Shown: in pieces, positions 1 to 64,000 of the stretch
How positions within the stretch are numbered: the stretch's first letter is position 1
How the letters are laid out: every line of letters starts with the position of its first letter
From: Prostheceraeus crozeri
Lineage: Eukaryota > Platyhelminthes > Polycladida > Euryleptidae
Direction: 5' to 3'
Length of the DNA: 64,000 bases
Assembly: GCA_907163375.1 (NCBI GenBank)
Contig: CAJQUW010001473.1
Location: 1 to 64,000, forward strand
The notes under the pieces: model-generated
Databases searched by the model: none
Told to the model about the DNA's origin: nothing
What the model saw: the letters and a program-made list of their open reading frames with translations, nothing else
Translations under genes and position numbers: made by a program

Positions 1-1505
1 TCCGTTTCGTATCGTTGATGAAAACGGGCTTTCCTATCTAAAAAGTTGAGGAAGTTTTCAACGCACTCCTCGCCTTGCCACACATGCATTTTATTTTGGT
101 TCCTATAATATGGATGACAAACTTCATAACAGCCAATTGCTGCTGGCTCATGACTTAGGTCAAGCCTTAAAGTGACGTTGTTGTCAGTGTAAAGCTCAGT
201 GGAATGTGTGTGACAGAGTGTGTGCGAAGAAAGAACAAACTCTGTAGGAAAGGTCTTCTGACACGAAGAACAGGAAAATCCGACGTGCGATGAAGGATGC
301 TTACTACCTGTTGTTGTCGGTGGTTGCCTCACACTGCCACAGGAACCGCCTTCGATGTGGACTCGCAAGTTGGTGCTGTTGTAGAACGTGCGTCCACAAC
401 CTTCACACTTGGGTCGTTGAGGGATCGGTCGGTGATTTCCTCCGCTGCAGGCATTGCCAGCGGTGTGACGTCTCAAACTGTAGGCTGAGGCGAAGACCCT
501 GTCACACCGCTGGCATCGAAAGTCCTTTTCCTCTTCGACTTCAATCTCCCTCTCCTCTCCCACTATCTCCAACTCCTCCTGCTCTAACAGTCTCTCCACC
601 AACTTGACGGAGAGGAGAGGGAGTTCGACTGCTGCTGCAGGTGGTGGTGGCGATGCTGGGATGATGATGAGGCGGGAGGGAACGTCGCCGTCCAGGAGGT
701 AGGCCGCCAGATCTGTTGAGAAAATAAAAGAGAAAAGAGATTAGTAACATGATCATAATTTCAAGTTTGAAGTCTTATCCCCCTTTTCCCAATCACGGTT
801 ACTTACCATCTAAGGAATTGATTTCCGGCAACACCGATGGACGCGGAGGAGGCAGGAGTGGGACACGAGCCGAGGGTGGAAGGGTCCTGGGCTTTGGTGT
901 TGGAGGGACGTGGTGACGGGGAGCAGGGAGCGGATCAGGCGGTGGAGGTTGGGCGATGACGATGCCCGAGAGAGGAGTCGAACTTTGAGCGGAGGTAGAT
1001 GGGCGGGAAGGTAGTGCCGGAAATTCAGCATTGAATCTCCGCCTCGCAGCTTCTCCCCACTTCTTCATCTTTGCCATATCTGTAGAGAGGAAAAAGAGAT
1101 GAGATTAGAGGTTGCGGAGACAATAATGATAGAGAGTAAGCTGTACGGATACAGAAATGCTAAAACATGACATTTCAACTCTCAGTTCTCATAAGTGAGG
1201 ATACTTACACTTGCCAAGCCGCTCATAGGCTTCCCCGATTGCTCCTTGGGGGACGGGTTCCCCATTACGAATGCATTCATGCACTGAAAAGGAATGACAG
1301 CAAAGATAAGCAGAGCTAAATTTGTATTCGGTTTAAACATGAACAAAAGAGGGGAGGTGACAGGTCTTGATTTTAATTAGGATGTCTACCCTAATGATGT
1401 TAGTAATAGTGTGAGTCAGCCTTCATACAAATACTTACATTGCTCGATGGCGGCCTTCTCCATCTCAGCAGCAATGCAATAAGTTTCAACTTTATTGAAT
1501 TTCAT
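1..1505 (-). CDS. Spliced C2H2 zinc-finger protein, possibly N-terminus of a mobile-element DNA polymerase B (partial)
   Basis: Four exons on the - strand fit together in phase: 1505-1439 (start ATG 1505-1503), 1283-1209, 1079-807 and 712 to beyond base 1. All introns are GT...AG, with GTAAGT donors. The product begins with a roughly 46-residue charged N-terminus, followed by a Lys/Arg-rich stretch and a proline-rich linker of about 90 residues (exon 3). Next come an acidic Glu-rich segment and C2H2-type fingers (CQRC...H, CEGCGRTF...H, CSSCQKTF...H). The last segment before the edge contains VWQGEECVENFLNFL, which resembles the region after the zinc fingers in family-B polymerases of Polinton-like elements. 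The finger assignment is seen directly; the polymerase link is inference from memory of the family. The exons are more GC-rich than their surroundings. The gene leaves the window before any catalytic motif. A host zinc-finger protein is the alternative. Confidence 0.55.
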
Positions 1506-1655
1506 TTTTGCTCGGTTGCAGACAGCAGATTACACGGTAGTGCGTTAGTAGATTTCAATCACTGAAAAGGAAAGATGAGAATCGTTTCATTTGCCTAGTC
1601 AACGTTAATCATGGGAACAATCATTGAAGTGTCATCTAATGAATTACATTTCACT

Positions 1656-1860
1656 CTACTCCATATCATAAAGACTAACCTTTGTCGAATGGCTGAAGTA
1701 CTCTGACCTGGCGAGAGAAAGCGTCACGTTGAGTATGAAGTCTAACGCCCAACATGAGCAACGACTCAGAGGTTTCGGTCTAACAAACGACGAACAACCC
1801 GTGCAACGCAATCCCTCTACAGCAGTACCCGCCGTCCCGAAGGAACGCTCGAGCAAAGGA
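1656..1860. repeat. Diverged repeat unit, copy A
   Basis: This stretch shares blocks with 3181-3360 and 3536-3680: GCCCAACATGAG, AGAGGTTTCGGTCTAA and CCGCCGTCCCGAAGGAAC, in the same order. It lies upstream of the start of the spliced zinc-finger gene. No coding or RNA identity is recognised. It could be an old SINE-like family or a duplicated upstream region. Confidence 0.4.
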
Positions 1861-1895
1861 GGTAGACAGCGATGATATGTTTTATGAGCAGAAGT

Positions 1896-1965
1896 GAATC
1901 TCTTGATAGCAAGAGACTATTCAACTTGATAGCAAGTCAAAACAACCTGATAGCAGGAGCTCACC
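1896..1965. repeat. Cluster of CTTGATAGCAAG motifs
   Basis: Three near-identical short motifs follow each other: CTTGATAGCAAG at about 1900 and 1928, and CTGATAGCAGG at about 1950. Related versions occur at about 3384 and 3449. Each is flanked by short complementary bases, so each can fold as a tiny hairpin or serve as a protein-binding site. Function unknown. Confidence 0.4.
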
Positions 1966-2162
1966 GACACTCACCTTGTGAAAGATAAATGTGAAGAGCA
2001 GAGCTGGTGCACTGCCTTTTATAAGATTTTCCTAAGCGGTGAATGGATGAGACCTCTCGTCCAATCACAGACGAGCTAGAGTTCCCGATGTGCGCACACA
2101 CATTTGTAACGCGTTCTTGAAATCGTCTTAGGCAAAAATGATGTTTAGCAATAGACTCAACC

Positions 2163-2619
2163 ATGGCACCTGAAGTCAATACATTGAAACATGATGATTG
2201 CACGATTCGTTTTCATCAAGAGAGCTTCGGAAGCTTAATACAAGATTACATCATTGAGTTTCAAAGGGAGGAGACAGAATTGGAAGCATGTTTAGACTAT
2301 ACACGAAAAATACTTACGGACGGAGTTGATATCTTATTTCAAAGACAGTCTCATCAAGGCTCACTTAATTGCACATGTCAATTACACTCATTTTCCACAA
2401 GGTGAAGCAGCGGAAAGTGTTGACATACAATTTCGTTCCTACAGACAAGAATATGTTACTGATGCTTCTGAGTTTTATACACGACATCTGCAGAAGATTA
2501 TTTCTTAGATGGATGACTTTCATGGTTACGCCATTCATTTGCTTCTGAATAAAATAAGCCATATTGTCATTGCTATTGGTAAAGTGGGTTTCAATGATGT
2601 TAAATCAAAGACCAAATAA
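2163..2619 (+). pseudogene. Unrecognised small protein gene with a frameshift
   Basis: Reading starts at ATG 2163 and gives a charged protein (IRFHQESFGSLIQDYI...). Near 2330 the convincing frame shifts to the one that contains LIAHVNYTHFPQGEAAES, reaches a TAG at 2506-2508, and continues open to a TAA at 2617. Total coding potential is about 150 residues with no known domain. It is divergent from the zinc-finger gene on the opposite strand and could belong to the same element. A shared AATAAA lies at the end. Coding status is an inference from composition only. Confidence 0.3.
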
Positions 2620-2658
2620 AGTATTTTTTCATGACACTTGTGTTGTGCTAAACTTTCT

Positions 2659-2990
2659 GACTACACTCATGAATAAAACTTCGATGATCAAACTTTACTT
2701 TCACAAACGTGTGTCACGGTAAAACTATTTGACTACACTAAACTTTGCTTTTGCAAACCATGATACACCTTCTGACTACACTCACGAATAAAACTTCGAT
2801 GATCGAACTGTACTTTCACAAATGTGTGTCACGGTAAAACTATTTGACTACACTAACGCTTACATTTTATGACATTTGTGTTTCATAAAACGTCATGATC
2901 AAACTTTCTAACTATGCATCAACCTGTGTTGCAGTAAAACTTTTGTACAACATGATATACTTTCTGACTACACTAACAAGAGCTTGTTTA
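2659..2990. repeat. Tandem repeat, about 110-bp period
   Basis: An 84-bp block beginning CTGACTACACTCATGAATAA occurs at 2659-2742 and again, about 95% identical, at 2769-2852. Shorter diverged copies (CTTTCTGACTACACTAAC) continue to about 2990. It is non-coding. Confidence 0.7.
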
Positions 2991-3180
2991 CTAGCGAAGA
3001 GAGAAATGAGCTTGTGGTTGCGTGTGGCGCATGAATGTCCCTTCCAATTCATTCCATTCATCATTTCGTCTCCGTGATAGAGACAGTTTTTAAAAAGAAC
3101 TCATGGTTCATTCTCGCATGGTTGGCCAACTATCGGGAGACAAGTGCAATGGAGATTTTGAGGCAACCTGTGGCAGATAG

Positions 3181-3690
3181 CTAAATGTCGCCCTGGCGGT
3201 CAGAGTACAACGTTGAGACGAAAGGCAACCACTTGGAAACATGACGCAGAGAGGTTTCATAAGGATTACAATTGCCTACGTCCCGTGCAGTACTCATCGC
3301 TACGGACTTCACCGCTATCTCGAAAGAACGCCCACCAACAGGAAGTATGACACCGAAAATCTGCGTGACTTGCACCGTCAATGACTTGATAGCCAGTCAT
3401 GAAAACCGGTGGAGTTATTTACAAGAGGTTGGCAAGTCGTTGCTTTGATCAGCTTGATAGCAAGCCGTGATTCACAAGCGTTTTGTAATGGTGATGTTTA
3501 GATGCCACCCATGACAAGATAGCTAAGACTCAACCGATTGGCGTTCAAAGTGCTACGTTGAGAACTGTGTCAAATGCCCAACATGAGTTGCCCCAGAGGT
3601 GTCGGTCTAAACTATGATACACTCCCTTGCCACAATTATCACTACGGCATCATCCGCCGTCCCGAAGGAACACCCTGTCAGTGGAATATT
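3181..3690. repeat. Diverged repeat units, copies B and C
   Basis: Two more copies of the 1656-1860 family. 3181-3360 carries GTACAACGTTGAGAC and the end GAAAGAACGCCC. 3536-3680 carries TGCTACGTTGAGAAC, ATGCCCAACATGAG, CAGAGGTGTCGGTCTAA and CCGCCGTCCCGAAGGAAC. CTTGATAGC motifs lie between them. Open frames here are short and unlike any protein I know. Confidence 0.4.
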
Positions 3691-4199
3691 ACAGCAAAAG
3701 TCTCCGTGTCATGCTCGCTTTCAGTGAAAAGCCGCTTGTATCATGGAAAGACTGGCTTGTACACACTTATGCATGCCTTCATTGACTTCAGCAGGGTGAA
3801 AACCCCAGAAAACCTCCAAAAATAATAAATTCAAATTTTTCAGCATTTAGTACTACTTATGAAATTTTATAAGTAGTCTGTCAATGTAGGTCTGATCAAT
3901 AGCGATCGAATCGTTTTTGAATCAAGTCAAAAGGACTTGTAGAAGCAAAGTTGCAAGCCTTTAAAGTTTTGGAGTCTTTTATGGCCTGGAGACGAAGGCT
4001 ATCTCCTGGCTAACCTGTAAGTCTGACGCCTTAGCTGATATCAGCAATGAAATTTTCTAAGTCGGTTTCCGACGGAAACCTGAAATTTGTAATGTCCGAT
4101 GCTATCATCGGAGCTCCGGAGTTCACCTACCCCAACCCAGTCGGGAGGAGAACTGATTTCCACAAGTAGAGACTCCACTTGTATAGTTTGTGGCGATCA

Positions 4200-5680
4200 G
4201 CTGATGACGTAATCTCAATCATCCAAACCTTTAAACACGTTTTTCTCCGGTTCTAGTGCTCCGATTGACTTCAAATTTTGACAGTCATGTTTTCTCGCCC
4301 TCACCTTTCATTTAAGCCATCCCTCGACTCTCTACGATGACCAGAAGCCGAGTCAAAAAAACTCTTGTCGTTTTTTCAAAAGTTCCACAATCTTGGAAAA
4401 TGCGCAAACATTCGATTTTCAACATGCTCTCATTTGGAAACGAAACCTTCCACGCATCTGAAAAGATAGGATCCTAGAGAACAAAGTGCGGTCTTGCCCG
4501 TAAAAGAAACCCGATCTCTTCATTCGCTTCCATTCCTGAGTGAGTCGTCACCAAAGGTGGCCACAATTTAACATTATCACGAAAAAATCCCGTGTGGAGA
4601 CCCAGTGTGAAGAAAATTTTCAACGTTTTCTCTCCGATTTACTTGAAACTCACCCTCTAGATGCAGAATGTCACGCTGATTCCAAATCTGGTCTCTGTCT
4701 TCCGAGGCTTCGTTCACCCGCTAGAGCCATTTTCATAAAAATTCTAACTGTCGTTTTTTCGGTGATGGGCAAAAATCTTAAAGTCACTCCCAAGCCTCAG
4801 CCAATGAAGATAGGGACATCCTGTGCTTTCCAATGCATTTTTCTCACTCCTAGATTTGAAACGAGCTATTGCACGACTTTCTACGATCTCTAGAACCAAA
4901 GTTGGAAGTCTCGTCCAGAGGGGGGACGTCCTCAAAATTTTTTCTCTCCGATTCCGCTGGAAACAACCTTCCTAACCCAAAATTTCACGTAGAATCCGAA
5001 TCTGCCCTCCGTTTTCCCATCCGAGACCTCCTTCATACCGAAAAATGGCCTTTCTCATCCCAAAACATCCAAAACCTGCCTTTTCTAACTCTGGCGTTTT
5101 TCAGAGAATTTCCTCTCTAAACCCAGAAAGATGGGACCAAACTGAGCTTTCCACTGCATTTTTCTCACTCTTAGCTTTGAAATGAGCTATTTCACGACTT
5201 TCTACGATCTCTAACGCCAAAGTTGGAAGTTTGACAGGAGTGGGGGGGGGGGGACGTCCTCAAAATATTTTCTCTCCGATTCCGCTGGAAACAACCTTCC
5301 TAACCCAAAATTTCTCGTAGATTCCGAATCTGCCCTCCGTTTTCCCATCCGAGGCCTCCTTCATACCGAATTCCGGCCTTTCTCATCCCAAAACGACCAA
5401 AATCCGCCTTTTTTCTAACTCTGTCATTCCTAGATTCCTACCCTTGCCTCACAGGAAAGTTCCTCTGGAAACATCCTTCCCAACCCAAAATTTCACGTAG
5501 ACTCCGAATCTGAACTCCAATTTCCCATCCGAGCACTCCTTCCCGAAAAACAAGCTTTCTCATCCCAAAACCACCAAAACCTACCTTTTCTAACTCTATC
5601 CTTCCCACATCCTTCCCCTATCCTACCCTTGCCTCACAGTTCCTTCTTCCTTCCTTCCAGAGGGGGGCTGAGTCAGCATG
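4200..5680. repeat. Degenerate tandem repeat, about 310-bp period
   Basis: The segment TTTGAAACGAGCTATTGCAC...CTACGATCTCTAG...CCAAAGTTGGAAG at 4855 recurs at 5173. The following part (TCTCTCCGATTCCGCTGGAA, AACCCAAAATTTCACGTAGA, TTCCCATCCGAG, CTCATCCCAAAAC) recurs at about 4940, 5265 and 5465. A weaker copy starts near 4255. It is pyrimidine-rich with no coding. Open frames inside are repeat artefacts. Confidence 0.65.
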
Positions 5681-5699
5681 ATGACTCATCGTTGCTCAT

Positions 5700-6950
5700 T
5701 TTGCACTTGATTTTGTCAGGGGATTACTATTGGTGGGCAAATCACATTGCCCATCGGACGAGTCGCTCCTGGTTCATGGACATTTATATTTTCGGGTATG
5801 TGGAATAAGCATCGCTGCATTGTGTTGTAAACAACTGTAAAATAATGTCTTTAAGTCAGCTCTTAATTCGATGAAAGTTTCCGCATGAGTTGACATCAGA
5901 TGGTTCCGAATGAAAACTGCGCACTTCTTCATTAAAGGCAAGAAGTCTTTCATTCGATGTAGCTGTATTTATACAGTCAACCCTGTTTATACATGTAATG
6001 CTGATGTAACCTTTATGTCTGCCTGGCGGCGTTATTGCAAATAATGGACAGTTTGATTTTGAAAGGAGGGACCAAGACGGTGACCGGTTTCAACTTAGGT
6101 GTAAGCAGCTGCACTAAAAAGAAATTATTAAATAATATCAGCGATATTCTAGTAGTGAGATCGCATAGATTATTGAAACTGAGTGATTGCGGGTCTTTGC
6201 TGTCTGTACCGTGCGGACAATAAAAATCAGCTAGACGGGAATGGGAATGCCAATGGGCTCTTCTTGTAATATGCGCATTGGATCGTTTCATTCTACGCTT
6301 CATTGGCACGTTCCTTCACGTTTTTCTACACGCGTAACTAACGGCATTTATCAACCTCAGCTGATGAATGAAAACAAGTGCATTCATTCATTTACTCTTT
6401 GATATTATAAAGGTGACAATTTTAAATAAATGACTGCAAACATGACCTGGAGCTTTGACCTGGAAGTTATGAGTGCATCTATGAATTGGCTTATCAATAA
6501 ACATCACCTGACATTTGAGATGATCGCGTTATCTATCATCCGTTGTCTAATTTAATTGATTGTCTTTAATAACAAAAAAAATGATTAATTATGTTATACC
6601 TTTCCATTACTTAAATTAGAGTTAGAGTGAAAGTAATTCAAGTAGCCGATGATCAAGTGGCTGACCTTATCAGTAGAATTATACTTAGCGAATACTGCAC
6701 AAAAATAGTTTTATATTTCATGATTCTCTCAACATGGTGGTGACTGAAATTACGACAGCTACTTACACTATTTTTCAAAAACTGAAAGTAAGAAATGATT
6801 TCGTATTTTCTTAACTAGTCATAGCAGTTAATAAATCAGCAAAAGGTCATACATTTTTATTTCGATCGGCCATATCTTTTCGATTTCTTGGCTTCTTTGA
6901 TTGTTTGATAAAATCTTCTGGATAATCTTTCGATTAGAAAATTCACTGTA
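5700..6950. other. Non-coding interval
   Basis: No supported gene. Short open frames near 6013-6309 lack conserved motifs and codon structure. Probably intergenic or old repeat DNA. Confidence 0.4.
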
Positions 6951-6962
6951 CAAGTACTTCAG

Positions 6963-7247
6963 TTGCCTTGCGGCCTCACCCCACCTGGCCTCAAAGCAAG
7001 AATCAACAGGTCTCTCAGGAGACTTACGTTCCTCAGTCAACGAGTACCAGGAAATGAAGCACCGCAACCTTCTACACAACCGCATGAGCGTCAACCCTCA
7101 GGATCTGGGCGCTGCAGCATGCCCCCCCCCGAAGTTGGCACATGCAAGATTATGTATAGCCACTGTGGCCAGTTTGTCTGCAAGCATTTCCAAAACGTTA
7201 TATGTGATCGATGCTGCCAAGGTTGTTTTAGTCGTAAAAAGCAATAA
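6963..7247 (+). pseudogene. Possible piggyBac-like transposase C-terminal fragment
   Basis: The open frame ends with a cysteine-rich module: GRC, then CKIMYSHCGQFVCKHF, then VICDRCCQGC. The spacing resembles the Cys/His zinc-binding tail of piggyBac-family transposases. It is preceded by a hydrophilic Pro/Gln-rich linker (NEAPQPSTQPHERQPSGSG), also usual for that family. There is no DDD catalytic core upstream, so at most this is a 5'-truncated relic. A TTTCAG-like acceptor precedes it at about 6960. Another Cys-rich zinc-binding domain is possible. Confidence 0.3.
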
Positions 7248-7299
7248 GCAATGGATATAAAGTTGAGCTGTAGATTCATCTATTAGCCTTCTGCAAATT

Positions 7300-9240
7300 A
7301 TCAATTATCGATCTGCATAATTGGTTATCTTTAGAATTTGATGCACTGTATATCTATGTATTCACAACAATTCATCCTCATAATTGATTATATTTTCAAT
7401 TTGATATTTGGACTTACGCACTACACAGCATGACACAGAAAATCCGATCATTTTGCATTACCGGTGCTTCATCTGCTTAAATAAATATTTCTGTATTTTA
7501 TCACTCAGTAGGAAATGAGGAGCTAAATGTCACATTTTGATGATTTGTAGGCATTCAGAATGAAGAAAAAAGGATTTACGGCCTTAATCAATTCGGCAAA
7601 AAAGTATTCCAACTCAATAATTACGTTATTATTTTCACCGCATCAGTTAAGGGTTAAAAGCTGGATATGTAAAATGTGGAATTGCTATTTATAGACTTAC
7701 TCGTAGTATGAAGATGAGTGGACAATGCCACAGTAACCAGATTGCAAACAAAATATGTGGCATACCCTTTGACATGTAATTATGATGAACAATATTAGAA
7801 TACGGTGTTTAATAGAGTTTTGAATGTGCGTGGGAGGAACACATTTCTTTAAAAATTGAGTTTTTCATTCATACCTTAGGATCAAACAACGAGTCAGCTC
7901 CGGGAATAATAATAATAGACGCATATTTGAAATTATGAAAATCGCATCGTACACAAATATGATACACACATTAAGGACAATATTCAAACGTTAAGTTATA
8001 GACACTCAAGAAATCATTGAAATCAATTAATTAGTAAAGCACGAAACTGTTACATCAGACCGTTGATATCGGGAGTTTTATATGGAGCACATTTGTAGAA
8101 AGAAAGAAGATATCTTTTGGACCGACGGTAGGGTAATAGAAACCTGCCAGTAGGAGAAATTGGTGGCAAAAGTTTGTGCAGGATGTAAGTTCCTTACATA
8201 ATATTGCTGAGGAATTTCATACAGCGTTTCACGGCGTTGCTTCAAGCGTGGGAGACGTGCTTCTTTGCAGTGCTTGCCACGTATTTGTCTGTGTACGCGA
8301 TTTTGAAATCGCTCAATTCGAATAGAATACTCTCGATGCGCATCAGAGCACAGTGGTAAAAAATGACAAGCAATGGCAGGAGGGATCATTAAGAATTAAT
8401 TTCAATCATTTATCACCACCGCTGTTTGAATAGACCAATTCTTGATTTTGAATTTCTCATTGTGTTTTTTCAGCGAATTGGGCTACATAAGCCTACATAC
8501 TATAGAAATCACATGAAAGGTCATTCAGTTAGGATAGTGACTTGAGTAGATCCATTTCATGAAATGCACATAACTTCATCCTTAATTGGATGTGAATATT
8601 GATAAATTTTACTACAGACTTGAAGTCATAGATCATAATTATAGTGATAATCAATTATTGAAACGAGTGAATGAATAATCGCACTTGTCTGTAGCAGAAC
8701 ATAAAATAAAGTTTTCGAAGTTTGCGTCAAAGTATTGTAACATAGGGACACTAAACACGTACGTCGTGTTCAAAATTAATTAGATCATGGAATTATTAGA
8801 TTGGATTCGAAATTATTGAATAATTAGATCGTGATTAGCTGATTATAATGCTCCTACGGACGCCTGAAATGCTCGAAATGCCTGGAAGTGATTTTTGACG
8901 CGCGAATGCCCGAAAAATAGACGATATGCCCGAAATTTCATCTGTAAAATGCCCGAAAGTTGTTGGGAGGTGGAAAACCAGCGACAGTCGTGGCGAGAAA
9001 TGAAAATTTTCCCTATCATACTTTCACTCGATCATTTATTGGTGTTCACTGAATGATATAACATTCGACATGATAAAAAGTATAATGTATTAATCATTCA
9101 AGCGATCTTCATTTTAAGAATGATTAACGTAATTGACTTGCTTCATAATAAGTAAGTGATTTAATGTATACCTTAGTAGTTCAGCTATTACTATTATCTT
9201 AGTCTCCTATAAATCGAATCCCCACTGCATATCTTAATGA
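7300..9240. other. Non-coding interval
   Basis: AT-rich with no recognisable gene. A 103-residue - strand frame at 8078-8389 is Arg-rich but matches nothing I know. At 8875-8960 the short phrase ATGCCCGAAA is iterated several times; a related CGCCCGAAAGTTC occurs at about 37110, on the far side of the nested insertions. Confidence 0.4.
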
Positions 9241-9360
9241 TAAATTTGTTTTAGGTGAACGTCTTCAGTTTTCATACAGTCCCTTGATCAAAAGAGGTGT
9301 CTCAATGTTGTTAAGGATATTCCTAAACGTTGTTGGAAAATTACTGTAAGTGATGCAAAA

Positions 9361-10090
9361 TTGTGGTTAAAACGTTACAATTTTTCGATCGGATCGTCAG
9401 CAAAATGCCAGGTCTTTAAATTGGACTCAGATGATCAAGCGGCCGCCATTGCTTCCATGAAATCATTCGTGCAAGCAACGGTTCTGAAACTGCAATCGTA
9501 TCTTACCTTTGGAAATAAATTTCTGCGCTCGTGCAGATTCATGTCGCCTTCTTTTCAAAAGCATCGGAAATTGGAATCGTGGGCCGTCGCTTTGTTCAAA
9601 AATTTACCTTCTGTTATCCAGAAAGAGAATATTTCTTCATTGGAAATGGAGATTCGTAACTTTCAAACATCAGATTCTATAACGATCGACGGTATCTGAT
9701 TACTGGAAAAGAATCCGTGATACTGGAAGATATCCCAAAATGGTAATTTTGGCTGAAGCTCTGCTTTGCATGCCGCATGCAAACGCCGACATTCAACGCA
9801 AACTGAAGGATATTATCTATTATAGAGGTTCTTCCATCAACCCTCAAACAGTTAAAGCATTGATTGTGTCTCAATCTTGTTTGTCGACCAAGGATTGAGA
9901 CACTAGAACCATTCCCGCTGACCCCAAACTTGTCAGATTAGCAGCCGATGCTCGCGCTAAAAATGAAAAGCGTTTACAACAATTAAAAAAATGATGATCA
10001 AGCGAGAAAACAATTGGAGATTGAAAAGAGGTTGACAAATGAAGTTGAAGATGCCAAATCGCTGAACCCTGAAATTCAAAAATTATCAGC
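9361..10090 (+). pseudogene. Left half of an old transposon-like gene, split by the LTR element
   Basis: Frames 9361-9699 and about 9690-9895 together encode a protein whose later part contains DYWKRIRDTGRYPKMV and AEALLCMPHANADIQRKL. This is the layout of hAT-type C-terminal dimerisation domains (YW...YP...A...P...NAD..R). A frameshift lies near 9680 and stops follow. It continues as a charged coiled-coil to 10090, where the LTR retrotransposon begins. The coiled-coil resumes in the same frame after the element (36888 on), so this gene was the insertion target. It was already degenerate at that time. Confidence 0.45.
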
Positions 10091-10160
10091 TGTTGTTAGA
10101 TTCTTGCTGTGGTATTTATCATGTTGTAGTTGTTACTGTTTGTTCTGTAGTTAGTAGGTA

Positions 10161-11635
10161 GTTGGTAGTAGGGAGTCAAGCGGTTAACCGGTTAACCGGT
10201 TAACCGGTTAATGAAATTTAACCGGTTAAAAAATAATTAATCGGTTAACCGACGCTTTCCCAACTTTTCTGCTACATTGCAACTACCGCCAAAACATGAG
10301 TGGAAGGTTCGCCAAAACATGAGTGGAAGTTGCGAGCCACAAATGGTGGATCCGGGAAATGATTCGCCAAAGAAGGAAGTTAAGCAAATTAACTATGCTT
10401 TTGAGTTCATCTGGATCAAAAAAACTCAAGCCGCTCATTGGAACAGGAGTTTGCTCTTTACGATTTAGATCCATCTACCAGTCCTGATTTAGAGCCGTTA
10501 TGCTGGTGGAAGACAAATGAAAATCGTTTCCCAAGAATAGCAAAGCTTGCTAAATTATACCTACAAATACCAGCAACTTCAGCAAGCTCTGACCGCCTTT
10601 TTAGCTTAATGGGAAATATTTACAATGAAAAACGGATGAACTTGAGACTCGAAACAGCAGAAGCCATCGTTTTTCTGCATCACAATAACTCTACCTGATT
10701 TCTTCGTTTTCCCAGACAATTTGTTTTGATAAAATACTCTTATACGTATATTTTGTTGTTACAATAGTTGATATCTGATCATCCAAGATCCATTCCATTA
10801 TGATAACAAGGAAGTTTTTAATTCCAGATAAGATTGATGTTTTGATTAGCAATAGAGAATAATGATATAGCCTACCGGGTATATTGTTACTTGTGATGTG
10901 TTACCTAACCACATCAATTGTGATAAGTCTTGGCTCATTATAAGTAATTTAAAAGTAGAGGAATATCAAGTGATCTTGTATAAAAAGTAATTCTAATTGA
11001 TATCAGTCTTCTACACATGACCATCCACAAGGAATTCAACATATTTATATTGATGTATCAATAATAACATAAATATATTAGTAACCTAAAGATAGCTTTG
11101 TGTAGCCGTTGTTTTATATTATCTGGCCACATCCTATATAAGTTGTGAATTACCATACTGGTACCTCACATTGAATGTTTTGTACAGATTTTATGGTAAA
11201 ATATACATTATTATTATCATTAGTGGATTTAGATTTTATAATTTATTATTTTGAATAATTAACATGGAATTAGGCACATTCCGTGAAATTGATTTTAGGT
11301 TCAAGTTAGCCAGACGGAATAAACTCAAATATTCACGAGGGTATACTAAAACATAACAGTATTCTTGAAAATAAAATATTAAGGAAGTAGACCTACAAGC
11401 AATCAGTAGAAAATGTTTATGTCCATAAAGTAAGCGAGCTTACTCAACTGGTATAACAGGCAAACATGCATATACTCATACACTATACTCAGTGCGACTA
11501 TATAAGCCTTGTATAGTCACATGGAATTGAAAAACATCTATTACTAGTATTACATCGGTTAACCGGTTAACCGGTTAATTTCTCGTCGGTTAACCGGTTA
11601 ATTTATAATTAACCGCTTGACTCCCTAGTTGGTAG
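10161..11635. mobile_element. hAT element with transposase remnant (10169-11627)
   Basis: The 8-bp target duplication GTTGGTAG stands at 10161-10168 and 11628-11635. Terminal inverted repeats begin TAGGGAGTCAAGCGGTTAA and are followed by iterated CCGGTTAA units: four near the left tip, and several near the right tip. The length of 1459 bp is far below an autonomous hAT. It retains only the C-terminal part of a transposase. It sits inside the 5' LTR, so it is younger than the LTR element. Confidence 0.9.
10438..10698 (+). pseudogene. hAT transposase C-terminal dimerisation fragment
   Basis: The 86-residue reading contains LYLQIPATSASSDRLFSLMG and later RMNLRLETAEAIVFL. This is the conserved hAT dimerisation block (P-A-T-S...SER.FS...R..L....E...FL). 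The catalytic part of the transposase is missing, so the product cannot transpose the element. It ends with TGA shortly after the block, as in complete hAT transposases. Confidence 0.8.
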
Positions 11636-11893
11636 GGCATAGTTTGTTGTGGAGTGTTGCTATTGCTATGTAATGCTAAGTTCTTTGCCATTCATCGGTA
11701 TTGATCCATTCATTGTGTTCGTGACTTCTATCTCACATGACATTACCATCCTTTCAGTACGTGATCTGGTGTGAACGACAATTAAAGATATCTCACTCGA
11801 TGTATAAAATGAAATTCATGACATAATAAAGAAGTTTTGTCTCTGGAATTGTTGGTTTTCGTACAAGCTATCCGGGCGGTGTGTACTGCGAGA

Positions 11894-12727
11894 ATGACTG
11901 CTGCTGACAAATCTGGTTCGATGAAGACGTCTGTGCGAATCGTGGATGTGGTAACGAGGTTTCATGGAACGCCAGATGAAGACGTGGACTTGTGGTTCGA
12001 CCGGCTCAGAGTTGCGATAAATTTGACTTCGACAGCTACATCTGAGAAAGACAAGGAGAAAGAGATGGCTTTAATGGTGCCTTTATTCGTTGAAGGGGCG
12101 GCTTACCGGACTTGGCAACAGATACCTGATGCTGGTAAAGGTGATCTTGCTGTGGTCAAAGATGCTTTCAAGCGCGTATTTGGCAAGAGTAAGATAACAT
12201 CTTGGCTGCAGCTAAAGAACACTCGATTGCTTCCAGGAGAACAGATTGACGTAGTTGTCGGAGAAGTGGAGGGTCTTCTGAAGAATGTTGCTGGCGGTAA
12301 TGCTGTGCCTGAACAGTTCGTTTCGCTCTTTGTTTTGGATTCGCTACCGAGGCCAATCGCAGATCAGGTTCGCATGCAACATGGAGAGAAACTGTTGATA
12401 GAAGACGTTGTGTCTTGCGCCAAAGCATTGCTGGCCTTCCCCAATCAAGAAGTAGTCGCGGCTGGTGTATCTAACAGTCAAAGATCAACATCGTCGAAGG
12501 ATTCACAATCGACCAGAGATACTCGCAGATGTTATGGTTGTCACAGAATCGGTCATCTTCGGCGCGATTGTTCCGTGATTTGTTACCGATGCGTCAACGT
12601 GGACACTTGGCAAATGAATGTTCGAACCAGGGAAACGGCCAGGCGAGGATGGCACAGCCGGATCTTGCTGTCCCCGCGGTGCAGTCCTTATCCGAAGAAT
12701 GAAGGTGGATGGCAAAGAACGCAGTGA
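11894..12727 (+). CDS. gag: Gag polyprotein of the LTR retrotransposon
   Basis: About 277 residues from ATG 11894, the first Met after the LTR end. An upstream in-frame extension into the LTR is unlikely to be used. The N-terminal half is helical and resembles retrotransposon capsid (VDLWFDRLRVAI…YRTWQQIPDAG…LKNTRLLPGEQ). The C-terminal part has a Ser/Thr-rich linker and a zinc knuckle, CYGCHRIGHLRRDC, followed by a second incomplete knuckle that starts CYRC and is lost to a frame change. It binds the element RNA and builds the particle. Its end overlaps the pol frame by 19 bases, which suggests translation by ribosomal frameshifting, or a mutation that truncates gag. Confidence 0.8.
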   Translation: MTAADKSGSMKTSVRIVDVVTRFHGTPDEDVDLWFDRLRVAINLTSTATSEKDKEKEMALMVPLFVEGAAYRTWQQIPDAGKGDLAVVKDAFKRVFGKSKITSWLQLKNTRLLPGEQIDVVVGEVEGLLKNVAGGNAVPEQFVSLFVLDSLPRPIADQVRMQHGEKLLIEDVVSCAKALLAFPNQEVVAAGVSNSQRSTSSKDSQSTRDTRRCYGCHRIGHLRRDCSVICYRCVNVDTWQMNVRTRETARRGWHSRILLSPRCSPYPKNEGGWQRTQ

Positions 12728-13479
12728 TGATTGATACAGGTTGCAGTATATCCCTAGTTGGTAAGACTGCTGTTGATTGTTATGATACTGTACTTGATAG
12801 AATTAAGCAAGTCACTATGAATGGTGAGACTATACATACTGATAGATCAGTTAAGTTGAGATCTATTTCTTATAGTGGGTTTAACTTGGGCTCAGTGAAG
12901 GCCTACGTCAGTCCATTTTTACCACTAAATGTTGATTTAGTCATGGAATTAGATCTTATCCTCCGTCATGGGTTTAGCGTTTATCGTGATAAGACTGCAG
13001 GTATTGTAGTGACATTTGGGAAGCTAGCTATCTTTGGTGCAGCTATTCTTAGTAACGACAATTTGATACATGTTGAAGATGGTGGCGGTAGAAATGGTGG
13101 CTTAACACATATTCAGGACCGTGATTTTGATGCTCGGTTTAAGGATGGCAAATGGGAGATAGCATGGAAGTGGATGGTTGGGCCGATGGTCGGCAATTCC
13201 GTTGGGAGGAATATTGTCCCACACGAAGATAGCGAAAAATTTGATTCAGAGATAAATTCGTGGTTAGATGATGGGATTCTTATCAAACATGATCCAAAAG
13301 TTCATGGCCCAATTCACAATTATTTGAATATGATATCTGTCCGGCAGGAAAAAGGAACTGAAATTAAAGTTCGACCTGCGTTAGACTACCGCCAGCTGAA
13401 TAAGGGTATAGAATCTCACCCAGGCGGGGCAGTCCCTATAATATGCAGAGAGATTGAGGCGCTGGCGATAGCTCGGTGA
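12709..13479 (+). CDS. pol: Pol, protease and start of reverse transcriptase
   Basis: The reading opens just before the aspartic-protease active site MIDTGCSISLVG, so the DTG triad residue is present. The protease domain extends to about residue 110 (ends near ILSNDNL). After a linker, the reverse-transcriptase N-terminus is seen as VRPALDYRQLNKGI, the fingers motif of Ty3/gypsy enzymes. A TGA at 13477 ends the frame just before palm motif A, which is found in another frame. The enzyme is therefore broken by a frameshift near 13475. Confidence 0.75.
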   Translation: MAKNAVMIDTGCSISLVGKTAVDCYDTVLDRIKQVTMNGETIHTDRSVKLRSISYSGFNLGSVKAYVSPFLPLNVDLVMELDLILRHGFSVYRDKTAGIVVTFGKLAIFGAAILSNDNLIHVEDGGGRNGGLTHIQDRDFDARFKDGKWEIAWKWMVGPMVGNSVGRNIVPHEDSEKFDSEINSWLDDGILIKHDPKVHGPIHNYLNMISVRQEKGTEIKVRPALDYRQLNKGIESHPGGAVPIICREIEALAIAR

Positions 13480-14097
13480 AAGGTGTTCATTAGTAGATCT
13501 GTGGAAAGCATATTTGCAGATAAGGGTTCAACCCTCTCTATGGACATACCAAGCCGTAAGATGGAATGGTGCCGATTACTTGTTGACAAGGTTAGGATTC
13601 GGATTGGCGTCAGCCCCTAAAATTATGACCGCTATTGCAGAGAATATACTTTCTGCAGACAAGGTGATTGAAGAAAATGTATCGAGCTATATTGATGATC
13701 TTATCACAAATGAAAAACATGTGCCTATTGGTCATGTTGTTGAGCACTTGGAGAAGTGGGGCCTACAATGAAGAAGCCGCAAACATTGGGCTCGGAGCCG
13801 GTACGGGTCCTAAGTTTGAAAATTGGTGAAAACCGATAGTTCCCGACCGACCCACATATAATGGAATAATCGGTGAGTGGTGTGGACAATACCCTGTCCT
13901 AGGATGGCTACGGGTTGCATGTGGTTTCTTAAAGGTGTACGGCTGAAGATGGCACCGGCTGGGATGAACCTGTGAGTACAGAGATAATTGAAAGGTTACA
14001 TGAAATAGAAATGAGATTACAGGTAGAGGGCGATCCAGCCAAGGGACATTGGGTGGTGAATCCGATGAATCCTATAAATGTCTGGGTAGATGCGAGT
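13480..14097 (+). pseudogene. pol: Pol, reverse transcriptase palm and start of RNase H (frameshifted)
   Basis: In the shifted frame the palm motif A is seen as VDLWKAYLQI. It is followed by LTRLGFGLASAPKIM (motif B region) and SSYIDDL (motif C, catalytic YIDD). TGA at 13769 ends this frame. The thumb region is degraded through 13980. A clean frame reappears as WVVNPMNPINVWVDAS, the first strand of RNase H. It is cut at 14097 by the second hAT element and resumes at 16450. Confidence 0.7.
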
Positions 14098-14769
14098 CAG
14101 TGTTGCCACTCGTAGCAATAATTATTGCCTGGCAATATATTCACAATTTGTGGCAATATGCAATAATTATCTGATAGTTCACTGTAGTTGGCAATATTTT
14201 TCAGATTTAAAATGATGATGATATTGTGAAAAGAAATTCTTGATTTGATGGGCATGTTTTTGAGATAATTAGATAGGTCTATTGAAAAGAATTACGCGAG
14301 TCACTGTAATATCGAATGTGAAACCAATTATTCACAATACTTGATCGCTGGTCTCTGAGACTGTACCACATCAATACGAGACATCATTATACTCGAGTCC
14401 AACATTCCCACATTCTGGCTGTTAGAATTGCTAGATATGAGAGGAAGAAAGTCGGTATATTTCATTAACTTTTTAACTGCGGCTCCAGTAAAATTATGAG
14501 CTAAGTTTACCAAATGCGTTAAAATGAAATATGTTTATAAACGCCAGGGGCTATTTTGTAGACTCGTACATAGTTTACATAGTTAGGAGAACTTCCTCCT
14601 AACGAAGTTAATCCTTTTTTAGTTGATCGCTTAGAACGATGGCGCAGATCGTTCAAAGAGATGTCTCGCTTTGAAAGATCTGGAAATCAGGAAGAAAATC
14701 AGATTCTTTATCTATGTTACGCAGATCGCGGAACCGTTTGAAAAGTGGTTTCAACAGTCTTCGGCCATC

Positions 14770-15276
14770 TTAATTCATCGTTTGAGGCTTCAACTCATGA
14801 GCATGGTGAAGAATATCGCAGTACAATTCTGAAACCAGAACATTGACAGTGAAACTGCAATGAAAATAAATATCAGTGACGTCAATAATCAACTTCCTGT
14901 TGGCAAGATCCTCATAAGTCCCACGAACAAAGAAGTTTCCGATGCACTTCGGTACAGGTACAAGAATTACTGTGTAAAAATGTTGACCTATCTGTGAGAT
15001 AATCTCCCTCTGAAAAAGAGGGTTCTTCATTGCCTGAGTTTTCTTAATACAACCTTTAAGTTGAAGGAGGATTTCGTCATTTATTTTGCAAATCAACTTC
15101 CTAATGTTGTCTCTCATGATGACATCGACCATCTTCGGACAAACAACTTTTAAACCAATGGGAGGATTAACCCAAATCCGAGGCATGTCCATGTCCATGT
15201 CATTAACCATCCGACGTCCTGTTCCACCCTTTTCCATGGAAATGCCGATTGTGAAAGAGACATCAGGAAGTCGCAC
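14770..15276 (-). CDS. Unrecognised 168-residue open frame inside the hAT-like element
   Basis: It starts MRLPDVSFTIGISMEKGG and contains an unusual Met/Asp-rich tract (NDMDMDMPRIW). No transposase motif is visible. The length and lack of stops suggest it may once have been coding, but its codon pattern is not decisive. It may be cargo of the hAT element or chance. Confidence 0.25.
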   Translation of the reverse strand: MRLPDVSFTIGISMEKGGTGRRMVNDMDMDMPRIWVNPPIGLKVVCPKMVDVIMRDNIRKLICKINDEILLQLKGCIKKTQAMKNPLFQREIISQIGQHFYTVILVPVPKCIGNFFVRGTYEDLANRKLIIDVTDIYFHCSFTVNVLVSELYCDILHHAHELKPQTMN

Positions 15277-15419
15277 GACATCGATGACAATGAGAAGCGT
15301 AATCGATTGTCCGATGACATAAGAAAAAGTCGTTTACAATGTCGTTCTTTCCTGCAGAAAAGAAACCATCGCGTCATTCAAATTGGATAATGATATGATT
15401 AATCAAGGATTTAAAGCTC

Positions 15420-15734
15420 ATGTGGAATATACGCTTTTTGGCAAAACAGAAAAAAGCATCAGAGAGTGAGAGAATTGCGAAACTGACTGCTTTAGAAGCT
15501 GATGAAATAAATAGGGCGGTACAAAATGATCCACTGAGTAGGGATAGATTGGAAGACCTGAGAAAGGAGGAGTTGTCTGTGAGGAGTTGTCTGGAAAAGG
15601 AAGAAGTTGATGCTAGACAAACAGCAGCTGAATTGAAATTACAGGAGGCTGTTGCGGAACTGAAACAAGTTACTCTCGTGAAGGAACAATTAGCGAAGGA
15701 TGCCAAGAAACGAAAGGAAAAGAAAGGCTGTTGA
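15420..15734 (+). CDS. Coiled-coil protein fragment inside the hAT-like element
   Basis: 104 residues, almost entirely charged helix with heptad-like leucines (IAKLTALEADEI…LEDLRKEELSVR…LKQVTLVKEQLAK) and a Lys-rich tail, KKRKEKKGC. The style resembles the charged C-terminal tails that follow the dimerisation domain in some hAT-derived proteins, and the coiled-coil of the target gene at 9.9-10.1 kb. It could be the last part of a decayed transposase. The opposite-strand frame here is its shadow. Confidence 0.3.
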   Translation: MWNIRFLAKQKKASESERIAKLTALEADEINRAVQNDPLSRDRLEDLRKEELSVRSCLEKEEVDARQTAAELKLQEAVAELKQVTLVKEQLAKDAKKRKEKKGC

Positions 15735-16449
15735 ACTTTCGATTGCAAACTTCGAAAACAGCGCAATTTTTCTTTCCATTGCCCAAATTTTCCAAGAAGT
15801 GACTGTTTGAAGCGCTTGTTACGAAGTGATAAATGTATATATTACTTTGGAAGTCTAAATCCCAAGTTCTTATGGAAATTATCAAATTTCAAATTTGAAG
15901 CACAGTGGTATGTATACATATTTTTGTAATTCAGTTCACACGAGTTCTTTTGCTGAAGCGAACAGTACAGTAGGCATACTGACTTTCGCGATATAAATGT
16001 TTTTATAGCTCAATCGACAAATCTTTTTGCTGATATTTAACAGTGCTGACTTTTGTGATTTATGCATTTTTGTAATTCATTCCACAAGTCTTCTTTATGC
16101 TGAAAATTATCAGTTCATTCCATGAAAACAATATTTTTCTAATTCAATTCATAATCAGTCCATACTAGAAGCCTATAACATCTGGCGATGGTCTACTATA
16201 GTTTTTAGGGTTTTCACGTTCATGGTCAGTTGTTTTTGGAAACGTTCGTGCTTCTCTGTGTTTTCGATGTTCTCACGTTCACCTGTTGAAAGTATCTGGT
16301 AGTTAGCATATCAAACATACAATTATTTTCGTATAATTCATCATTTTTTTCTGACTGCTCATGTGCTTGTATACGCCTTCCCCAAGAACATTTGGCAATA
16401 CTTTTATCAACTGGCAATAATAATCTTATTAGGTGGAGTGGCAACACTG

Positions 16450-17360
16450 ATGCGAGTTCCCTAGCCATTGGAGTTGTGTTGGAAGGAGACGGACGGATCA
16501 TAGAAGATGGGGCATGGTTGCGACCGAAAAATGACGTGGTTCATATTAATCGTAGTGAGTTGGACGCGGGTCTAAAAGGCTTAAACATGGCACTTAAATG
16601 GGGTAGGCGAAACATCCGAATTTTTACTGATTCTCTAACAGTATATAGATGGCTGACAGCAACGACAGAGCGAACTCACAATGTAAAGTCTCGTGCTCTA
16701 GATGAGGTTCTAATACAGCGAAGGCTATCTACGTTTAAGGATATTCTGGAGGAGGAGAAAATACAAGTGTCAATCGAGTTAGTGAGTTCAGAGAAAAATA
16801 TTGCCGACAGTATGACACGAGTTGCAAAGAAGTGGCTGAGTTTGCCTGGTCCAAATCTTGTCGCAATGGTGACATCTGAAGAAGTCGCTGATATTCATAA
16901 TAGCTGTCACTTCGGGGTGGTGAGAACATACGAAATGGCGAAAGAACGATATCCTGATGTTGACAAGGAGACGGTGAGGCAGGTTGTGAGGCAATGTCAT
17001 CCATGTGCGAGGATCGATCCTCCATTGACTTTTCGCTGGGATAGAGGTTCGATCAGGGCAGAGGCCCTTTTGGCAAATGTTGTCTATAGATGTCACCCAC
17101 ATCCATGGTATTCCCTATTTGTCTGTTATTGACGTCTTTCTGGTTTTACAGTATGGAAAAAGCTACATAATGAAACAGCTTCTACAATAACAGCCCAGCT
17201 TGGTCAAGTATTTGGTGAGTTTGGGCCCCCAGCGTCAGTATTGAGCGACAACGCTGCAGTATTCAGGAGCAGAAATATGCTCGAGCTACTAGATCATTGG
17301 GAGGTGAAACAACTACTATCTTGTGCATACCGGCCACAGAGGGGATATTGTAGAGAGAGT
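16450..17360 (+). pseudogene. pol: Pol, RNase H and integrase N-terminal half
   Basis: RNase H continues directly after the hAT with SLAIGVVLEGDG, NRSELDAGL, RIFTDSLTVYRW and NIADSMTR, covering the catalytic acidic residues. The integrase zinc-binding domain follows (HNSCHFG…CHPCARI, the HHCC pattern). A frame change at about 17100-17135 precedes the catalytic core, where the second conserved Asp is seen in SVLSDNAAVFRS. The reading stops at the Polinton insertion (17361). The remaining integrase lies at 35953-36532. Confidence 0.75.
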
Positions 17361-17802
17361 TAGTAGTATAGGGTGTGACATCCGGCGCGTCGCTTCGCTC
17401 GCACCGGATGTCACACCTTGCGAGATTTTCAAAAATTTAGGTAGTCTCCAAATTTCAAAAATTTAGGTAGTCTCCTAATTTCAAAAATTTAGGCGGTCAA
17501 AAAATATCACGTGGTCGAAAATTTAAGTTGTCTCAAATTATCACGTAATCTAAAAAATATCGCGTGGTCGAAAATTTAACGTAGTCGAAAATTTAGGTAC
17601 TCTAAGAATTTCACGTAGACTCAATATACCAGAAGATTGTATTCAAAATATTTATTAAAAAAATGGATGAAACAAAAGTGGAAGAAACCTCAACGGGGAC
17701 GGCGACGACGAAAATGGAAGAAACCTCGAGAATATATCCTTCGTTATCACAATTAAAAATAACTGAATTGAACATTGAAAAAATGAATAAAGAAAAACAC
17801 AA
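17361..17802 (+). repeat. Polinton left terminal inverted repeat
   Basis: Matches the reverse complement of 35511-35952 with roughly eight differences plus a short tip indel, by eye. It contains iterated phrases AAAATTTAGGTAGTCTC and AAAATATCACGTGGTCG. The inner part already includes the first about 45 codons of the first Polinton gene. Homology resumes at 17849-17878 after a stretch missing from the right copy. Confidence 0.9.
17372..17417. other. Hairpin near the left tip of the Polinton
   Basis: GGTGTGACATCCGG (17372-17385) and CCGGATGTCACACC (17404-17417) are perfect complements: a 14-bp stem with an 18-base GC-rich loop. The loop is itself partly self-complementary (GCG...CGC). It lies 11 bases from the tip. 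A mirrored copy is at the right end. Confidence 0.85.
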
Positions 17803-18331
17803 GGATAGAGTTAGGTATATGAAAGATAAGGAATCTCAATTATTATTAAGATTAGAGCATTATGGTAAATTAAGAAAGAGATGTTCTAAAGTTAAGAATG
17901 TAACACAAGGTATTGGAATATTTTTAACAATAAGTTTAGGTGCTTTAACAATTGTTATATCTTCAGGTGTTTTAGCAATTCCAGTAGTTGCTACTGCTTT
18001 AACAGGTACGGGTGTTTTTACAACTTCGCTTGTTACAATGTTAGATAAATCTTTAATTACTAAGAAACGAAAATCATAAAAAACTAAGCATTTACATATT
18101 AAAGAAGTCTATGACAAATTGCATTACTACCTTCAAAGAGTATGTGATGATAATGTTATTACGTTAGATGAGATTGAAAAATTTGATCAAATAGCTAATG
18201 AAGTAAATCAAATATCATTTCAATTACAGTCAGAAAAAGTTCATGACAAGAATAAACAGGATGGCAAAATTTCTAGTGATGGTAAAATTTCTAATGAAGA
18301 AAATGATAAAAGTTTTTTTAAGAAGAGCTAA
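17663..18331 (+). pseudogene. Polinton membrane-protein-like gene, one in-frame stop
   Basis: One frame runs from ATG 17663 to a TAA at 18077-18079 and continues open to the stop at 18329. The product has a Thr/Glu-rich N-terminus, a Lys-rich helix, then a strongly hydrophobic stretch of about 55 residues (IGIFLTISLGALTIVISSGV and beyond), probably two membrane segments. A Lys-rich turn and a helical tail with NVITLDEIEKFDQIA follow. Proteins of this layout are common in invertebrate Polintons but have no agreed function. The first codons lie in the terminal inverted repeat, so a 5' fragment is also present at the right end. Confidence 0.6.
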
Positions 18332-18558
18332 AAAATTTAAGCGAAAATTTAAGCAAAATTTATTAAACAAAACTTAAAACAAAAAGATGTCAGACGCCAA
18401 AGCAATAAAAAAATAATTTGTCCAGTAAAATGTTTTTGTTGTATTCTAATGGTACCACAAAATTCAAATATTATATTTTAAAAATGGATAAAATATAATA
18501 TAAAAATAGAATATGAAAAATATAATAAAAAATATAATATAAAAATATAATATAAAGA

Positions 18559-19377
18559 ATGGATAAAATTAGAGCTGATAATTTTAAAAGAATTGAACAA
18601 TTAGAAGAGTTAATAAAACAAAGAAATATTATGAAAGAAAATCATCTTCAGCATAGAATGATAAAAGCTGGTATTCAATCTGATATGTTTGAAAAAATGC
18701 AGCAAACCGAGCAAGTAATAACTGATTTTGAAAAAACTATGGAGCCATTTAAAACTCTTGAAAAAGAACTTACAAATAATGATAAACAAATTAATATAAC
18801 AGATCCAGCTCACAAAACTATATTAGATGACTATGGTTTACTAGAATCAAACATTAATAAGAAATTACCAAAATCTATGCAATTTGAACATTCTATTTCA
18901 TTTATAGATGGAAAAACAATACCTAGATTTTATCTCGGACAAAAAGAAATATTTCCACAACCTTTTCGAGGTTTAATTTTTTCACCAGATGAATCTCCTT
19001 TTAGTTTAGATAGAAATTTTGTTGATCTTTTAAGAGGAGCAGATTTAAATAATTATGCTGTAGAAGATCTCATAAAATATGAAGCTATGTTAGATAGAGT
19101 TGGTGCAGCAAAATCTCTTAGACGTTATAAACAATTAGAAAATTTATTATCAACGGAAGTTAGAGTAGGGAAAGGTTTTAAAACAGAAACAACTGTATTT
19201 TTACCAGATGATCCACAAGAATTACTAAATAGATTAAACATTTTAATATCTGCAATAAAAGAAGGACATAGTTCTAGTTTCAATGAAATTCATGCTATAT
19301 TGAAGAGATTGTTAGAAAAGAAGATTCTAAATGAAGAGGATTATAAAAGTATAGCTGAAATATGTTGTTCTTTTTAA
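18559..19377 (+). CDS. Polinton hypothetical protein, 272 residues, intact
   Basis: Starts at ATG 18559, after an A/T-only leader, and is uninterrupted. The N-terminal 80 residues are a charged helix with coiled-coil character (FKRIEQLEELIKQRN). The middle has RFYLGQKEIFPQPFRGLIFS and DLLRGADLNNYAVEDLIKYE. The C-terminus ends in LLEKKILNEEDYKSI. I do not recognise a named family. Its place beside capsid and packaging genes suggests a virion or assembly role (inference). It is one of few intact genes in this Polinton. Confidence 0.65.
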   Translation: MDKIRADNFKRIEQLEELIKQRNIMKENHLQHRMIKAGIQSDMFEKMQQTEQVITDFEKTMEPFKTLEKELTNNDKQINITDPAHKTILDDYGLLESNINKKLPKSMQFEHSISFIDGKTIPRFYLGQKEIFPQPFRGLIFSPDESPFSLDRNFVDLLRGADLNNYAVEDLIKYEAMLDRVGAAKSLRRYKQLENLLSTEVRVGKGFKTETTVFLPDDPQELLNRLNILISAIKEGHSSSFNEIHAILKRLLEKKILNEEDYKSIAEICCSF

Positions 19378-19419
19378 TTTTTTTATAAGAAAATATTTAT
19401 TCAAAATTTTAACTAAAAA

Positions 19420-20208
19420 ATGTGTTCAGCGGATTTACACAAAATTAATAATCATTTAGAAAATCTAACAGAGATTTTGGGTTCATCAAAATTTAGTACG
19501 ACGTTAAAAATAATAACAACTACTTCATCACACACTTGTAATTTAGAACCCATTCTACATTTGGAACAAAATAAAAATTATCAAATTGCATTGACTAGTT
19601 TCTCCACATTTAACACTATTCAAAACGTTATCAAAGATGTGAATGATCAATTTAGATATTCTACTGATAAAGGTAAAACGTGGAAAATACTAACTTTTCT
19701 TCCTGGTTCTTACGAAGTTGAATCAATATCAAATGAAATTAAGAGACATTTAGGTATACCATTTAAAGATAAGAAACAATTACATTTTGCAGTTGAACCG
19801 GCAGTTAATAAATTTTCTCTTACTTTAGACGAAAATCATCAAGTTGATTTTAATCATGATAGATCATTGTCAAAACTATTAGGATTTAATAAACAAACCT
19901 ATAGTCAAGGTTATCATTTAGGTGAGAAGATTCCATAAATAACTGAAATAAATTCAATTGTTGTACATTGTGACATTATTGAAGGAGGATATATAAATGG
20001 TAAATTGTCAAATTTAATATTCAGTTTTCCAGCTTTTACTGTACCCATTGGTTATAGATTAAATGTATTTCCACAAACATTAATATATTTCCCTATTACA
20101 AGAAAAACTATTAACAACATTAACATTAGAATCACTGATGAGAAAGGACAAGAAATAAACTTTGGAAGTGAAGAGATTATGATAGATCTTTTGGTTAGAG
20201 AAGTTTAA
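19420..20208 (+). pseudogene. Polinton minor capsid/penton-like protein, one in-frame stop
   Basis: One frame from ATG 19420 to 20208, interrupted only by TAA at 19936-19938; about 262 residues in total. The sequence is beta-rich with NYQIALTSFSTFNTIQNV, WKILTFLPGSYEVESI, SKLLGF and, after the stop, INFGSEEIMIDLLVREV. This layout recurs in Polinton proteins interpreted as single-jelly-roll minor capsid (penton) proteins. The family match is from memory and not proven here. It would sit at capsid vertices. The alternative is a fibre-base protein. Confidence 0.5.
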
Positions 20209-20245
20209 TTTTCTTCTTCTTAAAAATAAAATTTTTTATTAAAAA

Positions 20246-21003
20246 ATGAGTGAAGTGTCCCGATTAAATAAAAAAACTCAAATTTAATCATCATCCAAAT
20301 TTATCTAATAAAGTTTTGTCAGTTATTTGTGGAAGATCAGGATGTGGAAAAACATATCTATTATTTAAAATTTTAACGACTCCAAATTTTTTGGATTATA
20401 ACAATCTTATCATTTATACAACAACAGCAGAACAACCCGTCTATCAATTTTTAAAATATGGATTTGAAAATAATCTTTAAAAAAACAGCAATTGCTTCAT
20501 TATTCAAATAATATGAAAAATCTGAATATGAAGAAGAAATAAGTTCGTGATGTGAAGAAGCAGCAAAAAATAATCAGTTAGTAGAATCCAATAAAAATAA
20601 GCATATAAAAATACAATTAATAGATGGTAGTGGTAATATGCAAGATCCTAGTAAACTAGATAAAACAATAAAACATTGTGTAATTTTTGATGATTGTGTT
20701 AATCATAGAAATCAGTCAGTTCAGAGAAATTATTTCATAAGAGGTAGACATAATAACTGTAGTGTTTTTTATTTAACACATTCATTAGACGGAAGTGTTA
20801 TTAGAAAGAATGCAAATATATTTATACTATTTGAAATAAATGCAAGAAACTTAAGTGATTTGTTAAGAGATTTATGCGTAAGAAATAAAGATGAATTTAA
20901 ACATTCGTGTAACAATGCTTGGTCAAAAGATTATGGCTTCATTACAATTAATATTGATAAAAAAATTCATGACAGAGTTATAGAAAATATTTTCGCGGAG
21001 TGA
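20246..21003 (+). pseudogene. Polinton genome-packaging ATPase (A32/FtsK-like), degraded
   Basis: Walker A is seen as VICGRSGCGKTYLLFK, and Walker B as HCVIFDDC followed by QRNYFIRGRHNNCSVFYLTHS (the sensor region). This is the signature of the A32-type packaging ATPases that pump DNA into capsids. The expected start is ATG 20246. A frameshift occurs within the first 15 codons, and stops or frame changes lie between Walker A and Walker B (about 20478-20550). The last 121 residues (20638-21003) are open. Non-functional. Confidence 0.8.
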
Positions 21004-21053
21004 ACGAATAATTTTTTCTTATAAATTTTTTCTTAATAAAAATTGAAAAAAAT

Positions 21054-21359
21054 ATGTTGAATGCGTACAAGATGGAACATGTACCAGTTTTAAAAGATTA
21101 TCGTCATCCTACAAACCCTGTCAATTCGAAGAAAGAAGTTAGATTTTATTATCATCATAAATACGTATCGTCCGTTACAGATTATAAAACATAACATGGT
21201 ATCAAACCGTATGTTAAATCAAACACCTTTCCCCTGTGTTTACGAAGTTTCAGAGTATTTCTAGCATACAATAATTTATGGTGGTTGCTTAAGAAAGAAA
21301 ATTTAACAACACATGAATTAGAAACATCACATCAATTCAATATTCCTGTGTATATGTAA
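21054..21359 (+). pseudogene. Polinton small protein, one in-frame stop
   Basis: A 102-codon frame from ATG 21054 to TAA 21357, with an internal TAA near 21195. It has a Tyr/His-rich N-terminal part (VRFYYHHKYVSS) and a C-terminal part with LAYNNLWWLLKKENL. No family recognised. It lies between the ATPase and polymerase genes on the same strand. Confidence 0.4.
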
Positions 21360-24208
21360 AAAATATATTTTTCTTTTAAAAAATATGAATGGTGAAATGT
21401 CTCTAGGACTAACGTCTAGGATTGATGAATTAAACAAGAAACAAATTGCAGAGTTTGATGCACAAATTAAACGTAGCAAACGTAGTAAACGTATTTAAAA
21501 GCGGAAGCGTAGTATTAAAAAACAGAAACGTGGAACAAAAGAAATATTAGAAACTCCTATTACTGATATTTTTTATGATGAGAGAATTAAGGATGAACTT
21601 GGTGATGATTTATGTAATTTATTTAATCCAAATGAAATTAAATATGAAAATGTATCTTTTATTAATGTAGTAAATGATATGCGGAAACTTTTAGCAAATG
21701 GTAAAATTATTAATTTACTTGGAAAAGTTATTAAAGATCAGGAAAATATAATTCAAAATTTTTACGTAACCTTCTATAATAAAAAATCATTTGAAACATG
21801 GTTTTCCAATCTGGATGAGAAATCAGATAGTCAGGAATGGATTTTTACAGGTGATATTAAATATGAAGATTTTAGAATGAAGCTAGTACAAAGATCACAT
21901 AGAGGTGCAGGTATTAATATGAAATATAGAATCAAAGAATATTTCGGTGAACATTGTTATATTCCTTCTGAAGATTTTTGTTTTATTAAATGTTATAATG
22001 TTTTACGAGGTTTTAATGAAGAACAAGGAGAAATGATGAAAGGTTTAATGATTTTTATATAAAGAGAAAGCCACATCGAGAACAGGAGTAATGTCAAACT
22101 GCAAATGTTCTCAGTTCAATAAATTTTTTGGAGAAAGTGTTCAGTATTTCAGTCCTTCGAATCGTCATTTAGATCCTAGAGGAATTGAAACGTTTCATAA
22201 TTATGTTTGTTACAATTATTTTCACGAAGGTTCAACAATTGGACACTATTGTTTAATTAATAAATTTCATAAATTAAAAGCTATTAGAGAAATTGAAAAT
22301 AATTTCAAACCAATATATAAAACAGTTACTGATGAAAATCTAGCAACACTTCCGTATAAAACCATCACAAAGAAACCAATTGACTATAGTTCAACATATA
22401 TTTGGGATCTCGAAACTTTCCTTGATCCTAACTGTTCAACAGCTCATCCTATTCCTTATGCTGTAGGAGCTGTTAATTTTGAAAAATTTATATGTTGCTT
22501 AACGAAACAAAGATTGAAAGAATTAGAAACACGTTTGTTAAGTGATATGATTAAAATTAAACGATCAAAAGATGAAGATGAAATTAAAAAACTTAAAAAA
22601 CAAATTAATGAGTATAATAATTTAACTGAATTAGAATTCAATGAACTTCAAAATTGTGTGAAAATATTTACGAGAACTGAGGATGATGAATGTCCAATCG
22701 GGGGAAACCCAGAGGACGCATGTCCGATACATCAATTTTTTAAAACTCTTGGAAAATTTAATTATTTGAAAGTAACTTTAATAGCTCACAATTCATCAGG
22801 TTTTGATTCCTATGTTCCGATAAAAACTAATTTTAAATTATCTAAACCGCCTCTTAAAACTTCAAGAGGAATATTGACTGCTTCATTACAAAATCCTTAT
22901 ACAACTGAATATGTTAGTAGATATATTCAAAAATCTTTTAGATTTAAAAACAATAATAATGATATGAAAAAAAATTCACCTCCAGGTAAATTAGCACTTC
23001 AAACTATTATAATGAAATGTAGTTATCAACATGTAAAAACAAGTCTTTCTAAATGGTGTGAGAATTTTAAAATTCCTACCAATGTGTATAAATTAAATTA
23101 TGAAATTGGAGACATAACACATGAAAATTATAAAGAAAAAGAAAATGAATGGAGACCATATTTAGTTAACGATATTCTTTCTTTAGCTTTTTGTATCTAC
23201 AAATATAATAATGTTATGCAAGATTTAGTTGGTGAAGATATAACTACTAATTTAACATCCTCCGCTTTAACATTTAACGGTTGGATGAAAAGCGTACAAA
23301 GTGACAATATAAATGTTCATTCTCATACAGATTTATGGGCTAGAAATTATATTAGAAAATCTGTTAAAGGTGGAAGAGTGTCAGTAAATATAAGAAAATA
23401 CATATCGCCATTTTGTAATATCTTGTTACCATATTAAAACGGTATTTACCTGGAAGTAATTTAATAGAGTTAATGAAACAGTATCGAAATTTAGGAAATA
23501 AAACTGAAATTTGTAAGAAAATTTCAAATCAACTACTTGAACAAAAAAATGAATTTCTAATGGCTTTTGATGCAACATCTTTATATCCATCAGCTATGTA
23601 TGATGAAAATTCAGAATACTCTAAATCTGAATCAGCTAGAAAATTTCGTCGAGAAGAACGAGAAATAGTATCTAAATTTAATACTCAAACATTTAGATCT
23701 AAAACTGGAATATTTACAGTTTTGTTTCAATATCCGAATGATATGTTTTTTCAACCAGTTCCCATAAAAGATAAAGTTAAAAATCAAAATAATAATTCTC
23801 ATGTAAAGGTAATCAGGTTTAGAAATGGTATATGTTATGATGTATTAACTTCCGTAGACATACAAGAAATTGTTAGATGCGGTGGAAAAATCTTACATAT
23901 TACTGTTGGTATAATTTAGGAAAAAAATTATCAAGTTTCACCATTTCGAAATTATATTGAAAAACTTTTTAATTTGAGAAAAAATATAAAACAGAAGGAA
24001 ATACTGTAGGCGATGAGTTAATTAAGTTATTGATGAATTCGCTATATGGCAAAACTGTACAAGAAGATATAACCACTAAATATCATTTATTGAATGAGAA
24101 TACATTGAGAAAAAATTTCACTCAAGAAGTAAAAGATTATGAAAAATTAAATGATGAACAATATTTAGCGAAAGTAGAAATGGAAGATGATGAATTTCTT
24201 AAAGCTAA

Positions 24209-26570
24209 TACAGTGGACTCCGCTTAATAAATCCACCTCCGTCCCAGCTTGAAGTGGATTTATTGAGCGGTGGAGTTATTAACCGGAAGCGCAAAAAGAT
24301 TGCTATAATAATTGCTAAGAGAACCGATAAGCTATACACTGTATAGGGATACGTATTGCTTATATGGAAAACACATGCTATAGGCTGTAAAACAAACTCT
24401 ATTACAAATAAGGAAAACAAGCGGTGTTGTAGAACAAACAGTGTACAACAGTATGTATAGTATGATTCAATCGAACTGATACAAGGTACGCTCGTACATG
24501 CATTCACAAAATATGCAATACGTAGATCTGACTAAGACGATGAAAGTTAGGGATTCATAAAGTTAATGGTCGTTTGCTTAGGCGGGCACTTACTTCTTAA
24601 GTCCTCAATTACTTTGTTTTTCAGTGATTAGAAGCTATCAAGGTCGTCGAATTCCAGCCTCTCGAGACCGACACCTAAGCGATGTAGGCAATGTCTGATT
24701 TCTGCTGCGGAGGGAGTCGTTTCCATGGGTTCGTCATCTGACTCACTTCCGATCTCGTAGACTGGTTCGGACTTGTCTTCTCCAAGATCCCAGTTACTAG
24801 CTCCTTGATTTTGTCTTCTTCTGTTACTTCTTGAGTCACCAGAACCTCATCGTCGATAGCTACCCAGGCATCAAACTGATTTTGGGTGAGCCCAACTGGT
24901 GTTTCCGGCAAGGTTATGCTGGTGTCCTTTCTTTTTCTTCTACAACAGAAGATACGAAACCTCCTTTCATCCAACAGTTCCTTATGGTCATTGATGTGAT
25001 CTTCATCCATGCGTTCTTTATCATGCACATTGCTTCGAAGAGATTGATTCGTTTGGCGACAGTCTGAGCAACGGTCTCAACTTCAGAATCGTCAATGACG
25101 TCGATGATCTTCTGACGCATCTCGTGCCTATAATAGGCCTTGAGGGCTCTGATAATGCCCATGTCGCACGGCTGAATCACGGATGTGGTGTTTGGAAGAA
25201 AGAAACACAGAGCGATGTTCTTCAGGCCGTTGACTTTTGCATGAGCTGAGCAGTTGTCAACAAGAAGAACCACCTTCTTCCCTGATCGCTGCAAGCGATT
25301 GTCCCAAGACCTCAGCCATCGCTCAAAGATATCCCGCTGTCATCCATGCTTTGCCGAAAAATCGTACGGTATCGGACGCGATTTTACTTTCTTAAAGCAT
25401 CTGGGAGACTTGGACTGTCCAATCAGAAGCAACTGTTCTTTATCGCCATTCATGTTACAAACCACCAAAAGTGTAACGCGGTCCTTTGCCGTTTTGAACC
25501 CTCTCTGAGTCTTTTTCTCTTTCTCCACGTAGGTGCTGTCTGGAAGGGCGCGATAAGAAAGTGCAGTTTCATCAGCGTTGTATATCTGCTCTGGAGAGTA
25601 AGTCTTCAGGAGATCTGCCACGATCGAGCTACGAAACTCCTCTGCTCCACGGACGTCGGCTTCCGCTGCTTCACCTGCGTAGAAATAAAAACATGATCAA
25701 CATCTTTCAGCGATTCAGCAATTAAAGACGAAAACTCTTACCTTTCAGAGTCGTAAATGTGATTCCGTAGCGCTTCTTCCAACGAGAGAACCAGCCGTCT
25801 GTGGCTTTGAAGTCATCGTGACCCGCATCAACCGCGATGTTGTTTGCTTTTTGCATAATTATAGGCCCGTTGACTGGCACATTTTTCGACCGTGCAAACT
25901 TAAACCACTCGTATAGGGCGTCTTCAACATCCTGATCTTTCCCTGCTCTCTTCCGCTTGGCAGCGCTTGATCCCTGGTCTTCGGCGCAAATGGCGGTCTC
26001 GTTTTTCAGCAGGTTTTGTAGGAAACCTCGTGAAATGCCGAGCTTTTCCGCTGCTTCTCGCTGACTGAGTGGAGGTAGGTCCTTGAATCGGTTCAACAGT
26101 TCGACCTTTTCCGCCATAGTTTTCTCTTGTGGAGTTCTCTTCATGTTGGCTCACAGAATAGTCCGTACTTATTCGAATAAAACTGGAAAGTAACAGTTGA
26201 CTTTGTGATGAGTTCAACTTAAAAACTACAGTTCACCTGATTCGAGGAGTGCGAGACAATGGCCAATCAGGAAGGAGGGGAAAGCGAGAACTAGCTAAGT
26301 GTATCGGCCAATCAGAGAGAGTGATAGAGAGAGATAAAGAGAGAGATGCCATTTTGGTGAAGAGGTTATTCCGAGAAGGAATGATCACTCTGAAATGGTT
26401 GATTATGACTTGTCGCGTTGATAGCAGAATAAAAAAATGGATTTATTAAGCGGAGTGTGGATTTATTAAGCGGCGGATTTTACTATGTAAAAAAACTGTC
26501 CCAAGACAAAGTGGATGTAATAGCCGGCTGGATTTATTATCCGTGGATTTATTAAGCGGAGTCCACTGTA
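24209..26570 (-). mobile_element. Tigger/pogo (Tc1-mariner superfamily) DNA transposon, 2358 bp
   Basis: The element occupies 24211-26568, flanked by TA on each side (24209-24210, 26569-26570). The 26-bp terminal inverted repeats begin CAGTGGACTCCGCTTAATAA. Extra copies of GGATTTATTAAGCGG occur near the right tip. Its single gene is on the - strand. It splits the Polinton polymerase between motifs B and C, so it is the youngest layer of the nest. Removing it and one TA leaves the polymerase frame continuous. Confidence 0.95.
24675..26144 (-). pseudogene. Tigger/pogo transposase with one intron
   Basis: Exon 1 (26144-25742) encodes a CENP-B-type helix-turn-helix (LSQREAAEKLGISRGFLQNL) and a second DNA-binding domain ending DGWFSRWKKRYGI. 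A GT-AG intron of 67 bp (25741-25675) splits a Gly codon in phase. Exon 2 carries the catalytic core: IYNADETAL (first Asp), LLVDNCSAH (second Asp) and TSVIQPCDMGII (third Asp), the DDD triad of Tiggers. A TGA near 25339 and a frameshift near 24940 break the gene. The C-terminal acidic tail is in another frame, ending at 24675. The transposase would cut and paste the element at TA sites. Confidence 0.9.
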
Positions 26571-26704
26571 TTGTAAAAGATGGGAAGACGTCATTCATGC
26601 CATCACACTTAGGTTCTTTTATTCTTTCTCACTCTAGAAGAATCATGAATAACTTTATTTTAGAAATTAATGGTTTCAACGAAAAATACATTCATTATGC
26701 AGAT

Positions 26705-27735
26705 TCAGTAACAGCTGACACGCCTGTAATATTGAGAAAGAATAATTTATTATTTATTTCTAGAATAGATAGTATTGTAAACAACTATAAAATTAATCCG
26801 TTTGAAATTAATGGTGATATGAAAGAAATTTCATTAGTTGATAATTTAGAAATTTATACTCATAATGGATGGAGTAAAGTAAAAAAAATTATTAGACTTC
26901 GTACAAATAAAAGTATTTATCGAATAAGAACAAAAATGGGAATAGTAGATGTTACTGAAGATCATTCATTGTTAGATGAAACAGGTAATGAAATAAAGGA
27001 ACAAATTTACTACATAATAAATTGTTTTTACTCGACAATACAATCATATGGAAACAAATTGTAAGTGATATTTATTTTAATGATCCACCTAATTTGAGAT
27101 GTAAGCAAGCATTTATAGAAGGGTTCTTTTTAGGAGATGGTTCTGCTGGAATCTATAAGTATAAATCAGGAGTCAGATATTGTTGTACTTTAAATAACGA
27201 AAACCTTTACCTCTTAAGTAAATTAAAAACATATATTAATGAAGTTTATAACAATGATTGTAAAATATATAATACAATGAGATCATCTAGAGTATACAAA
27301 CTTAATTTTCAAAATCCAAAACAATATGCCATATACTTTAATGACAATTATTATAATCAGTTTAAAGAAAAACGTGTTCCTTGGTATGTTCTAAATGCTG
27401 AATATAATATTAGATATTGGTTATTTGTTGGATTTTATGCAGCAGATGGGGACAAGAAATCTTTTTTTACTAGGAAATATGCAACTATTTGTTTTACACA
27501 GAAAAATAAAGAAACCTTTAGTGGTTTATACAATTTGGCATCATCTCTAGGTATTAATTTGCTAGTAAGCGAAAGACAAGATAAACCATTATGCTTTAGT
27601 GTGTGTCAACTTAAAAATAATATTACCAAAGATGTCACTACTGTAAGATATTTAAATAATAAAAAACAATATGTTTATGATATTGAAACAGAATATGGGG
27701 CATTTAATTGTGGTATTCCATTAATTGTAAAAAAC
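26705..27735 (+). other. Intein with LAGLIDADG homing endonuclease in the polymerase motif C
   Basis: A self-splicing insert of about 344 residues. It begins with Ser (SVTADTPVIL, splicing block A). TEDHSLLDETG is block B (Thr and His). Two endonuclease motifs follow, FIEGFFLGDGSAG and WLFVGFYAADGDKK, each with its catalytic Asp. YDIETEYGAFNCG is block F. It ends IVKN (block G, terminal Asn) before a Thr of the host protein. The usual penultimate His is Lys here. The insertion point is between Asp and Thr-Asp-Ser of catalytic motif C, a site used by known polymerase inteins. The length (1031 bp) is not a multiple of three; a frameshift lies near 27030 between block B and the endonuclease. An intein in a transposon of an animal genome is unusual. 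Confidence 0.9.
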
Positions 27736-28239
27736 ACTGATTCAATATACATTTCTAATGAACTCTTCAATAAATTAGATGCTGCTGGATATGTTGGGGG
27801 AGAATTGTGTCAAGGAAAAAATGATTATGGAAATGGTGGAATTATTTTTGCAATGTTTATTGCCCCTAAAATAAAATATTGTATTACTGTAGATGAACAA
27901 GGAAGACTTAGTGAAAAGAAAACATTCAAAGAATATTCACAAAATGAAGTGAAAGTAGAAGATTTTCTAAAATTGTATTCGGGTAAAACATTATCGACTA
28001 CAGTGAATAAACCATGGAAAAGATCTTTAGAAACTGCAATTAATATTCCTGATAAAAATAATACTGAAGAAAAAAAAATTCTGGTCAAATAAACATTATT
28101 AAACGTCAAGCACCTGATGAAAATGAAATTATGTTACCTTATAACGGAGAAGATATTCAAGCTGAAATATTTCAAACAATCGTCAGTGAGAGTAATTTAA
28201 GTGATGATGGTGACACGTGGGAATAATAATTTTTTTATT

Positions 28240-28550
28240 ACATCTAAAAACTTATTACATCTAAAAATTTCACTACATATGAAAATTGTATTACATCTAA
28301 AAATTTATATCTAAAAATTTATATCTAAAAAATTTATATCTAAAATTTGTATCTAAAAATATAATTAATTAATTATAGCAGTCACACCATTTATTATTGG
28401 TTTTTATCTTCAAATGTTTTGTTTTGCTTCAGCTAACGTAGATTTGGAATCAGATATTATTGGTGTTGCTTTTTTTCAAGGCATTTCTTTCATCATCAAT
28501 TCCAGATTTTTAACATTTTAATGTGTCATTATTTGTTAATCTGTTAGGTA
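28240..28550. repeat. Short AT-rich iterated phrase and spacer
   Basis: After the polymerase stop, ACATCTAAAAATTT and TATCTAAAAATTT repeat about seven times to 28365. The remainder holds no supported gene. Confidence 0.6.
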
Positions 28551-28553
28551 TTG

Positions 28554-28784
28554 CTATACCAAATGTTGTAATTGTTGAACATTTGACATAGATTGAATTT
28601 CTTGAACAGGTTGCATATTTTGTATAGGTTGCATATTTTGTTGAGATTGTTCTATAAGTTGACCACATGGTGTATATTTCATATGTGAATGTAAGAACGC
28701 TTGATTTGTAAAATGCATATTACAAACTTGACAAATTTGAGTCATTTCCATTTTTTTATGTGAGAAAATTTTTTTTATTTTCAT
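28554..28784 (-). CDS. Polinton small zinc-finger protein
   Basis: 76 residues with one zinc-finger-like motif, CQVCNMHFTNQAFLHSHMKY, close to the N-terminus, and then a Gln/Met-rich tail (QNMQPIQNMQPVQEIQSM). A start at the internal MEMTQ, ten residues later, is equally possible. It is transcribed opposite to its neighbours, between the polymerase and the fibre-like gene. It may bind DNA or RNA. Small zinc-finger proteins are known cargo of some Polintons, but I cannot name a family. Confidence 0.5.
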   Translation of the reverse strand: MKIKKIFSHKKMEMTQICQVCNMHFTNQAFLHSHMKYTPCGQLIEQSQQNMQPIQNMQPVQEIQSMSNVQQLQHLV

Positions 28785-28833
28785 GAGAAAACAATTTTTA
28801 TTTTTATTTTCATGACATCTTTTATGTTAAAAA

Positions 28834-29715
28834 ATGTTGCCAAATGTGGGTGGAGGTGCATATGTCCCGAATAATCGTGAATCAGAAATAGAAATAGAAA
28901 ATTATATCATGAAAACTGGAGACGTTTTATCTGGTCCATTACATCTTTCTATTCTTCCGCAACAAAATACAGAGTTAACAAATAAACAATATGTTGATAC
29001 ACAAATCAATGACTTAAAAGAAAAATATATAAACGATGTTTTGGTTCCACTGATGAATGAATTAAAGTTGCTTAAACTTAATGACAAATCATTAAACGAA
29101 AAATTATTAAAACTTGATAAAAAGGATAGAGAGCTAGAAGCAGATATAGCAAAACTTTTTAAAAAGATTTCTGAACAATCAAAAATTTTAATATTATTTT
29201 CTATAAAGTTAAAATCTGCAGTCATTAAAAATAAACATCAGATAAAATTATTGAAAGAACAATTAGAAGATGAAATAGAAAAACTTCCTGAAAGAATTTA
29301 AAAAAATTAAAAAAATTTAAATAAGCTACAAGCTACATTCCAAAAAAATGTTGATGAATTAAGTTCTAAAATTACTCAACAAATCAAAACGATGAATAGA
29401 ATAATAAATGAAGTAAACTCACTTAATCAAAAAGTTGATAAAATGAAAACTCTTAAAATCAATTTACAAAAAGAATTAAAGAAAAATTATAAAGGAAATA
29501 AAGAACAGTTAGATGCTGTTAAGAATCAGTTGGATGTTCTTAAAGTTCAATTGAATGCTCTTAAAACGGGGTTGAAGATGAATCAGCAGAAAATGCAAGT
29601 TAATAGAAAAGAAATTAAAATACATCTCACGCTGCTTGACGCAGTAGATAAAGTGCAACAGAAAATTAATAAAGTTATCACAAAGTTGTTGTCCATTCAC
29701 ACACGTAAATCTTAA
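28834..29715 (+). pseudogene. Polinton fibre-like coiled-coil protein, two in-frame stops
   Basis: One frame from ATG 28834 to 29715 (about 293 codons) is broken by TAA at 29299 and 29308. Residues 30-65 contain MKTGDVLSGPLHLS…TNKQYVD, which matches the shaft repeat of phage and viral tail fibres (M-x-G-x-L-x-x-P-L…A-T-K-x-Y-V-D). The rest is long coiled-coil (LNEKLLKLDKKDRELEADI; VDKMKTLKINLQKELKK). A trimeric fibre or spike on the particle is the likely role (inference from the motif). Confidence 0.55.
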
Positions 29716-29755
29716 CGTAAATATTTTTCCCAAAAGACATATTTAATCCTAAAAA

Positions 29756-30203
29756 ATGCCTATAATATATAAACACAATCTTAGAAATTTTGCTTCAAAT
29801 AAAAAAATAGCACATGAACCATCTATGAAATCTGTTTATCATTATAACAATGTAGGAACTATTCAAAAAGAAGGAGATAGTGTAAACAGCGGAGCTGGAA
29901 TATTTTCTGGTATCGGAAGTATCGTAAACTTAATTAAAAATAATTAAGATTTGATTACATCTGCTGCAAAAGGAGCAGCTGCTATAGGTAGTATAGCTAG
30001 TGCAATATCAAATGCTGTTAAGTCTCAAAACGAATTAAAGCAACTAGAAACTATTCGCAAACTTAAGAATGATTCTGAAGAACTAAAAAATTAAAAAAAC
30101 TTTCAGAGGAATCAAAAAACAAAATTGCTAACATAGCTGCTGATAGTAAACACGAGAAGAAATCAATTGAAGAAGTAATAGGTAATGGTTGAGCAAAATT
30201 CTA
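29756..30203 (+). pseudogene. Polinton small hydrophobic protein, degraded
   Basis: Starts at ATG 29756. A TAA at 29945 interrupts the frame, then LITSAAKGAAAIGSIASAIS continues as a glycine/alanine-rich hydrophobic segment. The charged tail resumes in a shifted frame after 30090 (ANIAADSKHEKKSIEEVIGNG) to about 30203. The layout (basic N-terminus, amphipathic/hydrophobic centre, charged helix) resembles virion membrane-active or core proteins and the gene at 31886. Function unknown. Confidence 0.45.
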
Positions 30204-30324
30204 AAATATATTCGAAAAGGAAGCCCAAGAAAATTTTTTCTGTGTGTGAGAAATTTTTTTTCTGTGTGAGAAATTTTGTTCTGTGTGTGAGAAAAAATAA
30301 AAAGTCAAATTATTTTTTATAAAA

Positions 30325-31654
30325 ATGTCTTCTCTTATCGAAAATAAATTTAGATTAGACGATCCTCGTCCGCCAGTTACAATCAAAAAAAGAATGACTA
30401 TGTAAGAATTGCTATGAATCCCGGATCTTCTAGTAGAGTAAATACTGGAGGAGATTTAATCTTTGAAGTTGATAATCAACAAAGTTATTTATATTTACCT
30501 GATTCCTTTTTACACTGTGAATATTCTTTATATAGTGATGCCAATTTTACAACACCATTACAAGAAACCGATAATATTGCATTAGAGATAAATTTCTTTT
30601 CAAGATTATTTACACAAATGCGTTTAGATGTTACAACTCAAAATATAGAAACAATAAGTGATTCTCCAGGTGTAATTGATACAATGCTTAGATTTGTAAC
30701 AATTGGTGAAAATAATAGAAAGTATGAAATCGAAGGTTGGTTTCCTGATACTAATGATGGTATAATTGTTGATGATTTAACTCACACTGGAACAGATGCA
30801 GCAGGAATTGAGAAAGATGTAGAAAATTTTTCAGATCATTTAAATAAAACAAACAATAGTGCATATAAAGAAAGACGTGAATTTAACAAGAAAAGTAAAC
30901 AGACGGTAAATTGGTCATTGTCTCCATTATTCGGATATTTAGATTATGACAAAATATCATGTCAATTAAAATTTAAATTAATAATTCATCGCACAGCAAA
31001 TAATGAATTAATCTTTTATGGTAAGACTGGAAAAAAGCATATTTAAAAATTGATAGACTTGAATGGTAGATAAAGCATATTACTCCTAGTTTAGAAATCG
31101 AATTAGCTATTGCAAAAAGATTAAATACTAACAAACCAATTCCAGTAAATTTTCTAAAGCGTATTGCTAGTTCAGTAACTTTTTCCGAACAAAGATTTAA
31201 CTGGCATTTTACTAGAACTTCGAATACTCCAAGATATTTTTTACTAACATTTCAAAGAAATAATTCTCCAAGTTTTGATAAAAACAACAATCTTTTTCAT
31301 ATTAATACAATTCGAAGTTTACAAGTTGCTTTAAATCAAACCCGATATCCAATTGATCCATTAAGATTCGATACCAATAATCAATTTATGGAAGGATATG
31401 ATGCTTATAGAAATCTTTGTATAGAATTTGGAGTTGAACCACAATTAACTCCTGGAGATTGGAGACATTTATATCCTGTTTTCTGTTTCGATTTAAGTGC
31501 ACAATCTGAAGATATTATCAAGACTGGTTGTGATGTAACAATTAATATTGAAAAGAAAGATTCCACAACTTCATTGATGGCTTATGGTTTATTGCTAGAA
31601 GATGTAAAATATTCTATTGAAATTCTTAATGGAAAGATGGTTAGCATGGGTTAA
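30325..31654 (+). pseudogene. Polinton major capsid protein (double jelly-roll), frameshifted
   Basis: Starts at ATG 30325. A one-base shift in an A-run near 30390 changes frame. The main part (30414-31046) has SSSRVNTGGDLIFEVDNQQS and GYLDYDKISCQLKFKLIIHR. A further shift near 31042 and a TAG at about 31072 follow, inside the conserved segment before KHITPSLEIELA. The last part has RFNWHFTRTSNTPRYFLLTF and HLYPVFCFDLSAQ, hallmarks of the Polinton major capsid protein. About 443 codons in total. The intact protein would form the icosahedral shell. Not translatable as it stands. Confidence 0.85.
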
Positions 31655-31674
31655 TTAAAATTTTTGGTAACTTA

Positions 31675-31870
31675 AAATTTTTTTCATAACTAGAATAGAT
31701 TAAAAAAATTCTTAGATTGAATTTTTTTTAAAGCTAGAATAGATTAAAAAAATTCTTAGATTGAATTTTTCTTCACAACTAGAATAGATTAAAAAAATTC
31801 TTTGATTGAAATTTTTTCATAACTAGAATAGATTAAAGAAATTCTTAGATTAAAATTTTTTGTAACTTGA
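31675..31870. repeat. Tandem repeat, about 55 bp x 4
   Basis: CTAGAATAGATTAAAAAAAT followed by TCTTAGATTGAATTTTT is repeated four times between the capsid gene and the next gene. Probably non-coding spacer. It could act in termination or RNA processing, but nothing shows this. Confidence 0.8.
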
Positions 31871-31885
31871 AATTTTTTATTAAAA

Positions 31886-32368
31886 ATGTCGCAAGCGAAA
31901 AGTAATAATAATTATAAAGCTGTTGAATTAAAATTACGTGACATTGTTGACAAAAATACACCTAAAACTGTTACGATTAGCAAAAGGAAATATTACATAA
32001 GTAAACCAATGACAGAGAGTATTAAATTACAAGAAGAAAGGAATGGATGAATTCTCCCATTAATTCCACTAATAATAGGTGGCATAGCAGCAGCAGGAAG
32101 TGTTGCAGGTGGGACAACTGGTATTGTCCAAGCGGTAAATAAAAATAAATCAGAGAAGGCAGCATTAGAAGAACAAAAACGTCATAATAGAGAGTTAGAG
32201 AAAGTTGCTAGGGGAGAAGGAATAGATAATTTTATTAGTAAATTAAATTTAGTTGATGAAGGAAAGCGAGTTCTCAAAAACATTCTACATAATGTTGATG
32301 ATTTAATAGAAATTAAAGAAACTAAAGATGGTTCTGGAATATATCTAAGTCCTAGTATGATTAGGTAA
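31886..32368 (+). pseudogene. Polinton small virion-like protein, one TGA
   Basis: A 161-codon frame from ATG 31886 to TAA 32366, with a single TGA at 32048 just before a hydrophobic Gly/Ala-rich segment (LPLIPLIIGGIAAAGSVAGG). A charged helix follows (KAALEEQKRHNRELEKVARG), with the end GSGIYLSPSMIR. The N-terminus is basic. Similar small proteins stand next to capsid genes in many Polintons and are compared with adenoviral core or membrane-lytic proteins. That comparison is inference. Confidence 0.55.
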
Positions 32369-32400
32369 AAAATTCATTTTATTTTATCTTATCTTTAGGA

Positions 32401-33682
32401 ATGTATTCTACAAGTTCTACAAATTCCGAAAATAAAATTAAATTAAAAATTTCTAATTTAGATTTATTGAATTATCTCTTGAAAGTACATAAAACCTGAA
32501 ATTGTCACCACACCGGAGGTGATATACAAGAAACATTAGAAAACTTTCCTGGATTTATTTGGAGTAAATATTCAAAAGAAAAACATCTTCCTGGTCATTC
32601 ATATACCGGTCCAGGAACTCGATTAGATATAAGACTAGATGAGAATAATAATCCAAAACCAGGTGAAGAACCAATAAACAGAGTTGATGCAGCAGCTTAT
32701 AGACACAATCTAGCATACAGAGAACATGATGATGTAGCTTCTAGACATGTAGCAGATAAGAAAATGATTCAAGAATTAGATAGTATTCAAAATCCTACAT
32801 TTAGAGAAAAAATTGAAAGATTGTTTGTTAAGAAAGCTTTACAAGCTAAAATATTGTTCGGTCAGGGTTTAGACAAAACTCATAACTCTGAAACCTACGC
32901 GTCTGAAATTCATAAAGAATATAGAGGGCCGAAATATCTATTGAAAGTAAAAGTATTTAATAAAGATGATATTTGGAGTGCTGATCTAATCAATATGCCG
33001 AATGAAAGAGGGTTTAAGTACGCATTGACCGTTAAAGATTTATATACACGATGCGCTTGGGCAAAGCCTTTAAAAAACAAAAGTGGTCTGTCAGTTAAAT
33101 ATGCGTCTGAAGAAATCTTTAAAGAAAGTAATAGAAAGCCAAAAAATTGTTTCTTGATAAAGGATCGGAATTTTATAACAGAAATGTTCAGCCACTATTT
33201 GAAACTGTTTATTCAACTGAAAATGCTGGAAAGGCTGTAGTAATAGAACGATTCAATAAAACGTTAAAAAATAAATTATTCAAGAAATTTACATAGCAAA
33301 GAAATCAGAAATGGTTGAAGATACTACCAGGAATTGTAGATCAGTACAATAATAAAGTTCATTCAGGTATTGAAGAAACTCCAAAGAATGCTTCTGATGA
33401 TCCTGATTTGATTCGAAAGAAAATATTCGAAAATAATTATTCGAATGAGAGTAATCCGAATTTACAGAAACGTAAGCCAAAATTTAAGATTGGAGATAGA
33501 GTTAGCATATTAAGTATAAGAATAAATTTGAAAAAGGCTTTGTTGGCTATTGGACTAAAGAGATATTTGAAGTTTGTAAAATAAATCAAACTTATCCGAT
33601 TACTTGCGAAATCAAAGATTTAGATGATGATGAAATCACTGGCAGATTTTTTGAAAACGAATTACAAATAACTGATTTTTAA
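32401..33682 (+). pseudogene. Polinton integrase with N-terminal PLA2-like domain, frameshifted
   Basis: A frame from ATG 32401 with a TGA near 32497 then runs to 33238. The first domain has LPGHSYTGPGTRLDIRL and NRVDAAAYRHNLAYREHDD, the calcium loop and His-Asp-type active site of parvoviral-style phospholipase A2. The catalytic His-Asp is partly changed (RHN). The integrase core follows: DDIWSADLINM (first Asp), KDRNF (second Asp region) and IERFNKTLKN (catalytic Glu, after a frameshift at about 33235). The C-terminal chromodomain-like part is split by another shift near 33530 and ends at 33682. The fused arrangement is known in Polintons. The integrase would join the element to the target. 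Confidence 0.85.
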
Positions 33683-33746
33683 TTTTCGGAACTAACGTTT
33701 TTTTCGGGAATTAAATTCCCATATTTAATTCTCTTATTCAACTCCC

Positions 33747-34204
33747 TTATTCAATTCCCTTTTTCATTTCTAACATAACATCAAGAAATGGTACTCCTTC
33801 CTGTAATTTAAATAAAACATGAAGACATAACTGACCGCAATACGTTGTTTCTGTTTTTTGAATTTGAAATGTATTATAAATTCCATTTCCAAGTAATTCT
33901 CTTACTTCATTTGTAGGGGAAGTCCGTATGAATGGAACCAATAGTTCTCAGCCTCCGGGCGGTCAAAATAATAAGTAGAACCGTTTTTATTTCTTTGCCC
34001 CGCAGACCAATGTACTCCTTTTTGATCTGATGTGTGACGATTTGTTACAAAATTCACTTCAGGTACATCTTTTATCAAATATAATTCATTTCTCATCAAT
34101 ACGTGAAAATTCTTTATTCCTAATTGATTTGCGATCTTATTTGAATCGAATTTTGTCATGGTTTGTTTGCCATATATTTTTAAGAACTCGGTTATGCTAG
34201 ACAT
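33747..34204 (-). pseudogene. Polinton adenain-like cysteine protease, frameshifted
   Basis: The - strand reading 34204-33902 contains GVHWSAGQRNKNGSTYYFD, the catalytic His region, then HSYGLP. After a one-frame shift near 33905-33940 comes ETTYCGQLCLHVLFKL, with the oxyanion Gln and catalytic Cys. The order His...Cys and the size (about 150 residues) fit the Ulp1/adenain family, which matures capsid proteins. It faces the integrase gene tail to tail. Confidence 0.85.
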
Positions 34205-34464
34205 TTTATAATAAAAAAATCTTCTAGGGACCCCTTGAAGTCAGAAGGGGGATTGAGTTAAAAAACTGTCTCATAATGATGACTTACCTTACTACTTATT
34301 CGATTTTGAAATGATTTAATTTAATCTAAATTGAAAAGTTACATTGTTTAACAGATTTCCTTTTTTCATGAACTTCTCAAAATGAATTAGAAAAAAACTG
34401 AGTTTTAGATAGTTCTTGAATCACTGCTTGCTTACTTGCTTTTCAGATGTAGTTGTCCACAAAA

Positions 34465-34890
34465 TCATTTGTCTTGAATGGCTTGCAATTGTGATGTCTC
34501 TTCATCTTGAGTTGATGATGTTCCTGGTTGTAGATTTAAAACAATTTGACTTGTTTTCATTGTCTTATTATAATAATCCGTTTTAAGTCGTTCATCAAGA
34601 GAACGTTTCATTCTCGCCGTTTCACGCTTCACAATATATTGGTTTTGTAAAGTTCTTCGCTTGCGTTCTAATGCAGCAGCGCCTTTAACTTTGTTTAAAA
34701 TTCGCTGTGATATTTCACACGACGTCAAGAAATCATCAAAATCAATATCACTAAAGTTTTCCAAACTTTTTTGTAGATCCACAGTATTTATGAAATGATT
34801 CTTCTTTACAAATTCGTTGATCAGGCGCACCTTTTTTGCGATTTGTCCTTTTGTCGTTTCAATACGATCACCCAAATTTTTACTCATCAT
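34465..34890 (-). CDS. Polinton hypothetical basic protein, 141 residues, intact
   Basis: Begins MMSKNLGDRIETTKGQIA and is rich in Lys/Arg helices (ALERKRRTLQNQYIVKRE), with a Ser/Thr/Gln tail. There is no recognised domain. It is next to the protease on the same strand and may be part of one transcription unit. A DNA-binding or scaffold role is possible from its charge only. Confidence 0.5.
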   Translation of the reverse strand: MMSKNLGDRIETTKGQIAKKVRLINEFVKKNHFINTVDLQKSLENFSDIDFDDFLTSCEISQRILNKVKGAAALERKRRTLQNQYIVKRETARMKRSLDERLKTDYYNKTMKTSQIVLNLQPGTSSTQDEETSQLQAIQDK

Positions 34891-34894
34891 GAAT

Positions 34895-35510
34895 GATAGA
34901 AGTGAATGAGATCAATTAAAATAAACTAAGTATCTAAATACTCCTACTGTTTTCTTAATTCACAAAAAGAATTGCTTTTATTGATTCCCATATGTGTTCT
35001 GAGTTCACAAGAATAATTGATTTTTATTGCTACCCTTATGTGTTGACAACCCATGAATACACAATAGGAGGTACTTTTAATCAATACATGCGTATAGAGG
35101 AAACGTTAAAGGAATTTTGTGAATGCATGTGAGTTTTATAAATCTATTTGCAAAATTGACTTTGAAAACTGATTCTGAAAATAATTTACCTAGGGGTAAA
35201 TTGAACTGTCAAAATTTTACCGACGCGTGAATTGAACTGTCAAAATTTTACCGATGCGCAAATTGAAATGACAAGAGATTCCACTATAATTCTAGGGGAA
35301 AGCTGTTAGATGTTTTCCGTTGCTAGAACAATAAATCTCTCTCTTCAATCATCAGCCAGTGTACGGGTTCATTGAATAATTTTGTGTTTATGAGTTACAA
35401 TGATCTTCTAGTTCACACAGTTAGTACTTTAAACAATGGTGAGAGTACAATAACGAAGAATGTCTAAGTAATAATTGCGTCTTCTTAATTTTTTATAATG
35501 CTCTAATCTT
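34895..35510. other. Polinton non-coding spacer before the right TIR
   Basis: No open frame of note. AATTGAACTGTCAAAATTTTACCGA is iterated in part (about 35200-35275) as three short diverged repeats. At 35481-35509 there is homology to left-end sequence 17849-17878, the inner remnant of the inverted repeat. Confidence 0.6.
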
Positions 35511-35952
35511 CTTTTGTGTTTTTCTTTATTCATCTTTTCGATGTTCAATTCAGTTATTTTTAATTATGATAACGAAGGATATATTGTCGAGGTTTCTTCC
35601 ATTTTCGTCGTCGCCGTCCCCGTTGAGGTTTCTTCCACGTTTGTTTCATCCATTTTTTTAATAAATATTTTGAATACAATCTTCTGGTATATTGAGTCTA
35701 CGTGAAATTCTTAGAGTATCTAAATTTTCGACTACGTGAAATTTTCGACCACGCGATATTTTTTAGATTACGTGATAATTTGAGACAACTTAAATTTTCG
35801 ACCACGTGATATTTTTTGACCGCCTAAATTTTTGAAATTAGGAGACTACCTAAATTTTTGAAATTTGGAGACTACCTGAATTTTTGAAAATCTCGCAAGG
35901 TGTGACATCCGGTGCGAGCGAAGCGACGCGCCGGATGTCATACCCTATATAC
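35511..35952 (-). repeat. Polinton right terminal inverted repeat with hairpin
   Basis: Reverse complement of 17361-17802. The hairpin arms are GGTGTGACATCCGG (35899-35912) and CCGGATGTCATACC (35931-35944), with one mismatch. The tip is a few bases shorter than the left tip. It carries a truncated copy of the first gene's start on the - strand. Confidence 0.9.
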
Positions 35953-36532
35953 GAGAGTTCATAGAACGATCAAAAGGTCTGTAAATAATAATAATAATGC
36001 TATATTTCAAATACTACATAGCGGTATAAAACGTTCGGGTCGCAGTGTTGAGGCGGCTTGTTTTTGGCTTAACAACACAAAAGGAGGTAATTCTTTCAGC
36101 CCTTTTGAACTGGTCTTCGCCGCAACGCCGAGGAAGCCGGGCGTAAGTCAGCAGCGTATTTTGATCGATGGTGTTAACCGAGAAATGGATTCTGATGGTC
36201 ATAAGGATTACGAGGATAGTGACCGAAATCCATTTATAGTTGGGGATAAGGTGTATCTAAGGCTTGCGACGGGTAAATGTGATGACGAATGGTCAGGGCC
36301 TCACGTAATATCAGATATAAAATCCCGAGTTTCTGTTATCATTAATAACGATGGGGTAAGTCGGCATGTGTCTCACGTTCTTTTGGTGCCTGGCAGCAAA
36401 GGTAATTTGCATGACTCGATTGAAGATGTGAACGTCACAAGTGGTTCTGATGATGCTGAGGTAAAGGAAGAAGCCGTCAGGAGAAGCTGTAGACTTAGGC
36501 GGGCCCCAGGTTGGCATAGATTATGTTATTGA
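35953..36532 (+). pseudogene. pol: Pol, integrase C-terminal half
   Basis: Continues the integrase after the Polinton. The first codons follow the conserved Glu region, then AACFWLNNTKGGNSFSPFEL (the end of the catalytic core). The C-terminal module has VGDKVYLRLATG and EWSGPHVISDIKS (a GPY/F-like motif) and VSRHVSHVLLVPG. It stops at 36530, just before the polypurine tract GAGGGGGG that primes plus-strand synthesis at the LTR edge (about 36547-36554). Confidence 0.8.
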
Positions 36533-36554
36533 GGTTTAGGAAACCTGAGGGGGG

Positions 36555-36874
36555 TGTTGTCAGATTCTTGCTGTGGTATTTATCATGTTTTAGTTGTTAC
36601 TGTTTGTTCTGTAGTTAGTAGGTAGTTGGTAGGGCATAGTTTGTTGTGGAGTGTTGCTATTGCTATGTAATGCTAAGTTCTTTGCCATTCATCGGTATTG
36701 ATCCATTCATTGTGTTCGTGACTTCTATCTCACATGACATTACCATCCTTTCAGTACGTGATCTGGTGTGAACGACAATTAAAGATATCTCACTCGATGT
36801 ATAAAATGAAATTCATGACATAATAAAGAAGTTTTGTCTCTGGAATTGTTGGTTTTCGCACAAGCTATCCGGGC
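36555..36874 (+). repeat. 3' LTR
   Basis: 320 bp beginning TGTTGTCAGATTC. Nearly identical to the 5' LTR, with three differences. It follows a purine-rich tract. The shared sequence ends with CTATCCGGGC. Seven further bases separate it from the right target duplication. Confidence 0.88.
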
Positions 36875-36881
36875 TATCCTA

Positions 36882-37130
36882 ATCAGCTACGGCGACTGAT
36901 TAGGAAATCCGACAGAAGAAACATATGCAAAATTTATTAGAAGAAATACAGCAGCAGGCGAAGCAAGCGGACGAAGATCTAAATGAATTTAGAAACAAGA
37001 TAGAAAGGATTAAAAAAGAAACCACATCCAATCGGCCAGAATAGTCAAAAAAGTCTAAAAAGTTCACACAAAATCTGTTGTCATATCACAAGAAGACCCT
37101 GATTCCATAAAACGCCCGAAAGTTCAAGAC
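36882..37130 (+). pseudogene. Right half of the split transposon-like gene
   Basis: In frame with the coiled-coil before 10090, this side encodes charged helix (MQNLLEEIQQQAKQADEDLN; FRNKIERIKKET), with an early TAG. It confirms that one older coding sequence was split by the LTR element. A GCCCGAAAGTTC phrase near 37110 echoes the iterated phrase left of the split gene, perhaps marking the outer element. Confidence 0.45.
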
Positions 37131-38270
37131 TGAACAAAATTGAACACGTGTCGCGTTTCTATTCTTATATATTTAGAGGATGTTATTAATATTTGTCAAT
37201 AATCTTGTTTTGTTAGATCCGTTAATTTTTTATTTTCTTCAAAGGCAGGAAAATACTGTGCATGCTAGCTATAAGCCCTTTCGGCATTTTGTCATCGAGT
37301 GCTTCGATTAGAGTAATTTGAGACTTGCAAAGTCAGTCATTACAATAAAACAGGGAATGGATGAAAGTTCCTGGAAAATAAAGGTTCAAAAATTACATGT
37401 ATGTATGTGCACCATGTGTCTGTATAATACATGTGAAAATTCAAATTAATAAAATGTTTTTAGTTTCAAAATGAAATTTGCATGGCCGTAAATGAGAAAA
37501 AAATTGTCCGTATGAGCACTGTGATTACAATCGTGAAAGCGATCAGTTTGTAAATAATACCTTCCCCATTGCAACACGAATCAGTCAATTAATTGCAATT
37601 ATTTCCAGATACCAATCCATTAATTGTAATTTTTCGATGATATCAATCAGTTAATTGCAATTTTTTGATAGCAGCAATGAATTAGATGTGACCCATTAAT
37701 TGGAATTGCTATGTAGCTAATCCTAAGCACCTGCATGGTGATATTTTGACGATCAGTAAAAATTTGGCAGATACAAAGAAAGAGGTGCAGCAGTTAACAG
37801 CAGGTGATAAGCACTATCTTTCTTACATTGGAGGAACATTGTTTTCTTGTCAAAAACATTAAATTACTACGGACTTGAACTTTTCTAAACTTACCAACAA
37901 GCAAAGGATTGTCCCTCGAAAAATACAAAATTGCAAAAATTTCAATTTTTGGAATATATGCCTGGCAGTGACCTGTAACTATTTGATTTCATTTGAATCG
38001 TTAATTAAGTTAAGATTTTTCCTAATGAGAGTGTCGCTTCCGATGAGCGCTATTTGATGAGTGCTAGGAAGTAGAAGTTAGGGATGTTGCATATTGGCAA
38101 ATGATGTGTAAAGCGCTGCCCGATATTTTGTCAGTAAAGTAATTTTATACGATAATACTCATATTAGAAGAATGAAAAAAATGGTATAACTTATTTACGT
38201 GTATTCTTTACGGATATCCCCTTCCAGTTGCATTCGACATGTCCAGCTGTGGACCTAAATAATTTTATGT
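37131..38270. other. Non-coding interval
   Basis: AT-rich. No gene, RNA or repeat recognised apart from a few short AATTGCAATT phrases near 37580-37660. Confidence 0.4.
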
Positions 38271-38273
38271 ACT

Positions 38274-39541
38274 TACCATCGTGGGCAAAAAATTAAGCCC
38301 ACCTGTATATTGAAAGTTGAAAATTTGAATATCAAACTTTTGAGATCTCATATGTTTTCATTACCTTATTTAGACACTTTTATAGAGTAAATATCACTCG
38401 TATATTTTATTGAAAAAGTAACTGTGCCTTTAAAGTCGGATATGATGTGCTTTTCGGGACTGCTCACATTCTGTCCGGCATGCTAAAAGCAAGCTTTCAG
38501 CATTATTCTGCCGTGATTAGGTTCATACAGTCTTGAAAACGTTTATCAGATCAGTTTCAGACGTCGGGCGATGAGTTGCCACTTTGTCTTTCGTATGATA
38601 GGCGTACCAGTATTCCTCAGCAGCCTTGAGGCCAGGAAGAGTTCGACGGTCATTCTGACAGGAGCGTCACGCGGCTTCTAGAGAGACATTCTTTTGTTAC
38701 CTTTGACAAGTCACAATGGGGCACAATCTCGGTGCGATGTTTCAATCAGATGAATTGCTATTACATTCATTAATAACGGCCCACATCACTGCTGAAGGTG
38801 GACAAGCCTACTTGACTGTTTTAAAAGTAAGTCTGGGATGACTTTTACCACAAGGCCGACGAATATAATAGGAACCAAATTAAAGAACCTGTTCAAAAAA
38901 ACTTTCACCGGCGAACATTGCTCGACTGCACTTCTCTTTTTGGCTTCAGTCTCATTCGACGCTGTTTATCTGTCAACATGGCCTTTCTTGAAAGTAGACA
39001 AGCGGGAAGAGTTTTGTAAACGTCGCATAGTTTGATCACTCACGAATATTACAGTGTCATTCTATGCCTTTGTTAGGTTTCTCGTAGAAATGGTGGGACA
39101 CCAACCAATTTGGATCTTTGGGAAGTCGTCAACCATGTCAGTTGCTAGGCCTACTTGAGCTCGTCCACATTTCTTTGTTTTCTCTCAAGAAATTTGTAAT
39201 GCAGTTCTAACAGCAACTGTAGACAAACTCAGTTTAGATGTCACTTGATGCTGTAATAATCCAGATTTTCTCAGAGAATTGCGATGGGTCCTTAATCTTA
39301 ACTAGTGTACAGAATTTGTTGTAATTTTAAACTATGCCATTTAATGCTATTCAAATTTGAATTCAGCGTAGATATGATCTTTTAATTGACTATTTACAGG
39401 TATGCAGAATTCAACGAGGAGTTTAAATAAGTCAAGCGAGTGAAATGTCTGCATGTGTTCACATTTGTATACAGTTACATTCAATTGAGCAAAAGTATAA
39501 AAATACATGGGTGGGTTTAATTTTTTGGACACGATGGTGTA
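38274..39541 (-). mobile_element. Tc1/mariner element, inactive
   Basis: About 1.27 kb, with inverted ends containing CCATCGTG and AAAAAATTAA(G/A)CCCACC at both sides and TA at the edges. On the - strand, translations in broken frames show Tc1 transposase traces: MLTDKQRRMRL at about 38990, NDRRTLPGLKAA at about 38650, and RMSLEAA just before it. Many stops and indels are present. It was a cut-and-paste transposon; this copy is dead. Confidence 0.7.
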
Positions 39542-39544
39542 TGT

Positions 39545-40990
39545 ATATGCTTATATATAACACACGTACAATTTTCGTGTAGAACTACTCAGGCCTATAA
39601 AGGCCTATGTTGGCCTTCGCATTAATTATAATTGGTGTTACAAAAGAAGTTTATTGATTTCAAATTCAAATATGATAGGATAGAAGTAAGATAAAATATA
39701 CATCTTGTTTCAAAACTGTTTTCTGGTTAGAGTTGACATAATTTTTTATTTTTCTGTTTTCAAACAATGACCAAGGATCAACCTTAACTTATGCAGACCA
39801 GTAAATCCTCGTTTTGATAACATAATACCAGCGTACAGTAGACACTTTTGTTGGTGTAAAAATGCGCTTTTGGCGGTTGACCGTGCATCCATGTGTTCAG
39901 TACCTCCTATGCACAAAACACAAACGTACATGTAAGACTCAATTGCCATATGTTGCATTTTTCTAAATATGGTCAGGCTTCTGATGCTTCTTTTATCAAC
40001 TCTAACATCAATGGAGTAGTTTTACTGTCAAGGGAACAATTGGAACAAATTTGTTGGGATTTAATATCGTCAGTTTGAAGATCAGGTACCGGTATTTAAA
40101 CATGATTTAATTGTCGCTTTTGTGCATTGCTTCGGAACGTTGTCTTCAAAAGATGGTTTTAAAACCATGCTTATGCTGTGCTTTAATCATGGTGATTAAA
40201 CACTGAAGACAAAGCACTGAGCATCTGAAACATCTTGCTGTTGTAAGTACTACTATCTCAACTTGCTTCTTCTTGTTATTTTTCATAGCAGCATCATTAC
40301 TCCTCATGGAGAGAAGCATCATGAATGCGATGAGAAACTTTTACAAATCTTTGTAATCCATAGAAAATAAGACTGTTTGCCTTTTTTGGCAGTATGGAAA
40401 TCCCAAGTCACTACTCCTAAAATACAAAACTCATATCACCCACGCTACCTCATCAGTTTACTTGGAGAAGTAAATTCTACAAGAACCACAAAAGAGAAAA
40501 TGTCTTCCTCTTAGTCACTGTGGAGCGAATTGTTTCGAAATACGGAGATTTTGGGATGGTTAATTTTTGGAAACCCAAAATCCCGCGATTGAGTATCTAA
40601 AATCAAGAAATACCGCTGTGTGGAAAATTAAGCGGGATTGCAGTGACTAGCGCACACAAGCTTGAAGTATTTGAAAAACACTTCCGATTTTCGCAGATCT
40701 CTTACGCTTCACTTTAATGCATCCAATTCAAAGACATTCATTTAAACGCCATGAAAATTTGTTTGCGGATAGACTATACCCTCGCCTTCGCATCTGACGT
40801 TTTGTAGTGATAAGCTAATATGAACAAGTTCCAATCAAATTTGAAAGCGTGATGGAGGTGACTGGGAAAATAACTTATAAATAATTGATTTTGAACGGCT
40901 CCTACTGTCAATTCTTAACCACAGCCGTGTAGATGAATGTACTAGCATAAATGTGATGTCTTGTAACCGATCTGATGATCAGCCTATCTA
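39545..40990. other. Non-coding interval
   Basis: No supported gene. Near 40137-40215 an imperfect inverted repeat surrounds TTGTCTTCAAAAGATGG and its diverged complement (CACTGAAGACAAAG). Confidence 0.4.
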
Positions 40991-41011
40991 ATTCTGGTAA
41001 CGTCTCTGTTA

Positions 41012-41132
41012 AGGCTAGCATTTATGCTCAATATGCTTTTAGATAGGAAATATGCTAAAATATGCTTTTTGCGTTGAAAATATGCAAAAGCATAGAAAAA
41101 TGCTAAAAGCATAAAATCCTAGCTCTAATTAT
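41012..41132. repeat. Short MITE-like inverted repeat
   Basis: The left end AGGCTAGCATTTATGCT and the right end AGCATAAAATCCTAGCTCT are near-complements. The interior repeats ATATGCTTTT and AAAAGCATA. About 120 bp. The style fits a small non-autonomous hAT derivative, but no clear target duplication is seen. Confidence 0.4.
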
Positions 41133-41139
41133 GACAGAT

Positions 41140-43660
41140 TCACTCCAATCGACCTGCAATGTCTTATATTCTTTCTCTATCAAGCAATTTAATGTGACTC
41201 ATTGAATTACTTCTTCAACATTTTATGCAATTGCCTGCAATGTAAAAATTATTTTTTGCGATGATTTACAATTAGTGAATATTAACATTATATTATGATT
41301 ATTATTAAAATGAATTTTCTTAATTGTGTTTACAAAACATACCTGAACGGTTTGATAATTGTGAATATTTACAACGAAAATGTAGCGAAACTAATTTTCT
41401 GAACGCAAACGGACTAGATCAATTCGAGCCATTGTATAGTAAGAAATTCAAGCAGGAATTTCTCCCTAAAATCTTTTAAAAGACGATGAGGAGAGATTAC
41501 TTCTCAATTGCATGACAAGTCGATCAAGACATTCTGTTACTACTCTGGTGGGTGTGTCTCTATTTTCGGAATGAATAGCATAGTAAACATATGTAACACA
41601 CTTAGTACTGCAGCACTATTTGACCTTCAGACATACCACTTTCAAAACAGTTGCTATGACATTAATTTAGAATGAAACATTGACGTCAGGAAAAGTACGC
41701 TATCATCGCCTGATTTCGTTCTCCAATCATAGCGCTCTTGGCGCTCTTACGCTATTTCATTACTCGCGTGTTGTGATATCGACAGATCTGCTATACTTTC
41801 TTGCTTGGGAAGGCGTGTTGTCTCGTGCTGCTAACTTACCCTGCTTGTATTATGTGACTCTAGTCAACATAAAAGACTGACAAAGTGAGTTATCGTATAG
41901 TATTGATCATAGCACTATTAAAATCATCTGTCGTTACTTAGAATGTTTTCCCTACCCACCGTTTTATCTGCCTTTCGCATTGATGTTCTATTGATCATCA
42001 TTCATACGAATATATCACTTGTTTCTCATTTTTGAATAGACGATTTTAAGCCTACCTTGTCCGACTAATGATATGAACAAATATTCGCTGCTGAATTATT
42101 CCTTGGAGTAGGCCTATTTTATTACATGCATTGCATTGAGTTTTGAGCATGGGCTCTAAGGTTGGTTGCTCACTGAATCTCAATGTCATTTAGTGTAACT
42201 GAGGTAGCCACATGTATTGCAGGAAAATGCAATATTTTGTATCAGTATCATAATTCAGTAGTATTGTGTCTGGCAAATTTATGCAAATAGTTGGTTTCCT
42301 ATTGCTATATCTTATAATGAAACTACATATACTTAGTGTCTGTAATTAAGCATCGCAGGCCCAAATATACACAAGAACATAAGTAAATACTTGTAAGTGG
42401 TCAAAATTGCAAACGTACTTAGCGAAGTGTCATTTTCGATCACTGCAATTCAGTAAGAGAAACTCGCAAATAGCTCTATGGATGCTTTCTGTTAGCAGAT
42501 CGAGTCAATTCAATTTCGCTCCTTAGGCCTGTGCGACTCTTTGTCGACACTCGTTCTAAAGCCTAAAGATTCAACTCTACAATGAAAAAAATCTTGGACA
42601 AATCCGAATCCTGATAAATATAAAATCTAGATGAAATTCACTTATTAATTTCAGGAATTTTGAAAAGAAAAACAGCTTAAGGAACAAAGAATTCTTTTTG
42701 AGCCCGTAATGCTAGACTGCAATCGTATTAAAGCTCACAAGCCTTTCCAATAATAATACAAATTACATCTTTGAGTAAGCCTACTCTATTTAGCTGAACT
42801 GAAATAAAATCTGGTAAATCACTTACATTTCGGAAGCTTCATGAATGAAAGATTCTACGATCTAATTATTTCTGACTTTAGGATGTAAAATGTGAAATGT
42901 GTCCATCAGCAATGGATGGCATAATGCTTTTGCGAGCATAAAAATGTTGAATTGCTTGTATTCATCGATGCTGTACTAATTTTTTCTATAAATTAAATCT
43001 ATAAAAGTTTCCTGTTTGACAGATGATCATTTTGATGAAGCAGCTTAATTCTGCAAGTTTGGAAGCGGTCTGGGCTTAGCAGCTTAGTGCATGTAGTCAT
43101 TGTATAGGAAGCAATGATATTTTGAGATGATGGAGTTCAGTATTCCTTTGTAAGTATAAGGAGCTGTTTCCGATCACAGGAACTGTATAAGGAGTTCACG
43201 CTTTCCATGTTATCTGTTATCTCTCTATGTCTATTTCGGTCGCTTTTTAACGGTTGTAAATTCGGTCAGATCGGAAACCTATGAATAACAGATAGAAATA
43301 ACTTTTCAGTCGAAAGTTTACGTCATTCAGCGGAATGAACAGTACATTATTCATGTTGGAGTCGCGGAGATAATCGAACGAACCATGCACTGTACATCAC
43401 GAAAAACCGCCTGCATGTAGCAGTCACATTTATGCGATTATAATCGACAGCAGACGTTCATGTGTTCCGTTCGATCAAATACATAGGAATTGCACAAGAG
43501 TACATATTTGGAAAATATAAACAGACCGAGTGATAAGCATCGTTCAATGTCAATTTAGTTATCAGCGGAATGGCACTGCATCATTATGATTTTTAATCAG
43601 GAATAGGTTCATATTGCAGATTGTGCTTAATTGAATGAAAACAAAAATTTGCCATTTCAG
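41140..43660. other. Non-coding interval upstream of lipin
   Basis: No coding exon recognised. It may hold the lipin promoter and 5' untranslated exon(s), because the first coding exon is preceded directly by a splice acceptor. Confidence 0.4.
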
Positions 43661-43834
43661 ATGATTTCAAGGCTGTGGTCAGGACTGAAAGATTACTACA
43701 AGGAAATCAATCCTGCGACATTGACAGGAGCTATCGATGTTATTGCAATAGAGCAGGAAGACGGGAGTTATGTTAGTACTCCTTTCCATGTGCGCTTCGG
43801 CAAAGGTGGAATTCTTCGTCCAAAGGAGAAAGTG
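43661..43834 (+). CDS. LPIN: Lipin exon 1 (N-LIP)
   Basis: 58 codons from ATG. Acceptor TTTCAG just before; donor GTGAGT. Contains [16 protein letters not shown] and [12 protein letters not shown], the most conserved part of the N-LIP domain. Confidence 0.9.
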
Positions 43835-46800
43835 GTGAGTAGCAATGTGCAGGCTGTTGGGGGGGATGCGCTTTTCGAGCCCAGTTTTAAAATTATCAAT
43901 GTTCGTTTTTGTTGACGCACACTTTTTTTACCAGATTTTCTTAACATTAATGTGAATATGTTGTCTTTTGCGTAAAATTATCGTGTGGTTGACTTAAGCA
44001 CTCATTTAGGTACTTTCGCCTTATCTCCCAGTATTTGATTTACACAGAATTCAATCGATTAAATGGCAGCTGTATGTGGCGTTCTTAACGAAGACTTTCG
44101 CAGCGCCTCTAAATGGAGTCAAATAATTTGCTTCTTTGAATCCTATAAAATCGACAGTATTCTGCACTCATGGCTTACTGAAGGTGATGACCGGCATAGC
44201 ACTAACATGTGAGGCAATACAATCAGAAAGTAGGATTCCATCTCATTAACGGTTACCAACGACTGGTCATCCAGTCCATTAATAAGCATGTAGCTACAGA
44301 CACATTGGCAATCTCTATCGAATTAGCGGTTTATCTTACTCCAAACTCTCTGCAATCTTGTCAAGTCTACTATCCGTTCGTTGTTGATGGATTACTATTG
44401 TCATTCTTGGGCCGATGCCCTACGTATTGACCTTAACCTTCTCAAACGACCAGAAACGTGTCAATAATCTCGATGGATACTCTTTTACATATAATATTTC
44501 GGTAGATGTAGCTCTATAGTAAATGACTGCGCACCTGAGCCTACGATAATCGCCAGAAGCACAGGAAGAGTACACTCAAGGGCTATCATGTGAGGTTTGA
44601 ACGTATAGTAAGTCGCTCGAAACGATTTTTGTTCACACAGCACAGCTTTGGAATCAGATGCCCCCAAGCCACTTTCCTTGACCAATGCAATGTTGATACA
44701 TTAAAGTGACGTGCGAACAGGTATCTGATATAGACGAGTTAATATGGTTAGAAGATATCTGATTTCTACCTTTAATTTATTGATGCCAAGCAACCTTTGA
44801 CTCCATTAATTTCTCGATGCTGGGTAGATTTATCAAATCTAGCGGTGAGATATTTTAGGGTGTTTTTTTTCAGTGTGTTCGAATGATTTTTGCCTATCAA
44901 TGAAAATTAAGAAAAGTACTATACTCAAGACCAAATGCTTAAAAAAGAAGCAGTTATGAATTTTGCTATTAATTCATAAGGAATTATTTTTAGGAAAATG
45001 TATCGGACGTTTGTAGTGAGTTAAATTCGAATTACATTCCGAGCTGCAACCAATAATCTTCATCAAATTTGCAGGTCGATATCTACGTGAACAAATCCTA
45101 TGTGCCTCATATCAAGATGAAATTGGGGGAAGCTGGTGGAGCATACTTCGTAGATGAAAAGGATTTAGAGTTGGAGCCTCACGAAGCGGCGGACAAAGAA
45201 CTTCCCGACGACGAGCATACAGCCGTATCGGACGGGGATCTTTTTGTTATGGATGATCTCGCATTGCCTAGTCAAAATAACAACAATAATAATGGTGAGT
45301 CCTAAGAAAATGACTTTGACGACGAATCCTGTGAAAAATGTTATAAATGCATCAGAATTTCCATATCCACCCCATCCCCAAGATCATTTAAACACAACTC
45401 GGTGCAAGAATTGAAAAATGACCCCAGACTGACAAAAATGACTACACAGTCATTAGTTCCTGGCAAAAAAGATGAATCACTTAAGGTAATGACTCTCTCC
45501 AGCATGCATACCAGATCGTGATGCGCGCACAAATGAATGAATGTTATTTTATTTCGAAGTGACTTTACCTCCTGTTATCCTGATCAGAGTATAAACTGAA
45601 TGGAAAGCACAACTTTCACTTATGACTTGGCTTTGGTAGTTAATAAGTTGAGGTGGGAAAAATACGAGTATATGCCCGATTAATTTTATCTTTTCTTATT
45701 TTTAATAAATCAACTTTTCCATCTTGCATCTTGTGCTTTAGGGATTCCAGATTCATTTTCGTGTTTATTTATGATGCAGCAGACACTAAATTACGGTAAT
45801 CATTATTTCTTTTACAGATGTATGTATTTTTTTATGAAGTACATGTATGTTGCTTGGAGAATTATCATTTCAAGTTAAAAAAGAAGGGCAGTTGTGAAAG
45901 ACACCTTGATGATATATTATAATTGCATGCTAAGCTATTTAGTATTATTGTTCATTTTTTACCAATCCTCCGGTCGCCCATTTTATTCCTTGATTCATTC
46001 TTCATTTATTTGCGAACTTCGTGAAGCTAATTTGAAAGTGGTTGTCATTTTTGTTTGTATTGGGGTTGATAAGGCAACGTCTTGACGTTGCCCGGCCTTT
46101 TCGGAAAACAGGTTTAGCAACATAGTTCGAGAATCTGTATCAAATGAATTAGTGGAAAGTATGTGGGGTTTTGATGTAGGCCTACTCGGAAATGAAAAAG
46201 TCTTACCTTCCTTGATTTGTTGCATTTCAGAAATAGCCAAACGAGACCTTTCTTTCTCTGAATCGGATGTCTGGTCAATGGATCGACCTGCATCTCCATG
46301 CCGTTCTGATACTGAGGTTGAGACAGGAGAAAGTGTTCACCGACTTCCTGAAGCAGATGTTGAATGGAAGTGGGGCGAACTACCAACCGTCCGAAGGCAT
46401 TCGGTTGTCAGGGATACTCCGATTGAATCGCGTAAGTTTGTTGACCAAATTCGGGGAATAGTGGATAGCCGAGATTTTGATCTTCTTAATTGTGATATCT
46501 AAATTAAAATGGCGAATCAGGCAGAATTAAAGCAGTTCTTGTAGAATATGAGGAGATAGAAATGTTTGCTGAGCTTGAATGCTCTGGTAAACGAGCAGTC
46601 AGTAAAGGAAGCATACAGTTGGCAAAAGTTACGAACCATTCTGTAGACGGTTTGTATTTTCAACTTACTTTGCGTTGTGTTACCGACTATTCGCTCATTG
46701 CTTTAGCTACTAAGGCTTTTGATCGTTGCTCTGCATGTTAAAGTATTTGAAATTCAAATGATTGAATAAATATTTAATGAACAACTTCGATCATCATAGC

Positions 46801-49800
46801 AATTCAAGAGCCACTTCTGAAAAGAAAATTCAAATTTATCATGAATTGCGGAAAATTGAATAGTTGATTTATTATCGAAGTTTTAAGTTTCTAATTCAAG
46901 TTTCTGTGATGAACCTCATCACAGAAACCATGAAGACAGAAAGCACTCATGCATCCTGTGCCAGTGAAAATACTCCCGACATCTTCAAAAAGAATACAGT
47001 TTGTGTTAGGCATTCTTCTTTACAATATCGCTTTTAATTATTTTCGTCTCAATTCAATGTTTAGGCTTATAAAGCTTTCAATCTAGGTCTACGATACTAA
47101 ATCGACATTTTAATATCATCAAGATAATGAACAGTATTTATTCAAGTGATGAGAGCAAAAAACATTTGATTTGCATCTTAACAACAACTACAAACTTTTC
47201 TGACTTATTAGATTTCATCATTACATTATGCCCTATTGTAAGGAGTCAGCAACTCAGCTGCCGATATACTGTCATCCGAACTACAAACGTTAGTAATTTC
47301 TAAAATAATTCGAATCTCGTTCCTAGGGTTCCTGTTCAAAATTTGAACTTTGTACGAATGCAAAATGCTTATTCAAGTTTGCGTTCTATGCGCAAACCAC
47401 TGATAGTGTGGATGTGCATTGAAATCCGACGGCTGACCAAAATTGTCCGCGACCAATAGTTAACATACAAGCCGATACCCGATTAAAAATTCAACAAATA
47501 TAAAACAAATCTTGCTCTTATCTCTTGATTTTTTCCTTCTAGGACTTGACTTCCTTATTATTCAACAGTTGTGCATTGATGCATAGAATCGACTTTACTT
47601 TTTGTTGAAGGCATTTCACATAATGATTCAGAATACTTCTATTAACTGAAAATTATCTACATATTTTGTAGAATTATTATACATTTCCTCAAGCATTTAG
47701 GAAAAGTGATATTTGTTATCATCGAAGACTGAACTCAACATCGATATGTATTTGTTATCGTATTGTATAACTGCGTAGTAAATGCTCCATGAGGATAGGA
47801 AAAGGGAATCATTGATCGTCTTGAGAAAGGAAAAGCTCTTTAGTCGTTAGTCGAATTTGGAAATGTCATTCTCTCAGTTCAATCTTAGCATTTGCAGAAC
47901 GTTTTTATCTTGCAGATCAACTGAAGGAAGCAATCAAATGTGAGATCACAGAATCCAATGATCATGGGTGAGTCTCACTTACTTTAGTGTTTACTTACTA
48001 AAGCATTAATTCATCATAAGTTTGCAGTGGCATTTACTTTTGTGGTCATCGATTTATGTACTCAGCAGTAGAAAGTAAACCAGATTAAGGGTACTATAAA
48101 TGTAGCATACATCGCAGTGAGGAAACGAGCTTGATATTGATTCAATGTGCTCAATTCATGTTTAAATAGACTTCGTCGAAATCCTTTGCATAGAGGTTTG
48201 GATCGAAGCAGAGATTTAGTAGATAAAATATGCGGGCGTAATAAAATGCCCATTGAGGAGTAATTTTTATTCATTTAAATGAGATAAAAGTTGACTTTTC
48301 TATGGAGTTCAACCGCTGTATGAGTATGAATGCTACATGAACTGTCAGTAAGTGATGCTTTTCGCTTTCAAATTCAAACGAATTTATATTAGATATTTTC
48401 ATCATATAATACATTCCAATGACAAAATGTATAGTAGGAAATGGAAGAAAACCTTTTTATTCACAAATATTTGAACAAAACGCAGTCATCACCAAACATG
48501 CTGATAATCGCTGACTGAATAAAAGACTATGTTGATACATGTATGCTTCATGAGTGGAGTGAAGATGACGTCAAATTACGAAATCAGTTTCCCTGCACGA
48601 GCATGAAAAATGAAACTTTCCGATCAACCTTCAAATTTGCGAATCAATTTCTGGTGACTGAATGATAATCAATGATCATACTGGTCTTGTGATTTTGCTG
48701 ATAGGCACCCGGGAGACCATGATTCATTCCTCTATAGAATCAAATTAAAGACTTGTAAGAGAATGTAGATCCTGCGTTCACAGGATGAATGAGCCTCAAA
48801 GAATGAAGGCTCAAATGAATAAAGCGCGGCTACATGGCGATCAGAATTTCATTTCCCGAACATTTACTGCGTTATTTGATTTATTGTCAGCACATTTATA
48901 TTTTTTGCCTTCATATGAAAAAAGAACTTTTAGATCCTCACTGTAAGCTTTAGTAGAAATGCAAGTCTTTATGATCATAATTTCGATATTGAAACTGTAC
49001 AAGTCGTATTAATTAGTGCCACTCCGCTCACGCAATTAAATGTGCTTCAAAACGTGATAATTGAAGATTGATAAAGAAGAACCAGTTGTAGCTTATCGAC
49101 TCATCAGTCATTAACATGCTGAGATGAGTGGCGAATTCTTCATTCTGTTCGTCGATGGTGAACAACATTGAGATTTATTGATAAGGTCGATGCTTCAAGG
49201 ATCTATAAAGCATCTCGTGGCATTCGGTTACAAGTTGCATTATCTGAGGCTCACACTGTAATCTACTGCACATGCATTTGAGATAAATATCACGGCGCAT
49301 AAATTGCGCAGTTATAATTTCAAGAGGTACAATTTTAAGACACTGTCATATTTCGTCAACATCGTGTTAGCTTTTTGTAGTCATACTATACACATACTTA
49401 TCCACATGCCATATGTATCTCGTGTTAAGTAACAGCTCATCTAGCGAATTGATAAATGGTGCTTCTAAGTAACTTGTTTGCAATAGTCATCAGAATTTCC
49501 AATCGTTAATATCATTTTATACAATTTTTCTTCATTTAATTTGCAAATTGTTCAATTTAATTACATAACACAAGAAGTTGATAGTATTTGGTAACATAGC
49601 AGCTCTATTGTCGATTGAAAATACTTGTATCTGTTTCTTTATCAGTTGTCATGAATTGACTATCACAATGTTTTCAAACAGAAATTTAAGAATGAGCATT
49701 CATACATAGAACATTTTTTTCGTAGCCGTTCCAGAGAAAGAGACACTCTCTCTCCTCTTCAAAGACGCCGTAGCAAGTGAGAATGCATGGTTTGGTACTT

Positions 49801-52800
49801 TGGCATCGCTGCTTCAGTTCTGCTTTCCCTAAATGTACTTTAGAGATGTGAACAGATGAAGGGTTAGAGGATTGCAGTTAGTAAATAGGCATAATAATCA
49901 TTTGGATTAAGGTATTTATATCATTGATTATGTTTGGTTCAAAAGCAGACATCTGAAAAGAGGAATATTTAAAGGAATAATTTCAAAAATGATATAAGCC
50001 TTGCAAGTTTGTTCATCTTGTAGATACAGTCATCAATATTGAAATCAGTCCATTATTGTACAATAAGTGCTTTTAAACTGCATGCTTATAAATAGTTGAG
50101 TTTGCGTTTGTTGCGAGACGGAAATGAAAGTACAGAATGTAATGTGAACTATGCTTCTTGAACATCGCTTAAATTTAAGTTGATACCTGTGCTGACTTTT
50201 CTGATATCATTTATACTCGCTGCAGCTATATATGCGATTGTATGATTGACTTGTCGGATGCGAGAAATTCAAGATTTTTAGATATCTAAATCAAACTCTT
50301 CATTTGCACGGAATCTTTTCATCACTTAAGTATTTATTTTGCGCCATATCCTGGTTCCCCATACTGTGTTTCCATCACGAAACTGATATCTTCGTTCGTC
50401 TTGCAGTACATCATCTTTGTCAGATAGATGTTTTGGTTGAATTTCTTATTACAACTAAACTTAGTCTCTCTTCCATTGGAAATTGAGATAATAATAATCA
50501 TGTCAAGTCTTCTTGATATTTCAAACATTATGATGAGCATGGATCTTGTTGAGAGTATTCTTCAAAGTACTGCCTCTTATCGTAATAGCTGTCAGTTTTT
50601 TGTTGGTGCTGACTATGAAATTACATTTTTATGTGAAGCAGTGTGCGTAATTCATTAAATGGATTACAACTGTGTCATGACCAGTTTGCTCGTGACTTTG
50701 CATGTGTAGGTGGTGGTAATGACGGCAATAATGAATACCTGAATCATGGAATCCGGGTATCCATTGCATAATAATAGTGAGGCCAAAGGTGCATCATCTG
50801 TAGAAGCATGCGGGCATCCTGCTATGACACGACACGTCAGTTCTTCCGCTACATAGCTTTATTACAAGCCTGTCTTTGCATGTTCTACTCGATGCCCAAA
50901 TTTAATAATCTAGCAACGTTGCTGAAAAAGATGTTGATAGTGCAGAAGAATGTGAGGTGTTTCAGTTTCATTTGGTTCAAAGCTTCTTGACAAACTTACC
51001 AAAAAGTTGCAGGACATTACTTTCGCATTTAATTAAGCTGCTGACAAGTAGACTTGCATGAAGTGCAGTTAAGTATCTGGAAAGGGAAGCAATTTTTTTT
51101 TGGGATGCCGGGTTTGAAGTAGAAATGTGAGAAGTTTTGTATCAGGGCTGCTAAAATATTTCATTCATGAGAGCTAGGATCCAATAATTTTTGTAAAATT
51201 ATATAAGTTTTCGCATTATTATGAATATTCTTAATTTTCAAAATTGAGAACTGTCGTAATTGAGGGTAACGTTAATTGTAATTTTAAATTTCACGTACAT
51301 AATTTAAGGAAATGAAGCATGTAGTTTGATAGCAATAGTTACTACATTGACTAGAATGTTGTTGATTTAGTCGTATGTATTCACTTTGTGTTTTTCAAAA
51401 AGACTTGAGTTCTGTTCGATAGATTTTATTTCAATGGTGATAGCCTCTCGTATATGCATGTTCAACATCTATATAATTTTTCATTGACCATTTTCATCAG
51501 ACAGCACTCTTTGAGAGTATTAGTGTCACCTCATGTGAACATTCATCTCGTCAGTAGTCTCTGCACATTTATTTAGGCTACACATTAATATTTTATTGAT
51601 ACACTTGAACTCTGAAACAAAGTATAGGCATCAAAATTAATACTAAGCAACTAAATAACCACAGCATCATGAAAAGAATATTGTGCAAATTATGGTGAAT
51701 GTGCATGTGGATGAGTCCGAGGTGCAGTCGCGCTCTGCAGTCACATTTAATAATGTACGTAAATGTTATGATCACATGAATTGAATCGATATTGAGAAAA
51801 TATGCAAATGTTAGGTGTAGACAATGGTCCCGACATACAACTTTTAAAGTTTACATATTGCATCTAAGTCATATTAATCGAGGTAATATTTCAGTAAAGC
51901 CAGACGACAGGCTTATTATTCCGTGACTAACCGAAACAGTATTAGAACCTAAACGTGCAAGTACATACTATGGATTTACATTACATTCAGGCCTACGAGT
52001 TTTTATTCCAGGGAGTACATTCTTTTACTTTGAAACTTTGTTCGAACAACGACTTCATAACATCACGACAATGCCACAGGAATTTTCGGTTTTCGTCAGA
52101 TTTTCCGTTAGTGAAATGAAATAGTTCACACACGACATTTTATGTAGGAACTCCCATGATATCCTAGTTTTAAATCGCACTAATTTATTGATGTTTCTGA
52201 ACTCTGAAACATAGTAAGCGCCTCAAAATCAAATTGTGAATGACATTTGAGTAAATTATTCGCACGAATGATCTTTTTGTAATTCAGCATAGATTGAGTC
52301 AATTGGTAATAAACTACCGGTAATTACAACATTTTTTGCACCTATAGCTTAATGTATTCTGCTATTGACCGACAGTTAAATAGGCATTCGCGTTTCCCGG
52401 TTTTGGCAAATTTTCAATTACGAAGGTAGGCAATAAGGAGGCTGCTTTATCCAGCATTGTGTTACTGTGAAATAGGACTTATTGCGAAATATCAGTTGAA
52501 AACTGACCATTTACATCAAACTGTTCTATATCACGAGAACTCATGGCTATCTGTGTATTCTGCTGTCTTATCAAAGCCCGACAGTGTAATGACATCTCTC
52601 TTATCTGTAAAAATGACTGCATTGCGCAGAAAATGATTCATCATACTGAAAGTCGTCTCATAATGACGTCATGGCCGAGTGAAAATATTTACTCCATGCG
52701 TCATCGCTAATTTCATCAGATCATCAGACGATATGACATGTCTGATGTCTTTGATAATTAAAGCATCACACCATCGCTATCACAGGGACCGCCCATTTAC

Positions 52801-55800
52801 AGATTTAGCAGATCGCCATTTGTATTGATAATGACTTATAGCACAAAAGTACGGTGCTCATGTACTAAGAAAGTTAGTGACAATTGGCTTACGGTTCTTA
52901 TTTATTTAAAGTAATCTGTGCTTGGATAGCGCTCACTTAAGTGAATCCTGATGAGTTGTATCACAAAATGAATTAAGATGTTGTCTTTCAAGGCATTGCG
53001 AGGTGATTATAAGAATATCTAACTATTACTTAAAAATAATAAGATAATTCATGAAATAAAATCTATGTTACTTTTGAGGATATCTTTCGCTTTCATTTTA
53101 CTTATCAGAACTCGCTTGCATGACTCAAATGACTCAAAATATAATCGTATTTCTGTTATTGATTAAGCATGCATCTGAGCTGACGCTGTTGGTTATTTTC
53201 TGTTGGTTTATTTGCTTTGCTTATTCAACTATGTTCTAATCGTATGATAATTTGGCAAAAATTTAAGACTTACTATCAACAACTGTGAATAAAATGCGCG
53301 TCAGAGTTCTGTCATAAATGCCTTTGCCAGCCATGGAAGCATGTATCGAGGGTGCTTCCCAGTGGTCGTGCTTAAATATTCCTAACTTTTCACTGATACA
53401 TATGTTACATATGATACATGTTAATGCTTGTTTGCACGAAATTTCGGAATCTTCATGAGGCAACTATGTGGGACTTGCTGCCATCACTTATCTGAGACTA
53501 TATTATGGCAAAGATGCTAATAGAATCTTCTGACAATGTAGTTTGATTCTTTTGTATTTTGTAATATTTATTACATTTGCTTGTAGGTCTCATGGCTATT
53601 CCTCACCGGATTCCTATACGGAGGAGTCCGGATATCGAAGCGACAATGAATCCAGAGGTCAGTTTGCAATTGGTGATGTTCGGATGTCACTTTGTGGAGG
53701 TCTCGACAATGCCAGTTACAAACCTAGTCTTGAGCGCTTTCTTCAACACTTAGTGACTTTTGAGGAATTCTCTCAGGATCCCATGACTATACTTAAGAAC
53801 GAAGACCTTGTTGTGCAGATTGGCGGAGAATTTTTCACCTGGCAATCTGCCGCCCCTCAGATTGTTTCAATGGCTGCTTACATGACTCCTTTGTCTGAAG
53901 TAAGTCTTAACGATATTCATAGATATCTAAAAGTGTAATATCATCTGTTCCTTGTTTACAGCGGTGCATGGAGCGATTGCGTCGACCTAAGTCTACAAAG
54001 ACCGTCCGACGTGGTGGAATGCGATCATGGTTTCGCTGGGGACGTGGTCGGCATGAAAATGCTGATACAGACTCTGAATTGAATGGTCCTGATACTCCAC
54101 CTCTCTGCTCCTCCGTTCCTGAGCCTCGCTCTTCCTCAAACCTGCGCCACCCAACAGGTAATGAGCAGGCTCTTCAAGCAGCGGTTCGCCTTCGCCAGGA
54201 CTACTTTTCGGACACAGAACTGGACGCTCCTCCAACTGTGATCCGTGAACCACTGTCAGCACCGCCTCGTCGAGTTCGGCTCACTTCAGATGAGATCGTA
54301 AGTTGATTAGCTCCAAGTTTCTTCTATAGCGATCACTTTTGATATCTTTCCACTTTTCCTGACAGACCCAACTCAACCTGAAACCGGGGAGGAATGAAAT
54401 CGTATATTCCGTCACTACCCAGTTCCAGGGCACCACCCGCTGCTCCTGTTTCATCTATCTGTGGAAATGGAACGATCGACTGGTTGTGTCTGACATCGAT
54501 GGAACCATCACCAAGTAGGTATATTTTGTCTAGATTGATTCGTAACGAAATCTTGAACAGACGACATCTGTCGTTATGCTTAATAAGAAAATAAACGCAT
54601 TAGTAATTAAATGAGTAGGAAAGTAATATTGATTGACAATGCCTTTTTTAACGGCTTCCTTGATCATGTGGAAGCAGTTGTTACTATTAGTGCTGTGTTA
54701 TCACAAATTATTACACTGTTGAACGGTTAGGTCAAGTATTCTTCCTAACAAAGTTCAGATCCGATCTCATAGTGTGATCTGTGGTATTTCTAGCTCTAGC
54801 GGCACATCATGTGCGTGTGGTCTTTTGTACCACTGAATTATAGACGAATTATTCAAGGTTTTGAACTTTTCTTGTCACTCATAGATAATGATATGCTCAT
54901 TCACTTCATCATCTTAAGCCGAACATTCTGACGCATTTGGGTAAATTTTGTATCGCCCTTGATAAAAATTCTCGAAGATCAAACAACTTTATTGTATCCT
55001 TCGCCAAGTTGTGTAGTAATTGTTTTTCAATTTAGTGTATTAGCGTGGCTACCATTTCAACAGAATCATGCCTGTCATTATTTTTGATGATTATGCATTC
55101 ATCTTTTATTGTTATTCTCGACTCACTTCATATTTGACTTTATTTGTGTTTTCAGCCTCACGATTATCATTATTTAGGTTTCATGAAATAAATGTACGAT
55201 TAATAAATGGCTTTTAGTCTTTACCACAGTTAATGCAGCACCATTTCGCGCTCAATTTTACAATTTAATCGATTTCTTAACACTTCATTATGAAAACTCA
55301 TGATACTACAAAAGTGTGAATTAATTTATCATGCAAAAATGATATCTCGATTGATATGAAGTTTTTTTAAATGCCTCTTGATTATTGTGTAAATGCGGTT
55401 TTTGATACTTCCTTTTACATGCTGCACTAGCATCTACGTATTTCTTTATCTATAATTCTATTTTGTCTACAGATCAGATGTGTGGGGTCATATTTACACA
55501 TTGATGGGCAGAGATTGGACGCAGGCAGGTGTTTGCAAATTGTATCGAATGATTGAAAACAACGGATATCGCCTCATCTATCTCAGCTCTCGAGCCATCG
55601 GTCAGGCGACCATCACACGTGACTATCTTAACAGAATTCGTCAGGATGGTGATCTGTCTCTTCCAAACGGTCCAGTTCTACTGAATCCTCGATCCCTTTT
55701 CCATGCGTTCCACAAGTAAATTGCTCATTATTGTTTATTCTATTAGGCTTGGATTAACATTAACTGTTGCTTACTTCAGGGAGGTGATTGAACGGCGACC

Positions 55801-55894
55801 AGAGGAATTCAAAATTCAATGTTTAAAAGATGTTCGAAGTCTTTTCCCTCCAAATCCTCCTCCTCTATACGCGGGCTTTGGAAACCGGCCAAGT
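43661..55894 (+). CDS. LPIN: Lipin (phosphatidate phosphatase, PAP1), ten exons, 3' end missing
   Basis: Mg-dependent phosphatidate phosphatase that makes diacylglycerol at the ER and can act as a nuclear co-regulator. Exons (all GT/AG, phases agree): 43661-43834, 45075-45294, 46231-46431, 47916-47967, 49726-49776, 53587-53899, 53962-54297, 54366-54514, 55473-55715, 55780-55894; 618 codons in sum. They give the N-LIP domain ([42 protein letters not shown]), a middle acidic/serine part with EWKWGELP, a basic patch (QRRRSK), the mid domain ([14 protein letters not shown]), and the HAD-type catalytic domain with [11 protein letters not shown] (DxDxT) through YAGFGNRPS. The start ATG directly follows an acceptor, so an upstream 5' UTR exon is expected. 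The last about 120 residues are not in the next 8 kb that I could recognise. Vertebrates have three paralogues; this looks like the single invertebrate gene. Confidence 0.93.
45075..45294 (+). CDS. LPIN: Lipin exon 2 (N-LIP end, acidic linker)
   Basis: Acceptor TTTGCAG, donor GTGAGT. Encodes [20 protein letters not shown], then acidic sequence and an Asn run (about six AAT/AAC codons) right at the donor. Confidence 0.9.
46231..46431 (+). CDS. LPIN: Lipin exon 3
   Basis: Acceptor TTTCAG, donor GTAAGT, phase 1 to phase 1. Encodes SDTEVETGE and [11 protein letters not shown]; the WxWGELP motif is diagnostic of lipins. Confidence 0.85.
47916..47967 (+). CDS. LPIN: Lipin exon 4 (small)
   Basis: 52 bp between CTTGCAG and GTGAGT. 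Encodes [17 protein letters not shown] in the phase required by both neighbours. Supported by phase and splice sites only, not by a conserved motif. Confidence 0.6.
49726..49776 (+). CDS. LPIN: Lipin exon 5 (small, basic)
   Basis: 51 bp between TTTTCGTAG and GTGAGA. Encodes [16 protein letters not shown] in phase. The basic patch fits the nuclear-localisation/membrane-binding polybasic region expected at this place in lipins. Confidence 0.6.
52629..52847. repeat. Dispersed 205-bp repeat, copy 1 (lipin intron)
   Basis: About 90% identical to 56226-56430. Contains CGTCTCATAATGACGTCA and TTTCATCAGATCATCAGACG. No coding or Pol III boxes recognised. A short non-autonomous element is likely. It lies in the intron before exon 6. 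Confidence 0.75.
53587..53899 (+). CDS. LPIN: Lipin exon 6 (mid domain)
   Basis: Acceptor CTTGTAG, donor GTAAGT. Encodes [29 protein letters not shown] and [17 protein letters not shown], matching the lipin mid domain closely. Confidence 0.9.
53962..54297 (+). CDS. LPIN: Lipin exon 7 (basic/serine linker)
   Basis: Acceptor TTTACAG, donor GTAAGT. Arg-rich start ([14 protein letters not shown]), then Ser/Pro-rich linker, ending [10 protein letters not shown], where the catalytic lobe begins. Confidence 0.85.
54366..54514 (+). CDS. LPIN: Lipin exon 8 (catalytic DxDxT)
   Basis: Encodes [31 protein letters not shown] and [11 protein letters not shown]. The catalytic motif DIDGT is intact. Donor GTAGGT splits the final Lys codon. 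Confidence 0.95.
55473..55715 (+). CDS. LPIN: Lipin exon 9 (catalytic domain)
   Basis: Acceptor TCTACAG, donor GTAAAT. Encodes [30 protein letters not shown] and [16 protein letters not shown], typical LNS2-domain sequence. Confidence 0.93.
55780..55894 (+). CDS. LPIN: Lipin exon 10 (catalytic domain)
   Basis: Acceptor CTTCAG, donor GTAAGT. Encodes [20 protein letters not shown] and YAGFGNRPS. It ends in phase 0 within a conserved Asn-Arg-Pro-Ser-Asp region; the next exon was not found. Confidence 0.93.
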
Positions 55895-56225
55895 GTAAGT
55901 GGATGTGTTTTGTATAAGTTTGCAGAACTACCAAGCATCGCATATTCCATGTTAAAGCTGTGTAATATGCTGGTAAATTGCAAGGATGCATGCTTATGTT
56001 GTTGCTTTATGTCGTCGAGTCATGCAATACTCCGTGATGACCCACGCAACTTTTTTCCTCCAATTATTTAGTTCTTCAATGATTTTCTCGTGTGATTATA
56101 TACATCATAAATTAGATTATATTAGGGAATCGAGTAATTATTAGCGTTTGATTGCATTTTCAATTTATGATTGAAATTGTCAAAACTGCTAGGAATCTGT
56201 TTGTTTGTATATTTTGTTGAACAAT

Positions 56226-56430
56226 GCAGAAAATGATTTGTCATACTGAAAGGCGTCTCATAATGACGTCAAGCATGAGTGAAAATATTTACTCCACACG
56301 TCATCGCTAATTTCATCAGATCATCAGACGATATGACATGTTTGATGTATTTGATAATTAAAGCATCGCTATCACAGGGATCGCCCATTTACAGATTTAG
56401 CAGCTCGTCATTTATATTGATAATAACTTA
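56226..56430. repeat. Dispersed 205-bp repeat, copy 2
   Basis: Same orientation as copy 1, with a few indels (an 8-base part CACACCAT is absent). It lies after lipin exon 10, so both copies are within or beside the gene. Confidence 0.75.
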
Positions 56431-56527
56431 TAATACTCGTGCATGCAATATATACTTTACAACAAGAAAAGAATAAAAAACTTCTTACAAAAAAGTAAAG
56501 TCATGCTCTTTGCTCAGCCCCAAGAAC

Positions 56528-56905
56528 TCAAATCTCATTACCTCTTTGGATATCAAGGCTCATTCGCTGCATTAACCATATAGATTCCCTTGTATCGTGT
56601 GTGACATCTGTAAGACGACTCTCGATCTTCTTGAGAAAATGAAGCGTCGATGAGCCCATCGAGCCGGAGGTTTCCACAGCAATTGATTGAAAAATGAAAC
56701 GATCAGCTAGAGAGGAATACTTTTGTGACTTGCGTCTCTCTGCTGATGAGGCTGCGGAACCGGTTGGGTGACTGATGCATGCAGTGCTGTTAAGGAGGTG
56801 TCTCTGCTCGTTGCGTCCCACACTAGGCACTTGACTCTCGCGAATGGGAAATAGTGACACCATCTGGACGCTTCCCATTGCCGCGGTCCAGGCCAACTGG
56901 TTCAA
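56528..56905 (-). pseudogene. Non-LTR retrotransposon ORF2 C-terminal fragment
   Basis: The - strand reading ends with SSLADRFIFQSIAVETSGSM, FLKKIESRL and LMQRMSLDIQRGNEI. This is a diverged form of the tail of LINE ORF2 proteins common in corals, molluscs and other invertebrates (…FIFQP.A.ETLG…FL..L..R…L.QRLS.AIQR.N). A 5'-truncated, dead insertion in the lipin 3' intron or flank. Identity is from remembered family pattern. Confidence 0.5.
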
Positions 56906-56939
56906 TTAGTGGCAATAATCCTCATTCTTCCAATGCTTG

Positions 56940-58640
56940 GCTAAGAGGATCAGTTAATCTGGGCGCAAATAGGTTCCAGCTAAGTAGGTAAAATGCAACA
57001 TGAGAATTGACAGAAGTCTTTCGCAAGATAAAAAAATTGAGGGTTTCTTTTTCCCTTACTGCATTCTTGTTTACAAAGTTTGACAGTGGAGAGCCTAGTA
57101 ATGTCAGTTCACCCTGTTTCTTAAATCTACCACTTTGATTTAAATAAATGTGTTCTGAACGGCCAATTTGACAGCAACATATTTACTTGCTTCGTCATGA
57201 TTGAGTAAAAAGATGAACAGTAGCTTCACAACCGGATCGGATGCCGACAGCTAACCGGAATCTTTTTAGTTTAATAATGAAGCCGTAGTAGTACTTTGAA
57301 TGTCTTTCCTGTAGACTCCAATAGCATCTTCGCGGCTCGACCCCACGACGAAGCGACAACACACTTGAATATTGTGTATTGTGTTACCAATTTGCAAACA
57401 ACTATTTAAATGAGATCATTGCTTAACTGTATGCAGTTAATTCACATAAGTTTCAAAGGTTTGCATATAAATAATGATCGACTGTTCATTGCTCTTCATT
57501 GGTCTCATCGCAATATGAAACGCTCTCATTGTATATATCGCAGTAGGATTTCTTTTACCATGGTTAGTCCAACTTCAGAATTGCAGCCACTTTGCAGTCA
57601 GCGCATTGTAGTTCTACACTCTCTATAATTCGTATTCTTAATGTTTTCGACCTTAATGGATATATACCTAAAAGACAAACCTTGCCAAAGTTACATGAAA
57701 AATAAATCAAATTGGTAATCAAATTTGTATTTTAAAACAGTGATATTGTTTATAGCACTTTTATAATTATCAAAGACAAAAATAAATTTGAAATCACTCA
57801 GATAGTTTCGAGAATCTCTTCTTTTACAGATCAAGGATATACTACAATAAGTCTTGACAACAAATCTGAGGAGACATTAGCATTAAAATTGATCTTTTAA
57901 ATGTGATATCTGCAGTCTGCTAATTTACATGCATGCACTGTCTAGTGATAGACGTTCTACAACTCTTCAAATCAGTACTCCACAAGCATAAAAATAAGGA
58001 ATGCGTACAATGTAACTTTTTTAGACTACAGTAAGTACGAAACGTATTTAATTAAGACTGGTTTTATCTGTAGTGGTTAACGTGCACTGATCTATCTTCT
58101 CATGCTGTGTACAGTTTATGGATGACTGAATAAACTGGATAAGTCAATGAAGTGAAGAAGCTGGTGCAGACCTGATTAAATAAAGCGTTTTCTACTACAT
58201 GAACGTGATGAGCCACGTGAGGACACACCCACTATTGACATGATCAGTCGGCTTAGACGCCAACTGTGACGCACGACATCTCACATATTTACTAGGGGGA
58301 ACTTTCACATCCTATCATGTGATTGCTTCTCTTCTCTCCTCTCATGTCTTCTAACCCTGAAATGCACGCTACGTTCTTTGATCAATATTTCAAGCCAGAT
58401 ATGACTTTTGAAATTTAAATTTGTGATTTAATAAAATAAAGTGTATTGCTTTTTCGTACACAAAATGTTAGGCGTGATACAGTACATGGATGGAACCGAT
58501 CCCGGCATTTGTCGACCCGCCGGGTAACAACAATATCTTGCAGTCAACATGCAGCAGTTTTTGAGTTTTTAAATTGACAATGCTTTTCAATTAATATTAG
58601 CATTCTAATTATATTAGACATATTAACTATATGATACCTA
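56940..58640. other. Non-coding interval
   Basis: I looked for the missing last lipin exons here and recognised none. Open frames near 57410 are short and unremarkable. Confidence 0.4.
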
Positions 58641-58824
58641 TTTTATTGCCCGAAGTCGGATAAGCTCTTCTAATATCTATATCAGGCACGTGGAGGGCGG
58701 ACTGCTTTCTGCAATCACTTAATACCGCATCCGAGATTGAGGCGCTTCACGCAGGCGCCACTCATTACATGTTTAGACAAGTAACCTGGCAATTGATAGA
58801 TTTATCAAATCTCAACAGATGTGA

Positions 58825-58869
58825 CCACGACGAGACATGTTTCGGCCTGTTGGGCCTCATCAGTCGTGG
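58825..58869 (-). ncRNA. Hammerhead ribozyme, copy 1
   Basis: On the - strand: stem I 5' arm CCACGA, core CTGATGA, stem II GGCC/GGCC with loop CAACA, core GAA, minimal stem III ACATGT, cleavage base C, then TCGTCGTGG. An extra TCG in the stem I 3' arm loosens stem I, but all core bases are present. Confidence 0.8.
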
Positions 58870-58942
58870 GTAAGTTTGAACCAGCGACGTTGGAGCTAGA
58901 GGACGTGCAAGCATACCCTCTAACCACAAGGCCACCGGACCA
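58866..58942 (-). promoter_or_regulatory. tRNA-like Pol III promoter head, copy 1
   Basis: The - strand carries an A-box-like TGGCCTTGTGG (58934-58924) and a B-box-like GGTTCAAACT (58882-58873) at tRNA spacing, immediately 5' of the ribozyme. It drives internal Pol III transcription in SINE-like repeats (known for such boxes; activity here is inferred). Confidence 0.6.
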
Positions 58943-59130
58943 TCTGTTGAGAGCGAGAATTAGCCAGGAAGGCACTGCTTTAACGCAGGCACGTGGAGGG
59001 TGGACTGCTTTCTGCAATCACTTAATACCGCATCCGAGATTGAGGCGCTTCACACAGGCGCTACTCATTACATGTTTAGACAAGTAACCTGGCAATTGAT
59101 AGATTTATCAAATCTCAACAGATGTGACCA

Positions 59131-59172
59131 CCACGAGACATGTTTCGGCCTGTTGGGCCTCATCAGCGTTGG
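59131..59172 (-). ncRNA. Hammerhead ribozyme, copy 2 (stem I damaged)
   Basis: The core CTGATGA, stem II, GAA, stem III and cleavage C are all intact. The 5' arm of stem I now reads CCAACG instead of CCACGA, because the unit is recombined with an inverted copy exactly here. It probably cleaves poorly. Confidence 0.7.
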
Positions 59173-59226
59173 GCCTGCCTGCGTTAAAGCAGTGCCTTCC
59201 TGGCTAATTCTCGCTCTCAACAGATG

Positions 59227-59303
59227 GTCCGGTGGCCTTGTGGTTAGAGGGTATGCTTGCACGTCCTCTAGCTCCAACGTCGCTGGTTCAAACCTACCCA
59301 CGA
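59227..59303 (+). promoter_or_regulatory. tRNA-like Pol III promoter head, inverted copy
   Basis: A-box-like TGGCCTTGTGG at 59233-59243, followed by GTTAGAGGG, and a B box GGTTCAAACC at 59285-59294. The fold is not a clean cloverleaf with a functional anticodon arm, so this is a tRNA-derived promoter and not a tRNA gene. Confidence 0.65.
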
Positions 59304-59339
59304 CTGATGAGGCCCAACAGGCCGAAACATGTCTCGTGG
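59298..59339 (+). ncRNA. Hammerhead ribozyme, copy 3, fully paired
   Basis: CCACGA (59298-59303) pairs perfectly with TCGTGG (59334-59339) as stem I. CTGATGA is at 59304-59310, stem II GGCC...GGCC at 59311-59323, then GAA. Stem III is ACATGT at 59327-59332 (two base pairs), and the cleavage base is C59333. Type I, with the very short stem III typical of metazoan retrozyme and Penelope-associated hammerheads, which often act as dimers. Confidence 0.88.
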
Positions 59340-59361
59340 TGGTCACATCTGTTGAGATTTG

Positions 59362-59364
<3 letters not shown>

Positions 59365-59408
<44 letters not shown>
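59365..59408. repeat. (AT)n microsatellite
   Basis: About 20 AT dinucleotides at the junction between the inverted ribozyme unit and the inverted Penelope-like fragment. The IYIYIY open frames across it are artefacts. Confidence 0.95.
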
Positions 59409-59410
<2 letters not shown>

Positions 59411-59742
59411 CAAAAAGAGCAGAAGATCTGGAGATGTTGACGAATAAAATAAAAAAATGAAAACCAAAAGTCAGATCCCTGTGATGTGGGACCGGTTTCG
59501 ATGTATTTTCAAAAGACATGTAGAAATTATACAAGACATATGGAGTTTAACAGAGGTTTGAATTTAGAAATAAAATAGCTTTCTTTGGCATCTCTTATGA
59601 TCTTATTGGCATCCCAAGATAGCTGAAAAAACGGCATAGCTTTGAACATTATTGGAGAATTCTTTGCACAAATAGCTATATGCTTGCTGACAGGTAATGG
59701 GGCTTGTAAGGGATGATTGATGTTATGTCGATGAACTGTCAT
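59409..59742 (-). repeat. Inverted 3'-end fragment of the Penelope-like element
   Basis: Reverse complement of about 59985-60378, with an internal deletion of about 70 bp that removes most of the hammerhead-like region. Encodes the last 71 residues of the endonuclease (TVHRHNINHPLQAPLPVSKH). Short inverted tail fragments at the 5' side are a known feature of Penelope-like insertions. Confidence 0.85.
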
Positions 59743-60382
59743 AGATTATTGTCACTACTCATAAGAAATAAGAAAGAAGAAAATAAAGGGGTGACAAAAT
59801 GTAGTGATGGTAAATGTAAATGCTGTCTTCATCTCATAGAGGGTACATCTTTCGATTTCGAGCACACTACTTTCGAAATTAAACGAAATATGAACTGCAA
59901 TTCATCCAATGTCATCTATGTGCTCCAATGTTTGGGCTGTCAACAACTATACATTGGACAGACTGGGGACCAACTAAAGAACAGATTGACAGTTCATAGA
60001 CATAACATCAATTATCCCTTACAATCCCCATTACCTGTCAGCAAGCATATAGCTATTTGTGCAAAGAATTCTCCAATAAAATTCAAAGCTATGCCGTTTT
60101 TTCAGCTTTCTTGGGATGGCAATAAGAGCATAAGAGAGGCCAAAGAAAGCTATTTTATTTCTAAATTCAAACCTCTGTTAAACTCCATATGTCTTGTATA
60201 ATTTCTACATGTCTTTTGATGATTTAATCATTAGTTGTTATGATTTCGTGATATCCTGTGTGCATGAGTAGGTGTTAAAAATACATCGAAACCGGTCGCA
60301 CATCACAGGGATCTGACTTTTGGTTTTTTTTTAAAATTTTATTCGTCTACATCTCCAGATCTTCTGCTCTTTTTGCTTAATA
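59743..60382 (+). repeat. Penelope-like 5' pseudo-LTR (endonuclease end plus 3' UTR)
   Basis: Carries a 5'-truncated coding end that reaches TAA at 60199 (includes VIYVLQCLGCQQLYIGQTGD) and then the untranslated tail. This duplicates the element's own end, head to tail. The last about 40 bases (CTCCAGATCTTCTGCTC…) are not repeated at the 3' copy. Confidence 0.85.
60253..60312 (+). ncRNA. Degenerate hammerhead-like fold in the 5' pseudo-LTR
   Basis: ATCCTGTG pairs with CACAGGGAT (stem I with one bulge). GGTGT pairs with ACATC (stem II). GAA follows, then ACCGGT (minimal stem III), and C is at the expected cleavage place. The CTGATGA core is replaced by CATGAGTA, so catalysis is unlikely as it stands. 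Confidence 0.5.
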
Positions 60383-60386
60383 CCTA

Positions 60387-61417
60387 ATGGAGATGGTAAG
60401 GACCCGAAGTCAGACAGATGAGCCAACAACAGAAGATAAATTGGACTCAATGTTGTGTAAATTGGACAACATAACAACTATTTTGCATCAGATGAATAAC
60501 TTTCTGATCAACTCATTTTTACAGCAAACGGAAAATACATTCAGAACATGCTTATTGGATGTTAATAAAGAATTAAAAGATAGCATGACAATAATGAAGA
60601 ATGATATCAAAAAGGTAACTACTTCAACAATTACAAATGAAATGGAATAAAAAAAACTAACAAAAAGGAAATTTTTGTATTACGAGGCAATTCGCATAAA
60701 TGGCATAGCAGACATTTATCAAGAAGCATTAGATGGGGAAGAGACAAAAATTTCAAAAAAGTTTTTCAAAAATTCATCAATTGAACAGGAAGAGATTGAT
60801 AGAGTGATGATGAAGGAATTGATGGTCAATGAAACAAGACACGAAATTCAGAGGTTACGGATGAATGCCGAATTCAAGCTCAGCTATGTGAGTAAAATAG
60901 ATTCGCAAGTGTATACCACTTATGAAGAATATCTCGATATGCATTCAGCCCAATTACAGAAACAGAAATGGTGTGAACTTACTGAGACAGAAGAAAGCAA
61001 TAGTCGTAAAATTTGGGAGGAAAAGTCGAAATTTTTCTTCTTTGATATAGATGTTTTCTTATTCTTCTAAATAGTCAATCGAAAAGTAGAAGTGTGAAAT
61101 TTAGGTCCTCGGAAGAAAGAAACGTAGATTTAATTGTGAGGCCGTTTAAAAATAATCAAATAAATAACCGTCAGTATGTCTGGAACGGTAGAAATGTGAG
61201 AAATAATAGATTTAGAAATAATAGAAATATGAATACTGATAGAGACTTTAATTTTAGAGGTCGAAATAATTTTAGAGGACGAAATAATTTCAGAGGACGA
61301 AATAATTTTAGAAGTTGGAATAGAAATAATATTAATCACTATAATGAAAATCTGGAGGATAATGACTCCAATGGTCAATACTTTGAAAATCATAATAGTA
61401 ATTATTTTTTAGACTAA
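60387..61417 (+). pseudogene. Penelope-like N-terminal region (coiled-coil and RG-rich)
   Basis: Three pieces in different frames. 60387-60650 is a helical, coiled-coil-like start (TTEDKLDSMLCKLDNITTIL). 60675-61070 is a charged segment. 61094-61417 is Asn/Arg-rich with three exact RGRNNF units (the repeats FRGRNNFRGRNNFRGRNNF) typical of RNA-binding RG boxes. Together they likely form the RNA-binding front of the element's protein or a first ORF. At least two frameshifts are needed to join them. Confidence 0.6.
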
Positions 61418-61437
61418 ACTGTATCTCTACACTAAAT

Positions 61438-63645
61438 GTGTCATCTACTGAACTAGACGAAGATGCTCGGATGTTATTATCTAGAGGTTGTAAGTTTATT
61501 CCTATGCCGAATAAAAGCAATTATATTGTTGATAACGAAATACATGAGTATCATCGTAAATTACGTTTAATTGATCACTTTAAGGATAATGAATATATTG
61601 ATGACGATTCCCTTGAGCTTAATTATAAAAATGACAGTAATTTCGAACTTTCCAAAAATAACAAAGAACTAGAAATGATGATTCATTTAATGAACTTATC
61701 TGTTAAGAAAGAGCAAAATGAAGGAAATAATAAAGCGAAAAAGCATAACTTATCACTTGACGAAAATATAACTTTGGATGATTTAAGAAATAACAAAAAT
61801 ATTCACATAACTAAAGCTGACAAAGGAGGAGCGTTCGTTGTTTTAGACAATAGCATCTATTTGCAAAGAATCATGACAGATCATTAGTCAGATACTACAA
61901 CTTACGAAAAAATAGAGAAGTATTATGTTTATTCCACTCTGAATAAGATAAAACAGTTTTGTGAATTGAATAAGAGTTCACTAACACAAAAAGAATCCTC
62001 TTATCTATCACATTTTCATCCGTCTCTACCATATATGTACGGACTGCCTAAAATTCATAAGCAAATCGATATACTTCGCAATCGTTCAGTAGACAAATAT
62101 GGTTACATGGAATGCAAAATTCCCACAATCACTTTTAGGCCGATTATAAGCAACGTGAACTCTCCCACCAGTCGTTTAAGTGAATTCATAGACATTATTC
62201 TTCAGCCTCTGGCCGCATCGATCCCGAGCTTTTGTAGAGATACTTTTGACTTTCTTCGTAAATTGCCAACGTCTATAAATGATGAAATTCTTGCTGCATC
62301 TGATGTCCAGTCTTTATATACGAGCATACCTCATACCTTAGGATTAGAGGCACTTAAATATTGGTTGACAGAAAAAAGGCACATGATTCCGAATAGAATT
62401 ACAAATGATTGCATTTTGGAGGGAATCAGTCTAATCCTCAATAAAAATATTTTTACATTTAATGATGCTATATACAAACAAATATCCGGAACAGCCATGG
62501 GTACGAAATGTGCTCCATCCTATGCAAATTTAGTTATGGGCTATTTAGAAGTGATGCTATACGAGAAATTGAGAGAAAGACTAACAGATATTCAATGTGA
62601 CTACTTCAGAGGAAAATGGATTCGTTATCTGGACGATTGTTTCGTGATTTGGCCGTGTGAATTTGGCGACATTAATATCTTATACCTTTCCTTAAATACA
62701 TTGCATAACAATATAAAATTTACAATGGAAGAAAGTTCAACCAGAATAAATTTCCTAGACGTAAACATATACAAGAAGAATAACAGATGTGAAACTGACA
62801 TTTACCACAAACCAACTGATAGTCCTTATAAATCTTGTCATCCTAAACACATTTTGAGAAATGTCCCATTCAATTTGGCAAACCGATTAAAGATGATAAT
62901 ATTGGAAAGAGACAGACTTCACATGCGAATTTCGGAACTAAAAGAGAATCTGAGAAGACTAAATTATCCAGTAAAATTAATTAAAGGTTCAATTACAAGA
63001 GCACTGACCTCAAACTCGAAAACTAAAAACAAAACTCAAAATGGCAAGATAATTCGGTTTATTCATACGTATGATCCAAATAACCCAAAGTGTTTTGCAA
63101 ACGTCATAAAGCCGTCATTTGATAATTTAAAAGTGCTGAGATCTTTTGACAGATATGTGATTCAGGCCGCATATAAACAACCAAGGACATTATTGTCACT
63201 ACTCATGAGAAATAAGAAAGAAGAAAATAAAGGGGTGACAAAATGTAGTGATGGTAAATGTAAATGCTGTCTTCATCTCATAGAGGGTACATCTTTCGAT
63301 TTCGAGCACACTACTTTCGAAATTAAACGAAATATGAACTGCAATTCATCCAATGTCATCTATGTGCTCCAATGTTTGGGCTGTCAACAACTATACATTG
63401 GACAGACTGGGGACCAACTAAAGAACAGATTGACAGTTCATAGACATAATATCAATTATCCCTTACAATCCCCATTACCTGTCAGCAAGCATATAGCTAT
63501 TTGTGCAAAGAATTCTCCAATAAAGTTCAAAGCTATGCCGTTTTTTCAGCTTTCTTGGGATGCCAATAAGAGCATAAGAGAGGCCAAAGAAAGCTATTTT
63601 ATTTCTAAATTCAAACCTCTGTTAAACTCCATATGTCTTGTATAA
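61438..63645 (+). pseudogene. Penelope-like reverse transcriptase with GIY-YIG endonuclease, one TAG
   Basis: A single frame with one TAG at 61885-61887. The N-terminal signature is ITKADKGGAFVVLD. Then come MYGLPKIHK and RPIISNVNSP, motif A SDVQSLYTSIP, motif B GTAMGTKCAPSYANLVMG, motif C IRYLDDCFVIW (catalytic DD) and INFLDV. After a linker, a Cys cluster (CSDGKCKCC) precedes the GIY-YIG domain VIYVLQC…LYIGQTGDQLKNRLTVHRH, with conserved Tyr, Arg and His. 735 codons. It would copy the element RNA at a nicked site. The start may be the ATG at 61438, but the frame could continue the RG-rich region. Confidence 0.92.
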
Positions 63646-63696
63646 TTTCTACATGTCTTTTGATGATTTAATCATTAGTTGTTATGATTTCGTGAT

Positions 63697-63756
63697 ATCC
63701 TGTGTGCATGAGTAGGTGTTAAAAATACATCGAAACCGGTCGCACATCACAGGGAT
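63697..63756 (+). ncRNA. Degenerate hammerhead-like fold in the 3' pseudo-LTR
   Basis: Same sequence and fold as at 60253-60312, as expected from the repeated pseudo-LTR. The two copies bracket one full element of about 3.44 kb. Confidence 0.5.
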
Positions 63757-63785
63757 CTGACTTTTGGTTTTTATTTTTAAATTTT

Positions 63786-64000
63786 ATATATATATATATA
63801 TATATATATTTTATATGTATATATATATATTTATTGAAAATACTCAAGAGTATTTCCAGGCTCCCACGCCGCACCAGCTACTATCCAACCTTGTGAGAAG
63901 AGACAAAAAAAACTTTTGCTGTGGAAGACCGGTTTCGAGATTTATTCTTTCTCAATTCCACATGCACTTAGCGTTGCAAGACCCGAAGTCGGATAAGCTC
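63786..64000. other. (AT)n tract and flank
   Basis: An AT/TA microsatellite to about 63830, then unique sequence with a GACCGGTTTCG near 63930, the complement of the CGAAACCGGTC seen in the pseudo-LTRs. The last 19 bases (CCCGAAGTCGGATAAGCTC) repeat 58649-58667. Confidence 0.6.

What the first reader, a model, noticed from the sequence alone, without database searches (positions are those of the whole stretch)
26705..27735. Intein with homing endonuclease inside a Polinton DNA polymerase in an animal genome
All splicing blocks (A, B, F, G) and both LAGLIDADG motifs are visible, placed exactly inside polymerase motif C between Asp and Thr. Inteins at this site are known from archaeal and giant-virus polymerases. 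I do not know of a well-described case in an animal Polinton. It suggests exchange between Polintons and large DNA viruses, and a selfish gene inside a selfish element. The penultimate residue is Lys rather than His.
Basis: partly seen in the sequence, partly recalled or inferred. Interest (0 to 1): 0.9.

Follow-up and report, generated by a model that had tools for sequence, protein, structure and literature searches.

The report
Homing intein inside animal Polinton polymerases
A self-splicing, gene-cutting parasite (an intein) sits inside the DNA polymerase gene of a virus-like transposon in an animal genome, where some sites are occupied and many are still empty, and the DNA shows it moving between transposon lineages.

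Summary
An insert at 26705-27735 splits polymerase motif C (Tyr-Ala-Asp|Thr-Asp-Ser) of a Polinton with 436-nt terminal inverted repeats. It carries the Hint splicing blocks and both LAGLIDADG motifs.
The genome (2.05 Gb, animal by its Wnt genes) tells more. Exact patterns find 407 intein C-junctions and 1571 empty motif-C sites. Of 65 sampled occupied copies, 34 have a 1050-bp insert and 30 are open across the whole intein. Between two polymerase lineages, intein synonymous divergence is 0.07 against 0.33-0.35 in the flanking polymerase; one copy has lineage-A polymerase on both sides of a lineage-B intein. So the intein moved as a cassette to this exact site. Homing is the best explanation; splicing and cutting are inferred.
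The 12 inteins of Polinton-type (protein-primed) polymerases in the tree form one clade (100/99), beside pol-c inteins of giant-virus-type polymerases. Print already mentions homing endonucleases in Polinton polymerases; a 2018 paper states that metazoan genomes lack inteins.

The parts
17367..17802 (+). Polinton left terminal inverted repeat
   Evidence: 436 nt, 9 mismatches to 35514-35949
20268..21003 (+). Packaging-ATPase-like pieces (GRSGCGKT P-loop, CVIFDD)
   Evidence: motif read by eye; no Pfam match over cut-off to 20638-21000
22052..24206 (+). N-terminal pieces of the protein-primed DNA polymerase B, in three frames (broken)
   Evidence: PF03175 44.2 bits on 22091-23434 (cut-off 25.8), 22.4 bits on 23473-23916; frames
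24207..26572 (-). pogo/Tc5-type DNA transposon inserted in the polymerase
   Evidence: 30-nt perfect inverted repeats; DDE_1 73.5 bits, HTH_Tnp_Tc5 66.9 bits
26573..26704 (+). N-extein up to Asp of motif C (...HYAD)
   Evidence: matched in 60 of 60 empty-site loci, DNA identity 86.9-99.2%, median 97.7
26705..27061 (+). Intein N-terminal splicing part (blocks A and B), first frame
   Evidence: TIGR01445 34.3 bits; S1 and TEDH read directly
26989..27072 (+). Stretch in which the reading frame changes; the window insert is 19 bp shorter than the commonest length
27073..27735 (+). LAGLIDADG endonuclease (27112-27144, 27421-27453) and C-terminal splicing part ending Lys-Asn, second frame
   Evidence: PF14528 34.9 bits; 150 of 942 genome candidates scored, all E<1e-125
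27736..28089 (+). C-extein from Thr of motif C (TDSIYIS...)
   Evidence: matched in 60 of 60 empty-site loci, DNA identity 83.5-94.7%, median 92.7; same motif in pPolBs P0002-P0007
32764..33237 (+). Polinton integrase piece
   Evidence: rve 19.5 bits, below cut-off 32.6
35514..35949 (-). Polinton right terminal inverted repeat

Best explanation
It is a degenerate copy of a pol-c-type intein in the motif C of a Polinton pPolB. In intact copies the polymerase is made with the intein inside; Ser1, the block-B Thr/His, the terminal Asn and the +1 Thr carry out protein splicing and restore motif C (inferred). The LAGLIDADG domain cuts the empty motif-C DNA of other Polinton copies, and repair from an occupied copy writes the intein in (inferred from sequence). 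Shown here: exact occupied and empty alleles in one genome, open intein frames in 30 of 65 sampled copies, and transfer of the intein between diverged polymerase lineages without the rest of the polymerase. The lineage probably came once from inteins of giant-virus-type PolBs and then spread among protein-primed polymerases (inferred from an unrooted tree).
For: Exact site: 407 filled C-junctions against 1571 empty sites by exact patterns. The 60 sampled empty loci, uninterrupted because the pattern chose them so, all match the window's polymerase on both sides. Key residues in 65 occupied copies: Asp-1 65, Ser1 62, Lys before the end 65, terminal Asn 62, Thr+1 63; 30 of 65 open, of which TEDH is found in 28. 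Transfer: lineage A-B dS is 0.072 (0.050-0.097) in the intein, 0.348 (0.238-0.491) in the N-extein and 0.332 (0.217-0.487) in the C-extein. One A copy (L083) carries lineage-B states at 1 of 20 N-extein sites (4 nt from the junction), 2 of 2 intein sites and 0 of 17 C-extein sites, and its intein falls among B inteins, 99*. Occupancy is scattered: at least 12 changes on the N-side tree (3 forced by well-supported branches) and 8 on the C-side tree (4 forced, some by long-branch rows). Family: an open copy (L102) gives TIGR01445 33.7, PF14528 34.9, PF05204 21.4 (cut-off 21.1); PDB matches are PI-PkoII (E 5.8e-4) and NEQ068 (E 0.013). Phylogeny.
Against: No splicing or cleavage was measured. Selection on the intein is weak: dN/dS 0.72 (0.52-1.05) within lineage A and 0.60 (0.42-0.88) between lineages, against 0.19-0.33 in the exteins for the same comparisons; the Hint-N part within A gives 1.47 (0.94-2.38). 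35 of 65 sampled copies are not open, although that sample came from the best matches. PF14890 stays under its cut-off even in an open copy (28.1 against 35.8). Trees cannot tell gain from loss. The mosaic copy is a single case with only two diagnostic sites inside the intein, of which six other A copies carry one; another A copy used as a comparison (L076) is also nearer to B in two of seven intein segments and one C-side segment.
Confidence: 0.85

Rival explanations
1. The intein was inherited vertically with its Polinton lineage; empty copies descend from lines that never had it or lost it, and no homing occurs. (The rivals overlap with each other and partly with the best explanation, so the odds do not add to one.)
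For: Occupied copies cluster on both trees (12 and 8 changes against about 41 in shuffles), and the six B inteins fall in one seven-row set.
Against: Intein dS between lineages is about a fifth of extein dS with separate intervals; L083 has an A polymerase around a B intein.
Confidence: 0.08
2. The intein moves only as a passenger of ordinary recombination between co-replicating Polinton copies; its endonuclease is inactive.
For: Gene conversion alone can make mosaics like L083, and L076 shows patchy B-like segments; dN/dS over the endonuclease part within A is 0.63 (0.40-1.04), not clearly under 1.
Against: The exchanged stretch ends near the intein borders: in L083 19 of 20 N-side and 17 of 17 C-side lineage sites stay A. 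Both LAGLIDADG patterns occur in 29 of 30 open copies.
Confidence: 0.2
3. A dead fossil: the intein spread in the past and nothing works now.
For: The window copy is frame-broken and transposon-split; 35 of 65 sampled copies are not open.
Against: 30 of 65 are open; of the 150 best C-part matches 131 have no stop and 6 lie in open frames over 1500 aa (counted by eye). The window element's repeats differ by only 2%.
Confidence: 0.15
4. A normal domain of Polinton polymerase, or an assembly or contamination artefact.
For: None found.
Against: 1571 uninterrupted sites in the same genome; 407 occupied junctions, the listed part of them over many contigs; the window carries exons of the host gene lipin.
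Confidence: 0.01

Closest known systems
pol-c (position III) inteins of family B DNA polymerases, such as those of Mimivirus and archaea (PMC549080, passages read)
   Same: Same D|TDS site, Ser1, terminal Asn, Thr+1, LAGLIDADG endonuclease; the best PF00136-type matches are 34-38% and up to 41% identical over nearly the whole intein.
   Different: Host is a protein-primed pPolB (PF03175) of a transposon in an animal nucleus, in hundreds of copies beside empty sites.
Inteins in pPolB-like proteins P0133-P0139 and P0141
   Same: Same site and 40-45% identity over 97-99% of the queried stretch; one clade with the window family (100/99).
   Different: Their polymerases are distant: N-parts of P0135, P0138 and P0139 match P0004/P0005 at 22.7-31.6% over 64-148 residues, E 0.18 to 5e-4. 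Organisms unnamed except P0139, labelled a MAG of a clam symbiont.
Homing endonuclease domains in Polinton pPolBs (Jeong 2023, as cited in PMC11071308; the paper itself is not held)
   Same: Endonuclease insertions in Polinton pPolB, ascribed to intein invasion.
   Different: I could not read family, site or copy data there; whether the pol-c site or the occupied/empty comparison is already described is unknown to me.
GIY-YIG/HNH endonucleases of polinton-like viruses (PMC12220804, section 12 read)
   Same: Homing endonucleases in related elements.
   Different: Other nuclease families, free-standing or fused mainly to helicases; that section describes no LAGLIDADG intein in polymerase motif C.

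Membership tests
Intein (Hint splicing element) | N-terminal splicing region profile | tested here: met
   TIGR01445 34.3 bits window, 33.7 open copy; cut-off 24.5
Intein (Hint splicing element) | Pfam Intein_splicing (PF14890) over cut-off | tested here: not met
   18.0 bits window N part, 28.1 open copy; cut-off 35.8. Kin P0133-P0136 and P0140 pass; P0137-P0139, P0141, P0145 do not. I weigh this as a profile limit, not a defining failure, since the residues and the other profile are met
Intein (Hint splicing element) | Nucleophile at 1, Asn last, Cys/Ser/Thr at +1 | tested here: met
   Ser1 62, Asn 62 and Thr+1 63 of 65 copies; all present in the window copy
Intein (Hint splicing element) | Protein splicing | not testable with these tools
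   no experiment
Intein (Hint splicing element) | Insert at an exact site of a protein, absent from close relatives | tested here: met
   1571 empty sites by pattern; 60 of 60 sampled match the window's polymerase on both sides
LAGLIDADG homing endonuclease | LAGLIDADG profile and two motifs | tested here: met
   PF14528 34.9 bits, cut-off 22.5; PF05204 21.4, cut-off 21.1, in an open copy
LAGLIDADG homing endonuclease | Cuts the empty site and homes | not testable with these tools
   transfer inferred
pol-c intein allele | D|TDS of PolB motif C | tested here: met
pol-c intein allele | Sequence kinship to pol-c inteins | tested here: met
Polinton/Maverick | Protein-primed type DNA polymerase B | tested here: met
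   PF03175 44.2 bits, cut-off 25.8
Polinton/Maverick | Long terminal inverted repeats | tested here: met
   436 nt, 427 of 436 paired
Polinton/Maverick | 6-bp target duplication | tested here: inconclusive
   no clean duplication seen at the ends
Polinton/Maverick | rve integrase, packaging ATPase, protease, capsid | tested here: inconclusive
   rve 19.5 bits, cut-off 32.6; others by eye only

The most novel reading that the evidence does not exclude
Animal Polintons host their own clade of inteins, acquired once from a giant-virus-type polymerase, that is still homing among some two thousand transposon polymerase sites inside one animal's nuclear genome: a natural homing drive nested in a virus-like transposon.
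Probability: 0.55. Interest if true: 0.88.

Novelty: new variant of a known kind. Interest (0 to 1): 0.76.

Why it matters
[quoted passage not shown] here is one in hundreds of copies in an animal, inside a transposon. Occupied and empty alleles by the hundred in one genome give a natural laboratory for homing: occupancy, co-converted flanks and decay can be measured directly. The phylogeny puts a concrete gene on the proposed traffic between giant viruses and Polintons. The exact site also shows how far motif C conservation lets one parasite cross between distant polymerase classes.

Tried and rejected
Scans of viral contigs with the window piece, one PF00136-type intein, P0001 and a pPolB alignment found no confirmed relative; a three-row intein alignment found 47 loci, of which 10 could be cut at both junctions. 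The one scan of bacterial and archaeal genomes and the phage collection with the N part found none. Rfam found nothing in the window at its gathering scores. A first dN/dS script compared N-exteins without alignment and gave inflated values; it was redone on codon columns. An earlier tree put the window inteins in a 14-row set with P0058, IMGVR L008 and the P0059/P0067/P0070 group on a long stem; holding the window rows with P0058 and that group is rejected once more pPolB inteins are in (p-AU 0.0005; the group was named after seeing trees). Rows left out: for the tree the 62 parsed inteins were thinned to 31 (72% identity, under 300 residues, P0035); between and eight viral-contig rows were dropped as long or short (L006, L008, L009, L010, L011, L013, L025, L026); the partial P0001, P0145 and P0155 were never in a tree. 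A search for an arthropod family to narrow the host did not complete, so the phylum is unknown. Normal domain and assembly artefact were rejected on the empty sites.

Full report
What is there. The window holds an 18.6-kb Polinton bounded by 436-nt inverted repeats at 17367-17802 and 35514-35949, 9 mismatches apart. Its polymerase gene is of the protein-primed type (PF03175, 44.2 bits). The bases before it read ...CATTATGCAGAT (His-Tyr-Ala-Asp) and after it ACTGATTCAATA (Thr-Asp-Ser-Ile). The N part matches the intein N-terminal profile TIGR01445 and the C part LAGLIDADG_3, both over their cut-offs.

The window copy is broken. The insert is 1031 bp. Its N part and its endonuclease/C part are in different frames, with the change somewhere in 26989-27072. 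The polymerase itself runs through three frames before a pogo/Tc5-type transposon (24207-26572), and its last open frame ends at 28092. So this copy cannot make the protein; the question moves to the family.

The genome. The window is part of a 2.05-Gb assembly. It is an animal: 30 matches to the Wnt family over the cut-off, 0 of 14 control genomes (that Wnt is animal-specific is my own knowledge); exons of lipin lie in the window at 43.6-56 kb. The intein C part has 942 first-look candidates; the 150 scored are all at least 85% identical. An exact 27-nt pattern for Val-Lys-Asn|Thr-Asp-Ser-x-Tyr-Ile occurs 407 times (control 0). One for the uninterrupted motif Tyr-x-Asp-Thr-Asp-Ser-x-Tyr-Ile occurs 1571 times (control 2). 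The two patterns are not equally degenerate and the second may also cover other Polinton lineages, so the ratio is only a guide.

Sampling. Occupied copies: 68 loci, namely the top 8 (the window copy among them) plus 60 picked down its list; in 65 both junctions could be placed, and L086, L099 and L109 were dropped. The sample leans towards well-kept copies. Empty copies: the first 20 places and 40 of the next 80 listed, chosen for variety. They are uninterrupted because the pattern chose them so; what was tested is that 60 of 60 match the window's polymerase on both sides (N flank 86.9-99.2%, median 97.7; C flank 83.5-94.7%, median 92.7).

Anatomy of the family. Of 65 inserts, 34 are 1050 bp, 16 are 1049 bp and the rest lie between 1025 and 1071; 30 are in frame without a stop. 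Asp-1 is kept in 65, Ser1 in 62, Lys before the end in 65, terminal Asn in 62, Thr+1 in 63. The Lys is therefore ordinary; among 62 parsed same-site inteins of other polymerases 14 also end in Lys-Asn and 35 in His-Asn.

Movement. The occupied copies fall into two polymerase lineages, A (59) and B (6). Between A and B (58 A copies, window copy left out) the synonymous divergence is 0.348 in the 600-bp N flank and 0.332 in the 354-bp C flank, but 0.072 in the intein, close to the 0.055 found within A. In 100-bp steps A-B divergence is 5-20% on the N side and 6-14% on the C side, against about 2-6% in the intein. The N-side step next to the intein and the two C-side steps next to it are the lowest of their sides, and lower than between empty A and B copies. 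Copy L083 shows one event: its flanks keep the A state at 19 of 20 and 17 of 17 lineage-marking sites, its intein has the B state at 2 of 2, and the single B state in its flank is 4 nt from the junction. Its intein sits inside the B intein clade (99*). Occupancy changes at least 12 times on the N-flank tree (64 occupied, 60 empty) and 8 times on the C-flank tree (65, 60); well-supported branches force 3 and 4. Many branches there are weak, and the C-side tree warns of long rows joined (L071 with L082), so its forced count may be too high.

Results against. dN/dS in the intein is 0.72 (0.52-1.05) within A and 0.60 (0.42-0.88) between A and B; the flanking polymerase gives 0.19-0.33 in these comparisons. 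Within B (15 pairs) it is 0.48 (0.29-0.81) for the intein and 0.84 (0.38-2.78) for the C flank. Constraint on the intein is thus weak or recent decay is large. The Hint-N part within A gives 1.47 (0.94-2.38). PF14890 is below its cut-off even for an open copy. Six other A copies carry one of the two B states in the intein, and the comparison copy L076 has a few B-like segments, so some exchange may be patchy.

Relatives. P0001, a 241-aa protein from a 2-kb contig of unknown source, is another copy with the same intein C-terminus, 86% identical over 51% of the query. Polinton-type polymerases P0002-P0007 have motif C uninterrupted. A search with an open copy found 284 proteins, 120 listed. The best are P0133-P0139 at 42-45% identity over 97-99% of the queried stretch. 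Their polymerase part is not PF00136; the N part of P0138 meets PF03175 (33.8 bits, cut-off 25.8) and those of P0135 and P0139 are its homologues (39% and 58%), but P0135 and P0139 alone score no polymerase family. The best inteins of PF00136-type polymerases follow at about 35-41%. In a tree of 52 inteins, the 12 from pPolB-type hosts form one clade (100/99). With five PF00136-type rows (P0140, P0142, P0143, P0144, P0146) they make a 17-row set (100/99), and the rest of the tree is PF00136-type. The tree is unrooted; that the intein passed from PF00136-type polymerases to pPolBs is inferred from the wider spread of the former. I call these giant-virus-type from the match to PF00136 and from viral contigs with the same insert (L001, L009); hallmark capsid genes were not tested, and one row, P0049, is named archaeal.

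How it most likely works. An intact copy makes a polymerase precursor from which the intein splices itself out, joining Asp to Thr and restoring motif C. Meanwhile its endonuclease cuts empty motif-C DNA and repair copies the intein across. The gene anatomy, the site, the two alleles and the transfers are shown; splicing and cutting are inferred from the families.

What is known. PMC549080 (passages) places the Mimivirus intein at YGD|TDS, the position III or pol-c site also used in archaea. [quoted passage not shown] PMC11071308 (passages) says that Polinton pPolBs contain diverse homing endonuclease domains at different positions, citing Jeong 2023, which is not held. Searches of the held library for intein with polinton (9 papers listed), adintovirus (2), maverick (12 of 13) and animal genome (15 of 19) listed no paper whose title or shown abstract start describes this case; I read only the passages and the one section named.

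Verdict.

Noticed in passing
window 16392-17132 and 35912-36532: Pieces of what looks like one LTR-retroelement reading frame (Integrase_H2C2 29.9 bits on the left piece, no Pfam match on the right) flank the Polinton, as if it had inserted into a retroelement; no clean target duplication.
   Followed up: partly
window 43631-56068: Exons of a host lipin gene on the + strand (Lipin_N, Lipin_mid, LNS2).
   Followed up: partly
window 59713-60201 and 61966-63645: A Penelope-like reverse transcriptase frame (RVT_1 25.3 bits, below cut-off) with a nearly identical extra copy of its C-terminal part about 3.4 kb upstream.
   Followed up: no
P0011: A same-site intein of 427 residues in a protein with an extra PF03457 domain, which seems to lie inside the intein.
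   Followed up: no
P0139: Named as a clam-symbiont MAG protein (Thiodiazotropha ex Ctena) but looks like a Polinton-type polymerase with intein, so probably host DNA in the bin.
   Followed up: no
window 32500-32760: A phospholipase-A2-like stretch ahead of the integrase in the same open frame, by eye only.
   Followed up: no
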